DNA from: Halieaceae bacterium
Lineage (GTDB): Bacteria > Pseudomonadota > Gammaproteobacteria > Pseudomonadales > Halieaceae
Reading direction: 5' to 3'
NCBI GenBank assembly: GCA_902623175.1
Contig: CACNSR010000003.1
Location: 62,001 to 126,000 of the forward strand
DNA length: 64,000 nucleotides
Shown: positions 1 through 64,000 of the stretch, one piece after another
Layout: every line of letters starts with the position of its first letter
Numbering within the stretch: the stretch's first letter is position 1
The notes under the pieces: model-generated
What the model saw: only the letters and a program-made list of their open reading frames with translations
Told to the model about the DNA's origin: nothing
Database searches by the model: none
Translations under genes and position numbers: made by a program

Positions 1-1289
1 AGCAAAATATGCGTCGTGTGGCGCTAACCTCATTAGCAGGCACCAGTATCGAGTGGTACGACTTCTTCCTTTATGGCACGGCTGCCGCTGTCATTTTTCC
101 CAAGGCGTTTTTCCCTCAAGATTTGCCGCCCATGGTGCTGCTGATTATTTCTTTCAGCACCTTCGCGGTGGGGTTCATTGCCCGGCCGCTGGGTGGTGTG
201 GTGTTCGGCCACTTTGGGGATCAGGTGGGCCGAAAGCGCACGCTGGTGATCGCGCTGATGATGATGGGTGTGGCCACTACGTTGATTGGGCTCTTGCCCA
301 CTTATCAGTCTATTGGGATCGCCGCGCCGCTCATGCTGGTTGCGTTGCGCTTCATACAGGGCCTTGCCGTGGGCGGTCAGTGGGGTGGTGCGATGCTATT
401 GGTCACTGAGAGCGCGCCGTCTGAAAAGCGCGGTTGGTACGGCGCCTATGCGCAGGCGGGTGCCGCGGTAGGGGTCATTCTGGCGAATCTCGCGTTTTTG
501 TCCGTGAGCACCTCCATGAACGATGAGGCGTTCATAGAGTGGGGCTGGCGGCTGCCTTTTATTGCCAGCATCGTGCTCATTGGCATCTCGCTTTATGTGC
601 AGTTGCGCATGGAGGACACCGAGGCATTCAAGGCGCTTAAAGCCTCGCAGGCGGAAGCGGGCGAACAGACAGCAGCGCCAAAATCTCCTGTACTTGAGGC
701 CATACGCCGCTACCCTCGGCGCATCATGCTCGCTGCCGGTGCATTTCTCTCTGTTCAGGTCACCTTCTACATTCTGATCGCGTTCGTCATCGCCTACGGA
801 TTGAATTCGCCGTCGGTTGAACTGACCCGGGATGAAATGTTGACGTCAGTATTGATTGCGGCAGCAGCGATGATCCCGGCGCTGTTTTATTTCTCCGGCA
901 TGTCAGATCGGGTGGGACGGAAGCAGATTTATCGCTGGGGTGCCATTTTGACGGGCGCCTGGGGTTTTGCGCTGTTCCCGCTGATTGATACCGGCAGTCC
1001 TTTGATGATCACGCTTGCTGTGACTGTCGGCATGATCTTGCTGGGCATGCAGTATGGCCCACAAGCCGCTTATTTCACGGAGCTTTTTTCGACAGAAGTA
1101 CGCTACTCAGGTGCCTCGCTGGGGTATCAGATTGGTGCGATTTTGGGCGGCGCATTGGCGCCCACCATTGCCGTCTTATTGTGGACTGAGTTGGGTATTT
1201 TTTTCGTGTCGCTCTACATTTTATTGGCTGCGGGCCTCACCCTGTGGTCCTTGTCTCGGTTGGAGGAGACGGGGGGTCGATCACTTTAG
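1..1289 (+). CDS. MFS transporter, metabolite:H+ symporter (MHS) type, 5'-truncated
   Basis: Inner-membrane secondary transporter, probably proton-coupled uptake of a small organic acid or betaine-like solute. The reading frame is open to the window edge, and the first visible Met (base 9) is followed at once by the IEWYDFFLYG motif that sits some 20 residues inside MHS-family proteins, so the true start is probably upstream. About 12 hydrophobic segments are visible. The MFS loop motif appears twice, as GHFGDQVGRKR in the N-half and GMSDRVGRKQ in the C-half, which fits the duplicated fold. The family is secure; the substrate cannot be read. A crotonase gene follows 154 bases later on the same strand. 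Confidence 0.9.
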   Translation, partial: QNMRRVALTSLAGTSIEWYDFFLYGTAAAVIFPKAFFPQDLPPMVLLIISFSTFAVGFIARPLGGVVFGHFGDQVGRKRTLVIALMMMGVATTLIGLLPTYQSIGIAAPLMLVALRFIQGLAVGGQWGGAMLLVTESAPSEKRGWYGAYAQAGAAVGVILANLAFLSVSTSMNDEAFIEWGWRLPFIASIVLIGISLYVQLRMEDTEAFKALKASQAEAGEQTAAPKSPVLEAIRRYPRRIMLAAGAFLSVQVTFYILIAFVIAYGLNSPSVELTRDEMLTSVLIAAAAMIPALFYFSGMSDRVGRKQIYRWGAILTGAWGFALFPLIDTGSPLMITLAVTVGMILLGMQYGPQAAYFTELFSTEVRYSGASLGYQIGAILGGALAPTIAVLLWTELGIFFVSLYILLAAGLTLWSLSRLEETGGRSL

Positions 1290-1443
1290 TCTCGGTTCGC
1301 AGAGTGCAGGGAGGCTTGGCTGCAAATTTATCGTTGAACCATCCCCAGCAAGCCCTGCTTGCCAAGGTCTTTCAATAAAGAAAGGTCTGCTTTATTTTGA
1401 GGAGACTGGGAATCATATAAAGATCACGGGGAGCAACAATCCA

Positions 1444-2289
1444 ATGAGCTACGAATGTTTCGAACTCGAGGTTGCCAACGGCATCGCCCACATCCGGTTG
1501 AATCGTCCCGAGAAAGCGAACTCAATGATTCCGTCTTTCTGGACAGAGCTTCCGGCCGCAGTAAACACCCTATCAAGAGAGGCCTCTGCGCGAGTGCTGG
1601 TCATCTCTGCAGAGGGCAAGCACTTCTGCTCGGGCATGGACATATCAGTATTCACCGACGGCGGATTAGACAGCCCGGCGGGCACTAGCTCCAGCATCGG
1701 AGCAGAGGCGTTCCGCCATCACTGTATGGCCCTCCAGAGTGCCTTCACTTGTCTGGAGGAAGCACGCATGCCCGTTTTAGTGGCTATTCAGGGGGCTGCA
1801 GTCGGTGGCGCCATGGATTTCATCACGGCGTGTGATTGCCGTTATGCCACTAAGGACGCCTTCTTCTCAATCCACGAGACCGCCATTGGAATGACCGCAG
1901 ATGTCGGTACATACCCGCGCTTGGTTAAGCTGATTTCTGAGGGTTGGGCGCGGCAAATGTCCTACACGGCTGAGCGTATTGGTGCGGAAAAAGCCAAAAC
2001 GATTGGCCTCGTGAACGAGGTCTATGACTCGACAGAGGAAATGTTTGAAGCGGTCATGGGCATCGCCAAGCAGATTGCTGCGAACTCCCCGCTTGCCGTT
2101 ACCGGTGCGAAGCGCATGGTCAACTATGCCCGTGATCACAGCACAGCAGACGGTCTTGATTACATCGCTACATGGAACGCATCGATGTTAGATGGTGACG
2201 CAATCCGCCAAACCTTTATGGCTCACGCTAAAGGGGACGAACCCGAATACGAGGACTTACTCGCAGTTAAGAAAACCGCAGGTGAGTAA
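1444..2289 (+). CDS. Crotonase-fold delta3,5-delta2,4-dienoyl-CoA isomerase-like protein
   Basis: Cytoplasmic 281-residue crotonase-superfamily enzyme. The frame is open far upstream, but the ATG at 1444 has GGGGAG ten bases before it and begins the normal crotonase N-terminus. The oxyanion-hole segments are FCSGMDIS and AVGGAMDF. In the third catalytic region, HETAIGMTADVGT has a Glu and an Asp eight residues apart, matching the E196/D204 pair of dienoyl-CoA isomerase (ECH1) rather than the two Glu of classical hydratases. It probably shifts double bases of unsaturated acyl-CoAs during beta-oxidation. Cotranscription with the upstream transporter is possible. Confidence 0.85.
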   Translation: MSYECFELEVANGIAHIRLNRPEKANSMIPSFWTELPAAVNTLSREASARVLVISAEGKHFCSGMDISVFTDGGLDSPAGTSSSIGAEAFRHHCMALQSAFTCLEEARMPVLVAIQGAAVGGAMDFITACDCRYATKDAFFSIHETAIGMTADVGTYPRLVKLISEGWARQMSYTAERIGAEKAKTIGLVNEVYDSTEEMFEAVMGIAKQIAANSPLAVTGAKRMVNYARDHSTADGLDYIATWNASMLDGDAIRQTFMAHAKGDEPEYEDLLAVKKTAGE

Positions 2290-2321
2290 CTGGCGAAACA
2301 AAAGGATTGGGTCGCGAACCT

Positions 2322-2338
2322 CTACCTTTACAAGGTAG
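2322..2338. repeat. Small inverted repeat between convergent genes
   Basis: CTACCTT and AAGGTAG form a 7-bp stem with a 3-base loop in the 117-base gap between two convergent genes. It could end transcription from either side, but no T-tract follows on either strand, so terminator function is a guess. Confidence 0.3.
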
Positions 2339-2406
2339 TGATGGCCAGTATTGATAAGCAGGTGGTGACTGAGTGGCAGTCAGTAGGCTATGGTCTGAGG
2401 AGGCGT

Positions 2407-2856
2407 CTAAGACTGCAGCGGCGGAGAGGGGAGCAACCCTGCGTCCCGCAGCCGCGGTATCTCGATCGCCGGGCAGCGGTCCACTACCAATTGCAGGCCT
2501 GCATCTAGCGCAGTGCGCTCCGCCTCAACATTAACGACCCCTAACTGTGTCCATATCGCGGGTATACCGGCATCCACCACTTCCGGCGTGACCTCGGGCA
2601 GTGATGCGGCGTCGCGGAAAATATCGGCCATGTCGACACTTGTCGGGAGGTCTGCCAGAGAGGCATACACCGTTTGCCCTAGCAGCCTTTTCCCCGCCAA
2701 GCCCGGGTTGATGGGAAGCACCTCACAGCCCTCATTGAGCAAGAATTGCATCACCCGGTGGCTGGGTCGCTCGGGCTTTGCGCTGGCGCCAACCAGAGCG
2801 ATCCGTTTTGCCCGCAGAAGTAGTTGGGCAATGGCCTCGTCGGACTCAAGACGCAT
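2407..2856 (-). CDS. CoA-binding domain protein (YccU-like)
   Basis: A 149-residue single-domain CoA_binding protein with a Rossmann fold. The nucleotide-binding loop is near the N-terminus (IALVGASAKPERPSHRVM), followed by EVLPINPG and the C-terminal DRCPAIEIPRL signature of the YccU/YneT group. The family's role is not well established; it binds CoA or a related ligand, as the isolated N-terminal domain of succinyl-CoA synthetase alpha would. It lies 7 bases downstream of an enoyl-CoA hydratase-like gene on the same strand, so the two are likely cotranscribed. Confidence 0.85.
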   Translation of the reverse strand: MRLESDEAIAQLLLRAKRIALVGASAKPERPSHRVMQFLLNEGCEVLPINPGLAGKRLLGQTVYASLADLPTSVDMADIFRDAASLPEVTPEVVDAGIPAIWTQLGVVNVEAERTALDAGLQLVVDRCPAIEIPRLRDAGLLPSPPLQS

Positions 2857-2863
2857 GGAACGG

Positions 2864-3658
2864 CTAACCCCACTCGGGGTCGCGTTTTTCCAGAAAAGCG
2901 CTGATACCTTCTTGTGCGTCGCCGTCAGAGGTCAGGTTGTCGCGCATCACCTGATTGGCCAGCTCGAACGCCTCATCGAGGGGCATTTCGACCTGCCGAT
3001 AAAAAGCCGATTTGCCCCGGGCAATACTCTCGGCCGAGCGCGACGCAATCTTGGCCGCTAAATCTTGGGTTGCCTGCTCCAGTTTGGATGCGGGCACAGA
3101 TCGGTTGATGAGCCCAAAGCGTTCGGCAGTGGCCGCGTCGAACTGATCACCGGTCAGTGCCATTTCTAATGCATGCTTTCGCGAGAGATTTCGGCCGACA
3201 CCCACCAGAGGCGTGGTGCAGAAGGCACCAATTTTGACTCCGGGTGTGCAGAAGGTGGCGTCTTCTGAAGCAATGGCCAGATCGCAGGCGGAGACCAGTT
3301 GGCAGCCCGCGGCGCTGGCGATCCCCTGTACGCTGGCAATGATGGGTTTGGGGGCGTGCAGAATGCTCGTCATCATCGCGGCGCAATCCCGCAATAACTG
3401 ATCGATTCGCGCCTGCCAGTCGCTCTGATCCTCATCGTTGCGGCGTCGCGTTTCCCGTAGGTCATGTCCCGCGCTAAACGCGGGTCCGGTCGCCTTGATC
3501 ACAATGACCCGGGTGTCCGGGCTGGCATTACCGGAGGCAATGGCTTCCGATAGCGCGGCAATCATGTCGCTGGATAAGGGATTGCGGCGCTGGGGTCGAT
3601 TCAGCGTGACAAACAGCACCGCATCTTTTTCGCTTGTGATCACTAGCGAGTCAGTCAT
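2864..3658 (-). CDS. Enoyl-CoA hydratase/isomerase family protein (ECHDC3-like)
   Basis: A 264-residue crotonase-fold protein starting MTDSLVITSEKD. Oxyanion-hole segments are FSAGHDLRE and GIASAAGCQLVSACD. The two catalytic glutamates of classical crotonase are replaced, by Gln in AAGCQL and by Gly in TPGVKIG, so simple hydratase activity is doubtful. This fits the ECHDC3/EchA-like group whose reactions are largely unknown. It is first of a two-gene minus-strand operon with the CoA-binding protein. A 299-base divergent spacer separates it from the next plus-strand gene. Confidence 0.8.
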   Translation of the reverse strand: MTDSLVITSEKDAVLFVTLNRPQRRNPLSSDMIAALSEAIASGNASPDTRVIVIKATGPAFSAGHDLRETRRRNDEDQSDWQARIDQLLRDCAAMMTSILHAPKPIIASVQGIASAAGCQLVSACDLAIASEDATFCTPGVKIGAFCTTPLVGVGRNLSRKHALEMALTGDQFDAATAERFGLINRSVPASKLEQATQDLAAKIASRSAESIARGKSAFYRQVEMPLDEAFELANQVMRDNLTSDGDAQEGISAFLEKRDPEWG

Positions 3659-3957
3659 GAAAAGCGTCCCGGGTAATAAGACATGTCTTGGCGCTGAAAG
3701 CGCTCATGCATTACTCCATTGTACGCGATAGTTCTTAATATCGACCGGCGCCACCCCTTTTTCTAATCGCGGTGTGCCCCTTGGGACCCAGTCATAAGGA
3801 ATGGGCTGAGCGCGATCTGATGCGAATTTGCACCGTGCTTGGGGAGTCAAGCTCACCATACCATGGTAAAACAGTAGTCTCGTGTTGGTTTATCTGACGT
3901 CGGTATCGAAATCATCAATGCACCTTGCGGTGATCTGCTGGCAAAAGGAGGTTGGCA
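3659..3957. other. Divergent intergenic spacer
   Basis: About 300 bases between two divergent genes, so it should hold promoters for both. A 10-base palindrome TACCATGGTA lies at 3859-3868 and a GCGC-TGAAA-GCGC mini-hairpin near the minus-strand gene. A strong Shine-Dalgarno, AAGGAG, is at 3945-3950. I see no RNA gene and no convincing small coding region. Confidence 0.5.
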
Positions 3958-4614
3958 ATGTCTCGAATCATGACGGGCCTATTTCTGGCTCTCACCTGCG
4001 GTCTGGGGATGTCAGCACAGGCCAAGGTCGAATTTATTGACTATGATCATGCCCGATTTTCACAGGAGGTGACCGAATGCGATCGCCTTGCCTCGCACGG
4101 TCGCGATCCCGGTCATGTCGCGCCTGCTGTTAGCAGCAGCGGCATGGATAAACCCGCTGCGATTGCCGCCTGCCAGCAAGCGGTGGCTGCGGACCCCGAT
4201 AATCCCAGGCTCAACTACCAGCTCGGACGCGCGTATGGCTACTCGGGTCGGGGCGAGGAGGCAATGCCCCACCGGTTAAAGGCCCTCGAAGCTGACTATC
4301 CTCAATCACTGTTCGTGATCGGCTACTTGTATTCCATTGGCCGCACCATCGAGCCCGATATCTGTAAAACCTACGAGTTGTGGCAGCGAGCCGCACGCTA
4401 CCGACGTCTCGCAGCATTGGTCGCGCTTCCCAGACACAGCCTGCGCGGAGACTTTGCGGCCTGCGGGCCGGCCATTTCGGCCGAGGATCTGCGGGCTTAC
4501 CTGTATGAGGCTCAGGCGCAATCTAGCGACTATTACGTGGGGATGCTGGTAGATGACCTGCTGGGTGAGATAGGTAAACGCTACCCGACACCAGTTGGAG
4601 CGACCGATGGCTAG
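3958..4614 (+). CDS. Exported TPR/Sel1-like protein of unknown function
   Basis: A 218-residue protein with a Sec signal peptide (hydrophobic stretch LFLALTCGLGMSA, cleavage likely after AQA), hence periplasmic or lipid-anchored. The mature part has two helical repeat-like segments (AVAADPDNPRLNYQLGRAYG and the RLKALEADYPQSLFVIGYLY region) typical of TPR/Sel1 repeats, and four Cys in the mature chain. The ATG at 3958 was chosen because AAGGAG is seven bases upstream; a TTG two codons earlier is too close to that site. Its 3' end overlaps the following VOC gene by 8 bases, which suggests translational coupling. No specific function is recognised. Confidence 0.75.
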   Translation: MSRIMTGLFLALTCGLGMSAQAKVEFIDYDHARFSQEVTECDRLASHGRDPGHVAPAVSSSGMDKPAAIAACQQAVAADPDNPRLNYQLGRAYGYSGRGEEAMPHRLKALEADYPQSLFVIGYLYSIGRTIEPDICKTYELWQRAARYRRLAALVALPRHSLRGDFAACGPAISAEDLRAYLYEAQAQSSDYYVGMLVDDLLGEIGKRYPTPVGATDG

Positions 4615-5530
4615 TGCGTGGCATTGGGTCACCATCGGCACCGCGGACATGGCGGCAGCGCTCGATTTCTGGGTGGGTCACCTCCGATTTGAGTGTGTGG
4701 CCCGTGCGGAGGGGGATGACCGGGGTCTGCGCGAGCACTGGGCCGTAACGGATCGCCAGATCGCGCGGCAGGCCATGGTGCGGTCAGCGGGGGCTGAAAA
4801 TGGCGGTATGCATCTGGTGGAGTGGGATGTCGCCACTGAATCCGTGCGCGCAAAAGCACAGGTTTTTGATCTGTGCCCCAAAAATCTCGATATCTACGTC
4901 GACGATCTGCCGGTGCGGATGGCCCAGCTAACCGAGCAAGGAGTGGTTTTCCGCAACGAGCACTATAGCGAGGCGGTTTCGCCCGACGGAGTGCACTTTC
5001 GGGAGATTCATCTGGCGGGCCACGATGATATCAATATTGTGTTGCTTCAGGTGATTGGAAGTGATTTACCCATTCCCGATTCGGGCTTTCATGGTGTCGG
5101 CCCGCTTGTGTGTGTTGTGAGAGACCCCGCAGAAGAGAAACGCTTTATTGATACGGCATTAGGGCTCTCGCTGTCGCATAACAATATACTCGAAGGGCCC
5201 GACATTGAGGAAATGATTGGCCTGCCGGCGGGCTGCGCCTTGGAGGTAAGCATCTGGGCTGAACCCGGTCAGCCGCTGGGGGAGCTGGAGTTGGTGACCT
5301 ATCAGGGCACCGATGGTGCAAATCGCTATCCGCGGGCCCAGCCCGGGACTAGGGGGGTCACGCATCTAAACTGGTGGAGTCATGACCTAAAGGCCTTTGC
5401 CGCGCATCTGAGGGCAGAGGGTGTCCCACACGAGTTATCCAGAGTGGATGGCAGCCTGTTACAGTCGTCATCCAGCCTGATATTCCACTCGCCCGCGGGC
5501 TTGAGGCTGGAAGTCCACGAGCGGAGCTGA
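4607..5530 (+). CDS. Two-domain VOC (glyoxalase/dioxygenase fold) protein
   Basis: A 307-residue cytosolic protein with two vicinal-oxygen-chelate modules. The first begins HWVTIGTADMAAALDFW; the second begins GVGPLVCVVRDPAEEKRFID and ends in LIFHSPAGLRLEVHER, with the terminal Glu typical of a VOC metal ligand. Size matches type-I extradiol dioxygenases or duplicated glyoxalase-like proteins, but the full His-His-Glu set is not clear by eye, so catalysis is unproven. ATG 4607 lies inside the last codons of the TPR gene and has TTGGAG upstream. Confidence 0.75.
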   Translation: MASAWHWVTIGTADMAAALDFWVGHLRFECVARAEGDDRGLREHWAVTDRQIARQAMVRSAGAENGGMHLVEWDVATESVRAKAQVFDLCPKNLDIYVDDLPVRMAQLTEQGVVFRNEHYSEAVSPDGVHFREIHLAGHDDINIVLLQVIGSDLPIPDSGFHGVGPLVCVVRDPAEEKRFIDTALGLSLSHNNILEGPDIEEMIGLPAGCALEVSIWAEPGQPLGELELVTYQGTDGANRYPRAQPGTRGVTHLNWWSHDLKAFAAHLRAEGVPHELSRVDGSLLQSSSSLIFHSPAGLRLEVHERS

Positions 5531-5553
5531 CGCTTAAAGCCCTCAAATGGAGC

Positions 5554-5606
5554 GCCTGAACTGATGCCCGGCACTCAGGCAGCTTCGGCATACTCCCTCT
5601 GGAGTA
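5554..5606. repeat. Two small inverted repeats upstream of the aldehyde dehydrogenase gene
   Basis: GCCTGA (5554-5559) pairs with TCAGGC (5575-5580), and TACTCC (5591-5596) pairs with GGAGTA (5601-5606) across a 4-base loop. They sit in the 148-base gap after the VOC gene. No T-run follows, so they could be an operator or a weak terminator. Confidence 0.35.
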
Positions 5607-5678
5607 GCTGAAATGATTTCAATTGCAGGCCGGTATAGGTAGCATCGGCCGCGATTCCACGAATCCTGGAGCGCCGTC

Positions 5679-7118
5679 ATGGCGGAGCAAAAAGCCCTAT
5701 ATATCGACGGTAACTGGGTGACCACTTCTGACACCGTCTTGAACACCAATCCCTCTGACACCAATGATGTGATCGGTGAATATGCGCAGGCGAGTTCGGA
5801 GCATGTGAACAGCGCGCTGGCGGCCGCCAACCGCGCGGTTGGTGAATGGGGCGTGTCTTCAATGGAGACCCGCTACCAGGTTCTGATGGCCATCGGTAAC
5901 GAGTTAATTGAGCGCAGTGCGGAGCTCGGTGAGCTACTAGCCCGTGAAGAGGGAAAAACCCGGGCAGAAGGGGTCGGAGAGGTCTATCGCTCCGGGCAGT
6001 TTTTTCATTATTTTGCGGCTGAGGTGCATCGCCAGATCGATGACCGGGCGGATTCAGTGCGTCCGGGGGTGGAGATCGAAACACGTCGTGAGCCCGTGGG
6101 TGTGGTCGCGATTATCAGCCCGTGGAACTTTCCCATGGCGACCGCGGTTTGGAAAATCGCGCCGGCGCTGGCCTTTGGTAACGCAGTTATCTTCAAGCCG
6201 GCGAACCTGGTACCTGCCAGTGCTTGGGCGCTGACCGAGATCATCTCCAGGCAAACTTTGCCCGATGGCACCTTTAATCTGCTCATGGGCGGTGGCGGTA
6301 CGGTGGGTGATCAAATCATTCACAGCGATCAAATTCATGCGGTGTCATTCACGGGCTCGCTCCTGGTTGGTAAGCAGGTCGCTGCTGCGACCGCAGCGAA
6401 CCTCGTGAAGTGCCAGCTCGAGATGGGTTCCAAAAACGCGTTGATCGTTGCTGCTGACGCCGACCTGAATGTGGCGGTTAACGCGGCGTTCGTCGGTGCC
6501 TATAGCGGCACGGGGCAAAAATGCACCGCGTCGTCACGCCTAATTGTTGATGACAGCGTGCACGACGCCTTTGTCGAAAAATTGCAGGCCAAGCTGGCCG
6601 CCGTCACTGTGGGGCACGCTCTGGAGGGGGGCGTCGATATGGGCCCGGTGGTCTCCGAGGTGCAGCTCAACGAGAACCTCGCCTGGGTCGAGCGGGGCGT
6701 GCAGGAGGGCGCGACCTTACTCTGCGGCGGACAGCGACTCGGTATGTCCACGCCCGGTTATTACATGTCCCCCGCGCTGTTTGTGGATACCGACAACGAC
6801 ATGGCCATTAATCGCGAGGAGCTCTTTGCGCCAATCGCTTGCGTGATCCGCGCAAAAGACTACGAGCACGCGCTGTCGATCCTCAACGACACGAACTTTG
6901 GCCTCACCGCCGGCATCGTGACGCAATCGCTGGCGACGGCGTCTGATTTCAAAAAGCGCGCCGTGAGTGGCTGTGTGATGGTGAACCTGCCGACAGCGGG
7001 AACCGACTATCATGTGCCCTTCGGCGGGCGAAAGGACTCCAGCTTTGGCCCGCGCGAGCAAGGCCAGTACGCGCGTGAGTTCTACACCACGGTCAAAACG
7101 ACCTACCTTCAGGCCTGA
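5679..7118 (+). CDS. NAD(P)+-dependent aldehyde dehydrogenase
   Basis: A 479-residue class-3-like soluble aldehyde dehydrogenase that oxidises an aldehyde to its acid. Visible hallmarks are the ISPWNFP cofactor loop, SFTGS, the general-base Glu in QLEMGSKNA, the nucleophilic Cys in GTGQKCTASS, and the EELFAPI motif near the C-terminus. The overall pattern resembles the alpha-ketoglutaric-semialdehyde/betaine-aldehyde group, but substrate cannot be assigned. GGAG precedes the ATG. It is followed 13 bases later by the M19-like gene and then the sarcosine-oxidase set, which suggests a role in N-methyl or betaine catabolism. Confidence 0.92.
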   Translation: MAEQKALYIDGNWVTTSDTVLNTNPSDTNDVIGEYAQASSEHVNSALAAANRAVGEWGVSSMETRYQVLMAIGNELIERSAELGELLAREEGKTRAEGVGEVYRSGQFFHYFAAEVHRQIDDRADSVRPGVEIETRREPVGVVAIISPWNFPMATAVWKIAPALAFGNAVIFKPANLVPASAWALTEIISRQTLPDGTFNLLMGGGGTVGDQIIHSDQIHAVSFTGSLLVGKQVAAATAANLVKCQLEMGSKNALIVAADADLNVAVNAAFVGAYSGTGQKCTASSRLIVDDSVHDAFVEKLQAKLAAVTVGHALEGGVDMGPVVSEVQLNENLAWVERGVQEGATLLCGGQRLGMSTPGYYMSPALFVDTDNDMAINREELFAPIACVIRAKDYEHALSILNDTNFGLTAGIVTQSLATASDFKKRAVSGCVMVNLPTAGTDYHVPFGGRKDSSFGPREQGQYAREFYTTVKTTYLQA

Positions 7119-7131
7119 TGCGGGCGCGACC

Positions 7132-8148
7132 GTGAACCAAGACTGGACAGTCATCGACGGCCTGCAGTACTCGGCCTGGTCGCGTGAGATCTTCGAGCAG
7201 ATGCACGAAGGCGGCCTCAATGCCGTTCACGTCACCATTGCCTACCACGAGAACACCCGCGAGACCCTGACGCGCTTTGGGGAATGGAACCAGCGCTTTG
7301 AGGCTTACCCCGATCTGATCCGACCCGTATATGAGCCTGCGGATATTGACCGCGCCAAGGTAGAAGGGCGCATCGGTATCATTTTCGGTGCGCAGAACTG
7401 CTCACCCATCGAAGACGAGATCCGTCTGGTCGAGGTGATGCGTCACCTCGGTCTCATGATCATGCAGCTCACCTATAACAATCAGAGCCTGCTGGCCTGT
7501 GGTTGTTATGAGGAGGAGGACAGTGGACTGACTCGTTTTGGGCAGCAGGTCATTCGCGAGATGAACCGGGTTGGCATGGTGGTCGACATGTCGCACAGCG
7601 CCGAGCGGTCCACACTGGAAGCGATCGATTACTCAGAGCAGCCTGTCATCATTTCCCACGCCAACCCGAGCCACTTTCATCCGGCGCTCCGTAATAAGTC
7701 TGACAAGGTGCTGGATGCGGTTGCAGCGAATGAGGGTTTGTTGGGCTTCTCGCTGTATCCCTTTCATCTCAAAGACGGGCCGCAGTGCACGCTGGAGAGC
7801 TTCGCTGACATGGTCGCTTGGACGGCTGAGCGCATGGGCGTGAATCGCATCGGCCTTGGCTCGGATCTCTGTCAGGCCCAGCCTCAGTCAGTGCTGGAGT
7901 GGATGCGCGTCGGCCGCTGGTCGAAGGTCATGGATTACGGCGAAGGCTCTGTAAATGACGCTGGCTGGCCCGACCCACTCAGTTGGTTTGCGGATAATCG
8001 CGATTTTCCGGGTATCGTGAGTGCGCTCCGAACCAAAGGTTTTTCTGAGGAAGAGCTCGGTTTGATTATGGGTGGCAACTGGGTCGATTTGCTCACCCGG
8101 GTCGCGCAGTCACCCTACGGATTGTTGGAAAGCGGCGCCGAACCATGA
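7132..8148 (+). CDS. Peptidase M19 (renal dipeptidase)-like protein with incomplete metal site
   Basis: A 338-residue amidohydrolase-fold protein. The GTG at 7132 gives the normal N-terminus just before VIDGLQYSAW; the frame is open further upstream inside the aldehyde dehydrogenase gene. Family motifs DMSHSAER, IISHANPSHF and IGLGSDL carry the two downstream His and the Asp. The N-terminal His-x-Asp of true dipeptidases is replaced by LQY, and the bridging Glu appears as Gln in FGAQNC. From memory, a similar variant lies beside the dimethylglycine dehydrogenase genes of Pseudomonas. It may therefore act on a betaine-related intermediate or be non-peptidase. It overlaps the next gene by ATGA. 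Confidence 0.82.
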   Translation: MNQDWTVIDGLQYSAWSREIFEQMHEGGLNAVHVTIAYHENTRETLTRFGEWNQRFEAYPDLIRPVYEPADIDRAKVEGRIGIIFGAQNCSPIEDEIRLVEVMRHLGLMIMQLTYNNQSLLACGCYEEEDSGLTRFGQQVIREMNRVGMVVDMSHSAERSTLEAIDYSEQPVIISHANPSHFHPALRNKSDKVLDAVAANEGLLGFSLYPFHLKDGPQCTLESFADMVAWTAERMGVNRIGLGSDLCQAQPQSVLEWMRVGRWSKVMDYGEGSVNDAGWPDPLSWFADNRDFPGIVSALRTKGFSEEELGLIMGGNWVDLLTRVAQSPYGLLESGAEP

Positions 8149-9881
8149 CTCAGCTGACTCCAACTGTTGAAGACGCCACGCTGTCGCTCCGATCACCCGC
8201 GACTGTTATGGATCTCGAGCGGCTGGGGTCGTTTTCACCGACGCGACTGAGCTTCGCAAGACGGCTCACGCGCCTGATGTTCGAGCAACAATGGCAGGTG
8301 TCTCGCACACAGTTTGAGCTGGACGAGAACGGTCATGGTTTCGCGATCTATTGCCTGCAGACACCAGCTTACCGCTACCACGTGGTGATTTTCTCTCGAC
8401 ATCTAGAAGATGCTCAGCGCACCGATAGGGTAATCGCCGAGGCCTGGGATCTCACTTTTTGTCTGTTGGAGGGCGAGGTCGATGCTGAGCTGATGTCTGC
8501 GTTGTCGGCTAACGTGCCTTTGCAAGAAGCAGGTCGTCAGCATCCGAGATTATTGGTCATATCCCGAGCGAATAAGTCAGTGCGTGCCTTCGCGACGGTT
8601 TCAGCAGCATTGGCATCGGGCCAGCAACCGGACATCGATCACCTTAAAGAGGCGGGGTATCTCTATCGAACAACCGCCGTTTACGGCAACGGTAAGTTCG
8701 GCATTGCCGATTTCGATCGACTCAAGGGCTACCAGGATTTTTGGCAGCCTTTCTCTGCGCAAATGGCGGCGGTCTATATGCTCAGAGAATTTTCAGTGGA
8801 TCAGGTCGAGCATATCGCAAGGCAGGCAGACCCGGGCCGAGCCGTGGCCCTGCACCCCGACGCGCGACGCTACCTGGGAATTGGCAATTCCACTGGGCTG
8901 GGCATGGCGCCTTTTCTGATCAATCACCCCCAACTCATCAGTCAGTGGGTTTTGGTTCGGGAGCGAGCGCTGGCTGTGGCAGTAGCGCAACCGCCAAGTG
9001 AGCGCGATCGTGACAGGATGCTGGCGCTATGCCGTCGGGCAGCGGCCTACTTAGCCGATACCCATGTTGAAGATGCGCCGCAAAGGGCGCGCAATAGCGA
9101 AGCGCATGAGGAGCTTACGCAGGTCATCGCGTGGTTGGAGCAAGTGCCGCTTGATGAGGTCCTCTGGCAGCAGCTACTCAACTGGGCGCAGACGCACTTA
9201 TCGCTTGAGACGCAGGAGTTGATTAATACCCTGTTGATTGAGCTTTATCCCGAGCTGGTTGATGCATTGAATGACCCGATGGGTGCCGACGAAAATCTGG
9301 ATCTGACGCCCGATATGCCACTGATTCAGCTCAAGCAGATTCTTGAGACCCGCTTTGACTGGGCGATTGATGCTGATTACGAGTGTGAGGATGCCCGGTA
9401 CTGGTTCTGGTATCAGTCTGCAGAAAAGGAGGAGCCGCGACTGGGGGTGCGAGGTGAGGAGCTGGGCGAGGAAAAGGAGCTTGGGCTTGCCATCGCGCCA
9501 ACTGCCCAGCGGGTCTATCTTGATCTTGTTGAATTATTGGATACGCAGCCGCGGGCGCTAACAATCGATTTGTTGATGGCGTTTCCCGAGCATATGCGAG
9601 TCATACGGCGCATACAGACCATGGCAGCTACTGTTTACGGAGAGATCAGGGCCAATCTGTGGCATCGTGACATGAAACCCATGCATTTGTTGCGCGCCAA
9701 ACTGTCGTTTCTGGGTGCGCATCGCTTCGATCCCAAAGGCGACCGCTGGGTGCGCGTCACTTTTTTCCAAGGAGCGCCGCTGCTGAGTGATTACGAGGAC
9801 AGCGCTGCGTCCCCGCAGGTATTTGATGATTGGAGCTTCCCCGTGGCGCCCGGGGCTGAGCGGGTGAGCGCCTCGCCATGA
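8145..9881 (+). CDS. Uncharacterised 578-residue protein of the N-methyl-amine cluster
   Basis: I do not recognise the family with certainty. The protein is soluble, with no signal peptide or membrane segment, and is rich in aromatic and acidic residues. It has an alpha/beta N-terminal half (LTRLMFEQQWQVSRTQFELD, then YHVVIFSRH), a central NSTGLGMAPFLINHP segment, and a helical C-terminal half with ARYWFWYQS. Start and stop both overlap neighbours as ATGA, so it is locked between the M19-like gene and the next small protein, arguing for a shared pathway. It could be an accessory or assembly protein for the amine oxidase encoded downstream; that is inference from position only. Confidence 0.75.
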   Translation: MTQLTPTVEDATLSLRSPATVMDLERLGSFSPTRLSFARRLTRLMFEQQWQVSRTQFELDENGHGFAIYCLQTPAYRYHVVIFSRHLEDAQRTDRVIAEAWDLTFCLLEGEVDAELMSALSANVPLQEAGRQHPRLLVISRANKSVRAFATVSAALASGQQPDIDHLKEAGYLYRTTAVYGNGKFGIADFDRLKGYQDFWQPFSAQMAAVYMLREFSVDQVEHIARQADPGRAVALHPDARRYLGIGNSTGLGMAPFLINHPQLISQWVLVRERALAVAVAQPPSERDRDRMLALCRRAAAYLADTHVEDAPQRARNSEAHEELTQVIAWLEQVPLDEVLWQQLLNWAQTHLSLETQELINTLLIELYPELVDALNDPMGADENLDLTPDMPLIQLKQILETRFDWAIDADYECEDARYWFWYQSAEKEEPRLGVRGEELGEEKELGLAIAPTAQRVYLDLVELLDTQPRALTIDLLMAFPEHMRVIRRIQTMAATVYGEIRANLWHRDMKPMHLLRAKLSFLGAHRFDPKGDRWVRVTFFQGAPLLSDYEDSAASPQVFDDWSFPVAPGAERVSASP

Positions 9882-10633
9882 AGATCTCCCTCAACGAGCT
9901 GCAGTCGGTTTGCCGTAAGGCTTTTATGGGTATGGGGTTCACGGCGGGGCATGCCGATGATGCCTCCGCGATGGTGGCGTGGATGCAGAGTTACAAGCTT
10001 GACGGCATGAAAGAACTCAGTCAGGGGCTTGAGTGCGTGGTGGCATCTGCGGCCTCAGCCCGGCCCAACGTGATCTATCAGGACGCAGATCTCGCTGTCG
10101 TGGACGGGCAACACATGAGCGTACTGTCCTCCGGTAACTTGGCGCTGGAGTTGGCGTTTGCGAAGGCGCGGATTCGTGGCCTCGCCGTCATCAAAATTCG
10201 GCATTGCCGTCAGCGCCAGCTGATCATGGGGTATCTGGCCCGTCTCGCCAGCCGGGGTATGAATGTGACTGCGTTCTGGCGACATTCGCAGTCGCCTATT
10301 ACCGAGCAAGTCGTCGGTTTTCGCGCTGGCTCTGCGGTACCGTCCATTAGGGTCTATGAGCTTGCTGACATTCCCGAGGATGATGTCCCTAATGATGGGG
10401 TGACGATCCTGATGGCGAATCATGTCGATTTGTTGCCCACCATTCGTTCTCAAGACGAGTACAAATTGCTTGCCCATCACGATGAGTCTGACTTGCTTGC
10501 TGCTAAGCAGCAGGCTTTGGAGGAGGGACTCACCGTCGATCCTGAGATTTGGAAGCAGCTTAAAAGCTTCGCTGCGAAGACGTTGGTCGAGGCGTCTGAC
10601 CAATCGCGCTCTGGTGCGGGGCCTGCAGAATGA
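9878..10633 (+). CDS. DUF3726/Ldh_2-N-terminus-like protein of unknown function
   Basis: A 251-residue soluble protein. Its N-terminus (SLNELQSVCRKAFMGMGFTAGHADDASAM) resembles the helical start of the malate/L-lactate dehydrogenase (Ldh_2) family and of DUF3726 proteins, which I recall from betaine and sarcosine catabolic clusters. The length is too short for a full Ldh_2 enzyme (about 330 residues), and the conserved GTNP nucleotide motif is absent. ATG 9878 overlaps the upstream stop as ATGA. Family assignment is tentative; a role with the adjacent sox genes is inferred from synteny. Confidence 0.6.
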   Translation: MKISLNELQSVCRKAFMGMGFTAGHADDASAMVAWMQSYKLDGMKELSQGLECVVASAASARPNVIYQDADLAVVDGQHMSVLSSGNLALELAFAKARIRGLAVIKIRHCRQRQLIMGYLARLASRGMNVTAFWRHSQSPITEQVVGFRAGSAVPSIRVYELADIPEDDVPNDGVTILMANHVDLLPTIRSQDEYKLLAHHDESDLLAAKQQALEEGLTVDPEIWKQLKSFAAKTLVEASDQSRSGAGPAE

Positions 10634-10811
10634 ACACGACAGTGAGCTGGGTCATCGAGATCAAGGAACCCCCTCAGGCAGTCTGTGCCGCCCCAGGAGT
10701 CACCTCACGGACACGCTGGATAAATGCCCACGATCGAGCGGTAGCCGGCTTGTTGGGATGTGAGAGATCGTTCGATTCTTACCCTCTTTTTCTTGAGAGA
10801 GGCTATCGATA
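10634..10811. other. Spacer before the sox genes; possible 60-codon reading frame
   Basis: This gap separates the upstream run from soxB. An open frame from ATG 10630, overlapping the preceding stop, runs 60 codons to a stop at 10810-10812 that touches the soxB GTG. It has no recognisable domain and no ribosome site of its own, so I do not call it a gene. GAGAGG at 10797-10802 serves soxB. The spacer may hold a second promoter. Confidence 0.3.
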
Positions 10812-12059
10812 GTGCCGTTCTTATTGCTGAAATTCGGTCTGAATAAAGACTACCCGTTTGAGCAGATCGCCGATCTGCCGGGCCCCACTGATCTCAAATC
10901 CCACTATGACGTGGTGATTATCGGCGGCGGGGGGCATGGTGTGGCGACCGCGTATTACCTCGCCAAATATCACGGCATCACGAACATCGCAGTACTCGAG
11001 AAAGCCTACTTGGGTGGCGGCAATACCGCGCGCAATACTGCGGTGATTCGCTCCAATTACCTCACCTCTGCGGGCGTTCGCTTTTACACCGAGTCGGTAA
11101 AGCTTTATGAGCGGCTGTCGAACGAGTTTGATTTCAACATCATGTACTCGCAGCGGGGTCAGCTGACGCTGGCGCATACCGATGCCACGGTCAGGGCGTT
11201 CCGGCAGCGGGCCGAGGTCAACAAACATTTTGGGGGTCGCACCGAACTGATCGACCGCCAGGCAGTGGGCGAATTGGTGCCCAGCCTCAATTTAGATCCT
11301 ACTGGCGCGCCCATACTAGCGGGCCTCTGGCACCTCGATGGCGCCACCGCACGCCATGACGCGGTCGCCTGGGGTTATGCCAAAGGCGCCACCCAACGCG
11401 GCGTCGACTTGCATCAGCTGACAGAAGTCACGGGTGTCGATATCGAAGCGGGGCGCGTCACCGGGGTACAAACCAATCGTGGGAAGGTGTCTTGCGGCTG
11501 CGTGGTGCAGGCGGTTTCGGGCCTCAGTGCCGACGTCTCCAAAATGGCAGGCTTTCCGCTACCGATCGTGGCGTACCCGCTGCAAGCCATGGTGACCCAG
11601 CCAGTGAAGCCGTTCTTAGATCCTCATGTGAGCTCTTCTGCGCTGCATTGTTATGTGCACCAGACCAGTCGCGGCGAGATTGTGATCGGTGGCGGGTCTG
11701 ACCCATACCCGCTTTATGGCACGCGCTCCACGCTCGAGCTGAAAGAGGGTTTGATCGCGTCTGCGGTAGAGATGTTCCCGTTCATGAGTCAGATGCGTCT
11801 CATGCGCCAGTGGGCAGGTATCACCGATATGACCAGCGACTACAGTCCGATCATGGGATTGAGTCCCGTCGAAAACTATTACCTTGACGCGGGGTGGGGC
11901 ACCTGGGGCTTTAAGGCGACCCCGATCTGCGGGGTCACCCTGGCTGAACTGGTGGCATCGGGTGGCAAGGTGCCAGACCTTATTGCACCCTTTAGTCTTG
12001 ATCGCTTCGATGCCTTCCGGCAGGTGAACGAGACGGGCGCGACGGCGGCGAGTCACTAG
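10812..12059 (+). CDS. soxB: Sarcosine oxidase-type amine oxidase, beta subunit
   Basis: A 415-residue FAD/FMN subunit of the heterotetrameric sarcosine oxidase family, which demethylates an N-methyl amino acid oxidatively and passes the one-carbon unit to folate. The dinucleotide-binding motif is IIGGGGHGVATAYYLA near residue 40, followed by LGGGNTARNT. TARHDAVAW holds the His to which FMN is covalently attached in characterised SoxB. The GTG start has GAGAGG nine bases upstream. First of soxB-soxD-soxA-soxG in the usual order. The true substrate could be sarcosine, dimethylglycine or another N-methyl compound. Confidence 0.93.
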   Translation: MPFLLLKFGLNKDYPFEQIADLPGPTDLKSHYDVVIIGGGGHGVATAYYLAKYHGITNIAVLEKAYLGGGNTARNTAVIRSNYLTSAGVRFYTESVKLYERLSNEFDFNIMYSQRGQLTLAHTDATVRAFRQRAEVNKHFGGRTELIDRQAVGELVPSLNLDPTGAPILAGLWHLDGATARHDAVAWGYAKGATQRGVDLHQLTEVTGVDIEAGRVTGVQTNRGKVSCGCVVQAVSGLSADVSKMAGFPLPIVAYPLQAMVTQPVKPFLDPHVSSSALHCYVHQTSRGEIVIGGGSDPYPLYGTRSTLELKEGLIASAVEMFPFMSQMRLMRQWAGITDMTSDYSPIMGLSPVENYYLDAGWGTWGFKATPICGVTLAELVASGGKVPDLIAPFSLDRFDAFRQVNETGATAASH

Positions 12060-12067
12060 GGGGTGAT

Positions 12068-12370
12068 ATGAAAATTCTCACTTGCCCTTTGAATGGCCCG
12101 CGCAATATCGCCGAGTTTACCTATGGCGGTCAGGTGAAGCCCATGCCCAATCCGACCGAGGCTACAGATCAAGAGTGGGCGCATTACGTATTTTATGGCG
12201 ACAACCACATTGGTGTGGTGCGCGAGTGGTGGATGCACACGCCAAGCAGCTACTGGTTCATCGTTGAACGGCATAACCAGACCGATGAAGTGATCCGCAC
12301 CTATGACCCGGCAGAGCTGTTTGATGCGGGTGCTGCGCCCGCCACGGAACCAGTGGCGGCCGATACGTGA
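12068..12370 (+). CDS. soxD: Sarcosine oxidase-type amine oxidase, delta subunit (variant zinc site)
   Basis: A 100-residue small subunit beginning MKILTCPLNGPRNIAEF. The family pattern (GPR near residue 10, DQEWAHYVFY, WWMHTPSSYWF) is clear. In the Stenotrophomonas enzyme the subunit binds zinc through two N-terminal Cys in a CPxCG-type motif, a His and a later Cys. Here only the first Cys and the His (WWMH) remain: the second Cys is Asn and the last position is occupied by Ser. Zinc binding is therefore probably lost or changed. GGGGGTG precedes the ATG; the stop overlaps the soxA GTG. Confidence 0.9.
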   Translation: MKILTCPLNGPRNIAEFTYGGQVKPMPNPTEATDQEWAHYVFYGDNHIGVVREWWMHTPSSYWFIVERHNQTDEVIRTYDPAELFDAGAAPATEPVAADT

Positions 12371-15264
12371 CGGAGCGACTGCCACTGCCCTACGGCAGCC
12401 GCATTAAGCGGGATGCGTTGGTGAGCGCGCGTTTTGACGGGCGCGAATTGCCCGCGTTGGAGGGTGATACCGTCGCCTCTGCCCTGGTAGCCAGCGGGCA
12501 GTGGGTGATCTCGCGGTCCTTTAAGTACCATCGACCGCGGGGCCCGCTGACGATGGCGGGGCAAGATGCCAACACGTTGGTGCAAACGCCGGCGGCGCCC
12601 AATCGCCTCGCGGACGAATTACCCATCACTGATTACCCCGAGACCACCGCTCAGAACATATCAGGCACGTTAATGGCGGATCGTAATGCCATCATTGATT
12701 GGTTTGGTCGCTTCCTGCCCGTAGGCTTTTATTACCGCGCTTTTTATAAGCCGTTCGGCGTTTGGCACTGGTGGGAGCGCATGATTCGCAAAGCGGCGGG
12801 GCTCGGCGTGGCCAATCTGTCTGCCAGCCCTCGATATCAGGACAAGCAATATCTGTTTTGCGATGTGGCGGTGGTTGGTGCGGGCCCTGCTGGTCTCAGC
12901 GCTGCGCTAAAGGCTGCGGAGGGCGGTGCCTCAGTCTTGCTCATTGATGAACAGTCCGAGTTGGGCGGTTCCCTGACCTATCATCGCTTTGCCATCGATA
13001 GTAGTGCGGTGCGAAGCGAGGCTGAGACGCTCATCGCCAACGTCGCATCGCATCCCCGTATCAAGGTGCTCACTCACGCCCTCTGTAACGGCTGGTTTAC
13101 CGATCATTATTTGCCCGTCATTCATGGCGATCGGCTGTTCAAGGTGCGCGCCAAAAGTTGTGTGCTGGCAACGGGCAGCAGTGAACAACACGTGGTCTTT
13201 CGCAACAACGATCTCCCCGGTGTGGTGCTCTGCAGTGCGCTGGAGCGCCTGATCAATCATTACGCGGTGGGGCCGCAGGGCGGGCTGGTGGTGCTTGCGG
13301 GGAATGACCAGGCCTGGATGACCGCGCTCACCGCGGCAGAGGCGGGTTTGTCTGTTGCGGCAGTCGTGGACTTACGTGACGCGCCGGATGACGCGGCGTT
13401 GCTAGCCGAGGCGAATGCGCGAGGCATGACGGTCCACATAGGTGCCACGGTATACACCGCACGACGCAGTGCTGAGAGTCAGTCACTGAGTGGTGTCGAT
13501 ATCCATCGCATCGATGCGCAGGGCGAGGTGGGTGAGTTGATTGCGCAACACGATTGCGCAGTGCTCGCCATGAGCGCGGGATTTATGCCGGCTTACCAGC
13601 TGGCGTGTCAGGCGGGGGCGAAACTCGACTACGACGACGACCGCGCAGCCTTTACGTTGAGCGGGCTTCCCGCAGGACTCCTTTTGGCCGGCAGCGTGAA
13701 CAGCACCCATTCGCTGGACGCGGTACTGGCGGACGGCCGCAACGCGGCGCGCGCCGCCCTGCGTAGCATGGGTATGACGACCGATGTGGATGAGTCCGTA
13801 ACTTGCGCGGCGCAAGTGAATCATCCCTGGCCTCTCTTTCCTCATCCCAAGGGCAGAGAATTTGTCGATTTCGACGAGGATCTGCAGATCAAAGACATTG
13901 TGAACGCGACCCGGCTGGGTTATCGCGATGTGCAGCTGGTGAAACGCTACTCGACGGTGGGTATGGGACCGTCGCAGGGCCGACATGCTGCGCTACCGAC
14001 TGCACGTTTGGTGGCAAAGGCCACTGTGCGCACCGTGAGTGAAACTGGCGTCACCACAGCGCGGCCTCCGGTCAAACCCGAGGCGCTGGGACACATTGCC
14101 GGCCGACGTTTACACCCCCATCGACACTCGGCGATCGCCGACCGGCACGATGCTGCTGGCGCGCAATGGATGCCCGCGGGTTTGTGGGGACGACCGGCAT
14201 TTTATGGTGAGCCAGATGACAAGCCGCGCCACGTGGCCGAGGAGGTTACGGCGGTGAGGACGGGCGTCGGGGTCATTGACGTCAGCACCCTGGGTGGTAT
14301 CGAGCTTCGCGGCGTCGACGCTGCCGAGTTCATGAATAGCTTTTATACCTATGGGTTCCTTAAGCAACCTGTGGGACGCACTCGCTATGCCGTAGTGGTG
14401 AGTGAACAAGGTGTTGTTATTGACGATGGCGTGGCCGCGCGGCTCGCGGAGGATCATTATTACGTCACCGCGACGACGGGCGGCGTCGACCGGGTGTATC
14501 GCGAGATGCTGCGCTGGAACGCGCAGTGGCGGTTATCCGTCGACATTGCCAACGTCACGGCGGCTTTCTCGGCGATCAATATTGCGGGGCCGGATTCCCG
14601 CGCAGTGCTCCAGGCATTGGGCTGTTCGATCGATCTCAGTGCCGACGCTTTCCCTTATCTCGGTTTTAGAGTGGGCGACGTGGCGGGCATCCCCGCGCGC
14701 CTGATGCGGGTTGGGTTTGTGGGGGAGCTGGGCTATGAGCTCCACGTGCCGAGTCTGTTTGCTGGGGCGTTGTGGGACGCGGTCATGGAGGCGGGTGCGC
14801 AATGGCACATCAAACCCTTTGGTGTCGAGGCGCAGCGTCTGCTGCGGTTAGAAAAGGGCCACATCATTGTTGGGCAGGACACGGACGGCATGACGCACCC
14901 GGGCGAAGTGGGGCTGGACTGGGCGATGAATCGCACCAAGCATGATTTTGTGGGGCGCCGCTCGGTGGATATTCTCGCGGCTTCCGCGCCCATCCGGCAG
15001 CTGGTCGGATTTTCGCTGGACCTCGAGGCACCCAAGCCATTGGAGGGGCACCTGGTGATTAAGGAAGGCGACATCGTGGGTAACGTCACGTCCTGTGAGA
15101 TTTCGCCCACGCTCAATCAGATCATTGGGCTGGCCTATGCGCAGCCCGATGACGCGAACCCGGGCGATCTTATTGCGATACGCACCGAGGGTGGTGTGCT
15201 GGTGCAGGCGCGGGTTGAAGCGTTGCCGTTTTACGACCCCGACAACGCGAGGCAAGCGCTGTGA
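12367..15264 (+). CDS. soxA: Sarcosine oxidase-type amine oxidase, alpha subunit
   Basis: A 965-residue fusion typical of the family. Domains in order: an N-terminal Fer2-like domain ending in RSFKYHRPRGP, a Rossmann NAD(+)-binding domain starting VAVVGAGPAGLSAAL near residue 160, a linker, and from about residue 580 a GcvT-like aminomethyltransferase/folate-binding domain (VGVIDVSTLGGIELRG, GFVGELGYELHVP, ending FYDPDNARQAL). Folate there accepts the methyl-derived one-carbon unit. The GTG start overlaps the soxD stop as GTGA, and its own stop overlaps soxG the same way, so the four subunits are translationally coupled. Confidence 0.93.
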   Translation: MTERLPLPYGSRIKRDALVSARFDGRELPALEGDTVASALVASGQWVISRSFKYHRPRGPLTMAGQDANTLVQTPAAPNRLADELPITDYPETTAQNISGTLMADRNAIIDWFGRFLPVGFYYRAFYKPFGVWHWWERMIRKAAGLGVANLSASPRYQDKQYLFCDVAVVGAGPAGLSAALKAAEGGASVLLIDEQSELGGSLTYHRFAIDSSAVRSEAETLIANVASHPRIKVLTHALCNGWFTDHYLPVIHGDRLFKVRAKSCVLATGSSEQHVVFRNNDLPGVVLCSALERLINHYAVGPQGGLVVLAGNDQAWMTALTAAEAGLSVAAVVDLRDAPDDAALLAEANARGMTVHIGATVYTARRSAESQSLSGVDIHRIDAQGEVGELIAQHDCAVLAMSAGFMPAYQLACQAGAKLDYDDDRAAFTLSGLPAGLLLAGSVNSTHSLDAVLADGRNAARAALRSMGMTTDVDESVTCAAQVNHPWPLFPHPKGREFVDFDEDLQIKDIVNATRLGYRDVQLVKRYSTVGMGPSQGRHAALPTARLVAKATVRTVSETGVTTARPPVKPEALGHIAGRRLHPHRHSAIADRHDAAGAQWMPAGLWGRPAFYGEPDDKPRHVAEEVTAVRTGVGVIDVSTLGGIELRGVDAAEFMNSFYTYGFLKQPVGRTRYAVVVSEQGVVIDDGVAARLAEDHYYVTATTGGVDRVYREMLRWNAQWRLSVDIANVTAAFSAINIAGPDSRAVLQALGCSIDLSADAFPYLGFRVGDVAGIPARLMRVGFVGELGYELHVPSLFAGALWDAVMEAGAQWHIKPFGVEAQRLLRLEKGHIIVGQDTDGMTHPGEVGLDWAMNRTKHDFVGRRSVDILAASAPIRQLVGFSLDLEAPKPLEGHLVIKEGDIVGNVTSCEISPTLNQIIGLAYAQPDDANPGDLIAIRTEGGVLVQARVEALPFYDPDNARQAL

Positions 15265-15818
15265 GCCTTCGTAGTCCGCTAGCAGGCTCTGGGGTGATCG
15301 AAGGCCCTGGCGGGCTTCGGCTTAATGATCTATCACTCGCGCGTCGAGAGGGTGTGCGTGGTGCCGGTGCTCGGGAATGGTTAATGGCTCAGGGGCACAC
15401 GTTGCCGGATGCGCCGAATCAGATTGTTGCCAGCGGTGTGTTAGGGTGGGTGATGTCACTAAGTCATCACGAGTTCTGGTTGTTGCAGCCGGATAGCGAG
15501 GCATCGTTAAGCCTACCGGCATCCAAGGCGGTCGCGGTAGGTGTCTGGCCGCTGTATTGCCAGCACAGTCATGCGTGGCTGCAGTTGGCAGGAGAGCCGC
15601 GGGACGAAATCATGGCAAAGCTCTGCGGCGTAGATCTCTCAGAGGCGGCGTTCCCGCTGGGCAGCGTGGCCCAGACGCAGGCCGCCCGGGTGTCGGTGAT
15701 CATCGCCGCCCATCAGAACCAAAACGGTCAACCCGTGTTTTCAATTTTAGTAGACCAATCCCTCGTGCGTTATCTGTGGGAGACGATTGAAGATGCGATG
15801 GGAGAGTGGCTCGAGTAG
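15261..15818 (+). CDS. soxG: Sarcosine oxidase-type amine oxidase, gamma subunit
   Basis: A 185-residue protein in the SoxG position with the family features: the N-terminal RSPLAG, a GcvT-like fold segment HEFWLLQPD, and a C-terminal Ser/Tyr-rich helix (DQSLVRYLWETIEDAM). It is a structural subunit of the heterotetramer. GTG at 15261 overlaps the soxA stop. The gene converges with an Ldh_2-type gene 10 bases away. Confidence 0.85.
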   Translation: MSLRSPLAGSGVIEGPGGLRLNDLSLARREGVRGAGAREWLMAQGHTLPDAPNQIVASGVLGWVMSLSHHEFWLLQPDSEASLSLPASKAVAVGVWPLYCQHSHAWLQLAGEPRDEIMAKLCGVDLSEAAFPLGSVAQTQAARVSVIIAAHQNQNGQPVFSILVDQSLVRYLWETIEDAMGEWLE

Positions 15819-15828
15819 CTCTGCAGCT

Positions 15829-16830
15829 TTAACCGCCGGCCGCCAGCGTCTCGATTTGCTCTAACAGCGTCTCCGGTACTTCAACGCCCTCTGCTTCATG
15901 CTTCACACGTTCAGCCCCGCGGCGCTCGCCGGGTATCCGCACGTCGTTGCCCTCAGTGAGGGCGTTTAACATGGTCTCAATGTGAGGAACAAACCCGTCG
16001 CCGAAAAACGCCGGATCCGTCGCGATAATGGTTTGGCCCACATTGGGAGGGCCACCTTCCGTGTTCGCGAACATCGAGGCCTCGTAGGAGCAGTTGCTAC
16101 CAGTGAGCGCGCCGGCCAGCACATCCACCATCAAGCCCAGACCAAAGCCTTTGGGCCCGCCCACGGGGAGCTGCGCGCCCTTGAGCCCTGCCGCCGGGTC
16201 CGTGGTGGGGTTGCCGTCGGGGTCGATCGCATGGCCGGGCTCAATTTCACGGCCTTCCGCGGCTGCGCGCACCAGATTCACGCGCGCAGTTGAGGCGGTA
16301 GCCATATCGATCACCAGTGGCTCATCACCGGCGCGCGGTGCGCCCATCGCGAAGGGGTTGGTGCCAAAAAAGGGCACTTTGCCCCCGTGCGCCGCCACGG
16401 CTTTAGAGCTATTAGCGAACATCAAGGACACCAACCCCTCGCGCGCGAGGCGTCGCACGAACCACCCGAGCACGCCTGCTGATGAGGACTGGTGAATCGA
16501 CATGAGTCCCACACCCTGGGCGCGGGTCGTCTCAATGAGACGTTCCTCGGCAATCATGTAGGCGTGGTGGCAAAAGCCAAATTCTGCATCGACCACGGTG
16601 GTCGATTCCGAGGTTTTGACGATTTTTGGTGTCGCGCTTGGGTTCACTTTGCCGCAGCGAAGATGCTTCAGGTAAAGGTGAAGGTAGCCAAGCCCCACAT
16701 TGCGAATGCCCTCGGCCTCGGCGTCCATGATCTCCTCGGCGACGATGGCCGCTTGTTCGTCGCTGGCGCCGGCACGCTTCAGTGCATCAGCGCAAAGGGA
16801 TTCAATTTGATCGAGGGTGAGTACAGGCAT
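15829..16830 (-). CDS. Ldh_2-family NAD(P)-dependent oxidoreductase (malate/lactate dehydrogenase type)
   Basis: A 333-residue full-length member of the malate/L-lactate dehydrogenase family, which includes L-sulfolactate, ureidoglycolate and delta1-pyrroline/piperideine-2-carboxylate reductases. Key features are SSSAGVLGWFVRRLA, FFGTNPFAMGAPR (nucleotide-binding), VIDMATASTARV and the C-terminal-third GGPKGFGLGLMVDVLAG. The ATG has GGAG upstream. It converges with soxG. In this context an imino-acid reductase or 2-hydroxyacid dehydrogenase would fit, but the substrate cannot be told from the sequence. The 245 bases upstream of it (16831-17075) hold nothing I can assign. Confidence 0.88.
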   Translation of the reverse strand: MPVLTLDQIESLCADALKRAGASDEQAAIVAEEIMDAEAEGIRNVGLGYLHLYLKHLRCGKVNPSATPKIVKTSESTTVVDAEFGFCHHAYMIAEERLIETTRAQGVGLMSIHQSSSAGVLGWFVRRLAREGLVSLMFANSSKAVAAHGGKVPFFGTNPFAMGAPRAGDEPLVIDMATASTARVNLVRAAAEGREIEPGHAIDPDGNPTTDPAAGLKGAQLPVGGPKGFGLGLMVDVLAGALTGSNCSYEASMFANTEGGPPNVGQTIIATDPAFFGDGFVPHIETMLNALTEGNDVRIPGERRGAERVKHEAEGVEVPETLLEQIETLAAGG

Positions 16831-17075
16831 GGCGGGCTCCTTGATTAGGCCCCGATTGTGTCAAAAAGCAGTGTTACCTGCTGAGCAACTTGTTCGTTAA
16901 TTGACGACGGCGCCCGCATAAAGCGACTAACGTCTGCTGGTTAATTCTTGTTTGGTTAACTCCGATTTGGTTGAAGCTGAGTTTTTGTTGGCGGTGTTGG
17001 ACCCAGTGGCAAACTGAGGGTCCACCGACTCTCCACACCTGCTGAACGTCATGCAGCTTCGAAAATCTCCAGCGG

Positions 17076-17867
17076 CTACTGGTTTTTCCAAATCGGTGCT
17101 CTTTTTTCCAAAAACGCATTGATAGCCTCTCTCGCGTCAGCCGAACCTGCAACGAGCGCTTGTTGCCGGTCTTCCAGCGCCATAGCGGCATCCAGGGAGG
17201 GCGCGTCGACACTCAAGTTCAACCCATCCTTGGTTAAACGCAGCCCCATGGGTGACGTTGCCAGCATGTCTGCAACATACTGCTTGGCAGTATTGACGAG
17301 CTCCTGCTCGCTGACCACCTCGGAGACTAAATTTACCTTTAGTGCTCTTTCAGCGCTGATGAATTTCCCGGTCATCATCAAGTCGCTAGCAACTGATAAG
17401 CCGACGAGTCTGGGTAATAGGTAACTGCAACCCATATCGCATGCGGTTAAACCCGCTCGAATAAAGGCTGCATTCATTCTTGCAGTCGTCGCGGCTATCC
17501 GTATGTCTGAGGCGAGTGCGAGGCTAAATCCACCCCCGCAGGCAGCGCCTTGGATCAAAGCGATGATGGGCTGCGGACAGAGACGCATTGCTCGATAAAT
17601 ATCAGATATGTCCCGTTGCATTGCGAGCAGAGCCTGCGGTGATGCATCATCCCCCCAGCTTTCTGACTGCAGGTCTAGCCCTGCACAAAAAGCTTTGCCT
17701 TTTGCTTGAAGTACCACAATGCGCACATCGTGTCGGCCTTTGAGATCCTTAAACGTGTCGCTCAAAGCGCTTACCAAAGGCTTATTCATTGCATTAAGTG
17801 CGTTGGGTCGGTTGAGGGTTAACCAGAGTGTTTCACCTCTCAGCTCTTTTAGCAGTGCGTCGGTCAC
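17076..17867 (-). CDS. Enoyl-CoA hydratase/isomerase family protein of the mutase operon
   Basis: A 263-residue crotonase-fold enzyme. I place the start at the GTG at 17867 because a perfect GGAGGT lies six bases upstream; an ATG 13 codons earlier has no such site. Oxyanion segments are FCAGLDLQ and GAACGGGFSLALASD. The classical Glu pair is not conserved, but an Asp sits at the dienoyl-isomerase position (GLTACDMGCSYLLPR). It is last in the minus-strand operon with an acyl-CoA dehydrogenase and the B12 mutase, so it probably acts on an unsaturated acyl-CoA made after the rearrangement step. Confidence 0.85.
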   Translation of the reverse strand: MTDALLKELRGETLWLTLNRPNALNAMNKPLVSALSDTFKDLKGRHDVRIVVLQAKGKAFCAGLDLQSESWGDDASPQALLAMQRDISDIYRAMRLCPQPIIALIQGAACGGGFSLALASDIRIAATTARMNAAFIRAGLTACDMGCSYLLPRLVGLSVASDLMMTGKFISAERALKVNLVSEVVSEQELVNTAKQYVADMLATSPMGLRLTKDGLNLSVDAPSLDAAMALEDRQQALVAGSADAREAINAFLEKRAPIWKNQ

Positions 17868-17916
17868 AGTGTTACCTCCATCTTTGGTGGCAAATGTTTG
17901 ATTCAACGGAAGAAGA

Positions 17917-19053
17917 TTACAGTGAGCGTGCTATCAGTAGCCGCATGATCTCAGACGTGCCTCCATGAATGGTGTCGATGCGAGCGTCTTTATAGAGTTG
18001 AGCAATAGGGTACTCATTCATCCAGCCATAGCCACCGAAAAACTGTACGCATCGGTTTATGCCGTCTACCTCGCGTTCCGTGATCCAGAGTTTTGCCATC
18101 GACGCGGTTGCAGCATCCAACTCACCTTTGATCAGTAAATCAGTGCAGTGGTCTATGAAGGCCTTGCCAATGGTGACCTCCGTTTTAATGTCGGCTAACG
18201 AAAATGCAGTATTTTGAAAGTCGAATAATGACTGGCCAAAAGCCTGCCGTTCCTTGGTGTATTCAACGGTGAGATTGAGAGCGCGCTCAAGCATGCCCAG
18301 ACCCATCACGGCAATACCCAGTCGTTCTTGGGGTAACAGCTCCATCAGTTGGGCAAAACCCTTCCCGGGAACCCCTCCCAGCACATTGCTCATTGGAAGT
18401 CGGACATCCTCAAAAAAGAGCTCGGAAGTGTCCTGAGCGTCGCGCCCGACCTTGTCGAGATTTTTGCCCCGTGTGAATCCTGGCCGGTCGCCCTCTACTA
18501 AGAAAATCGAAATCTTATCTCGGCCGTCCTCCATTTCGGTTTTTGCACACAGCAATACCAAATCCGACATTTGGCCATTTGAAATAAACACCTTGCTACC
18601 ATTGATAATCCACTCGTCACCATCGCGAACCGCTCGGGTTCGCATGCCCTGCAGGTCGGATCCTGCGGCAGGCTCGGTCATCGCGATCGCTAAGATCGTC
18701 TCGCCAGAGACAACCTTGGGTAGCCACTGGTTTTTTTGGTCTGGTGTTCCATGCTCGATCAGGTAAGGGGCTGCGATCATGTTATGCACTGGCACGCCCC
18801 ATCCCTCCAGGCCGCGCTCGGCAAAGGCTTCCATAATTGCTCGCTCGTAGCGAAAATCCACGCCCAGACCGCCATGTTCTTCGGGCACCAGAACGCCGAG
18901 CATCCCAAACTCTCCGGCAGCCAACCAGGCCTCACGATCTACCTGCTTATTTTGATTCCAGCGTTCGATGGTCTCAGGTGGCGCAGTTGTGTCCAGAAAG
19001 GTAGCGAGGCTATTGTGAAAAATAGTCAGAGCTTCATCGTTTTGCGCGAGCAT
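17917..19053 (-). CDS. Acyl-CoA dehydrogenase of the mutase operon
   Basis: A 378-residue FAD-dependent acyl-CoA dehydrogenase passing electrons to ETF. Signatures: MTEPAAGSDLQGMRT, WIINGSKVFISNG, TKERQAFG, and C-terminal GGYGWMNEYPIAQLYKDARI. The MCAD-type catalytic Glu position reads HGGTSEI (Gly), while PQERLGIA carries a Glu where long-chain and isovaleryl-CoA dehydrogenases keep theirs. That points to a branched or long acyl-CoA substrate. It lies 24 bases downstream of the MeaB-like gene and 49 upstream of the crotonase gene. Confidence 0.92.
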   Translation of the reverse strand: MLAQNDEALTIFHNSLATFLDTTAPPETIERWNQNKQVDREAWLAAGEFGMLGVLVPEEHGGLGVDFRYERAIMEAFAERGLEGWGVPVHNMIAAPYLIEHGTPDQKNQWLPKVVSGETILAIAMTEPAAGSDLQGMRTRAVRDGDEWIINGSKVFISNGQMSDLVLLCAKTEMEDGRDKISIFLVEGDRPGFTRGKNLDKVGRDAQDTSELFFEDVRLPMSNVLGGVPGKGFAQLMELLPQERLGIAVMGLGMLERALNLTVEYTKERQAFGQSLFDFQNTAFSLADIKTEVTIGKAFIDHCTDLLIKGELDAATASMAKLWITEREVDGINRCVQFFGGYGWMNEYPIAQLYKDARIDTIHGGTSEIMRLLIARSL

Positions 19054-19077
19054 GGGTTATTCCATTAGTGGGAGGGT

Positions 19078-20031
19078 TCATTCGGGTTGGGATATGTTTG
19101 CGTACAGATCAGCTTGCAGCGCCCCAATGGACAGTTCACCCGCCAGTGCTCTCTCTACTTGAGCACTGCCGTGGTCACTGCAACAGTAGGACTCTATTCG
19201 AGCTTCACAACCGCTTTGCAATATTCTCATTAGCAAGCGACGACGTCTGGTGCGCAGTTTTTGCTCTTGAAGCCCGGTTGCCTGGGCGTCAGCTAAATAT
19301 GTCTCGATCCCTTGCCACAGCGCAGCGACACCGTCTTCATTGACAGCTGTGGTTTCGAAAATCTGGATAGGCACTGGGGACTGCAATAATGATAGAGAAT
19401 CTTGCAAATCGGCACGGGTCTGTTGAACACCGTCTTTGTCGGCTTTGTTAATAACGAAGACGTCTCCCGCTTCAGTGAGGCCCGCTTTGTTTGCCTGAAA
19501 GGTATCCCCCCAACCAGGATTGAGTACCACGGCTATCACCGTCGCGAGGTCCATGACGTCCAGTTCCACCTGACCAATGCCCAATGTTTCCACCAGTATC
19601 AGTGGCCAGCCGCAGGCTGCCAGCACCTGTGTCGCCGTTGCCGCAGCTCTCGCCAGCCCGCCGCTCTCTCCTTTTGACGCCATTGAGCGGATGAGCACCC
19701 GATCGCCTAAACCGTGGTTCTGCATGCGGACGCGATCACCGAGTAATGCACCGCCTGAAAAGGGCGATGTGGGGTCCACGGCCAGCACCGCGGTCCTGTC
19801 AAAGGAGCTGGTTGTGTGAGGCAGTAGTGCGCTAATGAGAGAAGACTTGCCTGCACCCGGCGGTCCAGTAACTCCTATCACAACCGATTCGGTCTCCTTG
19901 CTGGCCAGGAAAGTGCGTATCTCGGTTTCCGCGCGCGGGTCTCGTTCTATATGGCTAAGAAGACGGGCTAGGCTAGAGCGGTCTCCATCTAGAGCAGACG
20001 CGAGTAACGGCTGCGTCGTTGCCTCGGTCAT
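19078..20031 (-). CDS. meaB: MeaB/ArgK-type G3E GTPase, chaperone for the B12 mutase
   Basis: A 317-residue P-loop GTPase. Walker A is GVTGPPGAGKSS near residue 55; switch elements include VLAVDPTSPFSGGALLGDRVRM and RSMASKGESGGLA; VETLGIGQVE occupies the position where family members usually have ETVGVGQSE; NKAD is the guanine-specificity motif. Characterised relatives (MeaB, human MMAA) load and protect adenosylcobalamin-dependent acyl-CoA mutases. The gene directly follows the mutase small-subunit gene with a five-base gap, so it most likely serves this mutase. The usual second NKAD-proximal region and length are normal. Confidence 0.92.
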   Translation of the reverse strand: MTEATTQPLLASALDGDRSSLARLLSHIERDPRAETEIRTFLASKETESVVIGVTGPPGAGKSSLISALLPHTTSSFDRTAVLAVDPTSPFSGGALLGDRVRMQNHGLGDRVLIRSMASKGESGGLARAAATATQVLAACGWPLILVETLGIGQVELDVMDLATVIAVVLNPGWGDTFQANKAGLTEAGDVFVINKADKDGVQQTRADLQDSLSLLQSPVPIQIFETTAVNEDGVAALWQGIETYLADAQATGLQEQKLRTRRRRLLMRILQSGCEARIESYCCSDHGSAQVERALAGELSIGALQADLYANISQPE

Positions 20032-20036
20032 CGTTG

Positions 20037-20414
20037 TTACTTTGTGCCGGTAAGACGCTCGGCGGCGTCTACGATATCCGTTAATTGAGACCCGGGCGGG
20101 TAAACCTCTACTCCCAAGGCCTCAAGTTGCTTGGCGGCTCTAGGAGTAATTGTGCCGCCGGCAAATATCGGCAGTTCGGGGCGGACACGCTGCACACTCT
20201 CTATCGCTCTGATTGCCACATCAATGTGACCGCCGACATTAAGGCCTACCAGGTCAACGTCTTCATCTACCGCTGATGTTACGATGTCGTCTGTATTGGC
20301 CATGCCGATCATTATCACCTCAAAGCCTGCATCACGAAGCGCTCTGGCGACGATAGTTGGGCCGCGCCAGTGGCCGTCGAGGCCGGTTTTGGCCATCAGT
20401 ATTCGCTTCTGCAC
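20037..20414 (-). CDS. Acyl-CoA mutase small subunit, B12-binding domain
   Basis: A 125-residue cobalamin-binding domain made as a separate chain, as in 2-hydroxyisobutyryl-CoA and isobutyryl-CoA mutases. The D-G-H-x-x-G motif is present (TGLDGHWRG); its His (about residue 15) is the lower cobalt ligand. GLNVGGH replaces the common SSLSGAH, and FAGGTITP closes the fold. I start it at the GTG at 20414, which has GGGGAG six bases upstream, rather than at a TTG at 20435 that abuts the large-subunit stop. It sits between the large subunit and the MeaB-like gene. Confidence 0.93.
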   Translation of the reverse strand: MQKRILMAKTGLDGHWRGPTIVARALRDAGFEVIMIGMANTDDIVTSAVDEDVDLVGLNVGGHIDVAIRAIESVQRVRPELPIFAGGTITPRAAKQLEALGVEVYPPGSQLTDIVDAAERLTGTK

Positions 20415-20435
20415 TCTAGTCTCCCCAGCGCTCAA

Positions 20436-22067
20436 TCACGTCTGAATCGGCGTATTCCAGTTCCCAAAAACTTCTCTGTATACGTTACCGATTTCGCCCA
20501 GCGTGACTTCAGCCGACATCGCCTCCATCATTGCGGGCATGATATTTGTATCACTGCGACAATCAGCCTCGAGCTGCTTCAGAGCCGAGCTTGCAGCCTT
20601 CTCATGACGGGTTCTGAGCACGTCATTGAGACGCGCTGTTGCCACATCAAAGGCGTCATCGGTTCCCATAAAGCCATCTACCTCGAAGGGTGACTCGTCG
20701 TCCTGGAAGCAATTCACGCCGATCACCTGTTGGTCGCCGTTTTCCATGTCCATGAACTCTTGATATTGATTCTCTGCGGCGCGCGCGTGCAGCCACCCTG
20801 AATCCAAAGTGGCCAGATAGCCGCCTTGGTTTTGAATTTCCTCAAAAAACTCCCAAGCCTTCTCAGCTAGCTGAGCAGTTAGTGTTTCGACATAGTACGA
20901 ACCCCCCAACGGGTCCGTAACCTTGGCTATTCCTGTCTCCTCCTGAAGGATCTGCTGAACCCTCACCGACATTTGATGCGCATGTTCCGAAGGAATCGAT
21001 AGAGCTTCGTCATAACCTGATACGCCGAGTGACTGCACTCCGCCAAAAACCGCTCCAAGGGCCATTAAGGTGCCTCTGACAATATTATTAAGCGGCTGTT
21101 GGTAGGTCATTTTTGATCCCGCGGTAACGCAGTGGATTCGCAGATTGGCCACTTTAGGGTCGGTTATGTCGTAGCGCTCTCGTAGGAGGTCAGCCCACAT
21201 CAGTCTGGCGGCTCTCATTTTGCAGGCTTCCTCGATAAATTCGATCGATGCTCTGAAGCTCACACCACCGCAGGCCTTGGCGGCTTTAGTCAGATCAACG
21301 CTCCCCCTTCTCTTGATTTCGTCGAGATATTCAACGGCATTGGCGAACAGTACGCCCAACTCCTGATCTGGACTAAGACCAGTGTCGGCCGCGTTATAGC
21401 CGGCTATTGAGACTGGTACCCAGTAAGGCAAATGGCGATCGCAGAATTCGATGATATCGGCATTAAACCGGAGACCTGGCAGAGTTGGGATTTGCTCCTT
21501 GGTCACACACCCCAAGTACGTTAGATTGAAATCGCTCTGGCCAGTGCCAGGTAATTTTGCAAGATCAAACCCTCGTTGCTTGGCAACGGTCCAGTATGAG
21601 GCGAGAGCGAAGGGCGCGTGTTGAACAACAGCGCCCCCCGCGTGGCCGAAGCTGCTCTCCACAGGCAAGCCGTCCATACATATTGCTGTGTCGCGAACAC
21701 TTTGCATGACGGCCCCGGTTAATCCAACATCTTCGCGCCGCGCCACAACTTCTGGATGGTCGACGTTGTAGCAGTGATCGGCGGTGTTGCGATCATGCTC
21801 CATGATGAATCCCGTCTCGCCATTTTTCAGCAGAAACTTAATGCGCTCATTCTCGTCTTCAGGTTTACCGAAGCCGCTGAGTTGGAAGATTCTCCAGGGC
21901 TTACTGCGATATCCGGATGGGTGAAAGCCACGATGGTAAGGCGCCTCGCCAGGTGCTGCCGCGGCCCGACCCCTGTGTTCATCAGGAATATCATCACCGG
22001 TATAAAATGATTTGAGCTCTATGCCGGAGCGCGAGAAGACCGCCTCGTCGGTGGATTTTTTTTGCAT
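20436..22067 (-). CDS. Divergent adenosylcobalamin-dependent acyl-CoA mutase, large subunit
   Basis: A 543-residue TIM-barrel subunit of the methylmalonyl-CoA mutase superfamily that would interconvert branched and linear acyl-CoAs by radical 1,2-migration. Family landmarks: PWRIFQLSGFG, VDHPEV, PVSIAGYN, HCVTAGSKMTYQQPLNN, GYDEALSIPSEHA and DPLGGSYYVE. By hand alignment, the residue that is Tyr in methylmalonyl-CoA mutase, Phe in isobutyryl-CoA mutase and Ile in 2-hydroxyisobutyryl-CoA mutase is Leu63. The position that is Asp in the last enzyme is Glu90. The near-invariant His of SGYH is Asn225, and the CoA-carboxylate Arg is not seen in its usual place. So this is not one of the named mutases. 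First gene of the minus-strand operon. Confidence 0.9.
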   Translation of the reverse strand: MQKKSTDEAVFSRSGIELKSFYTGDDIPDEHRGRAAAAPGEAPYHRGFHPSGYRSKPWRIFQLSGFGKPEDENERIKFLLKNGETGFIMEHDRNTADHCYNVDHPEVVARREDVGLTGAVMQSVRDTAICMDGLPVESSFGHAGGAVVQHAPFALASYWTVAKQRGFDLAKLPGTGQSDFNLTYLGCVTKEQIPTLPGLRFNADIIEFCDRHLPYWVPVSIAGYNAADTGLSPDQELGVLFANAVEYLDEIKRRGSVDLTKAAKACGGVSFRASIEFIEEACKMRAARLMWADLLRERYDITDPKVANLRIHCVTAGSKMTYQQPLNNIVRGTLMALGAVFGGVQSLGVSGYDEALSIPSEHAHQMSVRVQQILQEETGIAKVTDPLGGSYYVETLTAQLAEKAWEFFEEIQNQGGYLATLDSGWLHARAAENQYQEFMDMENGDQQVIGVNCFQDDESPFEVDGFMGTDDAFDVATARLNDVLRTRHEKAASSALKQLEADCRSDTNIMPAMMEAMSAEVTLGEIGNVYREVFGNWNTPIQT

Positions 22068-22134
22068 CTGATTGCCGCTTTATTTATCGGTTTTTGGGCC
22101 TACCGCGAGGGAAGCATACCCCAATTTACTTATC

Positions 22135-22151
22135 AGTATCACGTTGATACT
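22135..22151. promoter_or_regulatory. 17-bp palindrome between divergent mutase and dehydrogenase operons
   Basis: AGTATCA and TGATACT flank a CGT spacer. It lies 33 bases before the plus-strand ATG and 68 before the mutase start, in the 116-base divergent promoter region. Shape and place suit an operator for the TetR-type regulator encoded at 23366. Confidence 0.5.
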
Positions 22152-22183
22152 CTCCAGTCATAACTACAACAAAGAGGCCTTTG

Positions 22184-23362
22184 ATGTTTTCTGCTAACAG
22201 CGCCACGCTTGGTTTAACAGCGACAGAACGAGTGCATATTGGCCGCAGAGCGGCTGAGGCTCTGGCAGAGGAAGTCCAGACGCTGAGTGCACAGCGCGTC
22301 TTTTTGCTAGTTAGTACGACCCTCAGAACTAATACCACTGAGATCAGTGATATCGAGGCAGCTTTGGGTGATTCCATAGCCTGTGTTTTCGATGGCATCA
22401 AGGCCCATGGGCCCAGATCAGATGTTCTCGCTGCGCTGGAGGCAGCCCGCGCTGTTGATGCCGACCTCGTCATTACTGTGGGCGGTGGTTCCGTCACCGA
22501 CGCGGGCAAAGTTGTTGCCTTGGGGTTAAAACACGGTTTTGAAACGCATGAGGATTTCGAGGGGTTCTATGTCTATGTCGATGACGCTGGTGAAACGGTC
22601 GTTCCTCAATTTGACGCGCCAGAGATAAGAGTTATTTGTTGTCCGACGACTTTGTCAGGTGGTGAATTCAACACCATGGGTGGGGTGACGGATGACAAAG
22701 AGAATAAAAAACAGGGCTATACGCACAGAATGATGGCGCCGATCGCGATCGTTCTTGACCCTGCTCTCACAATACATACGCCCGAATGGCTGTGGTTCTC
22801 AACCGGCGTCAGAGCCCTGGATCACGCCCTTGAAGCTTTGGGCTCCACACACTCAAACCATTTTTGTGACGGCATCGCAGGCAGTGCGCTCCGATTGTTA
22901 GGTAGTGCACTGCCGCAGGTAAAAGCCGATGGCACGGATCTGGATGCGCGTCTGCGATGCCAGGTAGGTGCTTGGCAATCTATGATTCCAGTGATCGGTG
23001 GCGTGCCCATGGGCGCGAGTCATGCAATCGGGCACGTGCTGGGCGGCACCGCTGATGTGCCTCACGGTTATTGCTCTTGCGTAATGGCCCCCTCGGTGCT
23101 TGCTTTCAATCAATCCGTTAACGGTGAGAAGCAGAAGCAAATCAGTGCCTGTCTGGGCCAGCCGGACCGTGCAGCAAGCGAGATTGTCGATGAATTCATT
23201 ACGGGGCTAGGAATGCCGCGGAGCCTGACCGCTGTGGGCGTCACTGAAGATCAATTGGACCTGATCGCCGAGTACACCATGCTGGATTTTTGGTCTCGCA
23301 CCAACCCCAGAGAGATAAGTGGTCCCAAAGATGTGCGCGGTATTTTAGAGATGGCGCTTTAA
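22184..23362 (+). CDS. Iron-ADH-superfamily oxidoreductase (maleylacetate reductase/HOT-like)
   Basis: A 392-residue member of the group-III dehydrogenase fold. NAD-binding GGGSVTDAGK and PTTLSGGEFN are clear. Of the four metal-site residues, the helix motif usually D-x-x-x-H reads VRALDH, so the Asp ligand is replaced by Arg while the His positions (ASHAIGH, VPHG) remain. That pattern is nearer to maleylacetate reductases, which need no iron, than to alcohol dehydrogenases. ATG 22184 is preferred over the TTG one codon earlier because of AGAGG at 22173. It heads the plus-strand operon, and probably oxidises or reduces a pathway intermediate. Confidence 0.85.
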   Translation: MFSANSATLGLTATERVHIGRRAAEALAEEVQTLSAQRVFLLVSTTLRTNTTEISDIEAALGDSIACVFDGIKAHGPRSDVLAALEAARAVDADLVITVGGGSVTDAGKVVALGLKHGFETHEDFEGFYVYVDDAGETVVPQFDAPEIRVICCPTTLSGGEFNTMGGVTDDKENKKQGYTHRMMAPIAIVLDPALTIHTPEWLWFSTGVRALDHALEALGSTHSNHFCDGIAGSALRLLGSALPQVKADGTDLDARLRCQVGAWQSMIPVIGGVPMGASHAIGHVLGGTADVPHGYCSCVMAPSVLAFNQSVNGEKQKQISACLGQPDRAASEIVDEFITGLGMPRSLTAVGVTEDQLDLIAEYTMLDFWSRTNPREISGPKDVRGILEMAL

Positions 23363-23365
23363 AGC

Positions 23366-24079
23366 ATGATTAACGCGACCCTCCAGCCTGACTTTGATCT
23401 TAAAGATGAAGTGTCAGACTTTAAGAAGAAAAGAATTCGTGAAGAGGCCTGCAACCTGTTCTACGAGCTGGGTTACGAGAGCACGACGCTCGACGCCGTA
23501 GCGAAACGTCTCAAGGTAACCAAACCCTTTTTATACAAGCATTATGACAATAAGGGAGAGCTACTCTTCGATATTTGTCGCACCGGTATCGCGCTCTCTC
23601 TTGATGCAGTGAGTGCTGCATGCTCCCAGCCGCGATCCTCCACTGAGAGATTGCAGTCCCTCGCTGAATCGGTACTGGAGGTCATTTTCGAGTATCAAAA
23701 ATTTATTGTGGTTTACGCGAGAGAGGAGAAAAACCTGCGGGCCGAGGAGGCGAGAAAAATCAGAGAGCAGCGGAAGCTGTTCGATCATCAGGTAGCTGAA
23801 CTGCTTCGCGAGGGCGACCGCACGGGTGAGTTTCAGGTCTCTGACCCGCTCTTAACCGCCAACACCATTGGCGGAGTAATCACCTGGGTTGCGCTCTGGT
23901 ATTCGCCGGATGGCAAGCGATCGAAGCTGGAAATACTGACTCATGTACTAGAGATGATTTTCACGATCGTTGCCTCAAAAAAGGTTCTCCGCCCATTAGG
24001 GGGTTCAACTGGCCAACTCGAAAATCTCTCTCCCATACGAGCCATTAGCCCCGTGGGAGGCAAGCCCGATGAGCGTTGA
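23366..24079 (+). CDS. TetR/AcrR-family transcriptional regulator
   Basis: A 237-residue dimeric repressor type. The helix-turn-helix is in the first 70 residues (EEACNLFYELGYESTTLDAVA, then KVTKPFLYKHYDNKGEL), followed by an all-helical ligand domain. It lies 3 bases after the dehydrogenase gene and overlaps the CoA-ligase gene by 11 bases. It likely controls both divergent operons through the palindrome at 22135, with an acyl-CoA or the growth substrate as inducer; that is inference. Confidence 0.92.
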   Translation: MINATLQPDFDLKDEVSDFKKKRIREEACNLFYELGYESTTLDAVAKRLKVTKPFLYKHYDNKGELLFDICRTGIALSLDAVSAACSQPRSSTERLQSLAESVLEVIFEYQKFIVVYAREEKNLRAEEARKIREQRKLFDHQVAELLREGDRTGEFQVSDPLLTANTIGGVITWVALWYSPDGKRSKLEILTHVLEMIFTIVASKKVLRPLGGSTGQLENLSPIRAISPVGGKPDER

Positions 24080-25694
24080 GCAAGCAGCGACCACAGATCC
24101 TAGAGTGTTGCCAAGAGAGCGTTGCGTTACCCGCTATTTGCTGGACGACCTTGCGAAGACGCAGCCAGAAAAAGAGTTTGCCGTATTCGAGGACGGAGAG
24201 GTTTGGTCTTACGAGGTGGTTAGGGAGAAAGTCAGGGCCTTGGCGGCGGGCTTCGCCGAGAATGGCGTTGAGCAGGGTGATCATGTTGCCGTATGGATGT
24301 TTGATAGCAAGGAAGCCATTCTGACTTTCTTTGCCATCAATTACTTGGGCGCTGTATTCGTTCCCCTCAATACCGCTTATAAGGGGCAGGTGCTCAGTCA
24401 TGTTTTAGACGTTTCAGACGCGACCGTGATGGTTGCTCATGGTCAATTACTGGAGCGCCTTAATGCAGTAGAGGCAGCGCAGATTGCCAAAGTCATTCAT
24501 CTAGGCGATAACACGGCCGCAACCGATTATGAGTTTGTAGATTTTTCAGCCGTCACCAGCGACGCGTCTGAGCCCCCCGATTTACTCAAACCTATTGAGC
24601 CGTGGGATACGCAGTCGATCATCTTTACCTCTGGGACAACGGGCCCGTCCAAGGGTGTGCTGTCGTCTTACCTCCACATCTTTACTAACGCCGGGCCGGA
24701 AACGTGGCATTTTGTAACTGGCGAGGATCGTTTTCTCATCAACATGCCTATCTTTCATATAGGTGGCATGGGTGTGATCTTTGTCATGCTATGCCGAGGC
24801 GGATCGATCGCTGTGATGGACGGTTTCGACACCGAGAAGTTTTGGCCTTTTGTCAGGGAGAGCCGCACCAGTGCCTTTTTCCTGCTCGGAGTGATGACCA
24901 CGTTTTTGTTAAAACAAGAACCCTCCGAGCATGACAAGGACCATAGTGTCCGCCTGGCATTCATGGTGCCGTTAACTGAGACCTGCACCGAGTTTTATGA
25001 GCGGTTTGGGATTGACGTTTACACAATTTTTAATATGACCGAAATCTCGTCGCCCATTGTCTCCGAGCCCAATCCGACCAAGCGCGGTACCTGCGGTAAA
25101 AAAAGGGATGGTGTGGACGTCAGGCTCGTTGATGAAAATGACTGCGAGGTAGCGCTTGGGGAGATCGGTGAAATGATTGTGAGGACCGATCGACCGTGGG
25201 GTATGAATAGCGGTTACTACAAAAATCCGGTGGCTACCGCGGAGGCGTGGCGCAACGGGTGGTTTCACACGGGAGATTGCTTTCGGCAGGACGAAGAGGG
25301 CTACTTTTACTTCGTTGACCGGATGAAAGATGCGATGCGTCGTCGCGGGGAGAACATTTCATCTTTTGAGGTGGAGGCTGAGGTCGTTGCCTACCCCGAT
25401 GTCCGGGAAGCTGCCGCCTATGCTGTGCCGAGCGACCTAGGCGAAGATGATGTAATGATTTCTGTCGCTCCTGTGGCGGGCAAGGCTATTGACCAGACTA
25501 CCCTCATGAATTTTTTGGGTGACAGAATGCCCTATTTCATGGTGCCGAGGTACATCAGGGTTCTTGAGGAATTGCCTAAAACGCCGTCATCCAAAGTCAT
25601 GAAGCACGTCCTGAGATCTGAGGGCGTTACACCGGATACTTGGGATCGTGAACAGCACAACATCAGTTTTAAAAGAGAGAAAAAAGTTAGTTAG
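24069..25694 (+). CDS. Acyl-CoA synthetase (AMP-forming)
   Basis: A 541-residue ANL-superfamily ligase that activates a carboxylic acid to its CoA thioester using ATP. The P-loop-like motif is IIFTSGTTGPSKG near residue 195; the adenylate motif is IFNMTEIS; HTGDCFRQDEEGYFYFVDRMKD and the C-terminal lysine region TPSSKVMK are all present. ATG 24069 overlaps the regulator gene. The gene would make the CoA ester fed into the mutase and dehydrogenase of the opposite arm. Its sequence resembles the CaiC/crotonobetaine-ligase branch more than FadD, but the substrate cannot be fixed. Confidence 0.9.
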   Translation: MSVEQAATTDPRVLPRERCVTRYLLDDLAKTQPEKEFAVFEDGEVWSYEVVREKVRALAAGFAENGVEQGDHVAVWMFDSKEAILTFFAINYLGAVFVPLNTAYKGQVLSHVLDVSDATVMVAHGQLLERLNAVEAAQIAKVIHLGDNTAATDYEFVDFSAVTSDASEPPDLLKPIEPWDTQSIIFTSGTTGPSKGVLSSYLHIFTNAGPETWHFVTGEDRFLINMPIFHIGGMGVIFVMLCRGGSIAVMDGFDTEKFWPFVRESRTSAFFLLGVMTTFLLKQEPSEHDKDHSVRLAFMVPLTETCTEFYERFGIDVYTIFNMTEISSPIVSEPNPTKRGTCGKKRDGVDVRLVDENDCEVALGEIGEMIVRTDRPWGMNSGYYKNPVATAEAWRNGWFHTGDCFRQDEEGYFYFVDRMKDAMRRRGENISSFEVEAEVVAYPDVREAAAYAVPSDLGEDDVMISVAPVAGKAIDQTTLMNFLGDRMPYFMVPRYIRVLEELPKTPSSKVMKHVLRSEGVTPDTWDREQHNISFKREKKVS

Positions 25695-25735
25695 CTATTC
25701 GAAAACTATCCAATCGATGTGAAAGGGGAGTGACC

Positions 25736-27934
25736 ATGAGAAAGAAAAATCATGCGCGAATACTGAGTTTAGGGGTGATCTTTTTAACCGGTTCTGTGAG
25801 TGTCCTTGCGCAGGACAACGCTTTAGAGGAAGTGGTGGTGACCGCCACCAAACGTTCTGTTGCGCTCCAAGACCTCGCGGGATCTGCCAACGTTTTGGGC
25901 GCTGATAAGTTAGGCCCCGGTGGTATTCAGGAAGTGCGTGACATGCAGGTTGATATACCGAACCTGTCTTTGGGCGATCAATTTGGTTTCGCTCGAGTCT
26001 TCATGCGTGGCATCGGTATGACCAGTATTGACATTGGCGGCGAGGGCGCAGTGGCATTTCTCCAGGACGGCGCGATTGTTCCTCGCCCAGCAGCTCAGTT
26101 AATGGGTATGTTTGATCTAGATCAGGTCGAGGTTCTGCGAGGTCCGCAAGGGACTCTTTACGGTCGTGGTGCCACAGCAGGCGCAATTAATATGGTGACT
26201 GCAAAGCCTGGCAAAGAGCTTGGTGGATACTTGAGTGTGACGGCGGGTAACTACGGCCTTGCGCAGTTTAAGGGCGCCATAGATGTGCCGATGGGCGATG
26301 CGGTGTCGATGCGACTGGCGGGAAGTCTGGACAGCAGGGATGGCTACGGCAATAACATTTTTACCGGGTCGGACATCAATGATCGGGATGCCAGTGCGTA
26401 CCGCGCAACGTTCGTCTATGACGCTGGTGGGCCCCTAACGGCAACTCTCTCTGCTCAATACTATGAGGAAGACGACAATAACTATGCCTTCAGTTATTTC
26501 GGCCAGTCCGAGGGTTCGAGCATACCTGTGCCCTTTGGAGTGCCCATTCTTGGCGGCAACACCGTAGGTATGGTGGGAGGTGGATTTTATGATATCAACT
26601 CCGACCAGGAGCCTATTAACGATCGCGATGGGCAATTGATCAACCTTACTATTGATTATGCTTTTAACGACCGCTGGGGTATCAAATCCATTACCTCCTC
26701 TCAGAGTATGGATCGCTTTCTGAGAGATGACCTGGACTCAACGGATGCCAACCTGTTTGGTCAGAATAACTACACCGAAGAGAGCGACTCGTTTGGACAG
26801 GAGCTGATCCTCAACTACTCGGCAGACCGGCTCGATGTGCTGGGTGGGGTGATGTATTTTGAAGAGGATCTGTATGGCGAAGTCAGAGTTCCTTTGACTA
26901 ATTTGTGTTTCTTGCTTGCACCTGCAGCTTGCGGGACCCCGGTTGGTGATTTCCTCAATGGAGGCAATTACCTGCAAGACGGCGATGTTGATATTGAAGC
27001 CTGGGGTGCTTATGTCGAAGCGAACTACAGTATCTCTGATAAATGGTCAGTGATTGCCGGTCTGCGCTACAACTATGAGGAGAGAGATGGAACTGGCTCT
27101 TTCATTTTTGATGCGATCTCTCTCAATGTTCCGACCAACCAGCGAGAGAGTTGGAATGATCTAACCCCCAGAATTACGCTGCAATACTCTCCAAACGACA
27201 ACATGCTTCTCTATGCGACTTATACAGAAGCGTTTAAGTCGGGGGTGATAAACACGGGTAGCACCAGCCCGCCGCTCGACCCGGAGACTGTCGATGCCTT
27301 TGAGGTGGGTCTGAAAGGGCAAAACGCGAGCGGGACGCTACGTTACTCCGTCGCAGCATTTTTCTATGACTATCAGGACATGCAGATTTCCTTTGTGGAT
27401 GAGACCAGCACCGTCTCGACAGTTAATGCGGCAGAAGCGGAAAATTCAGGGATTGAACTAGAAGTCGACGGTAGCCTAGGTAACGGTTTCGCGTTTGATT
27501 TTTATCTCACATACCTCAATGCTGAGTATCAGGAGTTTTTCAATGGTGATTATGCCAATGGCTTTGCGATCACTGACCTCAGTGGCAATACGCTCCCTAA
27601 CGCACCCGAGAGCACAGCAAAGCTGGGACTAACGTGGGAGGGCGCTGTGGGCGGCGGCACGTTGACTGTTCGGGGCGAGGCTTACTACCAGGATGATGTG
27701 TACTTCACGGAGTGGAACCGAGAGGATGCCTACCAAAAATCCTACGAGCAAATTAACGCATCGGTAGATTATTCATGGAATGACCAGTGGTTGTTGAGCC
27801 TGTGGGGTCGTAACTTAAGTGACGAAGAAGTGATGTCTAACAACATCATCACTGCGCCACTATATGATTCGCTTCGGGTAGGCGCAGTGCTTCCCCCTCG
27901 CACCTACGGAGCGACCGTTACCTATCAGTTCTAG
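25736..27934 (+). CDS. TonB-dependent outer-membrane receptor
   Basis: A 732-residue active outer-membrane importer. Signal peptide with LGVIFLTGSVSVLAQ, then the TonB box EEVVVTATKR, plug domain (VEVLRGPQGTLYGRGATAGAINMVT) and a 22-strand barrel ending in aromatic F (YQF). ATG 25736 is favoured over GTG 25730 because AAGGGGAG ends five bases before it. The position inside the ligase/P450 operon suggests it imports the hydrophobic or bulky growth substrate rather than a siderophore. Confidence 0.93.
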   Translation: MRKKNHARILSLGVIFLTGSVSVLAQDNALEEVVVTATKRSVALQDLAGSANVLGADKLGPGGIQEVRDMQVDIPNLSLGDQFGFARVFMRGIGMTSIDIGGEGAVAFLQDGAIVPRPAAQLMGMFDLDQVEVLRGPQGTLYGRGATAGAINMVTAKPGKELGGYLSVTAGNYGLAQFKGAIDVPMGDAVSMRLAGSLDSRDGYGNNIFTGSDINDRDASAYRATFVYDAGGPLTATLSAQYYEEDDNNYAFSYFGQSEGSSIPVPFGVPILGGNTVGMVGGGFYDINSDQEPINDRDGQLINLTIDYAFNDRWGIKSITSSQSMDRFLRDDLDSTDANLFGQNNYTEESDSFGQELILNYSADRLDVLGGVMYFEEDLYGEVRVPLTNLCFLLAPAACGTPVGDFLNGGNYLQDGDVDIEAWGAYVEANYSISDKWSVIAGLRYNYEERDGTGSFIFDAISLNVPTNQRESWNDLTPRITLQYSPNDNMLLYATYTEAFKSGVINTGSTSPPLDPETVDAFEVGLKGQNASGTLRYSVAAFFYDYQDMQISFVDETSTVSTVNAAEAENSGIELEVDGSLGNGFAFDFYLTYLNAEYQEFFNGDYANGFAITDLSGNTLPNAPESTAKLGLTWEGAVGGGTLTVRGEAYYQDDVYFTEWNREDAYQKSYEQINASVDYSWNDQWLLSLWGRNLSDEEVMSNNIITAPLYDSLRVGAVLPPRTYGATVTYQF

Positions 27935-27963
27935 CGCTGAACTTTCGGCGCGGGACTTGACCA

Positions 27964-29193
27964 GTGACTGGTTTTAATTTCAACCCAATGGATCCCGATA
28001 TGCTTCGGGATCCATACCCTATATTCCGAGAAATGCGTGAAACAGACCCCATGCACCGGTCTGACCTCGGCTTCTGGGTTGCCACTCGTTACGATGACTG
28101 TCGCTCGATCCTCGTCGATAAGTCTTTTGGGCAGGGCGATTTCGTCAAAAATATTCAGCTTTTCTACGATGACTCATTCGATGTCTTAGCGCAGCCTGCC
28201 TACGCTTGGCTCTCTCGGGTTTTCGTAATGCAGGATCCGCCGCAACACACCAGAGTGAGAGACCTCGTAGCGAGCGCGCTGTCGCTTAAGCGGATTAAGG
28301 AAATGGCGCCACGGGTAAGGCGCCTCGCACAGCAACAGTTGCAGAAGTTTGCTGAGCAGGAGGATGCGAACTTCATCACCGACTTCGCTTACCTGTTTCC
28401 TACGCTAGTGATGTGCGACATGCTGGGCATGGAAGAAGAGGAGTTTTCCTGGGAGCTTCTGGCCGAGCTCAATCAGGCAGTGGCGGATACTTTCCCCGTT
28501 TTTGAAACGCGGGCGCTTGAGCCCGATGAATTAGCGCTGGCTAATGGGCAAATGGAGTTCTTGACCGAATTTTTTGACGAGCTTTTTCAGAGGCGGAAGA
28601 AAAACCCCCGAGACGATCTCACCACCGCAATGGTCAGCGCCGGCGATGGCGAAGATGCGCTAACACAGGAAGAGCTGAGTACCTCTGTCATTGGGCTATT
28701 TGGCGCTGGGTTTGAAACTACAGCCCATATGATCGGAAACGGGCTGTTCTGTCTTGGCGACAACCCAGAGCAGCGAGCCAAGTTGCAGCACAATCTGAAT
28801 ATGGTGGATGCAACGGTCGAAGAGATCCTCAGATTTGAGTCATCCCTGCAGGCCACGTATCGCACTGCTCTGGAACCTAGAGAGGTTGCCGGACAGAAAA
28901 TTGAAGTCGGGGAGCGTGTGTTAACCATCGTTGCAGCCGCTAATCGAGACGAGCGTCACTTCGACAATCCAGAGTCCTTTGATATTAGCCCCAGATCACA
29001 AAAGCCGCTCACCTTCGGGGGCGGCATCCACTACTGTGTCGGCGCGGCGCTAGCTCGTTTGGAGGGCAAGATATTCCTAGAAGAATTGTTCTCAAGTTAC
29101 CCCAACTTCTCTGTCGATACCGAGTCAGCGCGACTCAGAGGTGCCTTCTTGTTTCGCGGTTACGAGGAACTGCGAGTCACCCTGCGGGTATGA
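27964..29193 (+). CDS. Cytochrome P450 monooxygenase
   Basis: A 409-residue soluble bacterial class-I type P450. The I-helix oxygen-activation motif AGFETT is at residues 248-253, the ExxR pair is E287-R290, and the heme-ligand loop FGGGIHYCVGAALA has its Cys at about residue 358. Start is GTG 27964; the site upstream is weak. No ferredoxin or reductase gene is adjacent, so electrons must come from elsewhere. It sits between a TonB receptor and a flavin monooxygenase, which suggests hydroxylation of the imported compound. Confidence 0.95.
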   Translation: MTGFNFNPMDPDMLRDPYPIFREMRETDPMHRSDLGFWVATRYDDCRSILVDKSFGQGDFVKNIQLFYDDSFDVLAQPAYAWLSRVFVMQDPPQHTRVRDLVASALSLKRIKEMAPRVRRLAQQQLQKFAEQEDANFITDFAYLFPTLVMCDMLGMEEEEFSWELLAELNQAVADTFPVFETRALEPDELALANGQMEFLTEFFDELFQRRKKNPRDDLTTAMVSAGDGEDALTQEELSTSVIGLFGAGFETTAHMIGNGLFCLGDNPEQRAKLQHNLNMVDATVEEILRFESSLQATYRTALEPREVAGQKIEVGERVLTIVAAANRDERHFDNPESFDISPRSQKPLTFGGGIHYCVGAALARLEGKIFLEELFSSYPNFSVDTESARLRGAFLFRGYEELRVTLRV

Positions 29194-30273
29194 ATGATGC
29201 CGACTGAAGAACGCCAGAAGCTCGCTCTGGGTTTATTCATGCCCAATTGTTCTAATATGCCCTCGATCTCGACCCATCGCGTCGTCAAAGATCAATGGAC
29301 ATACCAGCATAACGAGTCTCTTGCGCTAGCTGCAGAAGGTTATGGCTTTGAATTTTTGTTCCCAGTCTCGCGTTGGCGAGGTTTCGGCGGGGAGACCAAT
29401 TTTCTGGGTACGTCGCTAGAGACCACGACCTGGGCAGCCGCTCTATTGCGAGCCACTAGTTCTATCAATGTGTTCTCCACTGTCCATATCCCTCTCTTTC
29501 ACCCCTTTGTCGTTGCCAAGATGGGAGCCACCCTCTCACACATGAGCGGTAACAGATGGGGGCTGAATGTCGTGAGCGGTTGGAGCGAGAGAGAGTTCGG
29601 CATGATGGGTATCTCTCTCGCAGAGCACGCTCGTCGGTACGAGCGGACAAGTTGTTTCGTCGAAATTTTAAAAAAATTATGGTCTGCGGAAGATCAGCCA
29701 TTTGACTACGAATGCGACTGGTACTCAGTCAGTGGAGGAGAGTCCTCTCCTATACCCGATGTGCCTCCTATGATTGCCAATGCTGGCGTATCGGATGACG
29801 CAAAAATTATGACGGCGCGATTGTGCGATTGGGCCTTTATCTCTACTCCGTCAGTCGACGCGGTAGGCTCAATCATTGACGACATCGCTCTAAAGGCCGA
29901 AAGTTTTGGGCGCTCAGTCAAAACTGCGATCTTCCCTTTCATGATCTGGGGAGAATCCCGAGCCGAAGCCGAGGACCGGCTTGCGTCGATTATCTCTGAG
30001 AAGGATGAGGTCGCTACAGCAAACTGGCTTCATGACCTATCCGCTGGCAGCGGCTCTTTTGACTCCTTCACAAGTGATATGTTGGCGGCTTCTGGTGGTG
30101 GTGTGCACATGGTTGGCAGTGCTGCCGATGTTGCAGAACAACTCATCGAAGCACACCGAGCCGGCGTCAGCGCGGTGATGCTAACGTTTCCTGAGTACCT
30201 GGACGATTTGCATCGATTCGCAAAAGAAATAAAACCAGCGCTTGTAAAAGCCGATTGTATTGCCGCAAATTAG
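29194..30273 (+). CDS. RutA-like luciferase-type flavin monooxygenase
   Basis: A 359-residue TIM-barrel FMN-dependent monooxygenase. STHRVVKDQWTYQHN, WRGFGGETNF, GNRWGLNVVSGWSEREF and the C-terminal AVMLTFPEYLDDLHRF follow the RutA/DszA/SfnG branch, some of which use a flavin-N5-peroxide to cleave amide, C-S or C-halogen bonds. The Asn of GLNVVSGW and the Thr of FSTVHIP match RutA active-site positions by my recall. The ATG follows directly on the P450 stop (TGAATG). It probably catalyses a second oxygenation in the same pathway. A 213-base gap follows before a convergent gene. Confidence 0.82.
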   Translation: MMPTEERQKLALGLFMPNCSNMPSISTHRVVKDQWTYQHNESLALAAEGYGFEFLFPVSRWRGFGGETNFLGTSLETTTWAAALLRATSSINVFSTVHIPLFHPFVVAKMGATLSHMSGNRWGLNVVSGWSEREFGMMGISLAEHARRYERTSCFVEILKKLWSAEDQPFDYECDWYSVSGGESSPIPDVPPMIANAGVSDDAKIMTARLCDWAFISTPSVDAVGSIIDDIALKAESFGRSVKTAIFPFMIWGESRAEAEDRLASIISEKDEVATANWLHDLSAGSGSFDSFTSDMLAASGGGVHMVGSAADVAEQLIEAHRAGVSAVMLTFPEYLDDLHRFAKEIKPALVKADCIAAN

Positions 30274-30486
30274 ATACCCATCGTTGCTATCAAACTCCCA
30301 GCACTCTGACGTTACGGCGAGCCGACCAGTCTGTGTCTTTCCGCAGCAGTTGCAAAACCGATCAAAAGCCTCACTGAGTACTCTCGGTGATACCTCCATA
30401 CCGCCCTACTCTGAAATCCAAGTAATAGTCTGAGTTGGCGTGAGCTCAGCCAATGCGGCATCTAGCCTGAGCGGTGACTCACCGGA

Positions 30487-31242
30487 TTAAATCGCCGTCC
30501 AGCCACCGTCCACCGAAAACAGCATGCCAGTGACGAAGCTCGACGCATCGCTCGCCAACCACATGGCGGCTTTGGCGACGTCTTCAGGGGTACCGAGGCG
30601 ATTCATGGGGTGACGGCTGGCGAGGTGCGCGCGGTCTTCTTCTGGGACGGACTCCCTCAACAGTGGCGTTTCGATGAAGCCGGGGCAAATCGCGTTAATG
30701 CGAATGCCTGAGTCGCCATATTCCACGGCTGTGTTTCGCGTGAGACCGCCTACAGCGTACTTTGAGGCGACGTACAGCCCTGCACCGGGGAAGGTGGTTT
30801 TGCTCAGCGCCGAGGCCATGTTGATGATGTGCCCTGAGCCAGCAGGCGACATGATCTTGAGACTCTCGCGCATGCAGAGCCACACTCCCTTGAGATTGAT
30901 GCCCATGAGTCGATCGTAGTCAGCCTCGTCGGTCTCCACCAGCGGTACCAGCGGTGAACCGACGCCCGCATTATTCAGCACAATGTCCAGCGACCCCAGC
31001 GCTTTCACGCTGTTGGCGAAGAAGTCTGCTACGGCGTCGGCGCTTGCCACATCACACAGTTGGCCATAGTGGGTCCCGCCAATGGCTGTGAGCGATGCCA
31101 GGGCCTCATCCAGTCGTGCCTGCTCGACGTCACAGATGGCGACATCCGCCCCGGCAGTCACAAACGCCTCTGCACAGGCCAGACCAATCCCGGCGCCTGC
31201 ACCGGTGATCAGTATTTTTTTGTTTTTTAGTGACAGCTCCAT
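30487..31242 (-). CDS. Short-chain dehydrogenase/reductase
   Basis: A 251-residue classical SDR. Cofactor motif TGAGAGIG near residue 14, NNAG, catalytic Ser in INMASALS, and YVASK as the Tyr-x-x-x-Lys pair; the PGFIETPL and C-terminal SVDGGWTAI segments are typical. Asp at the end of the second strand (AICDVE) suggests NAD(H) preference. It stands alone on the minus strand. A hydroxyl to ketone step on an alcohol or hydroxyacyl substrate is likely, but not specified by sequence. Confidence 0.92.
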   Translation of the reverse strand: MELSLKNKKILITGAGAGIGLACAEAFVTAGADVAICDVEQARLDEALASLTAIGGTHYGQLCDVASADAVADFFANSVKALGSLDIVLNNAGVGSPLVPLVETDEADYDRLMGINLKGVWLCMRESLKIMSPAGSGHIINMASALSKTTFPGAGLYVASKYAVGGLTRNTAVEYGDSGIRINAICPGFIETPLLRESVPEEDRAHLASRHPMNRLGTPEDVAKAAMWLASDASSFVTGMLFSVDGGWTAI

Positions 31243-31346
31243 GGCACGCCCGCCCTATATTCAATCCAATCCATGAGAATACTAGGGTTCCCCCCCGAGC
31301 GCTAAGTGATTAGGCAAAGGCGGAGACTTCCAATTAGACTTCGCGC

Positions 31347-32306
31347 ATGCATTACGACGTGTTTAACGGTGACGCTGACGGCATCTGTGCGCTGTTGCAG
31401 TTGCGATTGGAAGAGCCTTTGGTTTCGACGCGCATTACTGGCATCAAACGCGATATTGCCTTGTTGGAGAGGGTCCACGCGGAGCCGGGTGATACGGTCA
31501 CGGCGCTCGACATCTCCATGGTCAAAAATAGCGAACCACTCAGCCAGTTGCTCGCTAACGGCGTACTTGTTGATTACGTTGATCACCACGCTGCTGGTGC
31601 GATTCCCGACCACCCTAACCTTACCGCCACCATCAGTGAGGCACCTGAGGTGTGCACCGCTTTGCTGGTCAATGGGCGCCTGCGCGGAGGCCGGATCGAG
31701 TGGGCGATTACGGGTGCTTTTGGCGACAATCTTGATGAGCCAGCACAGCGCCTTGCCGAGAAATCAGGGTTCCAGGCGTCGGACATTGCATCTCTCAGGG
31801 AGCTTGGCGTCTGTATCAATTACAACGGATACGGGCCGTCACTGGATGACCTGCACTTTCACCCCGATGCTCTATACGAGAGCCTATTCGAGGCAGAGCA
31901 GCCGCAGGCGTTTCTCAATTCGTCGACTTTTCGCCAGCTCCAACAGGGTTACCGACAGGATATCGCGGCTTCCGCGGCACTGAAACCTGTGGTCGAGGAG
32001 CTAGCATTCGCGGTTTACCAGTTGCCCGATGCGGCCTGGGCGAGGCGAGTCAGTGGCGTATTTAGCAACGATCTGGTTAGGGCTTTTCCGGCTCGCGCTC
32101 ACGCCGTGTTGACCGAGCGACATGACGGTGCATTTCTGGTCAGCGTGAGGGCGCCTTTTGAGCGACGCACGGGCGCCGAAGCCGTCTGTTCACAGTTTGA
32201 AACCGGTGGGGGTCGGGATGCGGCGGCGGGTATTAACCGCTTGCCCGCCGATGAGCTCGGCCGCTTGGTGAATGCACTGGCCGCCGAGTACGGCGGCCAG
32301 CCTTGA
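31347..32306 (+). CDS. DHH-family phosphoesterase
   Basis: A 319-residue RecJ/NrnA-superfamily protein. N-terminal metal motif DVFNGDADGICAL, then DYVDHHAAG (the DHH motif), and C-terminal DHHA1-type FETGGGRDAAAGIN. It would hydrolyse phosphodiester or phosphoanhydride bonds using two metal ions, perhaps of short oligonucleotides. It is shorter than RecJ and lacks the OB domain. Neighbours give no hint of function; it converges with the monooxygenase gene five bases away. Confidence 0.82.
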   Translation: MHYDVFNGDADGICALLQLRLEEPLVSTRITGIKRDIALLERVHAEPGDTVTALDISMVKNSEPLSQLLANGVLVDYVDHHAAGAIPDHPNLTATISEAPEVCTALLVNGRLRGGRIEWAITGAFGDNLDEPAQRLAEKSGFQASDIASLRELGVCINYNGYGPSLDDLHFHPDALYESLFEAEQPQAFLNSSTFRQLQQGYRQDIAASAALKPVVEELAFAVYQLPDAAWARRVSGVFSNDLVRAFPARAHAVLTERHDGAFLVSVRAPFERRTGAEAVCSQFETGGGRDAAAGINRLPADELGRLVNALAAEYGGQP

Positions 32307-32311
32307 TTACC

Positions 32312-33934
32312 TTAGGCAGCGCTATTACTGAAGGACAGCTCCGGGAAGCCGCCGTCTGCTGACTCTCGCAGCTTGTCGTAATAGACATGCGCGCCACCAA
32401 AGTAAACCAGCACGCGCGGCTTTCTTTGCTCTAGGTTGGCGCCCATCATCCACGAGTTCACCTTGTCACCCTGAGCCATAAGGGTCTGCTCGTGAATTTC
32501 GGCGGTGTGCGCTGACCACTCGTCTTCTGCTTCTTGGCTTGGCTGGAAGAGGTCATAGCCCTCCGACTCCATCTTTTGGATGCAGTCCGTGATGTAGGCC
32601 ACGTTCTGCTCGATCGAGGTTGGCAGGTTGGCGAAGGGTGCCTGAGGGCCGGTAATCATAAAGAAGTTGGGGTAGCCTGCGGCGTACACGCCCATGATGG
32701 ACTTGGATTCGTTGTCCCACTTCTCGCGCAGCGTGTGCCCGTCGCTGCCGCGAATGTCGATCGCTTCCAGCGCGCCGGTGTAGGCCTGGAAGCCGGTTGC
32801 CAATACGATGATGTCAAACTCGTACAGATTTTCGCTGGTCTGAATGCCGGTTTCGGTGATCTCTTGGATCGGCTCACGATCTTTGATGTCGACGAGCTTG
32901 ACGTTGTCGCGGTTATAGGCCTCGTAGTAACCGTGGTCCAGAGGAGGGCGCTTGGCAAAGAGCGGATAGCCCTTGGGCGTCAGCAGCTCAACCAACTCAG
33001 GGTCATCAACTTTCTCAGCGATCTTGCTGGTGATGAAATCCGACGCCATCTGGTTCGCCTCTGCACTGCCGAGCAGGTCATCGAATGTCTCAAATACCCA
33101 CCGGAAGCTGCCGTTCCAGTGCTCTTCAAAGATGCGCTGGACTTCTTCTGGCGGCGTGTCGACAGCGTTGCGCCCCGGTGGCTGCTCAAAGGCCATGCCG
33201 AACATGTGGTTGCGCGCTTTGGCGATTATTTCGTCATAGTTGTCTTTAATCTCTTTTTCCCACTCAGGCGTCATATCTTTTTGCATAGCGGGGAGCACAA
33301 AGTTGGGTGTGCGTTGGAATACGGTCACTTGTGCAGCGGTTTTTGCGACCTCGGGCAGCATCTGTACGGTGGTGGCGCCAGCACCAATGATGCCGACGCG
33401 TTTGCCCGCCACTTCGAGTCCTTCTGGCCATCGGGAAGAGTGAAAAATGGGCCCCTGAAATCGCTCTTGTCCAGAGTAATTGGGGAGTACGGGCTGCGAA
33501 ATCATGCCCATGGCGCTGACAAAATACTTGGCGCTATGGGTTTCCCCACCCTGAGTGCGGACATTCCACAACCCCGTTTCAGTGTCGAACTCAGCACTCT
33601 CAACTTCTGTGCTCAATTGGAACATGGGCCACAGTGCAAATTTGTCCATGACAAATTTCAGGTAGTTCTGTGTCTCCTCCCAGCCCGAGTAGCGCTTGCT
33701 CCAGGACCACTCTTGCAGCACCTCTTTTGAGAAGGTTAGGCAGTAGTAATAGGACTCACTGTCAGTGGCTGCGCCGGGATACTTGTTCCAAGCCCAGGTG
33801 CCGCCCACGTCACTGGCTCGATCAAATACCTTGACGTTGAAGCCCGCTTCTCGAAGGTGGTAGCTCAGCGATATGCCGGCAAAGCCCGCGCCAACGGCGA
33901 TCACATCGTAGTCTGCAGAATGGTTGCTGCTCAT
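32312..33934 (-). CDS. Baeyer-Villiger-type flavin monooxygenase
   Basis: A 540-residue FAD/NADPH monooxygenase that inserts oxygen next to a ketone to give an ester or lactone. FAD motif GAGFAG at about 16-21, the family fingerprint F-x-G-x-x-x-H-x-x-x-W-P at 159-170 (FQGPIFHSSRWP), and NADPH motif GIIGAGATT. The usual YPGAR-x-D segment reads YPGAATDSES, so an Arg at a position often important for catalysis is Ala or Thr here. CAGGAG precedes the ATG. Divergent from the F420 operon. A ketone-to-lactone step would feed the 4-hydroxyacyl-CoA module at 45.8-50.7 kb, which is speculation. Confidence 0.9.
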   Translation of the reverse strand: MSSNHSADYDVIAVGAGFAGISLSYHLREAGFNVKVFDRASDVGGTWAWNKYPGAATDSESYYYCLTFSKEVLQEWSWSKRYSGWEETQNYLKFVMDKFALWPMFQLSTEVESAEFDTETGLWNVRTQGGETHSAKYFVSAMGMISQPVLPNYSGQERFQGPIFHSSRWPEGLEVAGKRVGIIGAGATTVQMLPEVAKTAAQVTVFQRTPNFVLPAMQKDMTPEWEKEIKDNYDEIIAKARNHMFGMAFEQPPGRNAVDTPPEEVQRIFEEHWNGSFRWVFETFDDLLGSAEANQMASDFITSKIAEKVDDPELVELLTPKGYPLFAKRPPLDHGYYEAYNRDNVKLVDIKDREPIQEITETGIQTSENLYEFDIIVLATGFQAYTGALEAIDIRGSDGHTLREKWDNESKSIMGVYAAGYPNFFMITGPQAPFANLPTSIEQNVAYITDCIQKMESEGYDLFQPSQEAEDEWSAHTAEIHEQTLMAQGDKVNSWMMGANLEQRKPRVLVYFGGAHVYYDKLRESADGGFPELSFSNSAA

Positions 33935-34070
33935 CTGAATTCTCCTGCTCCCCGGAAACCCTGCCGAGGGATCAATACTCCAGTAAACTCATATTTGCCG
34001 AGACGCCCCGTTGCGCCGCTGATTTTTCTTGTCCGCGGGCTCATGGCTCAAGGCAGTCTGAGCTAAACTT

Positions 34071-34087
34071 ACTTGCGTTCAGCAAGT
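34071..34087. promoter_or_regulatory. 17-bp palindrome between the Baeyer-Villiger gene and the F420 operon
   Basis: ACTTGC and GCAAGT flank five bases in the 220-base divergent region. A near copy, ACTTGC-N5-GCAAAC, is at 47174-47190. Candidate operator for one or both directions. Confidence 0.4.
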
Positions 34088-34154
34088 TGCCGATAGCACT
34101 ATCTCCAAGGCTCTGAACCTTGTCAACGACGACACCACAATAGAGGTTATGCAT

Positions 34155-34832
34155 ATGTCTTCCAATACAACACTATCGATCGGAATCGTCGGTGGCACTG
34201 GTGATCTTGGCCGCGGTTTGGCCCTGCGTTTGGCCAAAGCTGGGCATGCCGTGCTGGTGGGTTCCAGAAAGCCGGAGCAGGCGGTTGAGGCGGCCGAGGC
34301 GCTGACCGCAGAGCTCGCCAGTCGAGGTGTTGCACATCAGCCCATAGAGGGTTTGGACAATAGGAGCGCAGCTGAGTGGGGCGACATTGTCTTTGTGACT
34401 GTACCGTTTGGCGCACATACCCCGACGCTGGAGAGCATCAAGGACGCTGTGCAGGGCAAGGTGTTGGTGGACGTGACTGTGCCGCTGGTACCCCCGCGCG
34501 TGGCGCGAGTGCAATTACCCCCTGAGGGCAGCGCTGGCATGATTGCCCAGATGCTACTTGGGGATGAGGTAAAGGTGGTCAGCGCGCTACAGAATGTGGC
34601 GGCGGCGCACCTGCAGGCCGACATGGATATTCCCTGCGATGTGCTGGTCACTGGCAACGAGAAGACAGCGCGCCAGGCGGTGATCGACCTGATCGAGGAC
34701 ATGGGTATGCGCGGTTTCCATGCGGGTCTCATCCACAACGCCGCTGCTGCTGAGGCGCTCACCTCTGTGCTGATCAACATCAATAAACAATACAAAACCC
34801 ATGCCGGGCTCCGCTTAACGGGTATCGAATGA
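34155..34832 (+). CDS. fno: F420H2:NADP+ oxidoreductase
   Basis: A 225-residue Rossmann-fold enzyme that moves hydride between NADPH and coenzyme F420. IGIVGGTGDLGRGLALRLAKAG and VGSRKPEQA form the NADP site, and IFVTVPFGAH-type and VVSALQNVAAAHL segments match the family; the length is normal. ATG 34155 is preferred over 34149 because AGAGG lies eight bases upstream of it. It opens a five-gene F420 operon and would supply reduced F420 from NADPH. Without its neighbours, a ketol-acid-type or NADP-binding protein would be an alternative, but the context is strong. Confidence 0.9.
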   Translation: MSSNTTLSIGIVGGTGDLGRGLALRLAKAGHAVLVGSRKPEQAVEAAEALTAELASRGVAHQPIEGLDNRSAAEWGDIVFVTVPFGAHTPTLESIKDAVQGKVLVDVTVPLVPPRVARVQLPPEGSAGMIAQMLLGDEVKVVSALQNVAAAHLQADMDIPCDVLVTGNEKTARQAVIDLIEDMGMRGFHAGLIHNAAAAEALTSVLININKQYKTHAGLRLTGIE

Positions 34833-34836
34833 CCCT

Positions 34837-35616
34837 GTGAAACCCGGCACGCTGCATCTCACCCCGCTGCGGGACTTCCCTGCCGTTCTGCCTGGGGACT
34901 CGCTGGGCGAGCTCGTCGCTGAAGCGACACGCGCTCAAGGTATAACGCCTGATGCCAGTTCGGCCCTGATCGTGGCGCAGAAGGTGGTGTCCAAGGCTGA
35001 GGGGCGGCGGGTCAGACTCGCAGATGTCGACGTCACAGCGGAGGCGCAGGCGCTTGCAGACCTCACGGGTAAGGACCCCCGTCTTGTCTCGCTCATTTTG
35101 AGTGAATCACGCTCGATTGTTCGCACCCGCCCAGGTCTCATCATTGCAGAGCATCACACTGGCCATATTATGGCCAACGCAGGCATCGACAGATCGAACG
35201 TAGGTGATGCAAGTGGGTTCGATGGAGAGACTGTGCTCCTTTGGCCTGAAGATCCGGACGCTAGCGCAAGAGCCTTGGCGCGGCACCTTGGTGAGGCATT
35301 TGGTATGCCCGTGCCGGTCATCATCAGTGATAGCTTGGGGCGGCCCTGGCGGATGGGCACCGTCGGTTTTGCAATTGGGGTAAGTGGTTTTCAGCCGGTC
35401 TGGGATCAGGTCGGCGAGCGGGATCTTGATGGTCGGGTGATGCAGGTCACCGCGCCTGCCGTCGCCGATGCCTTGGCAGCGTCGGCGTCACTGGTCCAGG
35501 GAGAAACCGACCAGGGGCAGCCAGTGGTGTGGGCCCAGGGACTTGACCTGCGCTTGGCGGAGGGGACCTCTGCGCAGCAATTACTGCGACCGCTCGAGCA
35601 GGACATGTTTCGCTAA
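34837..35616 (+). CDS. cofE: Coenzyme F420-0:L-glutamate ligase
   Basis: A 259-residue enzyme that adds gamma-linked glutamates to F420-0 using GTP. SALIVAQKVVSKAEGR, SESRSIVRTRPGLIIAEHHTG, ANAGIDRSN and ISDSLGRPWRMGTVGFAIG are the family's GTP/metal and substrate motifs. It starts at GTG 34837, four bases after the fno stop. It is the single-domain form: the nitroreductase-like C-terminal domain of actinobacterial FbiB, which reduces dehydro-F420, is absent. The stop overlaps cofD as TAATG. Confidence 0.95.
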   Translation: MKPGTLHLTPLRDFPAVLPGDSLGELVAEATRAQGITPDASSALIVAQKVVSKAEGRRVRLADVDVTAEAQALADLTGKDPRLVSLILSESRSIVRTRPGLIIAEHHTGHIMANAGIDRSNVGDASGFDGETVLLWPEDPDASARALARHLGEAFGMPVPVIISDSLGRPWRMGTVGFAIGVSGFQPVWDQVGERDLDGRVMQVTAPAVADALAASASLVQGETDQGQPVVWAQGLDLRLAEGTSAQQLLRPLEQDMFR

Positions 35617-36611
35617 TGGGGGACGGGCCGGATATAACCAGCGACGCCCCGTTGGTGTTACTGAGCGGCGGGGGGGGGGGCGCCCGATTGGCTGCGGGTT
35701 TGTCTCAAGCATTAGACGAGAGACCGCTGTTCGTGGTGACCAATACCGGGGACGATTTCGAGCATTGCGGTCTCACTATCTGCCCAGACACAGACAGCGT
35801 GCTCTACGCTGTCTCCGAGACGATTGACTCCCAGAGGGGCTGGGGCCGAGCAGAGGAGAGCTGGTCCGTGTTTGAGGAGCTCAAAAACGTGGGTGGCCCG
35901 GACTGGTTTCAGTTGGGGGATAAGGACCTCGCCTTGCACCTCTCTCGCGCCGCCATGCTAGCGGCGGGACAGAATCTCGCAGGCGTGGCCGCGGCGCTGG
36001 GAGAGCGATTGGGTGTGCCGCCCCATGTCGCGGTTGTCCCGGCGACGGAGTCCCCAGTCAGAACCCATGTGGTCAGTGAGCACGGCAAAATGGCTTTTCA
36101 GGAGTACTTTGTTGCGCATCGCTGCACGCCTGTGCTCCGGAATGTTGTGTACGAGGGCATTGGTTCGGCCTCGCCTGCTGACCGCCTAAGTGACGCGCTG
36201 GAAGTTGTTGGCGCGGCAGGGACAGATGTGGTGCTTGGCCCTTCAAATCCGTTCTTAAGCCTCGCGCCTATTCTCGGCATTCCCGGTATGCAGGGATTGT
36301 TGCGGCGTGCTGCACGTCGCGTCGTCGCGGTGTCGCCGATTATCGGAGGGCGAGCGCTGAAGGGCCCGGCCGGCAAGATCATGTCGGAGCTCGGTCTGGA
36401 GGTATCCTCTGCCGGATGGACCCGCTGGATGAATGAGCAATATCCCGGACTGGTCGATGTGTGGGTCTGGGACGAGACTGATCAAGCGGCGGCGGGCAAT
36501 TTGCGCTCCGAGAGCATGGATGTCCGGACGACGTCGACAGTGATGTCAGATCCCGGGCGTGCTAGGGCGTTTGGCGACTGGTTACTGGGGGTATGCAGCA
36601 GTGACTATTGA
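35616..36611 (+). CDS. cofD: F420-0 synthase: phospholactate (or analogue) transferase to Fo
   Basis: A 331-residue transferase that joins the activated phospholactyl, phosphoenolpyruvyl or phosphoglyceryl moiety to the deazaflavin Fo. The N-terminal glycine-rich LLSGGGGGARLAAGL, NTGDDFEHCGLTICPDTDSVLY, LGDKDLALHLSR and LGPSNPFLSLAPIL are all CofD/FbiA landmarks. The Gly codons create a run of 11 G at 35670-35680, a possible slippage point only 54 bases into the gene. Overlaps cofE by one base and cofC by 11. Confidence 0.95.
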   Translation: MGDGPDITSDAPLVLLSGGGGGARLAAGLSQALDERPLFVVTNTGDDFEHCGLTICPDTDSVLYAVSETIDSQRGWGRAEESWSVFEELKNVGGPDWFQLGDKDLALHLSRAAMLAAGQNLAGVAAALGERLGVPPHVAVVPATESPVRTHVVSEHGKMAFQEYFVAHRCTPVLRNVVYEGIGSASPADRLSDALEVVGAAGTDVVLGPSNPFLSLAPILGIPGMQGLLRRAARRVVAVSPIIGGRALKGPAGKIMSELGLEVSSAGWTRWMNEQYPGLVDVWVWDETDQAAAGNLRSESMDVRTTSTVMSDPGRARAFGDWLLGVCSSDY

Positions 36612-37272
36612 GGCGGTGGTGGCGCTGAAAACACTCTCACAGAGCAAGCGCCGACTGTCTGCGGTACTCAGCGACGATCGACGTTGTGACCTAGTCGAGG
36701 CGATGGCGCAGGATGTGCTCTCCTGTCTCATGGGACATCCCGAAATTGATACTGTGCACGCCGTCTGTGGTGAGGGGTGGAACCGCAGTGCCTTTCCCGA
36801 GGGGCCGCTGGTGGTCTGGCAGGAAGCCAAAAGTCAGGAGGGCGGTCTAATTGCCGCGTACCAAATGATCGCAGCGAAAACAGCGGCCGAGCGACTGCTC
36901 TTCATTCATGCTGACTTACCGTTTCTAGGTCTGGAGGATGTCTCTGCCATAATTGCTGCGTCGATTGACCATTATGCTGTGCTCAGCCCGGATCTAACAG
37001 AAACGGGTACCAATGCCGTGCTCCGATGGCGCCATCAGTCGCTCCCGCTGTGCTTTGGTGAGGACAGTTTCGCTCGCCATCAGCAGGCGGCCGAAGCCAC
37101 CAAGACCCCGTGGCAGGTCGTACGCACCAGTGGTGTGGCAAGAGATATCGACGAGCCAGAAGATCTGGATCGGTTGGACGACGATGACCCCAGCCTTGGG
37201 AAGGCAACCGCTCGCTGGTCGGTGGCTGTCGACACCAATGTGTCAATGAGCGCTACCCATCGGGCCTGCTAA
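36601..37272 (+). CDS. cofC: Phospholactate/phosphoglycerate guanylyltransferase
   Basis: A 223-residue nucleotidyltransferase that activates 2-phospholactate, phosphoenolpyruvate or 3-phosphoglycerate with GTP for CofD. Start is GTG 36601, 11 bases before the cofD stop; the upstream open frame is only cofD read in another frame. VVALKTLSQSKRRLSAVL at the N-terminus, FIHADLPFLGLEDV and the C-terminal DIDEPEDLDRL follow the CofC pattern. Which three-carbon substrate it takes cannot be read by eye and decides which F420 variant this organism makes. Confidence 0.9.
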   Translation: MTIEAVVALKTLSQSKRRLSAVLSDDRRCDLVEAMAQDVLSCLMGHPEIDTVHAVCGEGWNRSAFPEGPLVVWQEAKSQEGGLIAAYQMIAAKTAAERLLFIHADLPFLGLEDVSAIIAASIDHYAVLSPDLTETGTNAVLRWRHQSLPLCFGEDSFARHQQAAEATKTPWQVVRTSGVARDIDEPEDLDRLDDDDPSLGKATARWSVAVDTNVSMSATHRAC

Positions 37273-37292
37273 GGCTGTAAAGTAGCTCACCT

Positions 37293-39689
37293 ATGGGGGC
37301 ACAGCATAACGAGTGGTATGCGGCGCGATCGATGGTTGCGCTTGCAGATGGGGGTGACGTGGTCGAGATGGATGACGTCCTCATGGCGCGTGCTCGCGGT
37401 ATTCGAGACAACCATTACGGCCCCCGAATTACCTATAGCCCCAAGGTGTTCATCCCCGTTACACAGCTTTGCAGAGATGTGTGCCACTACTGCACGTTTG
37501 CGAAAACGCCTTCTCAGTTGAGCGCGCCGTATCTGGAGGTGGGCGAGATTATCGCCACTGTCCGCGAGGGTGCGCGTGCCGGGTGCCGAGAGGTATTGCT
37601 GACGCTCGGCGAGAAGCCCGAGTTCCGGTATCGCGCAGCGAGGGAATGGCTACAAGCGGCGGGTTTCGGTAGCACCGTGGACTATGTCGCTGCGATCGCG
37701 CAGCGCGTGCTCGACGAGACAGGGCTCTTACCCCACATCAATGCCGGCACTATGAGTCGAACTGAACTGCGAACATTACGGCCGGTTGCCGCGTCGATGG
37801 GGGTCATGCTCGAGAGCGGTGCCCAGCGGCTGACCGACCGTGGAAGGCCCCACTTCGGCTCTCCGGATAAAAAGCCGTTTCGCCGTTGGTTGACTCTGGC
37901 CCGGGCGGGCGCGCTGCGTGTACCGATGACTACCGGCTTGTTGGTCGGCATCGGGGAAACGCGCGAGGAGCGAGTCAAAGACCTTCAGGGGATCGCCCGA
38001 CTTCACCGCCGCTATGGTCACATTCAGGAAGTCATCATTCAGAATTTCTGCGCAAAGCCGGGGACTTTAATGGCCGATGCGCAGGACGCAGCGTTGTCAG
38101 AGTTGATGTGGACCATTGCGCAGGCGAGGGTGATTCTGCCAGTCGATGTCAGTGTTCAGGCGCCTCCGAACCTTAGCCCTGGGCAGCTGGGTCGGTTGAT
38201 TGAGGCGGGCATTAACGACTGGGGTGGCGTTTCTCCGGTCACGCCGGATTACGTCAACCCCGAGGCGCCCTGGCCCAGCCTGTCTGTACTGCGCTCGGCA
38301 ACTGCAGGACAAAACAAACACCTGCTGGCCCGTCTGACCGTTTATCCGCAGTATCTCGCCGCTCCCCAGTGGCTGGATCCGGATGTCAGAGGTCGCGCAC
38401 TCGAGTGGGCGGACGCGGAGGGGCTGGTCCGCGATGATGCCTGGCGAGCGGGTGTGTCTGAGCAACCACCTCTACCCACTGCGATCGTTACACAGCGAAT
38501 GGATCCCGCGGTAACAGAAGCTCTCGATGTGTGTTTGCGCGGTGAGACGATCGACACCCGGGGCATGCTGTCCTTGTTCAGTTCACGTGGAGCGGACGTT
38601 GAAGCGGTCTGCGCGGCGGCAGACGAGCTGCGCCAGACGCAGGTGGGCAACGTGGTCAGTTATGTGATCAACAGGAACATCAACTACACCAACGTGTGCC
38701 AGTACAGCTGCCGCTTCTGTGCATTTTCAAAAGGGGGCGGTGAGGTGGCGTCCGGCCGCACTGCTTATGACCTCGACGGTGCGGAGCTGTACCGACGGGT
38801 TCAGGAGGCAGCTGCGCTGGGTGCGACAGAGGTGTGTCTGCAGGGAGGGATTCACCCTAACTATACCGGGCAAACCTATCTGGACATCGTTGAGACAGTG
38901 AAGGCAGCAGCGCCAGATATCCATGTGCACGCCTTTTCTCCGCTGGAAATTGATCAGGGCGCCAAGACGTTGGGCTTGTCTCTGGAGCGCTATCTCAGGC
39001 TTTTGAAAGAGGCGGGACTGGACTCATTGCCCGGTACGGCTGCGGAAGTGCTCGATGAGGACGTGCGAGCGATTCTGTGCCCCGACAAGGTCACCGTTGA
39101 TCGTTGGCTGGAGATCATGGAGTGCGCGCACGAGGTGGGTCTGTTCAGTACCGCCACGATCATGTTCGGACACGTCGACTCTGCTTCTGCGTGGATCACA
39201 CACTGGCAGCGGGTCATTGAGTTGCAGAGGCGCACGGGTGGATTTTCCGAAGTGGTGCCGTTGCCCTTTGTGAGCGAGGGCGCTCCGCTTTATCGCCGCG
39301 GTGAGTCGCGCCCTGGGCCGACCTGGCGCGAGGCGCGCTTGATGCACGCGGTACTGCGACTGACGGTTGGGCATCTCATTCCCAATATTCAGGCCTCTTG
39401 GGTCAAGCTAGGTCGCGCGGGTGCGCTTGAGATGTTATCGGCAGGAGCCAATGATCTGGGCGGTGTGCTGATTAACGAGAGCATCACCCGGGCAGCCGGG
39501 GCGGCTCATGGGCAGATGTGGCAGCCAGGAGCGCTGTCACAGGCCATCGTGGGAGCAGGGCGCGTCCCGCAGCAACGCAGTACCCGATATGAGCCGCTGC
39601 AAACCAGCGAGATTGACCTTCATCCCGCCTTAATCCGCTGGGTAGGCGACACGCCTGCGGGGCGGGTGGCAACCTCGAAAGCCACATAG
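37293..39689 (+). CDS. fbiC: Fo synthase, CofG-CofH fusion
   Basis: A 798-residue fused radical-SAM protein that builds the deazaflavin Fo from tyrosine and the ribityl-diaminouracil precursor. The N-terminal CofG-type domain has C60-x3-C64-x2-C67 (CRDVCHYC); the CofH-type domain has C469-x3-C473-x2-C476 (CQYSCRFC). Both would bind a 4Fe-4S cluster. TLGEKPEFRY, LLVGIGETREER, GGIHPNYTGQTYLDI and LPGTAAEVL are family segments. The fusion is the form common in Actinobacteria; archaea and cyanobacteria usually have two genes. Last recognisable F420 gene of the operon. Confidence 0.96.
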   Translation: MGAQHNEWYAARSMVALADGGDVVEMDDVLMARARGIRDNHYGPRITYSPKVFIPVTQLCRDVCHYCTFAKTPSQLSAPYLEVGEIIATVREGARAGCREVLLTLGEKPEFRYRAAREWLQAAGFGSTVDYVAAIAQRVLDETGLLPHINAGTMSRTELRTLRPVAASMGVMLESGAQRLTDRGRPHFGSPDKKPFRRWLTLARAGALRVPMTTGLLVGIGETREERVKDLQGIARLHRRYGHIQEVIIQNFCAKPGTLMADAQDAALSELMWTIAQARVILPVDVSVQAPPNLSPGQLGRLIEAGINDWGGVSPVTPDYVNPEAPWPSLSVLRSATAGQNKHLLARLTVYPQYLAAPQWLDPDVRGRALEWADAEGLVRDDAWRAGVSEQPPLPTAIVTQRMDPAVTEALDVCLRGETIDTRGMLSLFSSRGADVEAVCAAADELRQTQVGNVVSYVINRNINYTNVCQYSCRFCAFSKGGGEVASGRTAYDLDGAELYRRVQEAAALGATEVCLQGGIHPNYTGQTYLDIVETVKAAAPDIHVHAFSPLEIDQGAKTLGLSLERYLRLLKEAGLDSLPGTAAEVLDEDVRAILCPDKVTVDRWLEIMECAHEVGLFSTATIMFGHVDSASAWITHWQRVIELQRRTGGFSEVVPLPFVSEGAPLYRRGESRPGPTWREARLMHAVLRLTVGHLIPNIQASWVKLGRAGALEMLSAGANDLGGVLINESITRAAGAAHGQMWQPGALSQAIVGAGRVPQQRSTRYEPLQTSEIDLHPALIRWVGDTPAGRVATSKAT

Positions 39690-39711
39690 AGCGCCCGACG
39701 CACAGGGGCTT

Positions 39712-39769
39712 GACGCTAGATGTTGATTCTGGCTTGCTAGCAACAAGCAAGAGGCATCTAGCATGCGTC
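39712..39769. repeat. Nested inverted repeat after the F420 operon
   Basis: GCTAGATG (39715-39722) pairs with CATCTAGC (39755-39762), and inside it CTTGCT (39733-39738) pairs with AGCAAG (39746-39751); GACGC/GCGTC extends the outer stem past a bulge. No T-run follows, so it is not a standard terminator. It may be an RNA structure or a complex operator before the next two genes. Confidence 0.5.
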
Positions 39770-39854
39770 CGGGTGGGGTCTGATAAAGAGCCCTCGGTGA
39801 TGCGCCATTTTGCAGCATGATAGCGGTTTAACACTGAAGCAAAGGGAAATATTG

Positions 39855-40322
39855 GTGACCGATGAGTTAGTTGCCCGCCTGGATCGACTGGAGTCTCGAA
39901 ATCACATCGAGGCGCTGGTCAGCAATTATTGCCACGGTTTCGACAAGCGCGACTACGAGCGATTTTTGTCGATCTGGTGGGATGACTGCGTGTGGAAAAT
40001 CGGTCCGCCTTTTGGTGACTTTGCCGGTCACGATGGCATTCACAAGGCTATCCACGAAGTACTCTGGCCTGCTTGGAGCCAGTCGCAGCACGTGACATCG
40101 AATTTGGTGGTGGACTTCACGGGGCCTGATACAGCTAATGGACTCTGCGATGTGGACTGCATGGGGCTGCTAACGGACAGCACCGAGGCCACCTTCGTCG
40201 GCGCGACATATAAAGATAGCTACGCGCGTCGTCACGGTATCTGGCGGATGTCCGAGCGAGAGGTCACCATCCATTATTTCAACCAATTCGGGGGCACGAC
40301 ACTGAGTGCTCCGGAAGGGTAG
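39855..40322 (+). CDS. SnoaL/NTF2-like protein (LinA/ring-hydroxylase-beta fold)
   Basis: A 155-residue cone-shaped alpha+beta fold protein. NYCHGFDKRDYERFLSIWWDDCVWKIGPPFGD and SQHVTSNLVVDF are typical of the SnoaL_4 group, which includes dehydrochlorinase LinA and scytalone dehydratase-like lyases; candidate catalytic Asp and His are present. GTG 39855 is seven bases after AAAGGGA; an open frame continues further upstream without a site. It follows the F420 operon by 165 bases and precedes a TonB receptor. Function unknown; isomerase or lyase is plausible. Confidence 0.75.
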   Translation: MTDELVARLDRLESRNHIEALVSNYCHGFDKRDYERFLSIWWDDCVWKIGPPFGDFAGHDGIHKAIHEVLWPAWSQSQHVTSNLVVDFTGPDTANGLCDVDCMGLLTDSTEATFVGATYKDSYARRHGIWRMSEREVTIHYFNQFGGTTLSAPEG

Positions 40323-40389
40323 TCCTGCCTTGAAGAACCGGACGCCCAAGACATTAAAAAATAGCCACAACACAGGAGAGGGTAAAGCC

Positions 40390-42630
40390 ATGAAAAGAGG
40401 ATCAACACAGACTGTTCTCAGCGCTGCAGTATTGGCCGCGCTGACCGCACTGCCAGTTGCACCCGTCGTATTGGCGCAAGACGGCGTGCTGGAAGAAGTG
40501 GTCGTGACGTCCCGAAAGCGGACAGAAAATTTGCAGGACGTCGGATTTGCGGTGAGCGCACTCACCAAGAGCGAGATCGAAGGGCAGTTCGCTCGTGACA
40601 TTACTGATCTGGCCAATATCTCACCCAACATCGTGATCGATGACACAGCGCAGGGTCCGGGCGGTGTGGCCGCGATCTTCATTCGCGGCATCGGCGTGGC
40701 TGACGTAGAAAAAAACTTTGACCCCGCGGTCGCTGTAGTCGTCGACAACATGTTTATCGGTTCCAATGCGGGCAGCTTGCTGCGCAGTATCGATCTTGAA
40801 GGTATGGAAGTATTGCGCGGACCGCAGGGCACGCTCTTTGGTCGAAACACGATTGGCGGTGCTATCAATATCACGCGTTCACGTCCCACTGGAGAAGTGG
40901 GCGGCAAGGTGCGCGTAGGATATGAGAACTACGACACCTTCTATGCAGACGGTATTTTCAATTTTGGCGTCGGTGAAAACCTCGCCGTTAAGCTGTCCGC
41001 GGCGACACGCGATCAGCAAGAGGGCTACTACGGCAATGACTATGTGGGCCGCGATGTGGGCCGCAATGACTATCAATCACTGGGCGCCAATATTATGTGG
41101 ACACCCACTGACTCGCTAGAGCTCGAATATACTGGCCAGTTCGAAGAAACCGATCAGGACACGCCGCCGCTTCTGAACAACGCGCAGCCCCGGCACCTGT
41201 TTTGTTCTACCTATGGATTCTGTGCTCCCAGTCTAGACTCGACCATCACAGGTAGTCGTTATAAAACGGCAAATGTCGGCTATATCCCGCCTGATCCAGG
41301 TGGTGCGGCCTTCGCTACCTCGACCCCCGATCAGGCTCAAGAGGTCGAGATGCTCGCAACCTTTGACGCGGATACTCATATTGTCGAGGCAAGATGGCAG
41401 GCGACAGACGCCATCAAGGTGGATTACATCTTCGGATCTTACGAGTCAGACGAGACGATCATCTCCAACTGGGACGGTACGCCGGAATTTCTTTACGGTA
41501 CTGACCGACCCGCGACCTACGAGCAAATCACGCACGAGCTCAGAGTCTCTTGGGATAACGGTGGCCCAATTAATGCCGTTGTCGGCGGTTATCTTTGGGA
41601 TTCCGAGTATGAAATCCCCCTGCGCAGCTGGGTGGGTTTTGTTGTGCCGGGCGTGATTCTCGATCTGCTGCAAAAATCCCGTCAAGAAAGCGAGTCTCAG
41701 GCGGTCTTTGCGGATGTTGACTGGCGAATTAATGATGCTCTGACGGTCAACTTCGGCGGTCGCTACACTAAGGACGACAAGGAGACCATACAAACAGGGA
41801 TGGTGAATGCGTCCAATGATGAATCTTGGAGCGAGTTTACGCCGCGAGTGGGACTGCGTTACGAGTTTTCTGACAATATCATGGCCTATGCTACCTACTC
41901 AACCGGTTACCGCTCGGGCGGTTTTAACGGCCGAGTGAACTCGGTTGAGGAAGCTACACAGCCATATGATCCCGAGACTGTAGATAACATGGAGGTTGGC
42001 TTTAAGTCCGAGTGGATGGACAGTCGGGTGAGGTTCAACGCTTCTTATTTTGTGATGAATTACGATGACAAGCAGGAAGAGTTGCAGCTGCCCTCAGACA
42101 CCGGCACGGGTCAAAAGACGGTAGTGACCAATGCGTCCGAAGCGACAATTCAAGGCTTGGAGCTGGAAGCGCAAGCATTGATTGGAGAGGGCTTCTCCTT
42201 ACGCGCTAATATCGGCTTCCTGGACACCGAATATGACAACTTCCAATACACGGACGCAGTGTCCCTTGAGACTGTTGATCTGAGTTATCTGGAATTCCGC
42301 AGGGCGCCAGATGTGACGGCAACAGTGGACGGCACCTACGAGTGGGATACCTCAACGGGGCGGGCATGGTTGCGAGCGTCGTATCACTTCCTCGGTTCTC
42401 ACTGGGTAAACGTGACCAACTCACCTGAGCTTCATAACGAAAGTCAGAGCTTGCTAGATGCTTCCATCAACTGGGAATTTAACGAGTGGCAGTTCAGTTT
42501 CTTTGGCCGCAACTTGACCGATGAGGATGGGTATACCCACGGTTACGACGTGGCTGGCCTGTGGTCATACTCTGCAGTTCGCCCGCCCAGAACTTACGGT
42601 CTGGAAGCGATTTATCGATTTGGTGACTGA
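40390..42630 (+). CDS. TonB-dependent outer-membrane receptor
   Basis: A 746-residue outer-membrane importer. Signal peptide (LSAAVLAALTALPVAPVVLAQ), TonB box EEVVVTSRKR, plug motif MEVLRGPQGTLFGRNTIGGAINIT and a barrel ending RF followed by two residues. ATG 40390 has AGGAGAGGG upstream. The pattern (GPQGTLFGRNT) is that of the large IroN/CirA-unrelated receptor group common in marine gammaproteobacteria and sphingomonads for organic substrates. Followed by a strong terminator. Confidence 0.94.
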   Translation: MKRGSTQTVLSAAVLAALTALPVAPVVLAQDGVLEEVVVTSRKRTENLQDVGFAVSALTKSEIEGQFARDITDLANISPNIVIDDTAQGPGGVAAIFIRGIGVADVEKNFDPAVAVVVDNMFIGSNAGSLLRSIDLEGMEVLRGPQGTLFGRNTIGGAINITRSRPTGEVGGKVRVGYENYDTFYADGIFNFGVGENLAVKLSAATRDQQEGYYGNDYVGRDVGRNDYQSLGANIMWTPTDSLELEYTGQFEETDQDTPPLLNNAQPRHLFCSTYGFCAPSLDSTITGSRYKTANVGYIPPDPGGAAFATSTPDQAQEVEMLATFDADTHIVEARWQATDAIKVDYIFGSYESDETIISNWDGTPEFLYGTDRPATYEQITHELRVSWDNGGPINAVVGGYLWDSEYEIPLRSWVGFVVPGVILDLLQKSRQESESQAVFADVDWRINDALTVNFGGRYTKDDKETIQTGMVNASNDESWSEFTPRVGLRYEFSDNIMAYATYSTGYRSGGFNGRVNSVEEATQPYDPETVDNMEVGFKSEWMDSRVRFNASYFVMNYDDKQEELQLPSDTGTGQKTVVTNASEATIQGLELEAQALIGEGFSLRANIGFLDTEYDNFQYTDAVSLETVDLSYLEFRRAPDVTATVDGTYEWDTSTGRAWLRASYHFLGSHWVNVTNSPELHNESQSLLDASINWEFNEWQFSFFGRNLTDEDGYTHGYDVAGLWSYSAVRPPRTYGLEAIYRFGD

Positions 42631-42656
42631 GAGCAGTAACTGATTGATATAAAGTG

Positions 42657-42691
42657 CGCCCGAACGAGAACTTTATCGTTCGGGCGTTTTT
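42657..42691 (+). terminator. Rho-independent terminator after the TonB receptor gene
   Basis: CGCCCGAACGA (42657-42667) pairs perfectly with TCGTTCGGGCG (42676-42686) around an 8-base loop and is followed by TTTTT. It ends the receptor transcript 26 bases after its stop codon. Confidence 0.93.
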
Positions 42692-42761
42692 ATATAGGCC
42701 CGGGCAAGACTTTCATTAAGGTGCCGTCGTTTGGGGGGATGTGGAGTGAATGGAGAGAGCA

Positions 42762-43607
42762 ATGGATAAGCGTCTTGAGGGGAAGGTCGCGGTCATTACC
42801 GGAGCCGCTAGCGGCATTGGTGCGGCAACGGCAAAGACATACGTGGATCACGGTGCTCGGGTGGTATTGGGCGATATTCAGGATGAGGCCGGCGAGGGCA
42901 TGACCGCTACACTGGGTGGTGCAGGTCATGCCATTTTCCGTCACTGTAATGTGACTGAAGAAGCCGATGTGGAAGCGCTCGTAGAGACAGCGATAGCTGA
43001 GTTTGGACAGATAGATATTATCTTCAACTGCGCCGGCATAGTTGGCGCGTTGGGACCGATGTCGACGACGCCAGCGGAAGAATGGAAGCTCACCATCGAT
43101 ATCATGATCAATGGCGTCTTTTACGGCATGAAACATGCGAGTCGGCACATGAAAGAGGCCGGCTCGGGCTCCATCATCAGTATGTCTAGTACCGCTGGTG
43201 TGATGGGTGGATTGGGACCTCACGCCTACGCGGCGGCAAAACATGCCGTTGTCGGGATGACGAAAAACCTTGCGGCCGAAGTCGGCGGGTTTGGGGTTCG
43301 CGTGAACTGTATTGCGCCTGCAGGGATGGCGACGCCGATGGTGGCAGATGTCATGACGGGGGATCATCAAAACTTGGAGGAGACGATTGCTACCCTTGCT
43401 GCGCTGTCTCCTCTGAAGGGCCGCGCTGGCTTGGCGCAGGACGTCGCCAACGCAGCGCTCTGGTTGGCTAGTGACGAGTCAGGCTATACCAGTGGTTTGA
43501 CCCTGACAGTCGATGCAGGAGCGACAACCGGTTCCACCGCAGAACCGCCGGCGTTTGCCGAGTATGCGCCCATGGTTCGTGAGGCTGGGCGAAAGGGCGT
43601 CGACTGA
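42762..43607 (+). CDS. Short-chain dehydrogenase/reductase
   Basis: A 281-residue classical SDR. TGAASGIGAAT, Asp at LGDIQD (NAD preference), NCAGIVG, SMSSTAG with catalytic Ser, YAAAKHAVVG with Tyr and Lys, and the C-terminal LTVDAGATTGS. The ATG at 42762 has GGAGAG immediately upstream; an in-frame ATG four codons earlier is also possible. A typical role is oxidation of a cyclic or secondary alcohol. It starts 71 bases after the terminator, so it has its own promoter. Confidence 0.9.
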   Translation: MDKRLEGKVAVITGAASGIGAATAKTYVDHGARVVLGDIQDEAGEGMTATLGGAGHAIFRHCNVTEEADVEALVETAIAEFGQIDIIFNCAGIVGALGPMSTTPAEEWKLTIDIMINGVFYGMKHASRHMKEAGSGSIISMSSTAGVMGGLGPHAYAAAKHAVVGMTKNLAAEVGGFGVRVNCIAPAGMATPMVADVMTGDHQNLEETIATLAALSPLKGRAGLAQDVANAALWLASDESGYTSGLTLTVDAGATTGSTAEPPAFAEYAPMVREAGRKGVD

Positions 43608-43620
43608 CAGGCCACTCTTG

Positions 43621-45717
43621 TTACTGTGGCAAGCTAAAAACGAATAGCCCCTGGCCATCCGGCGGCTGATAAATATCGGGGAAAATCACTGCAGTCAGCG
43701 CGCGGAAGACGCCGATACCCGCAGGAATCGCGACGAATTGTTTTCCCTCGGCCTCATAGGTAACGGGATAACCGTGAGCCGGTGCGGGCAGGCGAGTGGA
43801 CCATAATCGCTTGCCCGTTTCGGTATCGAACGCCTGAAAATGCCTGTCCAAATCGCCAATAAAAAGCAGGCCGCCATCGGTCGACAGGGCGCCGCTCAAA
43901 AATAACGCAGGCTGCTCCACTTTCCAGCGAACCTCCATCGTGCGCACATCGATCGCTAGTAGGGCGCCCGCCAAGCCCTCTTTGCCAGGCATGGGGTAGG
44001 TGGCGACATCAGCGCCATAACCACCTCCGCCCGGGCCCAAATCTACCTCACGAGGGGTCATGTCGGAGCATAGTTGATGCACGGGCAGGAATAGCAAATG
44101 CCGCCCATCGTCGTAGGTCGCAGACTGCCAGTTGTGCCCCCCGTAGATACCAGGGCAGGCTGTATAGGTGTCACCGATACCGGCTGCGGCGATATCCTCC
44201 CGGTAGCTCAGCTGCCCGGTGTCTCGATCTACCTCGAAAATTGTCTGGTCCATGGTGTCGAGTAGGTCGAGGTAGTCACCGGTAGCGCGATCCAACTTCC
44301 ATAGAATACCGTCCTTGCCCACCGTCAGCAGCGTTTGCTCCTCGTCGATATCGGCGAGTATTCGCTCGAAACCGACTTCCATATCGATGGTCTCACCAGG
44401 GATGTGCTGAAAGTACCAAACCAGTTCCCCTGTTTTGGGTCTCACGGCTAGTGTGGAGTTGGTGTAGAGCGCTGCGTCTGTAACCGACATGCCCCGGCTG
44501 GGCGCTGCCCAGGGTTTGGGTTGAGAGGTGCCAAAGTAAACGAGATCCAGCCCGGGGTCATAGGATCCGGCGATCCAGATATCGCCGCCTCCGCGCTGAT
44601 CGGGGGCTACATCCCCCCAGCTGGCGTATTCGGGCGTGCCAGGCTCCGCCAGCGTCGCGGTTCGCCACAGTTCCTCGCCGGTCTCAGGGTCATGACCGGT
44701 AATGAAGCAGCCATCTTGTGTAAACAGCTCACAGCCATTGATACCGCTCACGACGATACCGTTGGCCACGATGGGCCCCGCACTGTGGGTAAAGGCCTCG
44801 CGATAGTCGGCTTTCTCAGCGCGCCAGAGTTCGACCCCGGTTGCCGCATCGATGGCCACAATGGCCGCGTCATAGGTCGTCAGAAACAGGCGGTCCTGCC
44901 ACAGTGCGATATTGCGGGTGGGCCCGCCAAGCATCTTGGAGGCTGGGGGGAACTCGTATTGATATTCCCAGATCAGTTCACCGGTTGCGGCTTGGATCGC
45001 CTGAATCTTGTTGTTGGCATGGGTCAGGAACATAACCCCGTCCCGCACCAGCGGTGTCGATTGGTTGCTACCTTGGTGCATGGCCATTGACCAGCTCATG
45101 CTCAGTCGCGAGACGTTTTCTGTGGAGATGTCAATCAGTGGGCTGTGCGCATGTCCGTCCGGCGTCCTTCGCCAGTTCAGCCAGTCTGCGGCGTCAGGCT
45201 GATTGAGCTCCTTAGTAGTCACTGGCTTGAAGTCGTCAACGCTTCGCCTTGTGAAGGCGCCGGCACTGCGCGCCATATCCATGACGCTCCCTGCCTCGGC
45301 AAACTCCACCACCTCAACGTTATTGGCAGGCGCGCTGGTGAGCCCCTCCTCTGAGCTGACCAGTAAGGCGTCCGCATCAAGGTCAGATTGATTGATAACG
45401 TACTGCGCAATGCTGGCGTGCTGAGCTGGGGACAGGCTATGGGCCTCGCCGGGTGGCATCTCTGCCATCTGATAGGCGAGAAAAGATTGAGCGGAGACCG
45501 CGGACCACTTGTTTGCAAATGCTGGACCAGAGAGAGCGGCGCCATGGGCTGAGCCCCTTAGTGTGGCCGCGTGACAGCTCGCACAGTGCTCACCGTACAG
45601 GCGCTCGCCACTGACTGTAGCCGCCGAGTAGAGCGGGGACATTGCGGCAATCAGGCCGAGTGTTGTGGGCCATTTAGTGCAGGCCCATGCGCCTCCGAAA
45701 AGTGAATATCCGTTCAT
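43621..45717 (-). CDS. PQQ quinohemoprotein dehydrogenase with N-terminal heme c domain
   Basis: A 698-residue periplasmic enzyme. The true start is the ATG at 45717 with AGAGGGA upstream; the longer open frame is read-through of the neighbouring gene. Order: signal sequence (about 1-33), a c-type cytochrome domain with the CASCH heme site at 45-49, then an eight-bladed PQQ propeller with tryptophan-docking repeats such as AATGELIWEYQYE, AATGVELWRAEK and ETGKRLWSTRLP. Most quinohemoproteins carry heme c at the C-terminus; N-terminal heme is the order of polyvinyl-alcohol dehydrogenases. It oxidises an alcohol and feeds the respiratory chain. Probably cotranscribed with the acyl-CoA dehydrogenase gene. 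Confidence 0.9.
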   Translation of the reverse strand: MNGYSLFGGAWACTKWPTTLGLIAAMSPLYSAATVSGERLYGEHCASCHAATLRGSAHGAALSGPAFANKWSAVSAQSFLAYQMAEMPPGEAHSLSPAQHASIAQYVINQSDLDADALLVSSEEGLTSAPANNVEVVEFAEAGSVMDMARSAGAFTRRSVDDFKPVTTKELNQPDAADWLNWRRTPDGHAHSPLIDISTENVSRLSMSWSMAMHQGSNQSTPLVRDGVMFLTHANNKIQAIQAATGELIWEYQYEFPPASKMLGGPTRNIALWQDRLFLTTYDAAIVAIDAATGVELWRAEKADYREAFTHSAGPIVANGIVVSGINGCELFTQDGCFITGHDPETGEELWRTATLAEPGTPEYASWGDVAPDQRGGGDIWIAGSYDPGLDLVYFGTSQPKPWAAPSRGMSVTDAALYTNSTLAVRPKTGELVWYFQHIPGETIDMEVGFERILADIDEEQTLLTVGKDGILWKLDRATGDYLDLLDTMDQTIFEVDRDTGQLSYREDIAAAGIGDTYTACPGIYGGHNWQSATYDDGRHLLFLPVHQLCSDMTPREVDLGPGGGGYGADVATYPMPGKEGLAGALLAIDVRTMEVRWKVEQPALFLSGALSTDGGLLFIGDLDRHFQAFDTETGKRLWSTRLPAPAHGYPVTYEAEGKQFVAIPAGIGVFRALTAVIFPDIYQPPDGQGLFVFSLPQ

Positions 45718-45796
45718 CGAGCATCCCTCTGTTTTCTGCTCGGACGGGCGGAAGGTTAGGCTCCGCCAGCGCTCATTAGTCCGACCCGTCGCCCCT

Positions 45797-47089
45797 TCAG
45801 CTTGGCAGAAAATGCCCATACTTTTCCAGCGCTTTGCCGCGTTGGGTTGGTGTGTGGTAGCTGGGGAACAGCGCATCGTGGGCGGAGTAGTGTCGCAAAA
45901 CCGCTTTCGCAACCGCCACTTTGTGGACCTCCGTGGGGCCATCGACAACGCCGAGCTCTGGAATATTGGCCCACATGGTCGCCAGTGGTGTCTCGTCAGA
46001 ACTACCCAGGCTGCCGTGCAGATGCATTGCCCGGGAGACGATCTCCACCAATACTTTGGGCGTGGCTGCTTTGATGGCGGCAATTTCCTTGCGCACCTCC
46101 CGGTTGTATTCTTTGTGTTTGTCGATCAGCCACGCGGTGTAGAGGACGTGCAATCGGTATTGCATCATCATGGTGTAGGCATCGGCGATTTTTTCCTGAG
46201 TCATCTGTTTGTCAGCAAGCAGTTCGCCTTTAGTACGACGACTCAGAGCGCGCTCACACATCATATCGATCGCGCGGCGGATGACGCCAACCGTGCGCAT
46301 GGCATGGTGCACACGACCACCGCCCAGGCGGGTTTGCGCCACATGGAAACCCTGCCCCTCGTTACCCAGCAAGTTCTCTGCGTGGACGCGACAGTCCTTG
46401 AATGAGATATAGGCGTGCACGCCGTCGCCCTGTTCTATGTAGGGGCCGACCGCGGAGTTGCGGATAATTTCCATGCCCGGTGTGCCTTGCTCAACCAGAA
46501 AGATTGACGCGCCCTCATGGATGGGAACGTCCGGATTGGTCACCACCATAACTAGCAGAAAAGCTGAAAAACGGGCGTGGGAGGCAAACCACTTCTCGCC
46601 GTTGATTACCCAGTCATCGCCATCTCGGGTCGCGGTGCATAGAAACTCGCCCGGGTCGGCGCCTGCCTGAGGTTCGGTCATGGAGTAGCAGGAGGCGATT
46701 TCGGCATTGAGCAGCGGCTTGAGATATTTTTCTTTTTGCTCCGTTGTGCCGAATTTGGCCAGAATTTCCGCGTTGCCGGAATCGGGGGCCTGACAACCGA
46801 ATACGCTGGGGCCAAAGCGGCTGCGACCCAAGACCTCATTCATGAGTCCAAGGTTTACCTGCCCGTAGCCTTGTCCGCCTAGCTCGGGCTCCAGATGGCA
46901 CGCCCAGAGTTGCTTCTGCTTAACGATCTCTCTCAATGGCGCCATGGCGGCAAAGGCCGGGGAATTGGGGTCCCAGGGATCTCCCGGCTCACGGAAAACC
47001 AGATCGAGGGGTTCAATTTCCTTACGGGTAAATTCGTCAATCCAGTCGAGTGATGCCTGAAATTCCGGGTCTGTCTCAAATGACCACAC
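45797..47089 (-). CDS. ACAD10/11-like acyl-CoA dehydrogenase family protein
   Basis: A 430-residue FAD protein. A perfect AGGAGG lies seven bases before GTG 47089, so I start it there instead of at an upstream TTG. SMTEPQAGADPGEF, WVINGEKWFASHA and GRVHHAMRTVGVIRRA are of the acyl-CoA dehydrogenase fold. The catalytic-loop position reads VVDGPTEVHK, with Asp in place of the usual Glu, the DGP signature of the ACAD10/11 and LvaC group. These act on 4-phosphorylated acyl-CoA made by an APH-type kinase. The partner kinase gene is just across the divergent promoter at 47987. Confidence 0.9.
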   Translation of the reverse strand: MWSFETDPEFQASLDWIDEFTRKEIEPLDLVFREPGDPWDPNSPAFAAMAPLREIVKQKQLWACHLEPELGGQGYGQVNLGLMNEVLGRSRFGPSVFGCQAPDSGNAEILAKFGTTEQKEKYLKPLLNAEIASCYSMTEPQAGADPGEFLCTATRDGDDWVINGEKWFASHARFSAFLLVMVVTNPDVPIHEGASIFLVEQGTPGMEIIRNSAVGPYIEQGDGVHAYISFKDCRVHAENLLGNEGQGFHVAQTRLGGGRVHHAMRTVGVIRRAIDMMCERALSRRTKGELLADKQMTQEKIADAYTMMMQYRLHVLYTAWLIDKHKEYNREVRKEIAAIKAATPKVLVEIVSRAMHLHGSLGSSDETPLATMWANIPELGVVDGPTEVHKVAVAKAVLRHYSAHDALFPSYHTPTQRGKALEKYGHFLPS

Positions 47090-47134
47090 GCCGTTTCCTC
47101 CTGGGGGTATCTGTCGTCGGCTTTGGTGCCGTGG

Positions 47135-47153
47135 GGCAACCGTCAGGGTTGCC
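47135..47153. promoter_or_regulatory. 19-bp inverted repeat upstream of the ACAD10/11-like gene
   Basis: GGCAACC and GGTTGCC flank GTCAG. It lies in the 169-base divergent gap, 46 bases before the acyl-CoA dehydrogenase GTG. Candidate operator for the TetR regulator at 50672. Confidence 0.4.
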
Positions 47154-47173
47154 AAATCGGAGCGCTAGTTTAG

Positions 47174-47190
47174 ACTTGCTAGACGCAAAC
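47174..47190. promoter_or_regulatory. ACTTGC-N5-GCAAAC element, near copy of the site at 34071
   Basis: The arms ACTTGC and GCAAAC are separated by five bases, imperfect at two outer positions. It lies in the divergent gap, 69 bases before the SDR start. Shared spacing with the element before the F420 operon suggests, but does not prove, a common regulator. Confidence 0.3.
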
Positions 47191-47258
47191 AAGCAACGAG
47201 ACCGATAAGAAATCCAGGGGTTTGCGGCGCGGTAATGCGCAATTCAGGAGTGAACACT

Positions 47259-47987
47259 ATGGCGGGCGATGGAGTCTGGGTCGTGACCGGTGCCTCGCGG
47301 GGAATTGGTGCGGCGATCGCGCGAATGGCCGTTGATGCGGGACAGCACGTGGCACTGATAGCACGGGGGGAATCCGTGATGGAACTTGCCCAGTCCCTCG
47401 GGGGGTCCGCCGCAGGGTTCCAGTGCGATGTGGCTGATTCAGCCTCCGTTAACGAAACGGTTGATGTGATCGTGGCACGATTCGGTCGCGTTAAGGTGCT
47501 GGTCAATAACGCGGGCGTGCACCGCGGCGGCAAGATACACCGCTTGACTGACGAAGCATGGCAAGAGGTGCTGCAGGTCAACCTCACAGGAGCCATGAAC
47601 ATGACCCGGGCCGCTGTGCCTCACATGAACGGGGGCAGTTCAGTGATAAACGTGGGCGCGGTCGTCGGATTCCGTGGCTTCCCCGGCGACTCAGCCTATG
47701 CCTCTTCAAAAGCCGGGTTGTCAGGACTCACCCAGGCGCTGGCGATTGAGTTGGCGCCCAAGGCGATTACCGCCAATCTCGTAATTCCCGGTTTGGTGTT
47801 GACGGAAATGACATCCGAATTGAGCGAGGCCGCACTCGACAAAATGACTCAACAGATTCCATTGCGACGATTCGCCGAGGATCGCGAAGTTGCCGAGGTA
47901 GTGCTTTGGGTGGCTCAGAGTCGATACATGACGGGCGCGGTCGTGCCAGTGGATGGCGGTCTGTTGTCCAGCTTCGGTGTGGTGTGA
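47259..47987 (+). CDS. Short-chain dehydrogenase/reductase of the kinase operon
   Basis: A 242-residue classical SDR. TGASRGIGAAIA, NNAGVHRGG, catalytic Ser around INVGAVVGFRG (less canonical), and YASSKAGLSG. ATG 47259 has CAGGAG eight bases upstream. The last base of its stop is the first base of the next gene's ATG. In the levulinate (lva) pathway a comparable SDR handles the 3-hydroxyacyl-CoA or keto intermediate, so this one may do the same here; that link is inferred from gene order. Confidence 0.88.
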   Translation: MAGDGVWVVTGASRGIGAAIARMAVDAGQHVALIARGESVMELAQSLGGSAAGFQCDVADSASVNETVDVIVARFGRVKVLVNNAGVHRGGKIHRLTDEAWQEVLQVNLTGAMNMTRAAVPHMNGGSSVINVGAVVGFRGFPGDSAYASSKAGLSGLTQALAIELAPKAITANLVIPGLVLTEMTSELSEAALDKMTQQIPLRRFAEDREVAEVVLWVAQSRYMTGAVVPVDGGLLSSFGVV

Positions 47988-49012
47988 TGACGTCGGAGGC
48001 CACCGAGCAGGTTGCTGACTGGCTCCGCGATTTTCTGGACTGGGACCAAGCTGAGTTCGTGTCAGCCCTAGCTGGCGGCAACTCCAATCTCACATGGCAG
48101 TTCCGCGATGGCGAGAGAGCCTGTGTCGTGAGAACACCCCCCGCTGATGATATTTCGCCAACTTCTGCGCGAGGCATCCAGCGGGAAGCACAGATCCTGC
48201 AGGCGATAGCAGATTATCCAGTCAAGGCGCCACGTGTGCTGGCCTGGTGTGATGATGAGACGGTGATTGGCAGGCCTTTTCTGGTGCAGGAATGGGTCGA
48301 TGGTGTGGCGCTCACTGATACCTTGCCGGTGGCGTATGCCGACTCGTGTAAGAGTGTGAACCGTCTCGGTGAGGACCTGATCGACCAGTTGGCTGCCCTC
48401 CACGCCGTGCCCACCGATCTGGAAGCGCTACAGAAGCTGGGGCGTCCACAGCGTTTTGTTGAGCGACAGATTGAGCGCTGGCTGGGCGTTCGCAGGGAGC
48501 ACGCGGTCAGAGATCTACCCGAACTGTTCTCTCTCGGAGAATGGTTGGAACGCAATGTGCCCAAAGCGTCACCGCCCGCTGTGATTCACGGTGACTTCCA
48601 CCTCGATAACACCTTGGCTTCCAGAGAGCAGCCGGAGATCCTCGCGATTATTGACTGGGAGCTCGCCACGGTTGGAGATTGTTATATGGACGTCGCGCTG
48701 ATGCTCATGTTTTGGGGAGATTATCGAACACAGGAGCCGCCTGCATTTAGCGCTTTGCAGGCAGTGTCACGACGCAATGGGGTGGTCAGTCGACGAGAGC
48801 TGGCCGGCCGCTGGGCAGAGTTACTGGGGCGGCCACTCAACCACATGAACTTCTACATGGCGTTAGCTTTTTGGCGATTGGCGGCCATCATTGAGGGCGC
48901 GTACGGTCTGCACGTCGCGGGCAAACTCGATTCAGACTACGCGCGGGGCCTGAAGTATGACGTGCCGGCGCTTCTGGCCGAGGCACAGGCTGCTGCGGCC
49001 GGGGACTGGTAG
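47987..49012 (+). CDS. APH-family kinase, ACAD10/11-kinase (LvaA)-like
   Basis: A 341-residue aminoglycoside-phosphotransferase-fold kinase. The Brenner motif is VIHGDFHLDN, with catalytic Asp at about 203, and the metal Asp lies in IIDWELATVGDC at about 223. LAGGNSNLTWQF is the nucleotide-binding strand region. Such kinases fused to or adjacent to ACAD10/11 phosphorylate the 4-hydroxyl of 4-hydroxyacyl-CoA. It is not an antibiotic-resistance enzyme by context, being embedded between an SDR and an acyl-CoA ligase and opposite the matching acyl-CoA dehydrogenase. Confidence 0.9.
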   Translation: MTSEATEQVADWLRDFLDWDQAEFVSALAGGNSNLTWQFRDGERACVVRTPPADDISPTSARGIQREAQILQAIADYPVKAPRVLAWCDDETVIGRPFLVQEWVDGVALTDTLPVAYADSCKSVNRLGEDLIDQLAALHAVPTDLEALQKLGRPQRFVERQIERWLGVRREHAVRDLPELFSLGEWLERNVPKASPPAVIHGDFHLDNTLASREQPEILAIIDWELATVGDCYMDVALMLMFWGDYRTQEPPAFSALQAVSRRNGVVSRRELAGRWAELLGRPLNHMNFYMALAFWRLAAIIEGAYGLHVAGKLDSDYARGLKYDVPALLAEAQAAAAGDW

Positions 49013-49017
49013 TCGCC

Positions 49018-50679
49018 ATGCCGAACAACATGATGAGCACCATGATGAACACCCCGCTGGGGGTGAAGACGCTTCACCAGTTCGGTGCGCGGCATTTCAG
49101 CACAAGTCGCGTCGGTGATTATGATGGCCAGCAAATCCACTGGCGCAGTTACGCGGAGATTGACGCAAACAGCGCACGCCTTGCGAATGCATTGACGGGT
49201 CTGGGCATCGTGCCTGGCGACCGTGTTGGCACGTTTATGTGGAACAGCACGCAGCACCTTGAGACTTATTTGGCGGTACCGTCACTGGGCGCAGTGCTCC
49301 ATACCTTGAATTGTCGGCTGTCTACAGAGCACATCGCTTATATCATTAATCATGCTGCCGACAGATTCCTGATGCTCGATGCGAGATTGATCGAAACTTT
49401 TTTGCCGGTTCTGCCACGCATTCCCGATGTCGAGCATGTGATTGTGTCGAGTACAGGTAACGATGCCGTCGCGCTGAATGATCCACGCGTCGTGTCATTC
49501 GAGTCACTGTTGGGCGATGCGGAAGAGACTTTCCAATGGCCTGAGCCAGAGGAAAACGCGGCCGCGGGTATTTGCTACACGAGTGGCACTACGGGCAATC
49601 CAAAGGGCGTGGCCTACAGCCAGAAAACCACCTATCTGCACGCGTTGGCATCGCGGTCCGTGGATAGTTTTGCGGTCCAGGAGCGGGACGTAATTTTGAT
49701 GCTGCCATCAATGTTCCATGCCAATGCCTGGGGCTTCCCTTATAGCGGCTGGATGTCTGGCGCAGACATGGTGATGCCGGGCCCGCACCTGCAGGGCCCT
49801 CATCTGCGCGCCATGATCGAGTCAGCCCGGCCAACGCTGACGGCAATGGTGCCGACGTTGTTGGGTGACCTTTTGCTGGCGGACGAGGAAGCACCGCTGG
49901 ATTTGTCCTGTTTCCGGGCCATTGTGTCGGGAGGGTCCGCCGTGCCGTCGTCCATGATTGAAGCGGTGAGAGACCGGTGGGATGTGCCCGTGATTCAAGG
50001 TTGGGGGATGACAGAGACCAGCCCGATGTGCGTCCTGTCGCATCCGCCCAAAGACCTAAATGGGCAGACAGAGACCTATTGGCGACTGAAAAGCGGCCGT
50101 CCTGTTCCTGGCATCGAAGTGCGGGTTATGGATGATGAGGGCAATTTGGTGGAGCAGGATGGCACGACAGTGGGTGAACTGCAGCTCAAGGGCGCGTGGG
50201 TGACCGGCAGTTATATCAATGAGGAGACCGATGCCTTTACTAATGACGGCTGGTTGCGAACCGGCGATGTGGGCATGGTAGATGCCCAAGGCTATGTGCA
50301 GCTCACGGACCGCACCAAGGATGTGATCAAGTCGGGCGGCGAGTGGATTTCTTCGGTAGACCTTGAGGACGTGCTGCTGCAGCACGAGAGTGTCGCAGAA
50401 GTCGCAGTGGTGGCGATTGACGATACGCGCTGGCAGGAGCGTCCGCTTGCTATTGTGCGGAGCAAGTCGGATTGCGAGGGTGAGGCCTTGCCCGACCAGT
50501 TACGCTCATTTTTAGTGGATAAAGTGGCGAAGTTTTGGGTGCCTGAATACTGGGCCGTCGTAGACGACATCCCCAAAACCAGCGTGGGGAAAATGGACAA
50601 GAAGTTGCTCCGGGAAGAAGTAGCGGCGGGAAGGCTCGCCATACAAAAACACCTGGGCTTTGGAGAGGTAAATGACTGA
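49018..50679 (+). CDS. Fatty-acid CoA ligase (AMP-forming)
   Basis: A 553-residue ANL ligase. ICYTSGTTGNPKGVAYS, the adenylate motif GWGMTETSP, NDGWLRTGDVGMVDAQGY, LTDRTKDVIKSGGEWIS and the C-terminal KTSVGKMDKK are complete. It resembles the medium-chain/AlkK branch. It starts five bases after the kinase gene and overlaps the regulator gene by eight. It probably makes the CoA ester of the hydroxy acid used by the kinase and acyl-CoA dehydrogenase, as LvaE does for levulinate. Confidence 0.94.
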   Translation: MPNNMMSTMMNTPLGVKTLHQFGARHFSTSRVGDYDGQQIHWRSYAEIDANSARLANALTGLGIVPGDRVGTFMWNSTQHLETYLAVPSLGAVLHTLNCRLSTEHIAYIINHAADRFLMLDARLIETFLPVLPRIPDVEHVIVSSTGNDAVALNDPRVVSFESLLGDAEETFQWPEPEENAAAGICYTSGTTGNPKGVAYSQKTTYLHALASRSVDSFAVQERDVILMLPSMFHANAWGFPYSGWMSGADMVMPGPHLQGPHLRAMIESARPTLTAMVPTLLGDLLLADEEAPLDLSCFRAIVSGGSAVPSSMIEAVRDRWDVPVIQGWGMTETSPMCVLSHPPKDLNGQTETYWRLKSGRPVPGIEVRVMDDEGNLVEQDGTTVGELQLKGAWVTGSYINEETDAFTNDGWLRTGDVGMVDAQGYVQLTDRTKDVIKSGGEWISSVDLEDVLLQHESVAEVAVVAIDDTRWQERPLAIVRSKSDCEGEALPDQLRSFLVDKVAKFWVPEYWAVVDDIPKTSVGKMDKKLLREEVAAGRLAIQKHLGFGEVND

Positions 50680-51316
50680 TGCCGTAATCACCGAGTCGTC
50701 GGTGGGCAATACTCAGGCCGAGCGAACGGCGCTATCAGATCAGCGGATGTTTGAGGTGGCGATTGAGTTGGTGAATAAGCGCGGTACGGCCAAGACGACG
50801 CTCAAGGATATTGGGGAAGGCGCCGGTTACAGCCGGGGTCTCGCGAGCTACCGGTTCGGCTCGAAAGACGGTTTGTGGATGGAGCTTTTCGCTCGATTCG
50901 ACGACATCTGGAAGGCGCACCTCTCGCAATATCTGTTAGGCAAGCAGGGGCTGGCGGCGCTTGAGGCTGCGATTCAGGCGCAGCGGGATATTTTTACTCG
51001 GGAGTCAGGCTACCTCCGGGCTATGTATATTCTCTGGTACGAATCACTGGGTCGAGAATCGGATATTCGGGCCACTCTGGCCGGCCATCATGTGATTTAT
51101 CGTCGCGACGTCCAGCAGTGGATCGAGCAGGGGCAGGCGGCTGGCGAGATCAGGGCGGACGTTGACCCCGCGCATTTTGCCACGGGCTATTGTTCGACCA
51201 TGTTCGGCACAATCTATCAGTGGGTAGTTGCCCCAGATGCAATTGACCTCGAGGAATTTTTTGAACACTTCGCCGCAACGGTAACAGTGGCGATAACCCA
51301 TCAAAGGGGAGACTAA
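50672..51316 (+). CDS. TetR/AcrR-family transcriptional regulator
   Basis: A 214-residue regulator. Helix-turn-helix region: AIELVNKRGTAKTTLKDIGEGAGYSRGLASYRFGSKDGL, at about residues 27-68. The ligand domain is helical. ATG 50672 overlaps the ligase stop. It likely regulates this operon and the divergent acyl-CoA dehydrogenase gene, with the repeats at 47135 and 47174 as possible targets. Confidence 0.92.
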   Translation: MTDAVITESSVGNTQAERTALSDQRMFEVAIELVNKRGTAKTTLKDIGEGAGYSRGLASYRFGSKDGLWMELFARFDDIWKAHLSQYLLGKQGLAALEAAIQAQRDIFTRESGYLRAMYILWYESLGRESDIRATLAGHHVIYRRDVQQWIEQGQAAGEIRADVDPAHFATGYCSTMFGTIYQWVVAPDAIDLEEFFEHFAATVTVAITHQRGD

Positions 51317-51318
51317 CC

Positions 51319-52122
51319 ATGGCACGGCTGGAAATAGACGGTAACAAGAGTATTTATTACGAGGATTTGGGCGGCGACGGGCGCGCCATGGTGCTGATTC
51401 ACAGCTGGGGCATGGACAATCGCTGCTGGGATGGCATCATCTTGCCGCTGCAGGCAGCGGGCCATCGCGTGATCACCATGGATCACAGGGGCTGTGGCCG
51501 ATCAGACCACGATTTCGCGGACCTGAGTATCGCGGCCATTGCCGGCGACGTGGTGTCTCTGGTCGCGCACCTTGGACTCTCTGATGTGGTGGTCAATGGT
51601 TGGTCTTTGGGCGGTGCTGTCGCGACCCATGCCGCCAGCTTATTGGGGGAACGCTGCGCCGGACTGGTGCTGACCGCCGGGGCGAGCCCAATTTATACCC
51701 AGAAGCCGGATCTGCAAATCGGAGGCATGCCTGAGGATGTCGAGGGCAATGTCGCGGCGATGAATGATGACCGTGTGAATTTCTTGACCATGTTGGCCAC
51801 GGCGATCTGTGCCAAACCACCGACGGATGCAGTGCTAGCCTCTATGGCAGATGCCTTTCTGAATTCCAGCGCCAGGGCGTCAGCCACGCTAGCGGAGCTC
51901 GCGCACTTGGACCAACGCGAGATGATGATGGCGTTGGATATCCCCCTGCTGTCATTCATTTGCGGTCAGGATGGTTTTGTAGCGCCTGATATTTCCCGCT
52001 GGGTGGTAGAGAACCACCCCAAGGCAACAGGCGTAGAGTTCCCGGAGAGCGGTCACGCTCCCTTTATGGAAGAGCGGGAGGGATACCTCGCCGCGCTCAA
52101 TGATTTTGTGAACGGTCTCTGA
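51319..52122 (+). CDS. Alpha/beta hydrolase
   Basis: A 267-residue hydrolase. HSWGMDNRCWDG is the oxyanion region, NGWSLGGAV has the nucleophile Ser at 96, CGQDGFVAP carries the likely acidic residue, and GHAPFMEE has the His at 246. Related enzymes are esterases, lactonases and haloperoxidase-like hydrolases. In an operon with a CoA ligase for a hydroxy acid, opening a lactone is an attractive role, but the substrate is not shown. GGGGA precedes the ATG. Confidence 0.9.
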   Translation: MARLEIDGNKSIYYEDLGGDGRAMVLIHSWGMDNRCWDGIILPLQAAGHRVITMDHRGCGRSDHDFADLSIAAIAGDVVSLVAHLGLSDVVVNGWSLGGAVATHAASLLGERCAGLVLTAGASPIYTQKPDLQIGGMPEDVEGNVAAMNDDRVNFLTMLATAICAKPPTDAVLASMADAFLNSSARASATLAELAHLDQREMMMALDIPLLSFICGQDGFVAPDISRWVVENHPKATGVEFPESGHAPFMEEREGYLAALNDFVNGL

Positions 52123-52135
52123 GAGGGTAAGCGCG

Positions 52136-53137
52136 ATGGCATCTAATGTAGATTTTGGTCTCTGGTATGACTTCCGAAACCCGGAGCCCTGGCAGATCGA
52201 CTTTGAGCAGTTTTATTCCGAGCGGCTGGATCAGATCGCGCGGGCTGAGACGATGGGTTTCGACTCGGTCTGGCTAACCGAGCACCACTTTTGTGATGAT
52301 GGTTATACGCCGTCGCCACTAGTCATCCATGCGGCCATCGCGGCACGGACAGAGCGGATGCGTCTGGGCACCAACCTGATGCTGTTGCCACTGGCCGACC
52401 CGGTAAGGATGGCGGAAGACGCCGCGACGCTGTCTCTCATCTCCGGGGGGCGTTTTGATCTCGGTGTTGGTATCGGTTATCGGCAGCTGGAATTTGATCA
52501 GTTTGGTCGAAAGATCTCTCATCGTCCCAGTCTCGTAGAAGAGGGGATCGAAATTCTACGGCGCGCCTGGTCGGGTGAGCCGGTCAACTTTGAGGGCAAA
52601 CGCTTCAAAGTTGGTGATTTCAAAATCACACCTAAACCTAAGACAGCGCCCCGGGTGCTGTTGGGTGGTATGGCACCTCCCGCGATTGATCGCGCTGCGC
52701 GGATCGCCGACGGCTTTTTGTGCACCGGAGGTATCGGTATGGATACCTACGTTGAAGCGCTGGCCAGCAACGGCAAATCGCCAGACGACGGCAACATCAT
52801 TCTCGGCTGCTGGGCGATTATCGCGAAGGATCCCGAGGCGGAAGCCGAGCGCGTTGGCGATTACGTGTTGTATCAATCTAATGAATACATCCGCTGGGGT
52901 GCCTTTGGTCCCCCTGACCAGACGCCGCTATTCCCCGACGCCCGAACGGCCATAGAGAATGGGCTGTATGAGCTGTGGGATGCGGATATGGCCGTTGAAA
53001 AGCTAAGCGGCATGATAGAGCAGTACCCACAGATCTCTGATATCCACTTCTGGGCACAGTTTCCTGGTGAGGGCGTGGAGTCCGGTGATCGGCGTATGGC
53101 TTATATTGTGGAGAAGGTTCTGCCCCGGCTGCGATAG
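52136..53137 (+). CDS. Luciferase-like (LLM) flavin or F420-dependent oxidoreductase
   Basis: A 333-residue TIM-barrel LLM protein. WLTEHHFCDDGYTPSPLV, LGTNLMLLPLADPVRMAEDAATL, SGGRFDLGVGIGYR and VLLGGMAPPAIDRAARIADGF are family landmarks. The family uses FMNH2 and oxygen or F420, and these are hard to separate by eye. An F420 operon in the same window makes F420 a real option. Start is 13 bases after the hydrolase stop, with GAGAGG upstream. It ends 13 bases from a convergent thioesterase gene. Confidence 0.85.
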   Translation: MASNVDFGLWYDFRNPEPWQIDFEQFYSERLDQIARAETMGFDSVWLTEHHFCDDGYTPSPLVIHAAIAARTERMRLGTNLMLLPLADPVRMAEDAATLSLISGGRFDLGVGIGYRQLEFDQFGRKISHRPSLVEEGIEILRRAWSGEPVNFEGKRFKVGDFKITPKPKTAPRVLLGGMAPPAIDRAARIADGFLCTGGIGMDTYVEALASNGKSPDDGNIILGCWAIIAKDPEAEAERVGDYVLYQSNEYIRWGAFGPPDQTPLFPDARTAIENGLYELWDADMAVEKLSGMIEQYPQISDIHFWAQFPGEGVESGDRRMAYIVEKVLPRLR

Positions 53138-53150
53138 AGCGTGCAGCGAG

Positions 53151-53582
53151 TTAGGCCTCTGCCGGCTGGCGACTTAGCTTGGCCACAGACTGAGCGGTGG
53201 CGACCAGCGTGCCTGCCTCGTCTCGGATGTCGGCCTCAAGAAATGCAGTTTTGAATGTGGCTTTCTTCACCCACCCTGCCACCTTCAGCGGATATTGTCC
53301 GCGACATGTCCCGATAAATTGCGTGGCGATGTCGAGGGATGCGACGCCGGAGATCGTGTCGTCGGTACCAAACAAGGCGTGTGACATGGCGGCATCTAAC
53401 ATGGCAGTCACAAACCCACCCTGCACGACATCTCCCGAATGGCAGTAATCCAAGGGCACGGTGAAGGTAAAGATGGCGCGTTGTGAATCCATGTCCAGCT
53501 CGATAATGCTGCCGCCCAGCAATTTGATGAAATTGGGGGCCATCGCATTGAGCTGCTCAATGCGGATCTGGGAGTCAGTCAT
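53151..53582 (-). CDS. PaaI-type hotdog thioesterase
   Basis: A 143-residue hotdog-fold protein. YCHSGDVVQGGFVTAMLDAAM carries the HxGxxxGG-like loop with Asp as the likely catalytic acid on the following helix; SLDIATQFIGTCRG is the central strand region. It would hydrolyse a surplus or dead-end acyl-CoA and release CoA. It stands alone on the minus strand between the LLM gene and a plus-strand ATPase gene. Confidence 0.88.
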   Translation of the reverse strand: MTDSQIRIEQLNAMAPNFIKLLGGSIIELDMDSQRAIFTFTVPLDYCHSGDVVQGGFVTAMLDAAMSHALFGTDDTISGVASLDIATQFIGTCRGQYPLKVAGWVKKATFKTAFLEADIRDEAGTLVATAQSVAKLSRQPAEA

Positions 53583-53740
53583 GGTGAAGTATCCAAGGGC
53601 GTCTCAGGCGCGCAGTGTAGCGGTAAATCAGCAGCAGGGCCCAGAAAATGCGGTGGGCCTGTCGCGGCGTAGACGTGAAACCTGTCAGAGGGTTTACCAC
53701 TACCGCCGCCTATTACCGCCCGCTGTCGAGTGATGGACGT

Positions 53741-55150
53741 ATGGCTCACCCTTTAACCCTGATTCACCTGTCTGACTGTCAATGTGATGGGCTGGCCGTG
53801 CCGGACTGGTCCATTCGGTCGGGAGATAGCTGGTGCGTTTTTGGGCGGAATGGATCAGGCAAGCAGCTGATAGGTCAGCTGTTGGTCGGCGAGGCCACGC
53901 CCTCTCGCGGTGTTGTTGAAAGCAGGCTCGACGCAGATCAGATCGCACTCATTTCCTTCGAACGGCAGCAAGCGACCTACGAGGCGGAATGGCGGCTAGC
54001 GGCGACGGATATTATCCCGGAAGACGAGTGGGGTACCCGTGTCGCTGAGTTTTTACCTCAAGAACGTCTGGAAGATCCTCGCATCGATCAATTGAATATG
54101 CGCCACCGACTTCAGGCCCTCTACCGAGAATTGAGCACGGGTGAGAGTCGAAAGCTTATGGTGCTGAAGGCACTGTTGGATGAGGCAAAGCTACTCATTT
54201 GCGATAACCCCTTTGATAGTTTGGACCAAGGCACGGTGCAAGCGCTGAGTGAAACGTTTCGGTTGGCTGTGGCGTCGGGTGTCGCCGTGATACTGCTAAT
54301 CAGCAATCGCTCCGATATCCCCCAGTGGATAGAGAAGTTCGGTCATGTAGAGGCCGGGCTGCTAATAGCGTTTGAGGGTGCACGCGATGCGCAATTGACC
54401 CAGTTGGAGGCGGCTATTGAGACTGGCCCCATTGTTCAGCCGGGTATCCCAGAGGATGCCATTCGGCTCGACGCCTATGATGCGCCCTACATTGCGGAGC
54501 TGAACCAGTGCACGGTCCACTACGGAGACCGAAATGTGCTCGACGCGCTCACGTTCACGGTTGCGCCGCTGCAACATACCCTGGTGACGGGTGAAAACGG
54601 TGCGGGTAAATCGACCTTATTGGGGCTGATCACGGGTGATTGCATGCAGTGCTTCAGCAATGATGTCACCGTATTCGGCCATCGGCGGGGCAGCGGTGAG
54701 TCAGTTTGGGACATCAAGCGCCAGCTTGGACTGGTCAGTAACGATCTGCACCGACGCTATACGGTGCGCTGCGATGCGCTGTCGGTGGTCTGCTCCGGAT
54801 TTTTTGACTCGATCGGGCTCTACGACACCCCGACGGAACCGCAAATTCGTTTGGGGCGAGAATGGCTGCGAGCGGTGGATATGGTGGATGATGCCGAGAC
54901 TTCGTTCCAGTCGCTGAGCTATGGCGAGCAGCGTCTGGTGCTGATTGCGAGAGCGATGGTGAAGTCGCCGCTTTTACTGGTGCTCGACGAGCCCACCCAG
55001 GGGCTTGATGAGCTGAATAGAGAGCGGATTTTAGGCTTCATGTCTGCGATTGAGTCGCGTCAACACAGCACGCTGTTATTTGTCAGTCACCGCCAGGATG
55101 AGTTTCTGCCGCTGTTCAAGCAGCACATTCACCTGACGCTGAATCTTTAA
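53741..55150 (+). CDS. modF: ModF-like tandem ABC ATPase
   Basis: A 469-residue cytosolic protein with two nucleotide-binding domains and no membrane part. Domain 1 has GRNGSGKQ at 35-42, with Gln where the P-loop Ser/Thr should be, signature LSTGESR and Walker [10 protein letters not shown]. Domain 2 is canonical: [30 protein letters not shown]. coli ModF has the same layout; its role in molybdate metabolism is weakly established. Start at ATG 53741 is the first good Met; the upstream site is poor. The stop overlaps the convergent gcdH stop by four bases. Confidence 0.85.
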
Positions 55151-56331
55151 AACGCAGAGAGCCCCGTTTGGCTGCGCCCCAAAATAAGCGCGTGTACATC
55201 GTGCGTACCCTCATAAGTATTGACCACTTCCAGGTTCGCCATATGACGCATGATCGGGTAGTCATCCGAGATACCATTGCCCCCGAGCATGTCACGGGCG
55301 CTGCGGGCAATATCCAGCGCCTTACCACAGGAATTACGCTTGATGAGGCTAATAAGATCGGGTGAGATCTCGCCCGCCGACAGCATTTTGCCCGCCTGAA
55401 GGCATCCTTGTAGGCCCAGGCCGATCTCGGTCTGCATATCAGCTAACTTCAGTTGAATCAGCTGTTTAGAGGCTAAAGGCACCCCAAATTGAGAGCGATC
55501 AAGCGTGTACTGGCGCGCGGTGTGCCAGCACTCCTCGGCAGCGCCCATAACCCCCCAGGCGATCCCGTAACGGGCATTATTTAAGCAACCAAAGGGACCT
55601 TTAAGACCTTCGACGTTCGGCAGGTAGTTCTCATCTGGGACGAAAACATTGTCCATGACAATCTCCCCGGTGATCGAGGCCCGCAACGCGAGTTTGCCCT
55701 CTATCTTGGGGGCGCTCAGCCCCTTCATGCCTTTTTCGAGAATGAAGCCGCGGATCACGTCGTCCTCGGTTTTTGCCCAGACGATAAACACGTCTGCCAG
55801 CGGACTATTACTAATCCACATCTTGGCACCGGTTAATCGGTATCCGCCGTCGACTGCTTTAGCACGAGTGATCATTCCGCCGGGGTCGGAGCCGTGGTCC
55901 GGTTCGGTGAGCCCAAAGCAGCCAACCCATTCGCCGGTGGCCAACTTCGGCAGATATTTCTCTCGCTGCTCCTCGGTGCCGTAAGCGTAGATGGGGTACA
56001 TGACCAGAGAAGATTGCACGCTCATCATGGAACGATAGCCCGAGTCGACGCGCTCGATTTCCCTCGCGATCAAGCCGTAGCAGACATAGTCGACACCGGG
56101 GCATCCGTAGCCGCCGATAGTAGCTCCGAGCAGTCCAACATCACCCATTTCCCGAAAAATTTTGGGGTCGGTGCTCTCCTGCCGATAGGCCTCTTTAACT
56201 CGAGGTGCCAAAGCGCTTTGCGCGTATTGTTGGGCACTGTCCCTGACCATCCGATGCTCTTCGGAGAGCTGCGAGTCGAGTTCAAACGGGTCTTGCCAGT
56301 TGAGTGGTGTCCAACGGGTTTTTGTTGCCAT
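55147..56331 (-). CDS. gcdH: Glutaryl-CoA dehydrogenase
   Basis: A 394-residue decarboxylating acyl-CoA dehydrogenase that turns glutaryl-CoA into crotonyl-CoA and CO2 in lysine, hydroxylysine and aromatic breakdown. [63 protein letters not shown] and the catalytic [14 protein letters not shown], with Glu at about 374, are close to the human and bacterial enzymes. GGAG lies upstream of the ATG. The promoter side carries a perfect palindrome at 56355-56382. Confidence 0.95.
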
Positions 56332-56354
56332 GCCGAAACGCTCCGTAGGGCGAT

Positions 56355-56382
56355 GTTAATATTTTAAGTTTAAAATATTAAC
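56355..56382. promoter_or_regulatory. Perfect 28-bp AT-rich palindrome upstream of gcdH
   Basis: Two 13-base arms (starting GTTAATATTTTAA) are separated by GT, 23 bases before the gcdH ATG. There is no T-run after it on the minus strand, and the stem is almost all A/T, so an operator is more likely than a terminator of the upstream gene. Confidence 0.6.
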
Positions 56383-56413
56383 AGAATTTCGCAAAGTAAT
56401 GATTGCTCGTAGC

Positions 56414-58510
56414 TCAGTTTTCTATGTCGCTGAAATCGCCGCCTTCCCTGGCGAGTTTTGCGAGCAGAGGGGCGAGAGCCCAATTGTCCGGGCTGAGCGT
56501 TTGCTGGAACTGCTCGATTCGATTCACAACCGACTGCAATCCCCTTACTTTTGCAGCATACATTGGCCCACCACGGAATCGCGGGAATCCATAGCCGCGG
56601 CAGTAAACGACATCGATATCACTGGCGCGTTGCGCAATCCCTTCTTCTAGAATACGGGCACCCTCGTTGGCGAGCGCGAGCGACAGGCGATCTATAATTT
56701 CCTCGTCCGATATTTCTCTTACCTTAATACCCAATTCGGCGCGGGTTGCCTCAATGATGTCGCTCACGATGGGGTCTTCTTCTCTGGCTCGGGTCGCCCC
56801 GTCGTAGCGGTAGTAACCCGACCCTGACTTTTGTCCCAAGCGCCCAGCCTCGACCAGCCGATCGGCGAGCAGGTAGTTGACTCGAGGTCCTTTCTCTTCA
56901 TTAGAGAGTTGTTCGCGAGCCTTATACCCAATGTCCAACCCAGCGAGGTCACCGACTGCCAGTGGGCCCATCGCCATGCCCCAGCGCTCCATGGCCTGGT
57001 CCACCTGGGCAGGGGAGGCGCCCTCCATCACGCAGAGTGCCGCCTCTCGACCATAGTGCCGAAGCATCCGGTTGCCGATAAAGCCATAGCACATCCCCGA
57101 CAACACGCAGATCTTACCGATTCGCTTGCCCACCGACATGGCGGTTTGAAGAGTAGCGTCGTCACTGGCATTTCCGCGGACCACCTCAAGCAGACGCATG
57201 ATGTGCGCAGGGCTGAAAAAGTGCATGCCGACAACGCGCTCTGGCCTGTCCGTGACAGCGGCCAGTGCGTCAATGCTTTGATAAGAGGTATTGCTGGCCA
57301 GAATGGTGTGAGGGTCGCAGATGTCATCTAATTGCTTAAATACATGCTGCTTCAATTCCAGATTTTCAAAAACCGCTTCGATGATGAGATCTGCCCCCTT
57401 CAGCATCTGCCAGTCAGTGGTGGCTTTGAGGTTAGAGAGGAAAGAAGAGACTTGATCTGACGAGAGACGCCCGCGCTGCTCACTGATGTCATAGTTTTTG
57501 CGGATAATGCCCATGCCCCTATCGAGCCCAGCTTGATCCTGATCGACCAAGGTGACCTCAAAACCAGCCTGCGCGAAACACATGGCAATGCCACCACCCA
57601 TGGTGCCCGCGCCGATGATGCCAATGCGTTGAACCGACGCCGCTTCGGTGTCTGGCGACATGTCCTGAACCTTGGCTGCCGCCCGTTCTGCAAAGAACTG
57701 GTATCGCAGCGCGCTCGACTGCGGGTCTGCCATGCAGGCTTCAAACGCCTGCCTTTCGAATTTCAGTCCCTCTTCGAAGGGCACCGTGCCAGCGGCATTT
57801 AGGCAATCCAGAATCCGCTGGGGGGCGGTTTGTCCTTTGAGGCGTTTGGCGATGGTGTCACGGGCACTTGCGAGCAGCGCGGTATCGTTATCATTGAATT
57901 GCAGAGGTATGTCTCGAGTCAGGCGTTTGCCAGCTCCTCCCCTGAGTAGTTCTCCAGCAAAATCCATGGCCGCCTGCGCTACATTGTCACCGCTGACCTC
58001 ATCGACAATGCCTGCGACTTGCGCGTCGTTAGCGTTGAGCGGGTGGCCGCTGGTGATCATATCGATTGCGGTCTTGAGACCTGTCAGTCGCGGCAGTCGC
58101 TGGGTCCCGCCCGCGCCAGGAAGCAGCCCCAAATTGACTTCTGGTAAACCGACTTTTGCTGTTTCTATCGCCAGGCGATAGTCACAACACAGTGCCAGCT
58201 CTAATCCGCCACCTAGGGCCGTTCCGTGGATAGCGGCAAGGATCGGTTTGGGGAAAGATTCCAGGGCATCCAGTACTGTCGCCAAAGAGGGCTCTTGAGG
58301 TGGTTTACCAAATTCGCTGATATCTGCGCCCGCGATAAAGGTTCTGCCCTCGCAGCGCAAAATGACGATTTCAGTATCATCGTTCGAGGCCATCCTTAGT
58401 CGCTCTAGAATCCCACTTCTGACGCTGTGCGAGAGGGCATTCACGGGAGGTGATTCGATCAAGATGGTGCCGATTCGCTGACTTACCGAATAGCTAACTG
58501 AAGGTGTCAT
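56414..58510 (-). CDS. FadJ/MFE-type enoyl-CoA hydratase/3-hydroxyacyl-CoA dehydrogenase
   Basis: A 698-residue bifunctional beta-oxidation enzyme. The N-terminal crotonase domain has both catalytic Glu (GTALGGGLELALCCD and GLPEVNLGLLPGAGGTQRL). Then comes a NAD-binding domain (IGIIGAGTMGGGIAMCFAQAGFEVTLVDQD) with FFSPAHIMRLLEVV and its catalytic His, and a duplicated C-terminal domain (YCRGYGFPRFRGGPMYAA). Length and order fit peroxisomal-type MFE-1/FadJ. Start is an ATG 58 bases after the GMC gene, so cotranscription with the GMC operon is likely. A separate thiolase is not in the window. Confidence 0.95.
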   Translation of the reverse strand: MTPSVSYSVSQRIGTILIESPPVNALSHSVRSGILERLRMASNDDTEIVILRCEGRTFIAGADISEFGKPPQEPSLATVLDALESFPKPILAAIHGTALGGGLELALCCDYRLAIETAKVGLPEVNLGLLPGAGGTQRLPRLTGLKTAIDMITSGHPLNANDAQVAGIVDEVSGDNVAQAAMDFAGELLRGGAGKRLTRDIPLQFNDNDTALLASARDTIAKRLKGQTAPQRILDCLNAAGTVPFEEGLKFERQAFEACMADPQSSALRYQFFAERAAAKVQDMSPDTEAASVQRIGIIGAGTMGGGIAMCFAQAGFEVTLVDQDQAGLDRGMGIIRKNYDISEQRGRLSSDQVSSFLSNLKATTDWQMLKGADLIIEAVFENLELKQHVFKQLDDICDPHTILASNTSYQSIDALAAVTDRPERVVGMHFFSPAHIMRLLEVVRGNASDDATLQTAMSVGKRIGKICVLSGMCYGFIGNRMLRHYGREAALCVMEGASPAQVDQAMERWGMAMGPLAVGDLAGLDIGYKAREQLSNEEKGPRVNYLLADRLVEAGRLGQKSGSGYYRYDGATRAREEDPIVSDIIEATRAELGIKVREISDEEIIDRLSLALANEGARILEEGIAQRASDIDVVYCRGYGFPRFRGGPMYAAKVRGLQSVVNRIEQFQQTLSPDNWALAPLLAKLAREGGDFSDIEN

Positions 58511-58568
58511 GTTTATATCTCTTTGAATTCCCGCGGCTCACAAGGCGCAGCGGGCGCATCAGAGCAAA

Positions 58569-60119
58569 TTATTTGATTGCTAGTATGTGGTCTGCTTGGC
58601 GTGAGGCGAGTGCGGTCAGTGTAAAGGTAGGGTTCACCGCGCCGCTACTGGGGAACAACGCGGGCCCCGACACGTATAGGTTGTCGGTATCGTGCACGCG
58701 CCCGAAGGCATCGGTCACTGATTCCGCGGGGTCGCTACCCATGACAGCGCCGCCCATGTGATGCTGTCCAATTCGAGGGCCAGACCAGACTTCTGAGGCA
58801 CCCGCAGCTCGCATAATCTCTGCGCCCTCTGACATGCGCTGAGCACACCTCGCTGCCGCGGAGGGGCCTAAATCGTGATGGGCATGGGCATGGGCAATGC
58901 CGTCGGAGTCTGCTCGGTCGCTCAGAGTGATGCGGTTTTCGGGCAACGGAATATCCTCGCAGACCAAAGTCATATTACCTAAGTGCCTAGAGGCTTTCTT
59001 GAGCCACGGCTCCAATTCTGCTCCGAATATATCCGGTCTGTTAGTTCCATATCCGAGCAAGTCATGTGGCTTGATGGCGTGTCCGATCATCCACTGACTT
59101 GAGCCAAAGCCGCCGGGGGCATCTTTCTTGTCGTAGTCATCATGATTGAGAAGCTGTCCTGCCGTGACACCCTGATGCGGAAACATTTCCTGGTCGAATA
59201 ATCCGAACACAGTTCCCGCGGGATGGGTCATCAAGTAACGACCCAGTTTGTCAGAGTGATTGCCCGGAGCGGCATATCGTTCTGTTGCAGAACTAAGAAG
59301 TATGCGCACCGACTGTACGGTAAATGCAGCAACAATGATGTGCTCAGCATACATAGACCTGCTCTCGCCGCCCTGGATGTACTCCACGCACTCGATGCGT
59401 TGTGGGCTCTGGGGGTCTCGTATGACGCGCGATACCCTCGCGTTGTGTTCTATGCGTGCGCCCGCAGTTTGCGCGCGTGGCAGCCACACGGCGAGCGGGT
59501 TCCCTAGGGCGCCTATCGAGCATCCGGAGTCACACCAGCCGTCGTAGTGACAAGCCTGTCTCCCCTTATAGGGTTCACTGTTGATCGCTAGGGGCAGCGG
59601 TGCAGTGTGACGGCCCATTTTTTCAAAGCCTTTTGCAAGCACGCGCGACTGCGCAAAAAGCGGCATCGGAGGCATGGGGTAAGGTGCACCTTGCGGTCGC
59701 CACCGCTCCTGTTTGCTATCTCCGCTTAGTCCCACTTCGGCCTGCACTTGGTCGTAATAAGGAGCAAGGTCTGCGTAGCTGAGCGGCCAGTCGAGCCCCA
59801 ACCCATGGTCGCTATTGAGTGAGAAGTCTCCTTCGTGCATCCGCAGCCACACACCGTAGTGATGAAGAGCAGATCCCCCGGTACCGGTACCCGCGTTGAA
59901 CGCGTGTCCGATTTTGTGGTCACCAGACTCAGATACCGCGGGTTCCGACCACTTCAGTTTTCTAGCCCAGATTTGAGAGCTGATGAGGTCGCCAAGCTTC
60001 CGTTCAGGGCCGGCTTCCAGGACACTGACTGACTTGCCGCCCTCTGCCAATCGAGCGGCCAGCGTCAGCCCTGCGGCTCCTGCGCCGACAATGATCACGT
60101 CACAGTCTTTGCTCACCAT
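58569..60119 (-). CDS. GMC-family FAD oxidoreductase
   Basis: A 516-residue glucose-methanol-choline oxidoreductase. FAD motif VIIVGAGAAGLTLAARLAEGG near residue 9, NAGTGTGGSALHHYG, and the C-terminal active-site region with ALFPSSGAVNPTFTLTALASR; HHMGGAVMG supplies the His. It oxidises an alcohol or a sugar-like or sterol-like substrate. It overlaps the preceding small-subunit gene by seven bases, so the two probably form one membrane-linked dehydrogenase like gluconate 2-dehydrogenase. A short HAHAHH tract comes from a triple GGGCAT repeat. Confidence 0.93.
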   Translation of the reverse strand: MVSKDCDVIIVGAGAAGLTLAARLAEGGKSVSVLEAGPERKLGDLISSQIWARKLKWSEPAVSESGDHKIGHAFNAGTGTGGSALHHYGVWLRMHEGDFSLNSDHGLGLDWPLSYADLAPYYDQVQAEVGLSGDSKQERWRPQGAPYPMPPMPLFAQSRVLAKGFEKMGRHTAPLPLAINSEPYKGRQACHYDGWCDSGCSIGALGNPLAVWLPRAQTAGARIEHNARVSRVIRDPQSPQRIECVEYIQGGESRSMYAEHIIVAAFTVQSVRILLSSATERYAAPGNHSDKLGRYLMTHPAGTVFGLFDQEMFPHQGVTAGQLLNHDDYDKKDAPGGFGSSQWMIGHAIKPHDLLGYGTNRPDIFGAELEPWLKKASRHLGNMTLVCEDIPLPENRITLSDRADSDGIAHAHAHHDLGPSAAARCAQRMSEGAEIMRAAGASEVWSGPRIGQHHMGGAVMGSDPAESVTDAFGRVHDTDNLYVSGPALFPSSGAVNPTFTLTALASRQADHILAIK

Positions 60120-60643
60120 GGCTTATCCGGCTTGATTTGTGCCATGTAAGGAATTCCAAGCTTTTCGAATCCTTCGGGAGTGCCATACGTAACGTCAAGG
60201 GCATCAGCGCGTAGGACAAATAGCACGTAGCTCGCGGGGGGGCCTGCCCATCCAGAGACAGCGTCAGTAGCCATACTGGTGGCAAATGTGTGCATCGAGA
60301 TGCTCTCATCGGCCAGTGACATAACGTTATCGGCCGCCGCCCGATAGAATCCAGTTTGAGCAGAGGTATCTACCCCGAGATATTTGCCGATCAGCAAGGA
60401 TTCATCGCCAGCTTGAAGTTGCAGATCAATGTAGGCAGAGAGACCTGCGGCTGCGGCGCCGGGTACCAAGGCGTCCCCTAGCATCGATAACGCCTTGCAC
60501 TGTTGGGGGGAGAGTATCTGTGGTTCAAATACTCGTGCCTCAGCCTCTTGCGGGGTAAGCCACAAGCACTCGCCCGCGACTACAAAAAAGCCCGCAGCGG
60601 TGCCGCGGGCTAGTAGATGTCGCCGACTTAGTGGTTCGGGCAT
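60113..60643 (-). CDS. Tat-exported gluconate 2-dehydrogenase subunit 3-like protein
   Basis: A 176-residue partner of the GMC dehydrogenase. A Tat signal with SRRHLLARG and the hydrophobic TAAGFFVVAG lies at the N-terminus, so it and probably the bound GMC partner are moved folded to the periplasm. ALVPGAAAAGLSAYIDLQL is the family's core helix. ATG 60643 overlaps the TonB receptor stop (TGATG), which decides the start over an upstream Met. Usually a third cytochrome subunit is present; none is adjacent here. Confidence 0.88.
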   Translation of the reverse strand: MPEPLSRRHLLARGTAAGFFVVAGECLWLTPQEAEARVFEPQILSPQQCKALSMLGDALVPGAAAAGLSAYIDLQLQAGDESLLIGKYLGVDTSAQTGFYRAAADNVMSLADESISMHTFATSMATDAVSGWAGPPASYVLFVLRADALDVTYGTPEGFEKLGIPYMAQIKPDKPW

Positions 60644-63120
60644 CAGAAGTCTTTTCGCACGCTCAAGGAGTAGTAACGCGGTGCGCGGTAAGCCACTTCG
60701 TTGCATCCGCAGAGGGTCGCGAGGTCAAATCCCTGAACGCCAGGGCGCTCGTCACCCAAATTGCGCGCGGCGAGGGTGGCTGTCCAGCCGTTGGTCTCGT
60801 AACTGATCAGCGCGTTGGCCACTGTGTAACTGTCAAACTTGTCAGCATCGAAGTTTCTCAAGTTGTAGTAGTACTCGTCCGAGTAGCTGACATCAGCTTG
60901 CACGGCGATCTCCCCACCCAGCGCGTCGAAAGCGTAACGGATCAAGCCCGTTGCTTGGAATTCCGGGGCGTATGTGGGATCAACGTCGGACGAGGGCAGG
61001 GGTGAGCCGTTGCGCAAGCTGACATCCTTGACTGTCGCATCGAAGTAGGCAGCGTTGAACAATAGATCGAGGCCGGGCACGGGTGAGCTTTGGATCTCTA
61101 TCTCTGCGCCGTAGTTGTCTGCATCTCGGTTAATCACGACGCCGCCAACACCCACAAAGAGGAATGCCTGATAGTCCGCATAGTCGTAATAAAAGACAGA
61201 GCCGTTAATTCGGGTCTGACCGTCTCCGAGAGTTGCTTTGAAGCCGCCCTCATACGACGTCAATACCTCTTCGTCGTAGGGTAGTGACCCAGGGCCGCCA
61301 GCACCATAGAAGGCACCAAGGAGCGGTGCGTTATAACTGCCGGCCTTTACGCCACGATTTACTCCGCCGTATAGCATCAGGTCGTCAGACATGTCATAGG
61401 TCAGTTGAACCTTACCGGTCCAGTAGCTTTCTGAGATGTCGTCGGTGTACTCCACCCCAGTTCCAGGGAAGCACTGGCTGGCATCACGGAAGCAGGGATG
61501 CGTATTCACCACAAACGAGGATTCTGAGGGTGCAACGCCAATGTTTAATTCGAAGTCTTTCTCTTCTCGCATTGCGCGCAGGCCGCCGATCAGTGTTAAG
61601 CGGTCCGAGAGGTCATATTCCATTTGGCCGAAGATGCTGTAGGAGTCCGTCTCTAGTCCCGCTGTAGTGCCCACATCAATAGGGACGCCGCCAAATACGT
61701 CAGCAAACGAGCTCTGAGGTCCCTTCAGACCATTGTCAGACTCGGAGTCGATGTTTAGATAATAAACGCCGGCCACCCAACGAGACCGGTCCGTTTCGCC
61801 GCTCAGGCGGAACTCCTGAGTAAAACTGGTGGCATCCACTGCGGCATAGTTAGCTAACTGGTTAACAGGAGCAGAATCGACGTCAATGAACAACAACTTC
61901 TCGTATTCTTTGTGATCGGTGATCGAGACAAAGTTCATCCCATTGGACAGCCCGTAGCTGATCTTAAAATTGATGCCTGAGTTTTCAGTACTGCCCTGAT
62001 TGGCAAAAGCGAAGTCACCTGAGAAGGTGAAGTCGTCGCCGTCGGGGTCAAGGTAACCGAAGAAGTCGGCACCCGGGGCCAAACGCCCTGGCAGACCGCC
62101 GCCGCCGCCAGGCAGCCACTGGTCTCCATCCTCAATGTCTCCACCGGCATCAAGTCCGGTGTCGTTTCCATTGGCATCATAGAGTGCTGAGAGGCGGCTC
62201 TCGCCCGAAGGAGTGTTAATCACGTTGATCAGCTCTGGCGGTGTATTTGGGTTGCCGTCATGATCCTGTGCAATCGCAAAGGTGGATTTGCTCTGATATG
62301 GCCCCGTAGCTACCTCGCTGTCTGAGTAGTTAAAGCTTAAATCCATGCGCAACCTGTCATTTGGCTCAAATGCCAAGCGAATACGCGCCGCCATGGTGTC
62401 GTCATCCCCGAGGTCGGCTCCTGAGCCCGGACCAGGATCCCCTAAGAAAGGAAGTTGATCGGCATTGCTATAGAGGTTTTCCAAGTATGGGTCCTGATCG
62501 CTATAGCGAATCGCTGCGCGCGCGGCAAAGGTGTCAGTGAACGGACCACCTATGGCGGCTTCGATGACGGTTCGATTCGCGTTGTTGGGCACGTCAAACT
62601 GTCCAAACTCTACATCGACGTAGCCTTCCACACCCTCGAATGATGGCGCGTTGGATATAAAATGCACTAGACCACCCGTTGCGTTACGTCCAAACAGTGT
62701 GCCTTGTGGGCCCTTAAGAATTTCGACCCTGTTGATGTCGAATACTGCGAAGGTTTGCGCCTGCGCAACCGCAATGTATCCCTCGTCTAGATAAACGGCG
62801 TTTGGCGCTTCAATGATGTCATTGAAGTCATTTTGGGTCACGCCACGGATTGAGAATTGTGTGTTTTGCCCAGCCAAGTTGCCGGAGATATGGACCCCCG
62901 GAGAAAATGCAGCAATGTCAAAGCTTTCGGATACGCCTAAGGCGTTCATTTGTCGACCGGTAAATGCATTGATTGCTATTGGGACTTCTTGCAAATTCTG
63001 TTCACGCTTCTGCGCAACGACGACGACCTCTTCCAAAACGCTTTGCGCGAAGACTGAGCTGGCTAAGGTGGCGCCGGATATAGCACTAGCCAGTGTTGTG
63101 CGAAGAATGCGGTTGTTCAT
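60643..63120 (-). CDS. TonB-dependent outer-membrane receptor
   Basis: An 825-residue importer. ATG 63120 has GGAG seven bases upstream; the open frame extends 10 codons further without a site. Signal peptide (TTLASAISGATLASSVFAQ), TonB box EEVVVVAQKR, plug (VEILKGPQGTLFGRNATGGLVHFI) and a barrel ending SVRKDF. A glycine-rich extracellular loop (GGGGG near residue 340) is seen. It is directly coupled to the Tat small subunit and GMC gene, so import and periplasmic oxidation of the same compound are probable. Confidence 0.93.
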   Translation of the reverse strand: MNNRILRTTLASAISGATLASSVFAQSVLEEVVVVAQKREQNLQEVPIAINAFTGRQMNALGVSESFDIAAFSPGVHISGNLAGQNTQFSIRGVTQNDFNDIIEAPNAVYLDEGYIAVAQAQTFAVFDINRVEILKGPQGTLFGRNATGGLVHFISNAPSFEGVEGYVDVEFGQFDVPNNANRTVIEAAIGGPFTDTFAARAAIRYSDQDPYLENLYSNADQLPFLGDPGPGSGADLGDDDTMAARIRLAFEPNDRLRMDLSFNYSDSEVATGPYQSKSTFAIAQDHDGNPNTPPELINVINTPSGESRLSALYDANGNDTGLDAGGDIEDGDQWLPGGGGGLPGRLAPGADFFGYLDPDGDDFTFSGDFAFANQGSTENSGINFKISYGLSNGMNFVSITDHKEYEKLLFIDVDSAPVNQLANYAAVDATSFTQEFRLSGETDRSRWVAGVYYLNIDSESDNGLKGPQSSFADVFGGVPIDVGTTAGLETDSYSIFGQMEYDLSDRLTLIGGLRAMREEKDFELNIGVAPSESSFVVNTHPCFRDASQCFPGTGVEYTDDISESYWTGKVQLTYDMSDDLMLYGGVNRGVKAGSYNAPLLGAFYGAGGPGSLPYDEEVLTSYEGGFKATLGDGQTRINGSVFYYDYADYQAFLFVGVGGVVINRDADNYGAEIEIQSSPVPGLDLLFNAAYFDATVKDVSLRNGSPLPSSDVDPTYAPEFQATGLIRYAFDALGGEIAVQADVSYSDEYYYNLRNFDADKFDSYTVANALISYETNGWTATLAARNLGDERPGVQGFDLATLCGCNEVAYRAPRYYSLSVRKDF

Positions 63121-63265
63121 ATGGATGCTCCGTTTTGGATCTTTAGACACACTAGGCGATTACTGTAAAACATTTTCATGCAATCCAAGACCGGATCGCA
63201 AGATGTTTTAACCCTAAAATGATTGATGGTTGATTTCAGCGCCAAGGCTTTTGAGGTAGGTCGAG

Positions 63266-64000
63266 TCAGCAGAGCCGCAGCACCACCTTACCTTGGGTAT
63301 GGCCCCGTTCGGACTCCAGATGCGCGTCCATCGCTTCCTCCAGCGGCCGCACCTGTATGTGTGGCATGGTGATGTTGCCCGATTGGTATAGGCCCACCAG
63401 TCCCGTCAGCATTTCTCCATCGGGTCTGTGGTGAAGAAATTCGGCCTTAATATCGCGTCGCTCGATTTCATCCATCTCCGGGGGCTCGTTATTCATGTAC
63501 GCGACGCGGCCACCATCTTTGGCAAGACGAATGGCTGCTTCGGCAGTGCCGTTGCCCAGTAATGCCTCAAGCACCAGGTTAACGCCATCTGGCTCATGCT
63601 CCCGTAGAGCGGATTCATAGTCCTCCGAGTTGTAATCAATGACCACATCAGCGCCGAGCGATTTGACGTAATCGCGATTCCTGGCACTGGTAGTGGTGTA
63701 GACCTTGGCGCCAAGGTGCTTGGCCATGGGTATTGCCACGCTGCCGACGCCGCCGGCGCCGGCCTGAATAAACACAGATTGCCCTGCTTGGAGTTGTCCG
63801 AATTCGCTAAGTGCTTGCCAGGCAGTCAAGCTCACTAGGGGCAAAGCGGCAGCTTGTTCAAAGCTGATTGATGCGGGTTTGTGAGTGATTGAGGTGGCGT
63901 CAATCGGGCAGTATTCAGCGTAGCTGCCGTGCTGTATTGACCATGTGAATGCCAGTCCAAGGACTTCATCGCCTATCTGCCAGTCGGTCACCTTTGCGCC
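63266..64000 (-). CDS. Zinc-free quinone oxidoreductase/MDR-family protein, 5'-truncated
   Basis: Medium-chain dehydrogenase/reductase of about 244 visible residues. The gene reads out of the window, so the N-terminal GroES-like part is cut. GDEVLG, PASISFEQAAALPLVSLTAWQAL and the NADP motif AGAGGVGSVAIPMAKHLGAKVYTTTS, then LGADVVIDYNSED, are typical of NADPH:quinone reductase. No zinc-ligand Cys cluster is seen. The first Met in view is internal, not the start. Confidence 0.88.
   Translation of the reverse strand, partial: GAKVTDWQIGDEVLGLAFTWSIQHGSYAEYCPIDATSITHKPASISFEQAAALPLVSLTAWQALSEFGQLQAGQSVFIQAGAGGVGSVAIPMAKHLGAKVYTTTSARNRDYVKSLGADVVIDYNSEDYESALREHEPDGVNLVLEALLGNGTAEAAIRLAKDGGRVAYMNNEPPEMDEIERRDIKAEFLHHRPDGEMLTGLVGLYQSGNITMPHIQVRPLEEAMDAHLESERGHTQGKVVLRLC

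Follow-up and report, generated by a model that had tools for sequence, protein, structure and literature searches.

A mutase operon with its own MeaB-type GTPase

The window, by which we mean the whole 64,000-nucleotide stretch analysed here, carries on its minus strand genes for the two subunits of a B12-dependent acyl-CoA mutase, a MeaB-type GTPase and β-oxidation enzymes, and, divergent from this mutase operon, a run of plus-strand genes that starts with an iron-containing alcohol dehydrogenase (Table 1). An FMO-like monooxygenase and an SDR adjoin the cluster, and a separate canonical methylmalonyl-CoA mutase (MCM) gene lies elsewhere in the same genome. An earlier note had read a full large subunit, a separate B12 domain and a MeaB-like GTPase from the DNA, and matches to PF01642, PF02310 and PF03308 bear this out.

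Table 1. Genes of the mutase cluster, with positions in the window.
Feature	Position	Strand	Matches and remarks
Enoyl-CoA hydratase/isomerase	17076..17906	-	PF00378 E=2.2e-50
Acyl-CoA dehydrogenase	17917..19053	-	PF00441/PF02770/PF02771; closest solved structures are long-chain acyl-CoA dehydrogenases
MeaB-type GTPase chaperone	19078..20031	-	PF03308 E=1.9e-63
B12-binding small subunit, 132 aa	20037..20435	-	PF02310 E=3.6e-19
Acyl-CoA mutase large subunit, 543 aa	20436..22067	-	PF01642 E=2e-138
Iron-containing alcohol dehydrogenase	22181..23362	+	PF00465/PF25137; divergent from mutase operon
TetR-family regulator	23366..24079	+	PF00440, PF17932
AMP-forming acyl-CoA ligase	24069..25694	+	PF00501 E=9.6e-61
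TonB-dependent receptor	25730..27934	+	PF00593 E=4e-48, PF07715
Cytochrome P450	27964..29193	+	PF00067 E=3.3e-34
Luciferase-like FMN monooxygenase, RutA/SfnG-like	29194..30273	+	PF00296 E=8e-47; PDB match

The large subunit matches the PF01642 barrel over its full length (profile positions 3-512 of 512), and its TIGR00641 score exceeds the cut-off. Its AlphaFold model (pLDDT 81, pTM 0.85) has 2-hydroxyisobutyryl-CoA mutase (HCM; 4r3u, TM 0.84) as top PDB fold match, and HCM is also the top solved-structure match by sequence (315 bits). The gene is under purifying selection: in the 2 of 6 comparisons that yield a ratio, those with the two nearest relatives, dN/dS is 0.03, which speaks for a working gene; in the other 4, synonymous sites are saturated. 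In the small subunit the DxHxxG cobalamin motif is intact and reads DGHWRG, with Trp23 where Asp is usual; D20, H22, W23, G25, G93 and G94 are found in 71/71 aligned small subunits, among them the cobalt ligand His22, rightly described earlier as kept. The MeaB protein scores 228.5 bits, just below the NCBIfam MeaB equivalog cut-off of 240.75. The operon in the window has no second large subunit.

Active-site residues of the large subunit

Residue columns were set by phmmer alignments to the structures of HCM, human MCM and P. shermanii MCM and give the large subunit the signature Leu63, Glu90, Cys187-Val188, Asn225, Arg272 and Gly348. The alignments agree with three assignments that had been made by eye, namely Leu63 at the specificity position (the column of MCM Tyr89 and HCM Ile90), Glu90 at the Asp position of HCM (MCM Ala116, HCM Asp117) and Asn225 at the His of the SGYH motif (MCM His244); Asn225 is present in all 70 sequences of the clade described below. 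A further reading, that the CoA-carboxylate Arg region reads Cys, stands only for the adjoining residue: Cys187, invariant in the clade, lies one column before the MCM Arg207 column, which is itself Val188, with a one-residue insertion in the window protein nearby. Arg272 is also invariant in the clade and falls on a predicted barrel strand. Equivalents of MCM Glu370, Gln197, His328, Gln361 and Ser362 are present in 70/70 clade sequences, and at the MCM positions that we take to be CoA contacts, Thr85 is replaced by Arg and Arg87 by Phe (both 70/70), Asn236 by Val (69/70) and Gln330 by Val (67/70). Position 90 is Lys in 7/70 members; an acid to meet a hydroxyl group is therefore dispensable for the clade.

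None of the residue sets of the compared mutases is found in the window protein. The Tyr89/Arg207 pair of MCM, missing from all 70 clade sequences, reads Leu63 and Val188; Ile/Val90, Asp117 and Gln208 of HCM read Leu, Glu (or the occasional Lys) and Val188; and the combination Phe89, Gln207 and His244 of isobutyryl-CoA mutase/IcmF is likewise not there. The alignment check that the earlier note had proposed thus went its way, neither His244 nor the Tyr89/Arg207 pair standing at its column. Its view that the set is unlike that of any named mutase holds against the MCM, HCM, ICM/IcmF-like and ECM-like sequences, to which the comparison extended.

Outside the clade, His occupies the MCM 244 column in 65 of 68 aligned sequences. 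The description of this His as almost invariant is nevertheless too strong: two marine MAGs have 18-19 mutase matches each, and the equivalent of His244 is missing in 8/16 and 7/14 of the mutase sequences read from them. Since His-less mutases make up half of those read in these two MAGs, His244 does not define the superfamily. Its loss recurs in several other uncharacterised clades and, judged from sequence, the window protein belongs to a wider radiation of uncharacterised mutases, of which it forms one branch.

A discrete clade of mutases

The window protein belongs to a discrete clade whose 70 non-redundant members share 52% identity or more with it and come from Halieaceae, other Proteobacteria and Actinobacteria. 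No intermediates between the clade and a known family were found in the genomes searched, which comprised 58 genomes (relatives and the host's own), 390 of the order, 398 of the phylum, 198 of the class of an actinobacterial host and 190 of the class of an alphaproteobacterial host, the last four sets at E-value limits of 1e-100 to 1e-105. Matches outside the clade peak at 36-38% identity, and clade members are at least 55% identical to the query in the two class-level searches (198 and 190 genomes). Named genomes were scanned for LSGFGKPE, which includes Leu63, or WRIFQ, so that the search itself accounts in part for the constancy of Leu63 and its neighbours; members recovered by whole-protein searches (58, 390, 198 and 190 genomes) also share Leu63 and Asn225. 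An alignment of 195 sequences was reduced to 138 by a length filter and thinning at 97% identity, which is why a few truncated clade loci lie outside the 70.

In two trees, the second of which retains 13 rows of the clade and 8 of MCM after thinning, the 70/70 clade sequences are monophyletic and apart from the MCM, HCM, ICM/IcmF-like and ECM-like rows, as the phylogeny proposed in the earlier note would have it. HCM is placed elsewhere, as are the ECM-like rows (YASHNQ|R, L139-L141), so called from length and signature only; ICM-like rows (FAxHxH|Q) are named by signature and IcmF by fused length only. Among the literature matches listed, mostly from outside subscription papers, we found no description of the clade.

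Gene neighbourhood of the clade

Relatives of the window's genes were counted by tblastn at 74 clade loci, a count that supersedes one of non-overlapping ORFs, which missed genes in GC-rich loci, their place having been taken by antisense ORFs; short and truncated loci were kept in the denominators (4/74 are without a small and 3/74 without a large subunit at threshold). Relatives were found of MeaB (52/74), the iron-containing alcohol dehydrogenase (51/74), the TetR regulator (49/74), the AMP-forming ligase (49/74, median identity 70%), the TonB receptor (39/74) and the enoyl-CoA hydratase/isomerase (35/74). Those of the P450 (22/74) and acyl-CoA dehydrogenase (12/74) come from a set in which many loci are cut short, and those of the FMN monooxygenase (18/74) are all at Halieaceae-like loci.

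Assignment of loci to Halieaceae-like, other proteobacterial and actinobacterial groups was manual, by identity and record title, and several of the MAG titles seem erroneous (one names Klebsiella). The usual partners of the mutase in Proteobacteria are the iron-containing alcohol dehydrogenase, TetR regulator, acyl-CoA ligase, TonB receptor and MeaB. At the tblastn threshold, relatives of the proteobacterial ligase, alcohol dehydrogenase, TetR regulator and TonB receptor were found at 0/13 actinobacterial loci and of MeaB at only 3/13. By the non-overlapping-ORF count, the only one made for these genes, actinobacterial loci have a different ligase (11/13), an ABC ATPase (5/13) and an AstE/AspA-like hydrolase (5/13). 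The last of these is found at 0/61 other loci, and a pantothenate, ectoine or amide route was rejected. A nitroreductase beside some actinobacterial mutases scores under the BluB cut-off and was rejected as BluB. Ipd-like steroid genes were rejected at locus L098, where the NMO protein matches FabK below cut-off and the CoA-transferase scores 53.9 bits to glutaconate CoA-transferase and 37.6 and 34.9 bits to 6co6 and 6coj, which we take to be IpdA-type chains.

Proposed function and alternatives

The earlier proposal of an active but distinct mutase has good support, as far as sequence can speak, in the separate clade, the cobalamin motif, purifying selection and the MeaB partner, and further in the conserved operon, which includes an acyl-CoA ligase, and in the canonical MCM elsewhere in the genome; the bulky or polar branched acyl-CoA suggested with it is a putative substrate. 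The two subunits would form an AdoCbl acyl-CoA carbon-skeleton mutase loaded by its own MeaB, in which Arg272 and Asn225 may supply the polar contacts that Arg207 and His244 make elsewhere. Its substrate would be an acyl-CoA whose α carbon is blocked for β-oxidation, most likely a 2-hydroxy-2-alkyl- or 2,2-dialkyl-acyl-CoA, and moving the CoA-thioester carbonyl onto the neighbouring carbon would open it to β-oxidation; we give this function, in this direction, about an even chance. Aliphatic Leu63 with acidic Glu90 is the nearest analogue of Ile90/Asp117 in HCM, which tilts our guess to the hydroxylated branch. Further in favour of this function are HCM as closest solved structure, the ligase and alcohol dehydrogenase relatives at most loci, the SDR, thiolase, FadJ-like and acyl-CoA dehydrogenase genes at L068, L074 and L078, and the gene sets of the Methylibium HCM locus and the isobutylene ibc clusters; Lys at position 90 in some members, the changed CoA contacts, the scarcity of acyl-CoA dehydrogenase and P450 relatives and the different partners at actinobacterial loci weigh against it. 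The cluster probably lets the cell degrade a branched compound that resists the ordinary β-oxidation enzymes. The compound may enter through the TonB receptor and, in some hosts, be oxygenated by the P450 and FMN monooxygenase; an alcohol would then be oxidised by the iron-containing alcohol dehydrogenase and the acid activated with CoA by the AMP-forming ligase ahead of the mutase step, leaving the product to acyl-CoA dehydrogenase, hydratase, 3-hydroxyacyl-CoA dehydrogenase and thiolase.

Sequence and fold both have HCM as top PDB match, the clade shares an aliphatic and an acidic residue with it, and some loci have the ligase, SDR and thiolase expected for its reaction: SDR, thiolase, FadJ-like and acyl-CoA dehydrogenase genes were assigned at L068, L074 and L078 by sequence clustering, with profile tests confined to the L068 thiolase and SDR, and across the loci thiolases were counted by non-overlapping ORFs only. 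The protein might thus be a functional HCM of separate lineage, interconverting 2-hydroxyisobutyryl-CoA and 3-hydroxybutyryl-CoA. We consider this decidedly unlikely, as identity to HCM is only 34%, which several Tyr/Arg mutases match or exceed (up to 37%), Gln208 and His245 of HCM are missing, position 90 can be Lys, and a TonB receptor would suggest a larger substrate. Another candidate substrate, suggested by oxygenation genes, is an acyl-CoA of alicyclic or isoprenoid origin that bears a gem-dimethyl or tertiary carbon and is left by the opening of a ring in terpenoid, steroid-like or carboxyl-rich alicyclic matter. The P450, the FMN monooxygenase, the FMO-like monooxygenase and SDR beside the cluster, the metallo-β-lactamase-fold neighbours at some loci (weakly lactonase-like, counted by non-overlapping ORFs only) and the PaaA-like, luciferase-like and CaiB-like genes of L079 would fit it, as would a precedent in SAR202, whose paralog families of FMN monooxygenases, SDRs and CoA-transferases are argued in the available text of PMC5395668 to oxidise alicyclic matter. 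This origin seems to us rather unlikely, given that the window's oxygenase genes are not conserved across the clade and that the locus genes examined include no common ring-cleavage enzyme.

Loss of His244, Arg207, Tyr89 and several presumed CoA contacts could also mean that the protein, like the MCM β subunit, is a regulatory or non-catalytic homologue. With the Glu370, Gln197, His328 and Ser362 equivalents and the cobalamin ligand motif conserved throughout, MeaB adjoining and the operon holding a single large subunit, this is very unlikely, and a dead subunit of that kind was rejected on the conserved motifs. Equally hard to sustain, and in our view highly improbable, is an ordinary mutase of the methylmalonyl-, ethylmalonyl- or (aryl/alkyl)succinyl-CoA type: the Pfam family is the same, and IaaG, which acts on phenylsuccinyl/benzylmalonyl-CoA according to the accessible part of PMC8360864, lay outside the comparison, but the clade has neither the Tyr89/Arg207 pair of the MCM and ECM-like rows nor a place among them, and the genome already has a canonical MCM.

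For the preferred α-quaternary substrate, we further propose, with confidence somewhat short of even, a new activity: a radical mutase that dispenses with His244 and Arg207 and uses Asn225 and Arg272 on an α-quaternary acyl-CoA unhandled by characterised mutases, as one branch of a hidden radiation with which bacteria make natural organic matter of branched and alicyclic structure accessible to β-oxidation. To our knowledge, few B12 acyl-CoA mutase activities have been characterised, and we know of few bacterial routes that open acids with a quaternary α carbon. Should an active enzyme prove to have Asn in place of the catalytic His, natural variants would offer a test of the role accepted for this His. 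That a conserved clade has a catalytic set that differs, and that some genomes hold 18-19 mutase matches, suggests a chemistry more diverse than described, and Kineobactrum sediminis, Haliea alexandrii, Pseudohaliea rubra and Acidithrix ferrooxidans are named isolates in which the substrate could be sought.

Relation to known mutases

HcmAB of Aquincola tertiaricarbonis likewise has separate large and small subunits and pairs an aliphatic 89/90 residue with an acidic one at 116/117, and the locus of a Methylibium relative holds ligase, MeaB, both mutase subunits and 3-hydroxybutyryl-CoA dehydrogenase. HCM-like rows have the signature IDAHVH|Q or VDAHIH|Q, whereas the window protein has Glu for Asp117, Val188 for Gln208 and Asn for His245, with Arg272, Gly348 and the small-subunit Trp23 new. 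The isobutylene ibc clusters combine a monooxygenase, alcohol dehydrogenase, ligase, mutase, 3-hydroxybutyryl-CoA dehydrogenase and thiolase, as given in the available text of PMC13188929. MCM of human and Propionibacterium shares the barrel fold, the conserved Glu370/Gln197/His328/Gln361/Ser362 set and the DxHxxG cobalamin site, but differs in Tyr89, Arg207 and His244, in genomic context and in the B12 domain, which is a separate chain in the window. Isobutyryl-CoA mutase and IcmF (including its pivalyl-CoA activity) use non-carboxylated branched acyl-CoAs and have Arg207 replaced, as in the window protein; ICM-like rows, however, have Phe, Gln and His, and IcmF is fused to its own GTPase. 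RcmA has Val at position 117, in contrast to Glu or Lys in the window clade. RcmAB of Kyrpidia tusciae, by the description in the accessible part of PMC7176365, is a distant HcmAB relative with the same kind of reaction, which it is said to have reached by a lineage of its own, as the window mutase would have done if it were a functional HCM.

In both trees the nearest group, with a printed support of 100 (midpoint re-rooting came before printing and can displace labels close to the root), is an uncharacterised VECQ-type mutase of Haliea alexandrii and Sphingobium plasmids (L128, L210, L211). It shares Glu at 90 and Cys at 187, and its plasmid loci have P450, TonB and MeaB neighbours, but it has Gln at the His position, lacks Arg272 and Gly348 and sits on long branches. 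The small subunit beside L128 has Thr after the cobalt His, whereas that of the window clade has Trp.

Gene cluster of the window mutase

The full large subunit, separate B12 domain and MeaB-like GTPase that the earlier note had seen were all recovered as frames, the large subunit through PF01642. One further PF01642 gene in the window's genome (85% complete), an open frame of 724 codons, carries the canonical Tyr/His/Arg signature, indicating that an ordinary methylmalonyl-CoA mutase is supplied elsewhere in the genome.

Genes of the mutase cluster and nearby features in the window
Feature	Position	Strand	Remarks
Sarcosine oxidase complex-like genes	10812-15818	+	upstream of cluster; DAO-type subunit, and alpha subunit with SO_alpha_A3 and GCV_T domains
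Enoyl-CoA hydratase	17906-17076	-	same strand as mutase
Acyl-CoA dehydrogenase	19053-17917	-	same strand as mutase
MeaB-type GTPase	20031-19078	-	score just below NCBIfam MeaB cut-off
B12-binding domain protein	20435-20037	-	132 aa
Mutase large subunit	22067-20436	-	543 aa; PF01642
Iron alcohol dehydrogenase		+	divergent, first in order
TetR regulator		+	divergent, second
AMP-forming acyl-CoA ligase		+	divergent, third
TonB receptor		+	next on that strand
Cytochrome P450		+	follows TonB receptor
Luciferase-like FMN monooxygenase		+	follows P450
SDR	30487-31242	-	beyond cluster; relatives at threshold in 0/74 loci
FMO-like flavin monooxygenase	32312-33934	-	beyond cluster; possibly Baeyer-Villiger type

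Active-site positions

Positions were taken from phmmer alignments with the solved chains of 2-hydroxyisobutyryl-CoA mutase (HCM) and methylmalonyl-CoA mutase (MCM) and then numbered. Alignment bore out Leu63 (MCM 89, HCM Ile90), Glu90 at the Asp position of HCM (MCM Ala116, HCM Asp117) and Asn225 at the His position (MCM His244, HCM His245). The Cys previously placed in the CoA-carboxylate Arg region is present as Cys187, but the MCM Arg207/HCM Gln208 column itself is filled one residue later by Val188; around Cys187-Val188 the window protein has one extra residue relative to MCM and HCM.

Across a clade of 70 non-redundant large subunits related to the window protein, Arg59 (MCM Thr85), Phe61 (MCM Arg87), Arg272 (MCM Gly289, HCM Val290) and Gly348 are marks found in 70/70 each, Val217 (MCM Asn236) occurs in 69 and Val314 (MCM Gln330) in 67; position 270 (MCM Phe287), occupied by Ser or Asn, is a further mark. 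The equivalents of MCM Thr195, Gln197, Tyr243, Arg326, His328, Gln361, Ser362 and Glu370, which we take to have functional roles in MCM, are kept in all 70. Lys replaces Glu90 in seven sequences (e.g., L088, L148 and L154); these group together in the tree, and their residues at 266, 361 and 427 change along with position 90.

In this family the strands of the barrel, together with the strand ends, line the substrate channel. The predicted structure (pLDDT 81, pTM 0.85, with low confidence in segments 54-58 and 351-364) places Leu63 immediately after strand 59-62 and Glu90 two residues past strand 86-88, with Arg272, Val314 and Gly348 falling within predicted strands 268-273, 310-315 and 346-349, respectively. 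The closest solved structure is HCM 4r3u (TM 0.84).

The small subunit retains the cobalt-ligand His, as claimed earlier: Asp20, Gly21, His22, Trp23, Arg24, Gly25, Gly93 and Gly94 are invariant in 71 aligned sequences (the window and 70 of the 74 clade loci), and by homology His22 is the predicted cobalt ligand. Trp23 is a further mark of the clade, since Asp stands there in HCM-type and Marinobacter small subunits and in B12-binding protein 2yxb.

Signatures, trees and extent of the clade

Signatures, written as window columns 63, 90, Cys187, 225, 272 and 348 followed by the Arg207 column, were compared in 195 sequences thinned to 138 (<97% mutual identity). Leu-[Glu/Lys]-Cys-Asn-Arg-Gly is common to 70 of these (63 Glu, 7 Lys). 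The others include MCM (YAVH..|R), HCM ([I/V]DAH..|Q), isobutyryl-CoA mutase (ICM)- or IcmF-like (FA[A/G]H..|Q) and ethylmalonyl-CoA mutase (ECM)-like (YASHNQ|R) rows, of which known sequences anchor only HCM and MCM, the remaining labels resting on signature and length; some further uncharacterised rows read YAAH..|R. All 70 formed one clade in a maximum-likelihood tree (printed support 74 alone, 100 with L128, the second mutase gene of Haliea alexandrii). In a second tree of 94 sequences, in which the clade was represented by 13 rows and MCM by 8, the clade's own node had support 60 and joined the VECQ group (100); deeper nodes were weak in both trees. The phylogeny called for in the earlier note placed the clade outside the HCM, MCM, ICM-like and ECM-like rows compared, both times.

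Searching with the whole protein recovered copies of at least 76% identity from 11 of 58 genomes and, within the order, from 7 of 390; both counts include the window's own genome, which was the only match in a phylum sample of 398 genomes (E 1e-105). No sequence in the whole-protein searches run fell between about 52% and 36-38% identity to the window protein. A scan of named genomes, whose patterns contain Leu63 and its neighbours and so select for those residues, yielded 74 loci with 54-98% identity, spread over Halieaceae (Luminiphilus, Haliea, Kineobactrum, Pseudohaliea and NOR5-3), other Proteobacteria and Actinobacteria (Acidimicrobiia, Ilumatobacteraceae and Acidithrix ferrooxidans). 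A pattern-free search of the class of Acidithrix added homologues in 8 further genomes. These share 55-59% identity with the Acidithrix protein, and the ones in the 138-sequence set keep Leu63, Asn225, Arg272 and Gly348, several with Lys90.

Gene neighbourhood

Neighbours were sought by tblastn with window proteins (at least 40% identity over half the length). In the 74 loci, of which many are truncated, relatives were found of the large subunit in 71, small subunit in 70, MeaB in 52, iron alcohol dehydrogenase in 51, TetR and ligase in 49 each, TonB receptor in 39, enoyl-CoA hydratase in 35, P450 in 22, FMN monooxygenase in 18 and acyl-CoA dehydrogenase in 12. The 42 loci of at least 17 kb all hold both subunits, with ligase and MeaB in 30 each, iron alcohol dehydrogenase and TetR in 29 each and TonB in 26.

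At this threshold none of the 13 actinobacterial loci had a relative of the iron alcohol dehydrogenase, TetR, ligase or TonB gene, and three had MeaB; weaker relatives comprised an iron alcohol dehydrogenase-cluster gene in one locus and, in L080, a TetR that shares the C-terminal type. ORF clustering of the 13 loci revealed another AMP ligase in 11, a possible periplasmic binding protein in 7 (below the Pfam cut-off in L086), and an ABC ATPase and an AstE/AspA-like hydrolase in 5 each. In some actinobacteria (L083, L085 and L088) the hydrolase gene sits immediately upstream of the mutase gene, and the hydrolase of L083 has weak similarity to the ectoine enzyme DoeB. SDR, thiolase, FadJ-like and acyl-CoA dehydrogenase genes were assigned in L068, L074 and L078 by clustering, with a profile test covering only the L068 thiolase and SDR. 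A protein of the metallo-beta-lactamase fold that weakly resembles a lactonase is encoded in some loci.

Function and known routes

The reading of the window protein as an active, distinct mutase is well supported. Clustering of ligase, mutase and beta-oxidation enzymes fits a route in which an acid is activated, rearranged and then degraded; on chemical grounds, a mutase would be required in such a route only if the alpha carbon is blocked. The nearest known logic is the 2-hydroxyisobutyrate route: the Methylibium HCM locus combines ligase, MeaB, mutase subunits and 3-hydroxybutyryl-CoA dehydrogenase, and Mycolicibacterium isobutylene clusters encode monooxygenase, epoxide hydrolase, alcohol and aldehyde dehydrogenases and ligase together with mutase, auxiliary protein, dehydrogenase and thiolase (PMC13188929).

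HCM Ile90/Asp117 is also the nearest counterpart of the clade's Leu63/Glu90 pair, but a strict HCM role for the window enzyme is unlikely, given the changes at the Gln208, His245 and Val290 positions, an identity to HCM of 34%, the Lys that some clade members have at position 90, and a TonB receptor in the cluster. Among the literature matches listed, no description of the clade was found; a benzylmalonyl-CoA mutase is named IaaGH in PMC8360864.

A wider radiation of mutases

Interest in this distinct variant is raised by a wider radiation. Among 13 further clade-bearing genomes, 11 had 3-6 PF01642 matches; G1180 (host of L066, JASLMH010000011.1) had 19 and G1190 (host of L098, NZDS01000159.1) 18, some of them fragments. 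We take both to be marine alphaproteobacterial MAGs. In a 190-genome sample of that class, with at most 7 candidates scored per genome, any other matched genome had at most 8 first-look candidates, versus 21 in G1190.

We read 16 sequences from G1180 (clade member included) and 14 from G1190 (clade member left out), and many active-site signatures were unlike those of the characterised mutases compared. Several, among them LACNSH, AVCNSH and YAAHYF, are shared by the two MAGs, making assembly noise an unlikely source. Arg or Gln is absent from the Arg207 column in 10 sequences of each MAG. The His of the SGYH motif, earlier called almost invariant, is absent in 8/16 and 7/14, indicating that His244 is lost repeatedly among uncharacterised clades and that the window enzyme belongs to a larger set of mutases that is still unexplored.

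A second uncharacterised group, Val-Glu-Cys-Gln (VECQ), comprises L128 (VECQNT|V), L203-L207, L210, L211 and L222/L270. Its members come from Haliea alexandrii, from further genomes within the order of the window, from the L065 host and from plasmids of Sphingobium. On these plasmids, relatives of L128 lie beside P450, ferredoxin, acyl-CoA dehydrogenase, 3-hydroxyacyl-CoA dehydrogenase, MeaB and TonB genes, and the loci also hold a phosphotransferase-family gene.
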